A stretch of 25,688 nt of DNA from a virus: positions 1 to 25,688 of the IMG/VR virus record IMGVR_UViG_3300021425_000171; one strand, written 5' to 3'. This document shows positions 1 to 25,688 of the stretch, one piece after another. Positions within the stretch are counted from its first letter, which is position 1, and each line of letters opens with the position of its first letter. The notes below the pieces were generated by a model that saw only the letters and a program-made list of their open reading frames with translations, ran no database searches and was not told where the DNA came from. The translations under genes were made by a program, and so were the position numbers.

Positions 1-420
1 GTGTTCTAGTAGTGCCTGGCGTAATTTATTTGAACCACCAACTCTAACATTGATGATTCCGTTGTAGTATTCGTCTGTTTCCAATACTCGCCTGTCAAAC
101 TGTTCTCGTGCTTCAATGTAACTCATCTCCGCTCTACTTTTGCAAAAGTAAAGTATTTCACGAGTGAAATTTTTTTCGCCTAAGTTTTTTACATCTTCGT
201 TCAGTCTATCTGAACTTCCCCAGTATTCACGCCAATCGCTTTCTTTGTAGCCTCGACGTTTGTTCTTTTTGCCTTTAAGTGGTGGCTTGGTTGTTTTAAA
301 CTTTGCTAGTTTTTTGCCTACATACTTTTGATTTGTTTTTAAATTTGTAATTAGATATACAAAGCCTTCGTATTCATCGTCGATTGTGTCTACAGGTTTA
401 CCTTTATATGTCCAATTCAT
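1..420 (-). CDS. GIY-YIG nuclease, SegE-like (partial, runs off left edge)
   Basis: The frame is open from an ATG at 420 to base 1 (140 codons, no stop), so the C-terminus lies outside the window. Near the N-terminus, residues F20-V21-Y22 and Y33-V34-G35, followed by two lysines, fit the GIY...YIG core of the GIY-YIG endonuclease fold. Around residues 65-77 comes a Ser-Asp-Trp-Arg-Glu-Tyr-Trp-Gly-Ser-Ser stretch of the kind found in the SegE-like subgroup of phage nucleases. A later Glu-rich helix (about residues 105-118) could supply the catalytic glutamate. Such proteins cut DNA as homing-type or host/competitor-directed nucleases, but the target cannot be read here. The start lies 3 bases after the stop of the upstream 91-residue gene, so it is probably the last visible gene of the gp55-gp47-gp46 operon and translationally coupled. 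Confidence 0.75.
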   Translation of the reverse strand, partial: MNWTYKGKPVDTIDDEYEGFVYLITNLKTNQKYVGKKLAKFKTTKPPLKGKKNKRRGYKESDWREYWGSSDRLNEDVKNLGEKNFTREILYFCKSRAEMSYIEAREQFDRRVLETDEYYNGIINVRVGGSNKLRQALLEH

Positions 421-423
421 ACA

Positions 424-699
424 TTATGTATTATTTCTTTTTGCTGCCTTTACCTCTTTTGATTTTTGTGCCTTTGCCTTGTTGCTTGCCCACTTACCTG
501 ATGCTCTAACCTGTTCTAAAACTACCAAGTAATGGTCTTGTATCTCGTCTTGCCTTTGTTTTGCCAGCCTCATAAGATTACGCAGTGTTCGTCTTGCGTT
601 CCTTTTTGTTCTGTCGCTTGGTCCTTGTTCAAACTTTTCGTTTGCTGCAAAGTATTCCAAGTATGCCTTTACCAGTTTATCATGCGTGTCGTCTGTCAT
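424..699 (-). CDS. Small basic helical protein of unknown function
   Basis: This 91-residue protein is predicted to be mostly alpha-helical, with a strongly basic C-terminal tail rich in Lys, Arg and Ala (the last 25 or so residues). I see no catalytic motif, signal peptide or membrane segment. The ATG at 697-699 overlaps the gp46 stop codon by four bases (ATGA), so it is translationally coupled to gp46. The next gene begins 3 bases after its stop. The composition and the setting beside the recombination nuclease genes make a nucleic-acid-associated role plausible, but that is inference. Short proteins of similar style occur next to gp46 in marine T4-like phages, and I know of no assigned function. 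The gene itself is well supported by the tight overlaps on both sides. Confidence 0.8.
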   Translation of the reverse strand: MTDDTHDKLVKAYLEYFAANEKFEQGPSDRTKRNARRTLRNLMRLAKQRQDEIQDHYLVVLEQVRASGKWASNKAKAQKSKEVKAAKRNNT

Positions 700-2471
700 T
701 CAACAATCTCTACATCGTTTGCATACGAGGTAAAGCCGTTCTCCTTAATAACTTTGAGAACATGATTAACTCTACCAACCAGTTCGTCTTTGTGTGAGAT
801 AAGGAAAACATTTTTGCTCCGCTCTCTACCCATCTTTTTCAACACACTCAATGCATTTTCGACACCAGCAGTGTCCATGCCACTATCAATAAGCTCATCG
901 ATAAACATCAAGTTAATACCTTGATATAAACTTTCCCAAACATCACGGAATGCAAAGCTCATGCCTAGTATAAGTCTGTTGCGTTCACCACGTGACAAGT
1001 TGTCAAAGTCCAAATCTTGACCTAATTGTGTAATCTCAACATTTAGATCATTTTGGAATCTAACTTGATGAGGAAGTCCTAGTCTATCCAAGTAATAGGT
1101 TAGTCTATTATTCAAGTATGCCAGATTCTGATCAATAATCTTTTTACGTATAAAACTGTCTTTGTTAGTAAGAAGTTTAAGCAAAAAGTCTTGATGTTCT
1201 TTCAAATTTGTTAAATCATTAACTGGTTGCCAGTCAATTTGTTGTATTGCTGTTTCATTTAAGTCATCAATCTGTGTTTGATAAGGATCATCTTCAATTT
1301 TTTTGTTTTCCAATGCAATTTTCAAGTTTTCAACATTGTTTCTATGTTCATATGCTTCTTTAGCACTTTCATAAAACGTGTTAGGACGTCCGTTGATCTC
1401 ACCAATTTCGTTTAATGTGTTCATAGTTGTTTCTAATTTGTCTGCAACCTCTGTTTGGTATGCTAGTGCATCAGTTAATTCTTTTTGTTTACGAGTTTCG
1501 ATCTCTGCTTTCTTATCCGCATGTAGCGTTTGACCGCAAGTGTAACAAATAGCATCGTCAAGTTCTTTGATATCCTTTTCTGCTTTGTCAACACCTTTGG
1601 TTGCTCGCATCAATGCTGTTTCTAGTGTTGCTTTCTCTTTATTCAAACTAGTTATGCGATTATTCAGCTCTGTCCAGTTTGTTAACTTGTCATGTGCTTC
1701 TAATTCTGCATCAATATCTAGTTTTTCTAGCTCAACAATGCCTTTTTCAAGTTTTTCAATGTCAGTTTTTTGTTTTGCAGCCCATGCACGTTGTCTTCCG
1801 GCAAGCGTTTCAATGCTTTGTTCAATTTTTTTGTTGCTTGCCTCTATTGCATTGATCTTTAACGTTTCTTCTGTAATAGCATCCTTGGTTTTTCGTGTTT
1901 GTTCTTTTAATAAGTCTGCTTTTTCGGTAAGAATAGTAATACCAAGTAGTTGTTCAATGATTGCTCGTTGATCATTAGCCCGCATACTCAAGAATGGCTC
2001 GGTGTAAGTATTCAGTGCAAGGATATGCTTGAACATATCGTGGCTCATACCCAGTAATTCTTGCACATCTTCCTGTGTTTTACGGCTATCGCCTTGCGAT
2101 TCGTCAATATCTTCTTTTTGTTCTTGATCATTGACGTAAAATTTGAATACATTAGGAGATCTTCCACGTTCAATACGATATTTGTTATTGCCCTTTTCAA
2201 AGTTTAATGTTACCAACATGCCTTTGCTGTTGGTTTTGTTAATTAAATTGTTTCTTTTGATATTTGTTAGAGCAGTTCCGTATAACGCATAACTCAACGC
2301 ATTGATAATAGTTGTTTTACCAGTGCCATTACGACTTCCGGTGTCGTCACCGCCTTGATCTAAGTTTTCACCAAGCACAAGTGTTAGTTGCTCTTCATTA
2401 AAGTCAACTGCTTGGGTAACATTACCCACACTCATAAAGTTTTTTACTGTAAGATCTTTAATTCTAATCAT
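696..2471 (-). CDS. 46: gp46 recombination endonuclease subunit (Rad50/SbcC-like ATPase)
   Basis: This 591-residue SMC/Rad50-type ATPase partners with gp47 in resecting double-strand ends for phage recombination and recombination-dependent replication. The N-terminal half-site has a Walker A motif ending G-T-G-K52-T-T, preceded by an unusually long Gly/Asp-rich P-loop entry (residues 34-49). A central coiled coil (about 180-450) is rich in Lys, Glu and Leu and contains a zinc-hook Cys-x-x-Cys at C309/C312. The C-terminal half-site has an ABC signature L-S-R-G-E (about 490), a Walker B stretch L-M-F-I-D-E (about 520) and a terminal L-I-S-H-K-D H-loop. The start codon at 2471 overlaps the end of gp47 by 8 bases, the classic gp47-gp46 arrangement. 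Length and motif order are complete. Family membership is certain; the phage role is inferred from T4. Confidence 0.96.
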   Translation of the reverse strand: MIRIKDLTVKNFMSVGNVTQAVDFNEEQLTLVLGENLDQGGDDTGSRNGTGKTTIINALSYALYGTALTNIKRNNLINKTNSKGMLVTLNFEKGNNKYRIERGRSPNVFKFYVNDQEQKEDIDESQGDSRKTQEDVQELLGMSHDMFKHILALNTYTEPFLSMRANDQRAIIEQLLGITILTEKADLLKEQTRKTKDAITEETLKINAIEASNKKIEQSIETLAGRQRAWAAKQKTDIEKLEKGIVELEKLDIDAELEAHDKLTNWTELNNRITSLNKEKATLETALMRATKGVDKAEKDIKELDDAICYTCGQTLHADKKAEIETRKQKELTDALAYQTEVADKLETTMNTLNEIGEINGRPNTFYESAKEAYEHRNNVENLKIALENKKIEDDPYQTQIDDLNETAIQQIDWQPVNDLTNLKEHQDFLLKLLTNKDSFIRKKIIDQNLAYLNNRLTYYLDRLGLPHQVRFQNDLNVEITQLGQDLDFDNLSRGERNRLILGMSFAFRDVWESLYQGINLMFIDELIDSGMDTAGVENALSVLKKMGRERSKNVFLISHKDELVGRVNHVLKVIKENGFTSYANDVEIVE

Positions 2472-3480
2472 GTAACCCGCTATAAATGTCTAATAACAAT
2501 TTCTTATCAAATTGTTCTGTATCAATTGCTTGAATTTCGTTACTTACAATCTGATCTACACTTTCAAACTGTGCAATATCCAAGTCTGTGTTAATTTCTT
2601 CCATTAGTTTCTGAGGTATAAGTGTGATTTCTCTACACCCATACTGCTCAATAAACGTTTCTTTGATATAACTTGCTTCTTCGTAACTGATATCAATGTC
2701 TAAGGTAACTCTTAGATACATTTTACTTTGTAAGAGTGTGTCTTTTTCATCTATCAGCTGTGACAACTTGACTGTTCTATACTTTGGACAATCTGGCCAG
2801 TTGATATACTCTGGCTCAGCATCGTTTAGTCTATCCAGTATCATCATACCACGATCATCATCCCACGCATCTGCATAGTTGTGTGGGAAAGCATTACCAA
2901 TGTAGTGAATCTTGCCTTGCTTTTGTCGCTTGTGAAAGTGTCCTGAGAACACATACTCTTGGTTCTTGAAGTGTTCAGCTTTAAGCTCTCCATGATCAGG
3001 CATCTGCACCATAGCATTCATGTAGAAGCTGGGCAGCTCAAAGTGTCCAAACAAATATTTTGCATCTAACTTCTCAATACGTTTCCATTCTTCACCTACA
3101 AGCGAAGGGATCAGTGCTACATCTTGTATGACTGTGATATCATCAACTACTGTAATTCCTGGAATGTGCCTTGCAAACTCAGTAGAGCTAACATCACGCT
3201 TGTCTTTGTAGTATAAGTCGTGGTTACCAGAAAACATGTAGAACTTTTCAAACGATTCACCTAGTTTCTCCAACAACCTAATGGTTGTATCCATGGTTGT
3301 AAGGTTCAAACTGTTTCTGTTATGGTGCCAGTCGCCGCAAAAGATGCCTGTTTCGCAATTGTTTGCTTTTGCTGTTTCAATATACCAGTCAATATACTCT
3401 TCACAGTCCTGATTATGGACACGTGAGTTACCTTTCATACCTAGATGTATGTCAGTAAACACTGCTGCTTTTTTAAACAA
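2464..3480 (-). CDS. 47: gp47 recombination nuclease subunit (Mre11/SbcD-like)
   Basis: This 338-residue calcineurin-type metallophosphoesterase is the nuclease partner of gp46. All metal-binding motifs are visible in order: D10-x-H12, G-D50-x-x-H53, G-N86-H87-D, H146, and G-H181-x-H183. The C-terminal third would be the capping and Rad50-binding region. The ATG at 3480 has a GGAG ribosome site 7 bases upstream and places the DxH motif at the normal distance from the N-terminus. The 47-base gap to gp55 holds a sigma70-like promoter (TATAAT at 3503-3508), so the gene can be expressed from its own start as well as by readthrough from gp55. It overlaps gp46 by 8 bases. The motif set is intact, so an active Mn-dependent nuclease is expected by family analogy. 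Confidence 0.95.
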   Translation of the reverse strand: MFKKAAVFTDIHLGMKGNSRVHNQDCEEYIDWYIETAKANNCETGIFCGDWHHNRNSLNLTTMDTTIRLLEKLGESFEKFYMFSGNHDLYYKDKRDVSSTEFARHIPGITVVDDITVIQDVALIPSLVGEEWKRIEKLDAKYLFGHFELPSFYMNAMVQMPDHGELKAEHFKNQEYVFSGHFHKRQKQGKIHYIGNAFPHNYADAWDDDRGMMILDRLNDAEPEYINWPDCPKYRTVKLSQLIDEKDTLLQSKMYLRVTLDIDISYEEASYIKETFIEQYGCREITLIPQKLMEEINTDLDIAQFESVDQIVSNEIQAIDTEQFDKKLLLDIYSGLHD

Positions 3481-3502
3481 AATAATACTCCGTTAGGTTT
3501 AG

Positions 3503-3531
3503 ATTATACAAGAAACATTGACAAAGATCAA
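3503..3531 (-). promoter_or_regulatory. Sigma70-like promoter for gp47
   Basis: On the minus strand a perfect -10 box TATAAT (3503-3508) is preceded by TTGATC (3526-3531, matching the first four bases of TTGACA) with exactly 17 bases between them. The -35 box overlaps the end of gp55. Transcription would start near 3496 and leave a leader of about 16 bases carrying GGAG. The geometry matches the gp55 promoter, but the -35 match is weak. Confidence 0.55.
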
Positions 3532-4361
3532 CCTTTATCTTTGTTCAAGCCCTCTCTTCTCATTGCTGCTTCCCATTCTCCGTGGTGCAATCTGGTGTGA
3601 CTTGGGTTAAGATCGTTCATTTCTAGTATGTCATCTCTAATATTTTGATTGCGTTTTTCTAAATTGATAACTCTAACAAAACTGTTTGTTACAGCAGCGG
3701 TATAATATGCAAAAGGATTGTTTGATTTAGATTCGTCAAATTGTAGTCCTATTTGTGAAAGTTGCAGAATTGCTTGTCCTTTCATTTCGTCATTGTAAGT
3801 ATAACCACGAACATTTCCTCTTGTAGCATATCTATCTACTAGTTTCATCCACATTCGAGCCAATTCGTTAGTTGCTCTTCCGTGACTAATGTTAAAGTAT
3901 CCATTCTCCATACCACCTTCCCAGTGGCTTTTTCCTACACATACAAGATTGTCGTTTTCATCAAATTTGTAATGTTGAAAAGGTGGAAAATTAAGTTTTA
4001 CTTTTGTATCCGCTACAGTTTTAGGGTTTTTCTTACGCCCAGGCTCTTCTGGAATATGATCAAACGTCATTATACGGAAGATTAAATCTGTTTTTTCGAT
4101 AGTCCTGTAATCTACTTCAAATTCAGATTGCTTAACCTTTTTGTTAACTGCCTTTGCTTCTTCGTAAGCAGCAGTTGACATTTTTTTAGCACGGTTACGC
4201 TTTGCTTCAGCGACTGTTCGTATGTTAATTTTATCTACACTAGGCAAAATTATGTCAAATGTAGCGTATGCTGGGTCCACAAAGCTACAAAACGTTAGTT
4301 TACTTTTGTGTATCTCTTTCAGCATGTCTTTATTGTTTAAATAATTTACTTTTCTGGCCAT
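3528..4361 (-). CDS. 55: gp55-like sigma factor for late transcription, with large insertion
   Basis: Read from the ATG at 4361 this is a 277-residue protein. T4 gp55 is about 185 residues and directs host RNA polymerase to TATAAATA-type late promoters. The N-terminal Tyr-Leu-Asn-Asn-Lys motif (residues 7-11) resembles the start of T4 gp55. The sigma-like core follows at about 161-245, including Y-N-D-E-M (189-193), F-D-E-S-K (208-212), N-P-F-A-Y (215-219) and a basic E-K-R-N-Q helix with I-R-D-D (235-244). Between these lies an extra segment of about 140 residues (22-160) absent from T4. A longer frame begins at 4442, but that start would overlap gp48 and lies upstream of the promoter at 4383-4411. 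The ATG at 4361 has AAGG 10 bases upstream and a predicted 15-base leader. The C-terminus lacks the hydrophobic clamp-binding tail of T4 gp55. Confidence 0.85.
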   Translation of the reverse strand: MARKVNYLNNKDMLKEIHKSKLTFCSFVDPAYATFDIILPSVDKINIRTVAEAKRNRAKKMSTAAYEEAKAVNKKVKQSEFEVDYRTIEKTDLIFRIMTFDHIPEEPGRKKNPKTVADTKVKLNFPPFQHYKFDENDNLVCVGKSHWEGGMENGYFNISHGRATNELARMWMKLVDRYATRGNVRGYTYNDEMKGQAILQLSQIGLQFDESKSNNPFAYYTAAVTNSFVRVINLEKRNQNIRDDILEMNDLNPSHTRLHHGEWEAAMRREGLNKDKG

Positions 4362-4382
4362 ATATGGTATACCTTTTTTAAT

Positions 4383-4411
4383 ATAATAAACTACGCAGTT
4401 AAATTTGTCAA
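4383..4411 (-). promoter_or_regulatory. Sigma70-like promoter for the gp55 operon
   Basis: On the minus strand a perfect TTGACA (4406-4411) is followed after exactly 17 bases by TATTAT (4383-4388, one mismatch to TATAAT). The predicted start near 4376 leaves a 15-base leader before the gp55 ATG at 4361, with AAGG at its 5' end. This is the best sigma70 promoter in the window and would let unmodified host polymerase express gp55, gp47 and gp46 before late genes are on. Confidence 0.75.
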
Positions 4412-4418
4412 CTAAATA
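4411..4418 (+). promoter_or_regulatory. Candidate T4-type late promoter upstream of gp48
   Basis: ACTAAATA keeps the six-base core TAAATA of the T4 late box TATAAATA. It lies 17 bases upstream of the gp48 ATG, and a start six bases downstream would put the transcript 5' end at about 4424, just before the AGGAG ribosome site (4425-4429). It directly abuts the -35 box of the divergent gp55 promoter. The two-base mismatch makes it tentative. Confidence 0.5.
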
Positions 4419-4435
4419 CTGCATAGGAGAATGCA

Positions 4436-5284
4436 ATGGCAATAGATTACAGATCAGAATACCCTCAGGTGACTGAAGAAGCTCGCCGTAGGTTACAGCT
4501 TATCGAACAAACTCAAGGTCCTGCACAAGTCAAAGCAGAAATTGATAGATTGAACGGCAGCGGCAATAGACGTCCTGCGGCAACTACAAATTTAAGTGAT
4601 CTAACAATCGATTCTCCGAATTTAATGAGTAATTGGAGGAAACGCAACATTCCTCGAACAACTCCAGAAGCTAGACAACCTGCGCCACCTGTTCAATTTG
4701 GAACTGACAATGGCGGAGGAACGGATTGGCGTGTAAAAATAAGTAATCCTTTTGGCGCTGTAGGACCATTAGCACCCCTTGGTAAAACAGGCGGGTTAAT
4801 GTTTCCAATTCAGCCGCAAATTACAATGAATGGACAAGCCAATTACGATGATGTTGCTCCTATACATAATAATTATCCCTTTCCGGCATATCAGAACAGC
4901 CAACCTGGTAGTATAACAATAGTAGGTGAATTTCCTGTTGAATCTCCAGAGGATGCAGATTATTGGGTAGCTGCAACACATTTTTTACGCAGCGCAACAA
5001 AAATGTATTACGGAAACACATCGAACAAAGGTGCTCCGCCACCAATAGTAAAACTTAACGGTTACGGTAACTATGTTATGAAAAATATACCTTGTGTAGT
5101 TGAGCAATTTACAACAGATTTACCAAATCAAGTTGATTATATCAGATCCACTGGAGGAAATTACGTTCCAGCTGATAGCACAATAAATGTTGTATTGAAA
5201 CCAATTTACAGCAGAAACAAAGTTGAACAGTTCAGCTTAGACAGCTTTGTATCTGGCGGACTAATAAGTCAAGGATACATCTAA
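4436..5284 (+). CDS. 48: Baseplate tail tube cap protein (gp48-like)
   Basis: This 282-residue protein belongs to the tail tube cap/initiator group of T4-like phages, which sits on the baseplate hub and starts tube assembly. The N-terminal 95 residues are polar and Pro-rich. From about residue 97 (D-W-R-V-K-I) comes the conserved tube-like beta domain with F-P-I-Q-P-Q-I-T, a P-I-H-N-N-Y-P-F turn, W-V-A-A-T-H-F-L-R-S, P-P-I-V-K-L-N-G-Y-G, and a C-terminal P-I-Y-S-R-N-K-V-E-Q-F-S stretch. The ATG has AGGAG 6 bases upstream. It is the first gene of the rightward late block, and its stop overlaps the gp53 start as TAATG. gp48 and gp54 are homologous. I favour gp48 because it directly precedes gp53, as in marine T4-like phages, but gp54 is the alternative. 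Confidence 0.78.
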   Translation: MAIDYRSEYPQVTEEARRRLQLIEQTQGPAQVKAEIDRLNGSGNRRPAATTNLSDLTIDSPNLMSNWRKRNIPRTTPEARQPAPPVQFGTDNGGGTDWRVKISNPFGAVGPLAPLGKTGGLMFPIQPQITMNGQANYDDVAPIHNNYPFPAYQNSQPGSITIVGEFPVESPEDADYWVAATHFLRSATKMYYGNTSNKGAPPPIVKLNGYGNYVMKNIPCVVEQFTTDLPNQVDYIRSTGGNYVPADSTINVVLKPIYSRNKVEQFSLDSFVSGGLISQGYI

Positions 5285-5586
5285 TGGCAGAATACGCAAA
5301 AACAAGTCCATATTTCAAAACACCTTTTTCTGTTTCGGGCGAATTAGGAACATTTGTTATTAGACCAATACCGGCAAACGATGACGATGTGGTTTACACA
5401 ATTGAAAATCAGTATACACACAGACCCGATTTACTTGCATATGACTTGTATGGTAGCAGCAAACTATGGTGGGTATTTGCACAAAGAAATATGGATATTA
5501 TAAAAGATCCGATATACGATTTTAAGGCAGGTATTAGTATACGTTTGCCAAATGATGGCGATTTAAGAAAGGTTATTGGACTCTAA
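5284..5586 (+). CDS. 53: gp53 baseplate wedge subunit
   Basis: This 100-residue protein matches the core of the gp53 family, part of the baseplate inner wedge together with gp6 and gp25. The recognisable part is the LysM-like stretch from about residue 40 to 95: Tyr-rich, with R-P-D-L-L-A-Y-D-L-Y-G, W-W-V-F-A-Q-R-N and a closing I-R-L-P. It is about half the length of T4 gp53 (196 residues), which suggests that only the conserved core is kept, as in other marine relatives. It starts in a TAATG overlap with gp48 and ends in another TAATG overlap with the next gene, so all three are probably translated in a coupled way in comparable amounts. Confidence 0.88.
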   Translation: MAEYAKTSPYFKTPFSVSGELGTFVIRPIPANDDDVVYTIENQYTHRPDLLAYDLYGSSKLWWVFAQRNMDIIKDPIYDFKAGISIRLPNDGDLRKVIGL

Positions 5587-7826
5587 TGGCTATCACTCCT
5601 AATGCGTTAAATGTATATGCAAGTTATAACAATATTTTTACTTTTGGTTGCTTAACCAAAGGAGAAGTTAATAGCGCATCATATAGAGGCAGCGGCCCTT
5701 CTAAAGTAATCATAAAATCGAGCGGAACAGGCGGCGAAAATAAAGTTACAACAGCAGATGAAGATGCATTAGGAATAAGAGCTGAATATTTTATTGATAA
5801 TGTAAACATAGAAAGTTTGATCACGCCTACAGCAGGCACAAGGGTTACAAATGCAACTAGAATTACATTTACTGTTACAGAACCATACAGCATGGGTTTG
5901 TTTTTGCAAGCATGTAAAATTGCAGCAATAGAAAATGGATATGTAAACTATATACAAGCTGGGTTTTTGCTAATGGTTGAATTTATTGGCTGGGACGACA
6001 ATGGAAATTTTATAGACAGCGGCAGTAACACTAGATATTACCCATTAAAATTAACAAATGTAACATTTACAGTAACAGGTGAAGGCACAGTATATGAGGT
6101 TCAAGCAATTCCTTGGAATGAGCAAGCTCTTATAGATCAAGTTGAACGAACACATACTGATATAAGCATTCTTGGTAAAGATGTAGAAACTATTTTAGAA
6201 AAAGGGCCAGACAGTTTAACTTCTGTCTTTAATGCTAGAGAGGAAGAACTGCTAGCTGAAAAGAAAATTAGAGAAACTAACACTTACAAAATAGAATTTC
6301 CAGATGCTGATGCTCCTAACACAATAAAAACATCAAAATTTATCGAATCACACAATGATGCAGGTAATGTTCCTATGCATCCGATTCATGAAACTTGGGA
6401 ACCTGCTAGTAAAACTTACAATAGAGCAAAAAATATTCAAGATGAAGAAGAAAGAACATTTGTTTTTCCGGGCAGCACTAAAATCACTAGAATGATCGAA
6501 GAAGCTGTTATAGTTAGTGAATACGGCAAAGAACTAAAAGACAGAGCGCCTGACGGCAACGGCATGGTAGATTGGTTTAGGATTGATACTGAAGTAAAAT
6601 TAAAAGAATCGCAAGCACAAGAACAGCTAGAAGGTAGTGATGCAAAAGAATTTATATTTAAAGTCATTCCTTATAAAGTGCATCACACAGTCATTGCAAA
6701 GCCAAGTGACGCAGGAAAGAGTTATGCTGCTCTTAGAGGTGCAGCCGTTAAAGAATACAATTACATTTATACAGGAGAAAATATAGATGTGATTGATTTT
6801 AATATAGATGTTAATGCAGGATTTTTTACATTAATTGGTGCTGATTACAATCAAAACAGCACTGAAAGACAAACAGGTTATGCAGGACAAAATGCCGTTG
6901 AACAAGATCAAACTGAAACTAATATCAGTGACGAATCTGGAAATCAAGGGGAAGCTGGCAATCATTTGGTTAATGTAATTGATAGATTTAGCACAGGAGG
7001 CGGTGGCGGATCACGTGTTGATAACGCAAAAATTAGAGTTGCAAGACAATTTCACGATGCAGTAATAAATGGCGGCGTAGATTTAATCAATTTAGAACTT
7101 ACCATTCACGGAGATCCGTATTTTATTGCTGACAGTGGTATGGGAAACTATACAGCAGGTATAAAAAGTCTAAATGAAACCACCGACGGCACAGTAAACT
7201 ATCAAGGTAGCGAAGTAGATATTATTGTAAACTTTCAAACAGCAGTTGATTATTTAGAAGGCTCGGGTGTAATGAAATTAGTGCCCGCATATAGTGGCTT
7301 GTATAGAGTAGTAAGAATAACTAATACGTGGGAAGGAAATAAATTCTCTCAAACTCTTAACTTGTTAAGACGAAGAATGCAGGACGAAGAACCTGTTGGA
7401 GGTGGACAAGATAACAGTGTTAAAGACGCACCAAAACCAGAACAATCATATTTGGACAGAGATCCTACCACATCCCCATGTGGAGGACCAGGTGGCGGCG
7501 GCGCCGGTGGCGGAGGCGGCGGAGGCGGCGGCGCTGGAGGTGCAGGAGAAAGTGGTCCTGCAGGCGGTCCTACTCCGAATAGTGCAACAGTGCCGGGTAG
7601 TTCTTCGCCATCAAGAGGTCCTGATGATGGGCTTAGAGGTGGACAAGAGCCTAACCGTCCTACAGCCCCTGCAAGCAGTAGATTTGGAACATTCAACGCT
7701 GATGGAACTGTTCAAGGACCTGGACAAGCAGCAAGACCTGGAAATTTCAGAGCAAATACAACTAGAGCAAGCAGAGCAACTCCTTCTGTAAATTCAGGTG
7801 CTCCTGGGTTTAGAGGCCCACAATAA
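5586..7826 (+). CDS. Baseplate structural protein, hub candidate, with polyglycine C-terminal region
   Basis: This 746-residue protein lies between gp53 and the spike. The N-terminal part (about 1-215) is a beta-rich domain with F-T-V-T-E-P-Y-S-M-G and a G-W-D-D-N-G turn. A charged helical segment follows (about 220-300), then a second beta-rich region. At about 500-612 comes a domain with I-H-G-D-P-Y-F-I and a closing L-N-L-L-R-R-R. After residue 612 the chain becomes low complexity: P631-C632 is followed by about 28 residues that are almost all Gly/Ala/Pro, then a Ser/Pro/Arg/Gly-rich tail. Position next to the spike, and a domain reminiscent of tail hub proteins, suggest the gp27 role (platform for the spike), but I cannot show homology to gp27. 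It starts in a TAATG overlap with gp53; the spike follows after 9 bases. Confidence 0.6.
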   Translation: MAITPNALNVYASYNNIFTFGCLTKGEVNSASYRGSGPSKVIIKSSGTGGENKVTTADEDALGIRAEYFIDNVNIESLITPTAGTRVTNATRITFTVTEPYSMGLFLQACKIAAIENGYVNYIQAGFLLMVEFIGWDDNGNFIDSGSNTRYYPLKLTNVTFTVTGEGTVYEVQAIPWNEQALIDQVERTHTDISILGKDVETILEKGPDSLTSVFNAREEELLAEKKIRETNTYKIEFPDADAPNTIKTSKFIESHNDAGNVPMHPIHETWEPASKTYNRAKNIQDEEERTFVFPGSTKITRMIEEAVIVSEYGKELKDRAPDGNGMVDWFRIDTEVKLKESQAQEQLEGSDAKEFIFKVIPYKVHHTVIAKPSDAGKSYAALRGAAVKEYNYIYTGENIDVIDFNIDVNAGFFTLIGADYNQNSTERQTGYAGQNAVEQDQTETNISDESGNQGEAGNHLVNVIDRFSTGGGGGSRVDNAKIRVARQFHDAVINGGVDLINLELTIHGDPYFIADSGMGNYTAGIKSLNETTDGTVNYQGSEVDIIVNFQTAVDYLEGSGVMKLVPAYSGLYRVVRITNTWEGNKFSQTLNLLRRRMQDEEPVGGGQDNSVKDAPKPEQSYLDRDPTTSPCGGPGGGGAGGGGGGGGGAGGAGESGPAGGPTPNSATVPGSSSPSRGPDDGLRGGQEPNRPTAPASSRFGTFNADGTVQGPGQAARPGNFRANTTRASRATPSVNSGAPGFRGPQ
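7479..7548 (+). repeat. GC-rich polyglycine-coding tract
   Basis: A run of GGN codons, mostly ggc/gga, codes for a Gly-rich stretch interrupted by single Ala and Pro, starting just after Cys632. It is a sharp local GC peak in an AT-rich genome. Repeats of this kind can slip, so its length may vary between relatives. Confidence 0.8.
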
Positions 7827-7835
7827 GGAAAAAAC

Positions 7836-9518
7836 ATGGCAAATGAGAATATAAGCAAAAACACTCAGGAACGCTCCGTTGATAACGGTATTGATAAGTC
7901 AAATCCAGGGCCGTATTTGGCAAGAGTAATTGAGCATGGAGATCCTACATATGTAGGATCATTAAAAGTGCAACTTTTGAAAACAACAGAAGCAGGTAAT
8001 ACTCAATCTACAACAGGACAAATACTGGAAGCAAGATATGCAAGTCCATTCTACGGACTTACAAATGCACAAAAAGGACCTGGTCCTAACGATACATATG
8101 ATGATGCTCAAAAAAGTTATGGATTTTGGATGATTCCTCCAGATCCTGGCTCAACAGTTTTGGTAACTTTTGTTGAGGGTAGTCGTGATTATGCATATTG
8201 GTTTGCATGTGTGCCAGAAAGAGGCATGACCTTTAGATTACCAAGCACCGACGCTGCTACAGATATGACCAGTGGTCCTGTTCCTGGCGATTTAAAAGGA
8301 AAAAGGCTGCCTACAGCTGAATACAATAAAAAACTGAATAGACCAAATACCAACAATATCCTAAAATATAAAAAACCAGTTAACAATGAATACATTGATA
8401 TTCTTAGAGAGCAGGGAACAATTGAAGATGATATTAGAGGCATCTGCACAACCAGTGCGCAAAGAGAAGTTCCAAGCATGGTATTTGGATTTAGCAGTCC
8501 AGGACCTCTTGATAAACGTGGAGGTAAGCCATCTGCTCCAGTGGGAGTAAAAGAAAATAAAGTTGAAGTTCCTGTAAGTCGCTTGGGCAGTAGCAGCATC
8601 TTTATAGATGATGGCGACGATAAATTTTTAAGAACAGGAAAAGCCAAAGATACTCCATACGAATATGTTGATGCACCGGGAGGTGATGTAACAATACCTC
8701 ACAACGAAATGATTAGATTGAAAACTAGAACCGGCGCACAAATATTGATGCACACTAGTGAAGATTTAATTTACATTAATAACAGCAGAGGCACTGCTTG
8801 GCTGGAAATGACTAGTAATGGTAAAATTGATATTTACGCAGACGATAGTATTAGTATACACAGCGAGCAAGATCTTAATATAGTTGCTGATAGAGATATT
8901 AATTTAGAAGCAGGTAGAAGTATTAATATTAATGCTGTAGAAAACCAATACAACACGGTTGGTAAAAATATGGAAAATCGTATAGGCGAAACATATAAAA
9001 CAAGTTCTGGAAAAAACATTGAATTGTATGCAAATGAAAAACTCAATCTGTATGGCACAGGTGGGTGGGACGGTATTTCGGGAACCGGCGATATGAAATT
9101 ACAAGTAGGCAAAAATATGGAAATACTTGTAGGTGAAACAACCAAAATTACCAGCGGTAGCAATTTTGAAACTCTTACTTCAAAAGATACAAAGATTACC
9201 AGCGGTGGAGACAGTCATTTCAACAGCAGTGCGCAATACGAGACTGCCAATCCAATACACCATAATGGCCCTGTAGCATCAAAAGCATCAGCAGCAGGAT
9301 CTGCAACCGAAGCAACTATTGCTATATCAGCAGCGTTCCCGCAGCGTGTTCCACAACACGAGCCGTGGAAAGGACACGAAAACTGGAATCCGCCAGAAGT
9401 TACTCCTGATAAAACCGAAGCAAAAGAAACCAGCCAAGATGTGCATTTTGCAGACCGCAAAGGTCCAGGAGATCGAACTCCTATTGATGGACCTGATATG
9501 CCAAAAATTGTGCCATAA
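7836..9518 (+). CDS. 5: gp5-like central spike protein without lysozyme domain
   Basis: This 560-residue protein is the membrane-puncturing spike at the baseplate centre. An N-terminal OB-fold-like domain (about 25-145) begins Y-L-A-R-V-I-E-H-G-D-P and contains P-D-P-G-S-T-V-L-V-T-F. A linker follows (145-290). A long run from about 305 to 465 has short alternating beta repeats rich in I/N/D/G (for example I-D-I-Y-A, I-S-I-H-S, L-N-I-V-A, I-N-L-E-A, I-N-I-N-A), typical of the trimeric beta-helix needle. The tail carries V-P-Q-H-E-P-W-K-G-H-E-N, a motif I associate with gp5 C-termini of this phage group. T4 gp5 has a lysozyme domain between OB fold and needle; I see no muramidase-like segment here. 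The ATG has AGGA upstream. The stop codon lies inside a CATAAATA late box for the next gene. Confidence 0.82.
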   Translation: MANENISKNTQERSVDNGIDKSNPGPYLARVIEHGDPTYVGSLKVQLLKTTEAGNTQSTTGQILEARYASPFYGLTNAQKGPGPNDTYDDAQKSYGFWMIPPDPGSTVLVTFVEGSRDYAYWFACVPERGMTFRLPSTDAATDMTSGPVPGDLKGKRLPTAEYNKKLNRPNTNNILKYKKPVNNEYIDILREQGTIEDDIRGICTTSAQREVPSMVFGFSSPGPLDKRGGKPSAPVGVKENKVEVPVSRLGSSSIFIDDGDDKFLRTGKAKDTPYEYVDAPGGDVTIPHNEMIRLKTRTGAQILMHTSEDLIYINNSRGTAWLEMTSNGKIDIYADDSISIHSEQDLNIVADRDINLEAGRSININAVENQYNTVGKNMENRIGETYKTSSGKNIELYANEKLNLYGTGGWDGISGTGDMKLQVGKNMEILVGETTKITSGSNFETLTSKDTKITSGGDSHFNSSAQYETANPIHHNGPVASKASAAGSATEATIAISAAFPQRVPQHEPWKGHENWNPPEVTPDKTEAKETSQDVHFADRKGPGDRTPIDGPDMPKIVP

Positions 9519-9521
9519 ATA
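9514..9521 (+). promoter_or_regulatory. Candidate T4-type late promoter
   Basis: CATAAATA matches the late box TATAAATA at seven of eight positions and overlaps the spike stop codon. A start near 9527 would place the AAGGAG ribosome site (9528-9533) at the very 5' end of the message, the same geometry as upstream of gp48. Confidence 0.6.
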
Positions 9522-9538
9522 TTGTATAAGGAGAACAT

Positions 9539-10825
9539 ATGCCATATCAAGACCTACGCAGAATTGACAACGGACAAACAGGTCCTGCAGGTGGCCCAGC
9601 GACTCCAGAAAGCAGAGGCTTTGGCAAAGGAGCAGTAGATCCAGCAGCACCAGGACCTGGTGAAGGTAGTTTAGACGCAGCAGCAGCTTCTGCCCAAAAT
9701 CAACAAGCAGCACCAGGACCCGGTGAAGGTAGTTTAGACGCAGCAGCAGCTTCTGCCCAAAATCAACAAGCAGCACCAGGACCTGGTGAAGGTAGTTTAG
9801 ACGCAGCAGCAGCTTCTGCCCAAAATCAACAAGCAGCACCAGGACCCGGTGAAGGTAGTTTAGACGCAGCAGCAGCTTCTGCCCAAAATCAACAAGCCGC
9901 AGCAGATTCTCGCGGCGGTAACACAGAACCAGAACGCACCGAAATACTTGATCCAGCTTCATCGCCTGTAACTATTACCGTTGATACATTTGATGTTCCT
10001 GGCGCTACAGTAACACCTTGTGCTGGCCCGGCAGGTGCACCTGGTGGAGGCGGCGGTGGAGGCGGCGGCCTAGCAGGACAAGCACTGGGTCAACTATTAG
10101 GCGGTTTGCCAGAAGCAGCTCAACAAATGGTTAATGCTACTGGTGTAACAGGCGCATTAGCCGGTATAGCACAAGAAATTGATGGAGAAATTGCAGGAGC
10201 ATTAGGGCAAATAAGCAATACATTCAACCAAGCAGCTGGTGCATTGTTTACAGATGTAGCAAATACAATTACTAATATCCCAGGTTTAGGTCCTGCAATA
10301 GAAAATATTACAAAAAACATAAGTGCATTTAACAGTGATTTACAAGGTGCTTTTGCAACATTAGATCCTGGCCTACAGCAAGTTATAGGCACAGCAGTAA
10401 ATGCAGTGGGCGCAAATATAAACAATCCGTTGATACGCACCGGATTTACTACTCTTTTTACACCTGCACAAGCAAGAGGAATTATACAAGGTTTGCAATT
10501 ACCCAATAATCCAGCAACGCAAATAGCACAAATAGCAAGAGCATCCGGTGTAGCTGCTCCGATTATGAACGAGTATTTTGGTAACACTGTGTTCTCTCAA
10601 TTGCAATCAAGAGCACTAACAGCTTCTACACAATTGAATAGAGCTATTGTGCCAAACGGAACACAATTTCAAGTTAGGCTTCAGTTGCCCACTATTAATC
10701 CTGCGGTAACTCAAGTAGTTAATGGAGTAATACAAAATCCAAACACTATGGTAAGTCAAGCACAAGCAAGAATTAATGAAACTATTGGTAGAATATCAAC
10801 AGGTGGATTTTCGATAAGGGTTTAA
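9539..10825 (+). CDS. Repeat- and glycine-rich protein of unknown function between spike and gp25
   Basis: This 428-residue protein has no family I recognise. Residues 1-35 are polar with Gly/Pro. Residues 36-119 are four perfect copies of a 21-residue unit (starting A-A-P-G-P-G-E-G-S-L-D, ending A-Q-N-Q-Q). A short beta-like stretch (about 140-158) leads to P160-C161 followed by a polyglycine run (about 165-177), matching a module in the 746-residue protein upstream of the spike. The rest (180-428) is Ala/Gly/Asn/Gln-rich and reads as mostly amphipathic helix with a short beta C-terminus. No PAAR-type motif is seen, although the gene sits directly after the spike where a tip protein could be encoded. 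AAGGAG lies 5 bases before the ATG. It is followed after one base by gp25. A spike-associated structural role is inferred from position only. Confidence 0.75.
   Translation: MPYQDLRRIDNGQTGPAGGPATPESRGFGKGAVDPAAPGPGEGSLDAAAASAQNQQAAPGPGEGSLDAAAASAQNQQAAPGPGEGSLDAAAASAQNQQAAPGPGEGSLDAAAASAQNQQAAADSRGGNTEPERTEILDPASSPVTITVDTFDVPGATVTPCAGPAGAPGGGGGGGGGLAGQALGQLLGGLPEAAQQMVNATGVTGALAGIAQEIDGEIAGALGQISNTFNQAAGALFTDVANTITNIPGLGPAIENITKNISAFNSDLQGAFATLDPGLQQVIGTAVNAVGANINNPLIRTGFTTLFTPAQARGIIQGLQLPNNPATQIAQIARASGVAAPIMNEYFGNTVFSQLQSRALTASTQLNRAIVPNGTQFQVRLQLPTINPAVTQVVNGVIQNPNTMVSQAQARINETIGRISTGGFSIRV
9644..9895 (+). repeat. Four tandem 63-bp in-frame repeats with alternating T/C marker
   Basis: Four contiguous 63-bp units begin at 9644, 9707, 9770 and 9833. 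By direct reading they are identical except at one synonymous position (GGACCTGG or GGACCCGG): T at 9658, C at 9721, T at 9784, C at 9847. The alternating pattern means the array arose by duplicating a two-unit (126-bp) block. There is no spacer between units. Confidence 0.95.
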
Positions 10826-10826
10826 A

Positions 10827-11261
10827 ATGGCAACTACAGATAGACAACTTTACAAAACAACAAACATAAGCGGCGAAACAACAACTATCCCTGCATCTAA
10901 AAGATACAGAGGCATAAGCACAGTTACACCAAATAAAACAGCATCGCTATATGATTTGCAATTAATCAAACAAGATATTATAAATCACTTTCATATACGT
11001 CAAGGCGAAAAGCTAGAAAATCCTACTTTTGGCACAATTATTTGGGACATACTGTTTGAGCCTCTTACCGAAGGCCTAAAAGACGCAATTATTCAAGATG
11101 TTACTAACATAATAAACTATGATCCTAGAGTAACTGCTAGCAATGTTCTTATTGATGAATATGAAACAGGATTGCAATTAACCTGTGAAATAACTTACTT
11201 GCCATACAACATTAGCGAAACTTTACAGTTAAAATTTGACCAAAGTATTGGTTTAAATTAA
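10827..11261 (+). CDS. 25: gp25 baseplate wedge subunit
   Basis: This 144-residue protein belongs to the gp25/GpW family, the conserved inner wedge component of contractile tails and type VI secretion (TssE). The signature is visible at about residues 57-80: H-I-R-Q-G-E-K-L-E-N-P-T-F-G-T-I-I-W-D-I, followed by L-F-E-P-L. The C-terminal part shows the alternating strand pattern expected of the fold (I-D-E-Y-E-T-G, C-E-I-T-Y-L). Length is close to T4 gp25 (132 residues), with a short N-terminal extension. The ATG follows the upstream stop by a single base, implying coupling. With gp6 and gp53 it builds the wedge core that contacts the first sheath ring. Confidence 0.95.
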   Translation: MATTDRQLYKTTNISGETTTIPASKRYRGISTVTPNKTASLYDLQLIKQDIINHFHIRQGEKLENPTFGTIIWDILFEPLTEGLKDAIIQDVTNIINYDPRVTASNVLIDEYETGLQLTCEITYLPYNISETLQLKFDQSIGLN

Positions 11262-11283
11262 AACTACGCACTTTATTAACTCA

Positions 11284-11291
11284 GATAAATA
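11284..11291 (+). promoter_or_regulatory. Candidate T4-type late promoter upstream of gp6
   Basis: GATAAATA matches TATAAATA at seven of eight positions. It lies in the 53-base gap between gp25 and gp6, the only sizeable gap in the late block, 23 bases before the ATG. The predicted leader of about 18 bases contains AAGGA (11303-11307). Confidence 0.6.
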
Positions 11292-11314
11292 TCATATAAA
11301 GCAAGGATAAATCT

Positions 11315-14300
11315 ATGGCAAGCACCGAACGTCAAAATAGACTGCTATTAGCAGAAGACTGGAAAAGAGTCTATCAAAGTTTCAAATATGCAGATTTTCA
11401 AAGTTATGACTTTGACAACCTGCGTAGGACAATGATAAATTACATACGTCAAAATTACCCAGAAGATTTTAACGATTACATCGAAAGCAGCGAATACCTT
11501 GCTCTAATTGATTTGATTGCTTTCCTAGGACAAAACTTAGCGTTCCGTGCCGATCTCAATGCTAGAGAAAACTATCTAGAAACTGCTGATCGTAGAGAAA
11601 GTGTGCTTAGACTAGCAAGACTTATAAGTTACAACGTAAAGCGAAATCAGCCAGCTTCAGGACTGTTAAAAATTGAAAGTATTTCTACTACAGAAAATAT
11701 TATTGACAGCAACGGACTTAACCTTTCAACCCAGTCAGTTCTATGGAATGATAGCACTAACGGCGATTGGTTTGAACAATTTACTAGAATTATGAACGCT
11801 GCATTGCCAGTGACTAATAAATTTGGACGTCCTATAAAAATTGCTACAATACAAGGTGTAACTACAGAACAATATAGATTTAATTCTAACAGTGCAAACT
11901 TGCCAGTTTTTGGTTTTAACAAGCCAATTGATAGCCAAGGAATTAATTTTGAAGTTGTAAGTGCAAATATCGACGACGAGTCAATATACGAAGAAGCACC
12001 GTTGCCTAGTAACAGATTAGGGTTTTTATACAGAGATGACGGCCAAGGTCCCGGCAGCAACAATACAGGATTTTTCTTCCATTTTAGACAAGGTAAATTA
12101 AAAAACAATACTTTTGAAATTGCTACGTCTGTGCCTAATACTACTATCAATATTGATAATGATAATATCAATAACAGTGATGTATGGCTTTACAAATTAG
12201 ATAGCAATGGTGCAGAAAGTGAACTTTGGGAAAAAGTAGATAATGTTGAAGGAAACAATATAATTTACAACAGTGTATCTAAAGGTATACGTAATATTTT
12301 CACAGTGTTAACTAGAATAAATGATCAAATCAGTTTAATATTCAGTGATGGAACATTTGGCGAAATTCCAAAGGGTAATTTTAGAGCTTACTATAGAGAA
12401 AGTGCAAATATAGAATTTACTGCAACACCAAACGATCTTTTCGGTATAAACATCAAAATTCCTTATGTAAGTGCAACTGGAAAAACTGAAACAGTTAGCA
12501 TGACTCTTGCATTGCAAGAAACTATATCAAATGCAGCAACCAGCGAAAGCAGTGACAGTATAAAACAGAATGCACCAGCAACTTATTATACTCAAAACAG
12601 ATTAATAACAGGTGAAGATTATAACATTGGCGCACTTAATGTATTACAGGATATAATAAAAACAAAAGCAATCAATAGAACCAGTAGCGGTATTAGTAGA
12701 TACTATGATCTAAGAGATGCAACTGGAAAATACAGTAATACTTTGCTGTTTGGAAATGATGGCATTCTGTTTAAAGAAGTATTAGACAAAGATCAAACAT
12801 TTGACTTTATTACAAAAACAGATATCGAAGGGGTGATAGAAAATACTATCGAACCTATGTTAAGAAATACTAGATTAAAAAATTATTACTATGATAATTT
12901 TCCTCGCAACGAACAGATTACAAATCTTAACATTGTATGGAACTTAACAACATTCGATACAAACAGAAGCACAGGGCTTTTTCTAGATTCAAATGATTTT
13001 GAAGTTCAAGTTTCTAGCTTTACTACAAGTATTTTAAAATTTGTAGAACCGGGCAGTCTAATTAAATTTACAGCACCTGATGGTTATCACTTTATGGAAG
13101 ATAACACACTTATGTTAGGAGCAGCAGATCACTTGGGTGCCCGTGATTATATTTGGGTTAAAGTTATTAGTGTCGAAGAAGATGGCACTGTTATTAGTCC
13201 TGACACTGGACTAGGCCCTATTGTTTTAAATGATCGTGTGCCTACAGGATGTAAAATACAAGAAATTATTCCAATATTTAATGATGAAATTTCTGTAGAT
13301 GTTTCAAGACAACTAGTGGATCAAATTTTTGCCTATAAAACATTTGGATTACGTTATGATGTATCACTGAGACAATGGCGTATTATTATAAATGAAAACC
13401 TCAATGTTGCAGATGACTTTAGTTTAGGTAAACAAGGCGATGTCACAGGAGAAACTTTAGATAGCAGTTGGTTGTTATTGTTTGAAACAGACGGTAGGAA
13501 ATACAATGTCAAAAGCAGAGGAACACGATATGTGTTTGAAAGCGCCGACGACATAAGATTCTTCTATGACAGTAGCGATAGGATTTACGACAGCAAAACT
13601 GGGCGTATTGTAAAAGACACAATAAAAGTTTTAAACATCAATAACCAACCAGATAGTTTAAGTCCTTTTACAGTAGACTGGACATGGAAGATTGATAAAG
13701 AATTTAAAAATGTAGCAGGATATATCAATAGCAAAAAAATAGAATTAAGTTTCTTTGATTCAGATGACGACGGCGTTGTAGATGATCCAGATGTATTTGA
13801 GCATTTGATTGCACCGTCTACAAATTCAGATACAAAATATATATTTGAGAAAAAAGCAATTATCAACAGGACAGAAACATACAATTACATTTCTGCAACA
13901 GAAGCAAATATAGCAGTAATTGCATCAGAATCTGTAGCCAATCCGTTAAGTCAATGGGCAGACGGAAAAGTGTTTTATATTCCTAATAGAGATGTATTTT
14001 TAGTTTATAACCAAAGTGCAAACAAATTAGAATATACAAATCAATACAAAGCATTTGTAGGTAGAGATAATCTAAAATTTGAATATAGTCATGCAGCAGA
14101 TGAAAATGCTAGAATTGATCCTAGCAGCAGTAATTTAATTGATGTTTATTTACTGACACAAGGTTATGACACAAATTATAGAAATTGGTTACAAGGCAAA
14201 GTTCAAAACATGCCACTGCCACCTAGTAATGATCAACTGTTCCTGCAATATGGACAGGATATTAATAAGATAAAAAGCATAAGCGATGATGTAATTTATC

Positions 14301-14776
14301 ATCCAACAAAATACAAACCATTGTTTGGGAGCAAGGCTGACGTGGATTTACAAGCAAGTTTCAAAGTAGTTAAAAACAGTGGAAGGGTTGTAAATGATAA
14401 TGATGTAAAGTCCAGAGTAATTGATGCAATTAACACTTATTTTGCATTAGAGAATTGGGACTTTGGAGAAACATTTTATTTCCAAGAACTAGCGGCATAT
14501 ATTACTAACCAATTAGCACCTGATATTGTAAGCATTGTAATTGTTCCAACAGCAGCAAATCAAGTTTTTGGTAGCTTGTTTGAAATAAAAAGCGAAAATG
14601 ATGAAATTTTTGTAAGCGCAGCAACAGTAGATGATGTTGAAATTATCGATGCAATTACAGCAAGTAGATTACAAGCCAATGGTGAAGTAGTTACAAGTGA
14701 CCAAAGTTTAAATACTGGAGTGCAGAGTGAATCTGCAGACAACGGCGTTATTATTACAAGCACAGGAAATTATTAA
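11315..14776 (+). CDS. 6: gp6 baseplate wedge subunit (long form)
   Basis: This 1,153-residue protein forms the ring-shaped inner baseplate that holds the wedges together and changes shape on sheath contraction. The N-terminus shows the gp6 pattern: W-K-R-V-Y-Q-S-F-K, Y-P-E-D-F-N-D-Y-I, then A-L-I-D-L-I-A-F-L-G-Q-N-L-A-F-R-A-D-L-N-A-R-E-N and an Arg-rich helix (residues 75-110). The core seems complete, with a J-like domain through about 620. It is far longer than T4 gp6 (660 residues). The additional C-terminal part includes a Ca-binding-loop-like motif at D815-x-D817-x-D819-G-x-x-D823. The final segment (about 1000-1110) contains F-G-E-T-F-Y-F-Q-E-L-A-A-Y-I, typical of the wedge C-terminal domain. 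AAGGA lies 7 bases before the ATG. The stop overlaps the next start as TAATG. Confidence 0.9.
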   Translation: MASTERQNRLLLAEDWKRVYQSFKYADFQSYDFDNLRRTMINYIRQNYPEDFNDYIESSEYLALIDLIAFLGQNLAFRADLNARENYLETADRRESVLRLARLISYNVKRNQPASGLLKIESISTTENIIDSNGLNLSTQSVLWNDSTNGDWFEQFTRIMNAALPVTNKFGRPIKIATIQGVTTEQYRFNSNSANLPVFGFNKPIDSQGINFEVVSANIDDESIYEEAPLPSNRLGFLYRDDGQGPGSNNTGFFFHFRQGKLKNNTFEIATSVPNTTINIDNDNINNSDVWLYKLDSNGAESELWEKVDNVEGNNIIYNSVSKGIRNIFTVLTRINDQISLIFSDGTFGEIPKGNFRAYYRESANIEFTATPNDLFGINIKIPYVSATGKTETVSMTLALQETISNAATSESSDSIKQNAPATYYTQNRLITGEDYNIGALNVLQDIIKTKAINRTSSGISRYYDLRDATGKYSNTLLFGNDGILFKEVLDKDQTFDFITKTDIEGVIENTIEPMLRNTRLKNYYYDNFPRNEQITNLNIVWNLTTFDTNRSTGLFLDSNDFEVQVSSFTTSILKFVEPGSLIKFTAPDGYHFMEDNTLMLGAADHLGARDYIWVKVISVEEDGTVISPDTGLGPIVLNDRVPTGCKIQEIIPIFNDEISVDVSRQLVDQIFAYKTFGLRYDVSLRQWRIIINENLNVADDFSLGKQGDVTGETLDSSWLLLFETDGRKYNVKSRGTRYVFESADDIRFFYDSSDRIYDSKTGRIVKDTIKVLNINNQPDSLSPFTVDWTWKIDKEFKNVAGYINSKKIELSFFDSDDDGVVDDPDVFEHLIAPSTNSDTKYIFEKKAIINRTETYNYISATEANIAVIASESVANPLSQWADGKVFYIPNRDVFLVYNQSANKLEYTNQYKAFVGRDNLKFEYSHAADENARIDPSSSNLIDVYLLTQGYDTNYRNWLQGKVQNMPLPPSNDQLFLQYGQDINKIKSISDDVIYHPTKYKPLFGSKADVDLQASFKVVKNSGRVVNDNDVKSRVIDAINTYFALENWDFGETFYFQELAAYITNQLAPDIVSIVIVPTAANQVFGSLFEIKSENDEIFVSAATVDDVEIIDAITASRLQANGEVVTSDQSLNTGVQSESADNGVIITSTGNY
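13757..13792 (+). other. EF-hand-like calcium-binding loop within gp6
   Basis: Codons for gp6 residues 815-826 read D-S-D-D-D-G-V-V-D-D-P-D. Positions 1, 3, 5, 9 and 12 of an EF-hand-type loop are all acidic, with Gly at position 6. Loops of this kind bind calcium in many structural proteins; binding here is inference. Confidence 0.5.
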
Positions 14777-17700
14777 TGGCTAAAGACGATAAAACAGTTC
14801 CGCAACCAGACGGCAAAAACTACAAAAGATCATCTGCAGAATTTCTACCGCAGTATTTTAGAACACCAACTAACAAAAAGTTTTTGCAAGCAACAATAGA
14901 CCAATTTGTTTCAGACGGGGTTGTTGAAAAAATCAGTAGTTTTGTAGGGAAGAAAGAAGCTAAAGCAGTTTCTATTAATGATACTTACTTGCCAGAGGTA
15001 AGCACTGATCGTGAAAATTATCAGTTAGAGCCATATGCAGTATATAACGATGATCTAGGCAACACCGAATTTAGTGCGGACTATTTAGATTACATTGGCC
15101 TTGTCAATACATTCAGAGGAAATACAGAAAATCATAGTAAATTAAATGAACAAGAATTTTATGCATGGAATCCGCATATTGATTTTGATAAGTTTACAAA
15201 TTTCCGTGAATACTATTGGCTACCGAACGGTCCACAAGAAGTGCCTGTAAGAGGACAGAGTAAAGACGTAATAAGCACCTATACTTTAACAACTGTTACT
15301 GATGACGACAATACAGCATTGTTGTTTACTCCAGATGGACGCACAAGAAATCCTGAACTTAAATTATATAGAGGACAAACCTATCGTTTTGAAATTAATG
15401 CAGATGGGTATCCTGTAACAATAGCAATTGATAGAAATTTTATTCCTTTTTTATCTAACGAAGATGTTGTAAACGAAGTAAGTGCCGAAAACAATATTAT
15501 AAATGAAATATTTGGACAAACTTTAACTGCATGGGTTGAAGGAATAGATTGGCAAAATGTTAGATTAGAAACAAATGAAATTAATGCTGGCAAGGGTAGT
15601 ATTAATATATCTCAGTTTGCTAACCCTGATGTTGTAACCAGTATTGTTAATGTTGCATTTACCAGTTTCCAAGAACAGTGGAATGCTTTGGTAGATCCAT
15701 TAATAGATAGTTCTGATTTACTTTGTAAAAACGATTTACAATTGACAAGCACATCTGGTAACGATACTATTATATCGGACCAAATAAGATATGATAGGCA
15801 AGAATATATTGCAGATGCTAATTTTTCAAATTCTACACTTGCAATTAAAAATACAATTTTTTCTGATGTAGTAAATGAAGTGCTAAAAAATTATACCGAT
15901 CCTGACAGAGCTGAAGTTGAAAAAGCTCTTTACGATGCGGGGCAAATTTCATTAGATACACTGGACTTTAGCTATGCTATCAAATTATACAATTTTACAG
16001 AACGCAGTGCTCAAGCAATAACACAAGGCGATGAAAATCAATCTTTTGTGTATAATGAAGGTGTTAAATTATTTCCTACACCCATTGAAGGCGACACAAA
16101 CGAACTTAGCGATTTTGTAAATCCTGGCTATATTGAGAACGGAGTTTTAGAATTTACTGTTCCGGATAATGCACCTAACGAATTATACTTTGTAAGTCAA
16201 ACAAATATTGATACAAGTTGCCGTTTGCGTGTTTACGATATAGAAGAAAATTCGGAGATTGATGTAGAACAGGAAATTATCGGTAAAAAGACTTACACTA
16301 CATCTGCAGGATGGGATTTTTCAAATGGTATGAAAGTTTACTTTATAGGAGACGTTACACCTGCAAAGTATGCTGAAGGATTTTATTATGTCGAAGGTGT
16401 TGGCACTAGTATTAACTTAATACCTGTTAATGAATTGAGTGTGCCTGCAATTTTCACACAAGATACTCAAGTTCCTTTTGATTCGAATGGATTTGACAGA
16501 GTGCCGTTTAGTGATGCATTAAGTTTTGCTGGGACAAAAGATTATATTGTAATCAATCGCAGCAGTGCAGATAGAAACGGATGGACTAGATACAATCGCT
16601 GGTTCCATAAAGATGTTATTCTAAAAAGTGCTGAAATTAATTTACAAGAACAATATGCTTTTGACGAAGCAGCAAGAGCAAAAAGACCTATTATAGAATT
16701 TGAATCAGGCTTGCGTTTATACAATCACGGAACCAAAGCTAAACAGATTGTTGACCTAGTTGACGATTATACAAAAGATGTTTTTAGCATTATCGAAGGC
16801 ACAATTGGTTATAACGTAGACGGAGTAGATTTAGCAGAAGGTCAGAGAATATTATTTACAGCCGACCCAGATCCGTTTGTATCTGGTAAAATCTATGAAG
16901 TTAAATTTATTGATCATAATAATAAAAAGAACAGAATTAGCCTTGTAGAAACAGCTGACACTGATCCTGCTGTTGACGAAACTGTGCTTATCAAAAATGG
17001 TAACAATTATGCTGGACGTATGTTCTACTATAATGGTGATACATGGACATTAGCTCAAGACAAAAATGCAATTAATCAATTTCCAAAATTTGATTTATAC
17101 GACAAAGATGGTAACAGTTATGGCGATATAGACGTTTATCCATTAACAACATTCAAAGGTAACAACATATTCTCTTACCAAGTAGGCGAGGGTGTAAATG
17201 ATACAGAGTTAGGCTTTCCTGTTGTTTATAAAAATCTTGTAAATTCAGGAGATATACTTTTTAACTTTGATATGCTGAAAGAATCTTACACATACGAAGT
17301 TGCAGGTGTTACAGTAAATTTAGAAGCAGATGTTGCTTATATCAAAAAATACAATATTGCTGGAGATGAATTTGCCTATGAAAATAGTTGGAAAAAAGCA
17401 AATACAAAAAGCAGTCAATATGTTGTTAGAAAATACACAGGACGTGAACAGGTAAATTCTTTCAAAATAGATTTCTTTAATAACAGTGCTAGAATACAAG
17501 ATTTAAAATTAGTTGTATATCATAATAATAAATTAATGATTGAAAACGTTGATTATGAGCAAATCAACATCAATCGTTCGAGATTTGTAGTTTTTGAAAA
17601 TGACATAGATTTTGATGATATAGTTATTATAAAAGGAAAAAGTAATCAACCTAAAAATGCAAATGGCTATTATGAAACACCTTATAACTTAGAACGCAAT

Positions 17701-20700
17701 CCTCTAAATGATAATATAGAAGAATTTACATATGGACAAGTTGCAGACCATGTTGAAAACTTGATTGTAGAATTACAAGGATTTGAAGGTATCCAACCTG
17801 GTAGAAATAATCTACGTGATTTAGGATCTGTATATCAATATGGTAGAAAATTTGTTAAACACAGTGGGCCATTGAATTTACCTTTGGTTAATTTAGCCAA
17901 CAAAGATAATAATGTAATCAATGCCATTAGGTTTGCAAAAAAAGAATACAGTAAATTTAAAAGAGATTTTATACAGGTAGCCGAAACACTAGGTGTTGAT
18001 ACATCAGTAAAACAACACGTCGATTTAATACTTGCAGAATTAAAGAAAAACAAAAGATCAAGTATGCCTTTTTATGATACGGACATGGCAGGATCTGGCG
18101 GATACAATAGATTAGAATATACAGTTTTAGATATTGATGTAAAATACTATGCTTTATCTGCTCCTTATTCTTTATCAATTGAAAATAGAAAGGCAGTATA
18201 TGTATACGTAAACGATTTACAAATTTGTTACGGAGTGGATTACACTTTTACTAACGAAGGTTTTGTTTACATAACTAAAGATTTGGCTGTTGACGATACT
18301 ATTGAAATTCGTGAATACGAAACCACAGAAGGCAGTTATATACCTCCTACTCCAAGTAAATTGGGTATGTATCCAGCATACAAGCCAGAAATATTTGTTG
18401 ATACAACTTATGTAGATCCTGTAACTGCAATAAGAGGACATGATGGCAGTATCACAATTGCTTATGAAGATTACAGAGATGATTTATTACTCGAATTAGA
18501 GCGCCGTATTTACAATAACATAAAAGTAACTTACGATACCGATATATTTGATATACACGATTATGTCGGTGGAGAACACAGAAATACAGGTATATCTAAA
18601 GCAGATTTGGATAATGTGTTAATAACTGACTTTGTGTCATGGTTAAGAACAGCAGGTAATGTTGATTACACAGATAACAGTTTTATACAGCAGTTCTCTA
18701 CACTAACATACAATTACGGTGCAAGTATAAGCCCAAAAGGAAATCAATTACCTGGATTTTGGAGAGGTGTGTATTTACAAGCATATGACACAGATTCGCC
18801 TAATCTTCGTCCATGGGAGATGTTAGGATTTAGTGTTCAGCCATCATGGTGGGAGACAGTATATGGTCCAGCACCATACACAAAAGACAATTTAATTTTA
18901 TGGAAAGATCTTGAAAAAGGTATTGTTAGAGAACCAAACAAGCAACCTGTTGTAAGAAAAAAATATCTTAGACCAGGATTAACAAGTGCTATTCCTGTAG
19001 ACGAATCTGGAAGAATTCGTAGTCCGTTAGACAGTTCTTTTGCAAGAGAATTTAGTTTTGCAATATCAAGAAATTTGCTTTTCAAATTTGGAGATGTAGC
19101 ACCTGCAGAAGCAGCATGGAGACGCAGCAGTGATTATGCTTTTGCAATCATTATTGCCGCTCTTGCAAATAGACCAGCAGCCGTAACAGGTTTGTTATAT
19201 GATCGTAGCAGGGTATCAAGAAACAAAGTAGGAAATTTAATCTATTCAAATACTAATAAAATTATAAAATTAGATAGTTTGGTGTTTCCTAAAACACAAC
19301 AAAATGATGTAATAAATTATACAGCCGGTTTAATTGATTATATTCAGGCATATATGCAATCAAGTGTAGATGCAAACTATACAAAATATATGACTACTGT
19401 AAAAAATCTAGACACTAAAATAGGTTTTAAAGTAGGCGGCTTTGCAGATAAAAACAAACTCCGTATTGTATTAGACAGTAGGACACCTCTTAATAAAGGC
19501 AACGTATTTGTTCCACAAGAAAACTATGATATAGTTCTTAAAAAATCTAGCCCATTGCAGGTAATTTCTTATAGCGGAGTAATTATTGAAAAAGTTGCAG
19601 GTGGATATCGTGTATCTGGTTATGACCAAGAAGATCCGTATTTTTATATTAATCCTGTTCAAATATCAGACGGCGATCCAGCAGTTAATGTTGGCGGTAT
19701 AAGCGAAAGTTTCTTAGAATGGGATGAAGGAAAAATATTCGACAAAGGACGAATTGTGGAATATCTAAATTCATACTATAGAGTAACTGAAACTCATACC
19801 AGTAACGATACATTTGACCAAAGCAAATTTGCTCGTTTAGCTACTCTACCTGTAGTTGGTGGAGCAACTGCAATATTTAGAAAAAACTTCAGCACTAGTG
19901 TTACAAAAATAAACTATGGCACAGTGTATGCAGATATTCAACAAGTTGTGGATTTTCTTTTAGGGTATAATCAGTATTTAGAAAACGTTGGGTTTGTATT
20001 TGATTATAATAATCCGCAGTATGAAGCAGTTGAAAATTTCAATTTGCTTGCTCGTGAATTCTTGTTCTTTACAACTGAAAATTGGGCTGGAGGAACAGTA
20101 TTAACTTTAAGTCCTGGAGCAAATCAAATTAAATTTAACACTGATTATTTTACTGTAGATGATATATTTGATAATTTCCTTGGTTACACAATCAAGCAAA
20201 TTGACGGAAGTGTATTGCGTTTTGAATTTACTAATACTGTTAGAGAAGATGGTAACAGTTTTAGTTTGTTTCCTATTAATACAACTGAAGGCATTTTCTT
20301 TTCCAAGCTAACATTGGTGCAAAAAGAACATGTTGTATTAATAGATAATAAAACAGTGTTCAATGATACTATATATGATCCTGCATCTGGCTATAGACAA
20401 GAGCGTATAAAGGTTACTGGATACAGAACAGACGAGTGGGATGGTAGTTTAAACATACCAGGATTTATTTACGACCAGGCTAAGTTTACAATATGGGAAC
20501 CTTGGCAAGATTATAGAGTAGCAGATGTTGTCAAATACAAAGAGTCATATTATTCTGCTAAGTCTAGTTTAAGCGGACAAGCAAATTTTGACCCAGAAGA
20601 ATGGACTTTGTTATCAGAAAAACCAACTGAAAGTGTAAAACCTAACTTTGATTATAGAACAAAACAGTTTAATGACTTTTATGATCTTGATACAGATAAT

Positions 20701-23700
20701 TTTGATAGCGAACAACAGCGTCTTGCACAGCATTTGATAGGATATCAAAAAAGAGAATATCTATCAAATATAATTACAGACGATGTAAGTGCATACAAAT
20801 TTTATCAAGGTTTTATTCAAGATAAAGGCACTCTAAACAGTTTGACTAAACTGTTTGATAAATTAGGCAGTGCTGAAAAAGATAGTTTAGAGTTTTTCGA
20901 AGAATGGGCATTTAGAACTGGACAATATGGTGCAACTGATGCATACAAAGAAGTTGAATATCAACTAGACGAATCTAAATTTAGAATTGAACCTCAAACT
21001 ATAGAATTAGTCCAAACAGTTGATGATACAAGAACAGACCTAGTATTCCAGTATCCTGTTAAGGATGTGTTTATTAAAGAACCTGATTATAATCATGCAC
21101 CATTTCCTACTACATGGACAACAGATCAAGTTACAAAGACAGGCGGATATGTAAGTTTAGACCAAATAGACTTTATTAGTAAAACTTTAGAAGATACTTT
21201 AAATTTAGATATTGATTTAATACAAATAGGAAGTATTATATGGGTTCCAGAATTTAAAAATACATGGGATGTATTTGAAGTTATAAATTCTCCAATTTAC
21301 ATTGAGTCGATTGAAAAAACAGCCAACGGATTTGATGCTATATTCAACACCAATGTAATATTCAGCGAAGGCGACATTGTTGGACTGAAAAATATTAACG
21401 AAGAATTAGATGGCTTTAGACTTGTAAGAGCTATAAAAGGAAACCGTGCAGAATTTTATACTACACAGCCAATTGCCGACGAATCGCTCGACTTAACGGA
21501 TAGCACATTAGGATCAGTAATTCAATTGTTAAGCAAAAGGGTTGCCGATGTTGATGCTATGAATACAGTAATAACATCCTACGGATTATCACCTAATAGC
21601 AAGTTTTGGATTGACAATGCAGGCAATGAAAGATATGCAGTTTATCAAAATAATGAAATATTCTTGTCACAGAATACATTTGCAAACAGGCAAGAAGGAA
21701 TAACAGATTTTGGCAAATCCTTTGCAGTCAATGGTAGTAACACAATTTTAGCTATAAGCGATACAAATACAAGTGTTTATGTTTACAATAGATTCAGTAG
21801 TGTTGTAGATTATAGATATGCACAAGAATTAAATCCTTTAACCGATCTATATGATGCAGATTCTAACTTCGGTCAGGAAATAGAAATTACTGCTGACGGA
21901 AATTGGTTGATTGTAGGTGCTCCTACAGCTACAAATGTTAAAACAAACTACAAAGGTGAAATACAACAAACTTCATATGTTGCTGGAGATATTGTTAGCG
22001 ACGGTGGGTTGTTCTTCAGAGCAATACAAGACATAAACTTTGATAGCAGCACTATAAACACACAATCTCAAGATTGGGAACAAGTCAACGCAATAGAAGC
22101 AATTGAAACAGGAACAGGTAGCGGACTTAACGATCAAGGCGCTATACATATCTACAGAAGACAAACAGATAATAGTTTTGCAATTCATCAAACTATTGTT
22201 TCGCCTTATCCTCAAGCAGACGAAAAGTTTGGTATTGCTATAAAAACATCTTTTGATAAAAATACATTAAACACTAGACTGTATGTTAGAAGCGAGAAAA
22301 ACAATGGTAGATTGTATTTCTTAGATTTACCTAGCATTAATAGCAATTTTGGTTACAGTAGAGATCCTTTATACAGAGGCAAGTTTGATGCTAATGTAAA
22401 ATACATAGCGGGAGAGATTGTAGAAGATAATACTGTAATTTACACTGCTAAACAAACAGTGCCAGCAGGCAATCCTTTTAATCCTGATCATTGGGATGTT
22501 ACAAGTAGCAATATTGATAGACTTGGTTATGTTCCGATATTATCAGATGAAAATGTATTAGCTGGATTAGATGATAGCACAGCATTTGACAGTAATGTTA
22601 GAATTGCTGAAAACTTTGATGTTACTGACAACGGAGAAGTATTAGCAATAACAAGTCTTACTAGCACCAATGAATATAAGATAACAATTTATAGAAAAAT
22701 AGAAGACAGACTTGCAATACATCAAACTATAAATGCAAGCGAACTAAACATTGGCTTTGGACACTCAATAAGTTTAAACTATGACGGAAGTTTACTTGCA
22801 GTAGGTGCTATGGAAGCTGATGACCAAGGAACAGATATTGGTAAAGTATTTGTATTTAAATACAATACTGACACATTAGAGTTTGATTTACATCAAGAGC
22901 TGTTTACTCCAACACCAAACAGAAACGAAAAGTTTGGATGGCAGGTAGATTTTAGTGAAGACAAACTAGCAGTAACAGCAATAAATGGATTAAATGAAGA
23001 AACATATTTGTTTGATAGTAATCAAACAGTTTTTGACAGTGAATCTACAAAGTTTGTAGATAAAATACCTAATCGTTTAGAAATATACGTTTACGAAAAT
23101 ATAAACAATAAATTTGTTTATGCAGAAACAATAGATTATTATTATAGATATATTGATGTATCTGGACAGCAAGCGACAGCAAGATTAAATGATGCATATG
23201 ATCCAAGAATTATATTCAATAAAAATCATGTAATGCTAAGTCTGCCAACTGCATCTTTAGATGATACAGATACCTTATATGGTGCAGTATTTGATTTAGT
23301 AGGCACACAAAATGTAGATAGTTGGGAACTGTTAAGTTCACCTAAGGATTTTGTTGATTACGAAAAATTAAAAGGTGTGTTTTTGTATGATAAAGACACT
23401 GGCGACCTTATTACATATCTTGATGTAATTGATCCAATTCAAGGTAAAATAGCAAATGTAGCAGAGCAAGAAATCAGTTACAAGTTATATTATGATCCAG
23501 CAGTATACAATACAGGTAGCACTGATACTGGTATAAAAAATCCTTGGACAAATAATTATGTAGGAAAACTATGGTGGAATATTAGCACTGTTAAATGGTT
23601 TGATCCTTATAATGGTAATATTACCAGTCAAAACAACAAATGGAATAATCTAATTCCAAGTTTTGAAGTAGATGTTTATGAGTGGGTAGAAAGTCCATAT

Positions 23701-25688
23701 ATTCCTAGCGAATGGGACGATATAAGCGATACCAGTGCAGGATTAGCCGAAGGTATAAGTGGACTATCTGTATATGGTGATAGCAGATACAGTGTAGCGC
23801 AAACTTACAATGCTGTGTCTGGTAGATTTACTCCAAGATATTATTTCTGGGTAAGAAACAGTAAATTAATTCCTAACATTGCTAATAGAAATGTAAGTTG
23901 TGAAACAGTAATTAATTTAATCAAAGATCCAGCTAATGCAGGTTATAGATTTATATCACTGTTTAACGATAGAGAGTTTGCAATCCACAATTGCAAAAGT
24001 CTAATTAGAGGCAAAGACACTATTTTACATTTTGATTATGCTGCTGGCGAATTAAACACTGGTCCGGTTCATAGTCAGTATACTTTACTCACAGAAGGCG
24101 TAGAAACAAGCGAACCCAATGATATATTAGTTGAAAAATGGTTTGATAGCTTGATAGGTTACGATAGCAAAAATAACAAACTGCCAGATTTATCAGTAAG
24201 CCCAGCTAGACGTTATGGCATATTGAATGAGCCTCTACAAACGATGTTTGTGAATAAGACTGAAGCACTGAAGCAAGTTGTAGAAAGAGCAAACAGAGTT
24301 TTAAGTGAAAACTTAATTGTTGACGATTTTGATTTAACTCCGTTAAACGCAATTGATCCTTTGCCAACAGATGTTTCTGGACTATATGATGAAAAAGTTG
24401 ACAATGAATCTCTGCTTAGATTTGTAGGCACAAGCAAAACAGAACAAGCTGAACTTTCTGTAACTTTGACCGATGGAAGACTAACAGGTGTTACTATTGT
24501 AAATCCTGGTCGCGGTTATAAAGATCCTGCTTATAACAGTTCTACTGATACTTTCCGTAGAGGACCTAAAGTTGAAATACTTGGTTCGGGTTCTGGTGCA
24601 GAAATCAAAACACGCATTAATAACTTGGGACAAATTATTTCAGCAACTGTTGAAAAATCAGGCGAAGGTTATACTAGCGATGTGACTGTAATTGTAAGAC
24701 CATTTACAGCCTTAGTAGCTAATGATAGCACAATTGGCGGTTTTTGGGCAACATATAATTGGAATAGAACAGCACAAGAATGGTTTAGAGTTGATATTCA
24801 ATCGTTTGATACAACATTTTATTGGCAATACAAAGACTGGTTTAAAAGCGGTTATTCAATTGCAACTGCGATAGATCATTTGATTCCGGCTAGTTATGCA
24901 TTAGATGGATTAAATGATAACATTGGCGATATTATAAAAATTGAAAACATCGGTTCAGGCGGCTGGTTGCTACTTGAAAAAATAGACAATGTGCCCGAAG
25001 TTGATTATACAGTTAATTACCAAACAGTTGGCAGACAAAACGGAACAATTCAAATAAGCAAATTGCTTTACAACAATACTGATAGTGGGTTTGATAATCA
25101 AATTTACGATAGTGTTCTTTATGACAGAGAGCCTGTAACAGAAACAAGAAACATTCTTGCTGCGTTAAGAGATAATATATTTGTTGATCAATTAAAAATA
25201 GAATGGAACAAATTATTCTTTAGCAGTATAAGATACGTGCTTGCAGAACAACCTGTTGTTGACTGGGTATTTAAAACAGCATTTATTAAGGCAAAGCACA
25301 ATGTTGGCGAATTAGATCAAAGAATAACTTTCCGCAATGACAATTTAGAAAATTATCAAGATTATGTTGCCGAAGTAAAACCTTACAGCAGTAAAATAAG
25401 AGAATATATTAGCGGATATGAAAAAGTAGATCCTACACAAACCAGTGTAACAGATTTTGATTTGCAACCGAGATACAGCGATTCACAACGCAAAATTGTT
25501 GCAGAAAGTTTAAAAATTACAAACAATGTTGTAGGTCCAATAAATCGCTTTATCGAAACATATCCGCAAAAACATTGGCTTGATAATCTTGGATTTGAAA
25601 TTACTGACATAGTAATAGCAGATGGCGGAACTGGATGGACAAGTGGTCCAGTGGTAACTATATCCGGCGGCGGAGGCCCTACAATAGA
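14776..25688 (+). CDS. Giant baseplate wedge/structural protein in gp7 position (partial, runs off right edge)
   Basis: The ATG in the TAATG overlap with gp6 opens a frame that stays open to the end of the window (3,637 codons plus 2 bases). By gene order (6 then 7 in T4) it corresponds to the wedge protein gp7, which is 1,032 residues in T4, so this one is at least 3.5 times longer. Similar large proteins follow gp6 in marine T4-like phages. The N-terminus has A-E-F-L-P-Q-Y-F-R-T. Visible modules: split cupredoxin-like beta domain (190-215 and 455-490); two DY-type beta units (911-955, 1139-1181); conserved R-P-W-E-M-L-G-F and P-S-W-W-E-T-V-Y-G-P-A-P-Y-T (about 1347-1372); four CBM5/12-like segments (1649-1692, 1907-1950, 2392-2437, 2533-2578); a seven-bladed FG-GAP-like propeller (2312-2842); G-x-G-Y repeats (3225-3312 and from about 3600). 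The multi-module design suggests the outer wedge plus surface-contacting parts. Confidence 0.8.
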   Translation, partial: MAKDDKTVPQPDGKNYKRSSAEFLPQYFRTPTNKKFLQATIDQFVSDGVVEKISSFVGKKEAKAVSINDTYLPEVSTDRENYQLEPYAVYNDDLGNTEFSADYLDYIGLVNTFRGNTENHSKLNEQEFYAWNPHIDFDKFTNFREYYWLPNGPQEVPVRGQSKDVISTYTLTTVTDDDNTALLFTPDGRTRNPELKLYRGQTYRFEINADGYPVTIAIDRNFIPFLSNEDVVNEVSAENNIINEIFGQTLTAWVEGIDWQNVRLETNEINAGKGSINISQFANPDVVTSIVNVAFTSFQEQWNALVDPLIDSSDLLCKNDLQLTSTSGNDTIISDQIRYDRQEYIADANFSNSTLAIKNTIFSDVVNEVLKNYTDPDRAEVEKALYDAGQISLDTLDFSYAIKLYNFTERSAQAITQGDENQSFVYNEGVKLFPTPIEGDTNELSDFVNPGYIENGVLEFTVPDNAPNELYFVSQTNIDTSCRLRVYDIEENSEIDVEQEIIGKKTYTTSAGWDFSNGMKVYFIGDVTPAKYAEGFYYVEGVGTSINLIPVNELSVPAIFTQDTQVPFDSNGFDRVPFSDALSFAGTKDYIVINRSSADRNGWTRYNRWFHKDVILKSAEINLQEQYAFDEAARAKRPIIEFESGLRLYNHGTKAKQIVDLVDDYTKDVFSIIEGTIGYNVDGVDLAEGQRILFTADPDPFVSGKIYEVKFIDHNNKKNRISLVETADTDPAVDETVLIKNGNNYAGRMFYYNGDTWTLAQDKNAINQFPKFDLYDKDGNSYGDIDVYPLTTFKGNNIFSYQVGEGVNDTELGFPVVYKNLVNSGDILFNFDMLKESYTYEVAGVTVNLEADVAYIKKYNIAGDEFAYENSWKKANTKSSQYVVRKYTGREQVNSFKIDFFNNSARIQDLKLVVYHNNKLMIENVDYEQININRSRFVVFENDIDFDDIVIIKGKSNQPKNANGYYETPYNLERNPLNDNIEEFTYGQVADHVENLIVELQGFEGIQPGRNNLRDLGSVYQYGRKFVKHSGPLNLPLVNLANKDNNVINAIRFAKKEYSKFKRDFIQVAETLGVDTSVKQHVDLILAELKKNKRSSMPFYDTDMAGSGGYNRLEYTVLDIDVKYYALSAPYSLSIENRKAVYVYVNDLQICYGVDYTFTNEGFVYITKDLAVDDTIEIREYETTEGSYIPPTPSKLGMYPAYKPEIFVDTTYVDPVTAIRGHDGSITIAYEDYRDDLLLELERRIYNNIKVTYDTDIFDIHDYVGGEHRNTGISKADLDNVLITDFVSWLRTAGNVDYTDNSFIQQFSTLTYNYGASISPKGNQLPGFWRGVYLQAYDTDSPNLRPWEMLGFSVQPSWWETVYGPAPYTKDNLILWKDLEKGIVREPNKQPVVRKKYLRPGLTSAIPVDESGRIRSPLDSSFAREFSFAISRNLLFKFGDVAPAEAAWRRSSDYAFAIIIAALANRPAAVTGLLYDRSRVSRNKVGNLIYSNTNKIIKLDSLVFPKTQQNDVINYTAGLIDYIQAYMQSSVDANYTKYMTTVKNLDTKIGFKVGGFADKNKLRIVLDSRTPLNKGNVFVPQENYDIVLKKSSPLQVISYSGVIIEKVAGGYRVSGYDQEDPYFYINPVQISDGDPAVNVGGISESFLEWDEGKIFDKGRIVEYLNSYYRVTETHTSNDTFDQSKFARLATLPVVGGATAIFRKNFSTSVTKINYGTVYADIQQVVDFLLGYNQYLENVGFVFDYNNPQYEAVENFNLLAREFLFFTTENWAGGTVLTLSPGANQIKFNTDYFTVDDIFDNFLGYTIKQIDGSVLRFEFTNTVREDGNSFSLFPINTTEGIFFSKLTLVQKEHVVLIDNKTVFNDTIYDPASGYRQERIKVTGYRTDEWDGSLNIPGFIYDQAKFTIWEPWQDYRVADVVKYKESYYSAKSSLSGQANFDPEEWTLLSEKPTESVKPNFDYRTKQFNDFYDLDTDNFDSEQQRLAQHLIGYQKREYLSNIITDDVSAYKFYQGFIQDKGTLNSLTKLFDKLGSAEKDSLEFFEEWAFRTGQYGATDAYKEVEYQLDESKFRIEPQTIELVQTVDDTRTDLVFQYPVKDVFIKEPDYNHAPFPTTWTTDQVTKTGGYVSLDQIDFISKTLEDTLNLDIDLIQIGSIIWVPEFKNTWDVFEVINSPIYIESIEKTANGFDAIFNTNVIFSEGDIVGLKNINEELDGFRLVRAIKGNRAEFYTTQPIADESLDLTDSTLGSVIQLLSKRVADVDAMNTVITSYGLSPNSKFWIDNAGNERYAVYQNNEIFLSQNTFANRQEGITDFGKSFAVNGSNTILAISDTNTSVYVYNRFSSVVDYRYAQELNPLTDLYDADSNFGQEIEITADGNWLIVGAPTATNVKTNYKGEIQQTSYVAGDIVSDGGLFFRAIQDINFDSSTINTQSQDWEQVNAIEAIETGTGSGLNDQGAIHIYRRQTDNSFAIHQTIVSPYPQADEKFGIAIKTSFDKNTLNTRLYVRSEKNNGRLYFLDLPSINSNFGYSRDPLYRGKFDANVKYIAGEIVEDNTVIYTAKQTVPAGNPFNPDHWDVTSSNIDRLGYVPILSDENVLAGLDDSTAFDSNVRIAENFDVTDNGEVLAITSLTSTNEYKITIYRKIEDRLAIHQTINASELNIGFGHSISLNYDGSLLAVGAMEADDQGTDIGKVFVFKYNTDTLEFDLHQELFTPTPNRNEKFGWQVDFSEDKLAVTAINGLNEETYLFDSNQTVFDSESTKFVDKIPNRLEIYVYENINNKFVYAETIDYYYRYIDVSGQQATARLNDAYDPRIIFNKNHVMLSLPTASLDDTDTLYGAVFDLVGTQNVDSWELLSSPKDFVDYEKLKGVFLYDKDTGDLITYLDVIDPIQGKIANVAEQEISYKLYYDPAVYNTGSTDTGIKNPWTNNYVGKLWWNISTVKWFDPYNGNITSQNNKWNNLIPSFEVDVYEWVESPYIPSEWDDISDTSAGLAEGISGLSVYGDSRYSVAQTYNAVSGRFTPRYYFWVRNSKLIPNIANRNVSCETVINLIKDPANAGYRFISLFNDREFAIHNCKSLIRGKDTILHFDYAAGELNTGPVHSQYTLLTEGVETSEPNDILVEKWFDSLIGYDSKNNKLPDLSVSPARRYGILNEPLQTMFVNKTEALKQVVERANRVLSENLIVDDFDLTPLNAIDPLPTDVSGLYDEKVDNESLLRFVGTSKTEQAELSVTLTDGRLTGVTIVNPGRGYKDPAYNSSTDTFRRGPKVEILGSGSGAEIKTRINNLGQIISATVEKSGEGYTSDVTVIVRPFTALVANDSTIGGFWATYNWNRTAQEWFRVDIQSFDTTFYWQYKDWFKSGYSIATAIDHLIPASYALDGLNDNIGDIIKIENIGSGGWLLLEKIDNVPEVDYTVNYQTVGRQNGTIQISKLLYNNTDSGFDNQIYDSVLYDREPVTETRNILAALRDNIFVDQLKIEWNKLFFSSIRYVLAEQPVVDWVFKTAFIKAKHNVGELDQRITFRNDNLENYQDYVAEVKPYSSKIREYISGYEKVDPTQTSVTDFDLQPRYSDSQRKIVAESLKITNNVVGPINRFIETYPQKHWLDNLGFEITDIVIADGGTGWTSGPVVTISGGGGPTI
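19720..19851 (+). other. CBM5/12-like module A in the giant protein
   Basis: Residues 1649-1692 follow the chitin-binding-type pattern: an initial W, then K-G-R-I-V-E-Y, Y-Y-R-V-T, and a later F-D. The closing tryptophan of the pattern is missing, so this is the weakest of the four copies. Confidence 0.45.
20494..20625 (+). other. CBM5/12-like module B in the giant protein
   Basis: Residues 1907-1950 read W-E-P-W-x-x-Y-x-x-x-D-V-V-K-Y-K-x-x-Y-Y-S-A-K, then N-F-D-P-E-E-W-T-L-L. This is close to the W..Y..GD.V.Y.G..Y.A......P...W.L pattern of small carbohydrate-binding modules (ChtBD3 fold). Confidence 0.6.
21949..22086 (+). other. CBM5/12-like module C, inserted in propeller blade 2
   Basis: Residues 2392-2437 read Y-K-G...S-Y-V-A-G-D-I-V-S-D-G-G-L-F-F-R-A, ending Q-D-W-E-Q-V. 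They fall between the L-I-V-G-A-P strand and the A-I-H-I-Y-R strand of one blade. Confidence 0.55.
22372..22509 (+). other. CBM5/12-like module D, between propeller blades 3 and 4
   Basis: Residues 2533-2578 read Y-R-G-x-F-x-x-x-V-x-Y-I-A-G-E-I-V, then V-I-Y-T-A-K-Q-T-V-P, and N-P-D-H-W-D-V. With module B this is the best match to the pattern. Confidence 0.6.
24448..24711 (+). repeat. G-x-G-Y beta repeats in the giant protein
   Basis: Two units of the form (I/V)-x-(N/K)-x-G-x-G-Y-x-x..., each followed by a V-x-I/V-L/V strand, occur at residues 3241-3270 and 3291-3308. A third (G-G-T-G-W-T-S-G-P-V-V-T-I) starts at about 3617 and leaves the window. Such repeats are common in fibre-like phage structural proteins. 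Confidence 0.55.

Follow-up and report, generated by a model that had tools for sequence, protein, structure and literature searches.

The gp55 locus and its promoters

The window, by which we mean the whole stretch of DNA analysed, is virus record IMGVR_UViG_3300021425_000171 (25,688 bases), and the gene studied here is its minus-strand gp55, a long form of the T4-type late sigma factor (Table 1). The open reading frame is intact, with an ATG at 4361 and 277 residues plus a stop (the program translation, P0001, starts one residue early, at the codon before this ATG), and residues 22-160 of the protein map exactly to the coordinates listed for the insert. The baseplate block starts at 4436 and diverges from gp55. 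Across the loci with enough flanking sequence, gp47 follows gp55 in 206 of 211, and a phrog_12050-type gene or a gp53-like gene lies divergently upstream of gp55 in 233 of 236.

Table 1. Features of the gp55 region of the window; residue numbers are those of gp55.
Feature	Position	Strand	Basis or remark
gp46	696-2471	-	beyond gp47
gp47-like nuclease subunit	2464..3480	-	directly downstream of gp55; phrog_100, E 7.5e-67
gp55, long form of T4-type late sigma factor	3528..4361 including stop (3531-4361 without stop)	-	ORF, phrog_12791, phrog_234
Sigma-2 core and following helix, residues 163-277	3531..3875	-	model, alignment
Insert domain, residues 22-160	3882..4298	-	no T4 counterpart; modelled alone; phrog_12791
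Beta hairpin NFPPFxHY ... VGKSHW, residues 122-148	3918..3998	-	alignment, model; kept in L257
FRxMTFDHIP, residues 95-104, most conserved insert stretch	4050..4079	-	alignment
Basic long helix of insert, residues 47-71	4149..4223	-	model, charge counts
N-terminal segment with helix 10-22, equivalent of T4 gp55 H1	4296..4361	-	model secondary structure
Sigma-70-type promoter for gp55	4383..4411	-	TTGACA 4411-4406, 17-base spacer, TATTAT 4388-4383; read from sequence
T4-type late-promoter-like motif ACTAAATA	4411..4418	+	before divergent baseplate gene, with GGAG 4426-4429 and ATG 4436
Divergent baseplate/virion structural gene	4436..5284	+	phrog_12050, E 2.5e-38

Three further features of the window are recorded here. 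Downstream of gp46, a minus-strand gene for a SegE-type GIY-YIG endonuclease (positions 1-420; PF19835, E 9.3e-34) is cut by the window end, and its top PHROG label, "NAD synthetase", looks wrong. On the plus strand, positions 9539-10825 encode a hypothetical protein with a near-perfect tandem repeat, APGPGEGSLDAAAASAQNQQA, near its N-terminus (four copies by eye), which matched none of the PHROG families at E 0.01. Also on the plus strand, an open frame of more than 3,600 codons within the baseplate block (14776-25686) runs off the window end.

The two promoter-like elements between gp55 and the baseplate gene recur among relatives. A TTGAC-N15-19-minus-10 arrangement stands upstream of gp55 in 120 of 187 unique relatives, compared with 9 of 3740 shuffles. 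Of 187 unique regions, 173 have the late motif NNTAAATA facing the divergent gene and 46 have it facing gp55, with 814 of 3740 shuffles containing it, and the forms found in the 173 were ACTAAATA (70), TATAAATA (42), GATAAATA (26), AATAAATA (16) and others (19). The window's ACTAAATA fits the Aeh1-type late-motif variant described in a T4 review (PMC2988020), and for CBB, a phage with a long gp55, PMC5259590 reports ATAAATA at 35 places as a predicted late promoter. Given a sigma-70-type promoter on one side and a late motif on the other, gp55 would appear to be driven by host sigma and the baseplate block by gp55.

In the window the -35 box of the gp55 promoter overlaps the oppositely directed late motif, the two standing back to back (TATTTAGTTGACA, 4383-4418), a compact arrangement kept in most close relatives. 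Exact TATAAATA, the likely late motif of related phages, does not occur in the window, against 4.0 occurrences expected from shuffles. The form with A at base -12 occurs in eight close relatives more than 70% identical to the window; a tie between that base (A or C) and particular gp55 residues was rejected, because the columns that separate the two classes follow phylogeny.

The insert and its predicted fold

The sequence-only reading had proposed that the N-terminal motif and the core of this protein match T4 gp55 while about 140 residues between them (22-160) have no T4 counterpart, and sequence and structure comparison agree on both points. In a phmmer search of the PDB the sole matches were the T4 structures 7d7c and 7d7d (7d7c_F, E 4.3e-5), in two pieces, query residues 5-31 and 173-238, the first of which scores 3.3 bits and is not significant alone. 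VIA-align placed residues 7-264 of the full model on residues 10-153 of T4 gp55 (Z 14.3, rmsd 3.1, 122 aligned). The core matches phrog_234 (E 1.7e-20) and residues 2-264, insert included, match phrog_12791 (E 9.8e-80).

Could the long form have arisen from a start or frameshift error? This is ruled out: 253 of the 256 scored loci, many of which are repeats of one contig, encode the full-length form, with 195 unique sequences, and of the other three, two are truncated by contig ends and the third, L257, is a short form that occurs naturally.

The residues that read the late promoter in T4 are largely present. The T4 cryo-EM study names the residues holding the -12, -9 and -8 bases and those docking on the clamp helices, and describes N13 as contacting the -9 base (PMC7892883). 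The equivalent of N13, N10 in the window, is N in all 95 aligned sequences, and among the other pocket residues R57 is kept in 91, F86 in 95, Y97 in 94 and T99 in 95. The H95 position is F in 95 of 95, as it also is in six of ten short gp55, and the L54 position is Y in 93 of 95.

Structure prediction of gp55 alone, proposed as a check in the sequence-only reading, returned the insert as a confident, compact alpha/beta domain. AlphaFold2 with 95 sequences gave a mean pLDDT of 92.3 and a pTM of 0.81 for full gp55, and residues 23-163 modelled alone gave 95.7 and 0.87. The model runs from helix 10-22 through strand 37-39, helix 47-71, strand 95-97 and a hairpin (129-133/139-144) to the sigma-2 helices. 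The suggested beta-like part with aromatic turns is thus present, NFPPFQHYKF and VGKSHW forming that hairpin. The suggested basic helix is also real and basic, but it is modelled at 47-71 and not at about 52-78. Its net charge is +4 in the window and averages +3.4 over 195 relatives, being positive in 87% of them, although a range from -3 to +7 means that the charge is not strictly conserved.

When the insert alone was searched against solved folds, nothing convincing was found in the PDB by Foldseek (best E 0.47) or by VIA (best Z 3.4, rmsd 3.1, 40 aligned), and no sigma factor or sigma NCR stood among the matches listed. Pfam gave the insert sub-cut-off matches only. Among predicted viral structures (BFVD) two matches had E below 0.001, A0A2Z5HHY8 (134 aa) and A0A8S5T0K9 (340 aa). 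The predicted fold of the former resembles the insert alone (E 1.2e-5, 30% identity), and this 134-residue viral protein is possibly a split or partial gp55. A tblastn search with the insert gave no convincing stand-alone relative among the best 60 of 73 records: 47 non-Bacteroides rows are gp55, or unannotated or hypothetical at known gp55 places, and 13 Bacteroides rows (capsid, portal, hypothetical; E 0.7-0.9) look like chance.

Six insert residues (I38, R96, H102, S145, H146 and F156) are invariant in the 95 aligned sequences, the window included, and the mean column entropy given with the FRxMTFDHIP stretch is 0.77, that of the sigma-2 core 0.64. Among the best-conserved insert residues, many (N124-P127, S145-W147, F156) are aromatic, proline or turn residues, which could simply form a core, and in L257 the insert is much reduced. 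Does the insert, then, mainly buttress the sigma-2 fold, with no partner of its own? We think this very improbable, as T4, cyanophage and other gp55 have a sigma-2 fold without any insert and as the insert is predicted to fold without the core.

Phages with the long gp55 and their late co-factors

Long gp55, taken as a tblastn match covering at least 80% of the query, was found in 57 of the 1789 cultured-phage records with some gp55 match (E up to 1). These are mostly jumbo phages: PA5oct-like, Phosso, Atu_ph07, RaK2-like, 121Q-like, CBB/GAP32-like, XbC2/XaC1, SCTP-2 and a Vibrio phage. In the other rows examined the match was confined to the gp55 core, and the insert is absent from all six short gp55 that were translated (T4, P-SSM7, ACG-2014b, Ps15, ACP17 and Campylobacter F368). 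Three pattern scans of IMG/VR gave at least 594, at least 594 and at least 593 confirmed relatives; in a fourth, seeded with SCTP-2 alone, one of four was a relative, and nine of 60 stretches from genome contigs were relatives.

A profile search with the insert alone retrieved phrog_12791 (E 9.3e-24). The idea of a peculiar insertion stands insofar as T4-like phages and cyanophages do not have it, and gives way in that one large clade has the inserted form as its usual one, which goes half of the way toward refuting that idea. The insert is a real, conserved domain of a known family and not an oddity of the window phage; it is apparently undescribed, as we found no description of it in the accessible portions of the gp55 literature searched, the T4 cryo-EM paper and jumbo-phage papers included.

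The natural short form, a 201-residue gp55 with a reduced insert (L257, positions 4800-5402), lies on a 235-kb Sphingomonas contig that is perhaps an unrecognised phage; within 10.4 kb around it nothing matched the gp47, gp46 or baseplate proteins of the window. It retains the hairpin from NFxPF to RSHW, but the basic helix and the FRxMTxxHIP strand are missing. In a tree built from the few core columns a weak branch (66/68) sets all ten short rows apart, and nine of these group at 98/90; L257 falls among the long rows, without resolution, on a long branch. On this tree the insert may have been gained once or lost once.

Do phages with the long gp55 still have the other T4 late factors? The gp33 model (PF16805) was over its cut-off in none of 17 long-gp55 records (six cultured phages plus eleven viral contigs of 105-453 kb, selected by size rather than at random, with fragments among them) and in five of six short ones, the miss being F368. 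No gp33-like family was seen among 38 small-protein families present in at least three of four long-gp55 genomes, the best hhalign probability being 2.4 compared with 45-95 between known gp33 groups. A candidate gp33 in Phosso (E 0.03) was weak and does not look like gp33.

The sliding clamp, gp45, is a caution. Its loss was first suggested by phrog_223, which matched in one of the 17 long records, and this was overturned with a closer seed, from Vibrio phage 2.275.O, which brought out a divergent clamp in all of the 17 but three records of 105-134 kb, hence in 14. The seed (L281, positions 2242-2961) is annotated as hypothetical, and the standard family model misses the clamp in 16 of 17. As a control, the clamp-loader family phrog_168 was matched in 23 of 23 records but also in 14 of 14 cellular controls, and its full-length matches numbered 12 of 17 long records (W01-W06, G001, G002, G004, G006, G007 and G010) and six of six short ones.

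These distributions bear on a reading in which the insert replaces gp33, reaching the beta flap or performing the coactivator role, so that late transcription needs the long gp55 and the clamp. The place of the sigma-2 insert is far from the beta flap in the sigma-70 holoenzyme, and gp33, a short, fast-evolving protein, is easily missed, as gp45 was until the closer seed was used. In the literature, PMC5259590 reports neither gp33 nor gp45 in CBB, and PMC7824862 gives group 2 jumbo phages a gp33 ortholog. We consider gp33 replacement unlikely, the counts in its favour notwithstanding. The broader proposal that the insert replaces other late co-factors is backed by a correlation only, the clamp being present but divergent and a gp33 ortholog being stated for group 2 phages.

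Candidate roles of the insert

The second set of contacts named in the T4 structure, those docking on the polymerase clamp, differs in the long forms. The docking acid E70 is kept (E in 44 of 45 long gp55, D in one), but D74 is D in nine of ten short gp55 and in two of 45 long ones (121Q and the Vibrio phage, which have both D74 and the insert), and E77 is E in nine of ten short and none of 45 long; these contacts are a detail taken from T4 that homology does not require. In the window D74 and E77 are replaced by Q196 and L199. Because both are fixed in one clade, the loss of docking acids and the gain or presence of the insert count as about one event.

Where does the insert sit in terms of other sigma factors? 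The full model aligned with residues 68-161 of sigma-S, a stretch of chain without a break (6omf_F; Z 10.4, rmsd 2.7, 91 aligned), and with E. coli sigma-70 (8ftd_L; Z 9.5, rmsd 3.0, 94 aligned) over residues 107-446. That only 94 residues align over a 340-residue span of sigma-70 indicates that its NCR, the boundaries of which we take to be about 130-373, and the insert are both skipped. From these alignment ranges we infer that the insert lies between helices equivalent to sigma regions 1.2 and 2.1, which would be the place of the sigma-70 NCR. "NCR-like" here refers to place only, kinship with any NCR being unsupported by the models.

What sequence and model show is a long T4-type gp55 that has retained, in its N-terminal helix and sigma-2 core, the residues for opening and reading a TATAAATA-type late promoter and that carries between these two parts, at the NCR place, a folded domain of about 140 residues. 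The suggestion that this domain provides an extra RNA-polymerase or DNA contact fits that much, the folded domain, its place, the basic helix and the lost docking acids all agreeing with it, and the contact itself is conjectural. As we picture it, the insert would occupy the outward side of sigma-2 within the holoenzyme and would add a second contact, with beta-prime at the clamp, with the DNA duplex immediately upstream of the -10 element or with both, possibly by way of the basic helix. Such a contact would offset the lost docking acids and help the sigma factor to hold core polymerase and open late promoters; that the phage does without gp33 thanks to the insert is possible, and of this we are less sure. 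The analogy is with the sigma-70 NCR, for which PMC7403470 describes contacts with beta-prime and with DNA at -16/-17.

We give this reading, of a sigma-2 insert adding a beta-prime and/or upstream-DNA contact, about even chances. In its favour are the site of insertion, a fold modelled with confidence even in isolation, the basic helix and the loss of docking acids. Against it count the variable charge of the helix, the fixing of insert and docking-acid loss in one and the same clade, the two long forms that keep D74 and the failure of the insert to match any solved NCR that we found. L257, which has also lost the docking acids and has no basic helix, argues against that helix as the compensating part.

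A different use of the same site would be to dock another phage protein or the divergent clamp, much as regions of sigma-70 and sigma-S bind RbpA, Crl and GcrA. Published activators cluster on sigma regions 1.2, NCR, 2.1 and 2.3 (PMC7403470). In addition, a strict pattern for the T4-type C-terminal clamp-binding tail was absent from all 195 unique long gp55, and clamp binding, if kept, may need another site, but the same pattern missed four of five short gp55, among them Ps15, whose tail looks plausible. The partner is also still hypothetical, and we rate docking of this kind as a rather doubtful alternative to the extra contact.

The boldest version of the extra-contact reading is that a large clade of phages uses a one-protein sigma factor in which an independently evolved domain of new fold, in the NCR place, has taken over contacts with polymerase and upstream DNA and made gp33 dispensable. 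We would not expect this to be so, but if true it would stand beside the split-sigma design of T4 as a second solution, and would be a case of convergent evolution with the sigma-70 NCR. Although gp55 is the textbook minimal sigma factor, its long form occurs widely among marine viral contigs and jumbo phages of laboratory hosts, and the insert may be a new handle on polymerase or promoter DNA common to many marine and giant phages. Where it is inserted also makes it a natural case to compare when asking what sigma NCRs do. A T4 review raises the question of why gp55 and gp33 never occur as one protein (PMC2988020); it becomes open to test, using E. coli polymerase, through a gp55 that has an extra domain at the NCR site and is accompanied by no detectable gp33.

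How, finally, does the window gp55 compare with known systems? The sigma-70 NCR has its insertion point in common with the insert, by structural alignment, but no match in fold or sequence was found between it and this domain of about 140 residues, which is both alpha and beta. T4 gp33 (PF16805) is a separate protein at the beta flap with no sequence similarity to the insert that we could see; its coactivator function is the one replaced if the gp33-replacement reading holds. T4 gp55 (7d7c, 7d7d; phrog_234) is alike in its N-terminal helix, sigma-2 core, pocket residues and late motif, and differs in being without the insert, in keeping E70, D74 and E77 and in having a C-terminal clamp-binding tail. 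Closest are the phrog_12791 gp55 of RaK2, 121Q, CBB, GAP32, PA5oct, Atu_ph07 and SCTP-2, with full-length likeness, insert included, and, in the regions examined of the cultured phages of this family, the same divergent gene order as in the window. The window gp55 is a marine-type member of this group, 30-49% identical to the cultured long forms and with no essential difference from them.
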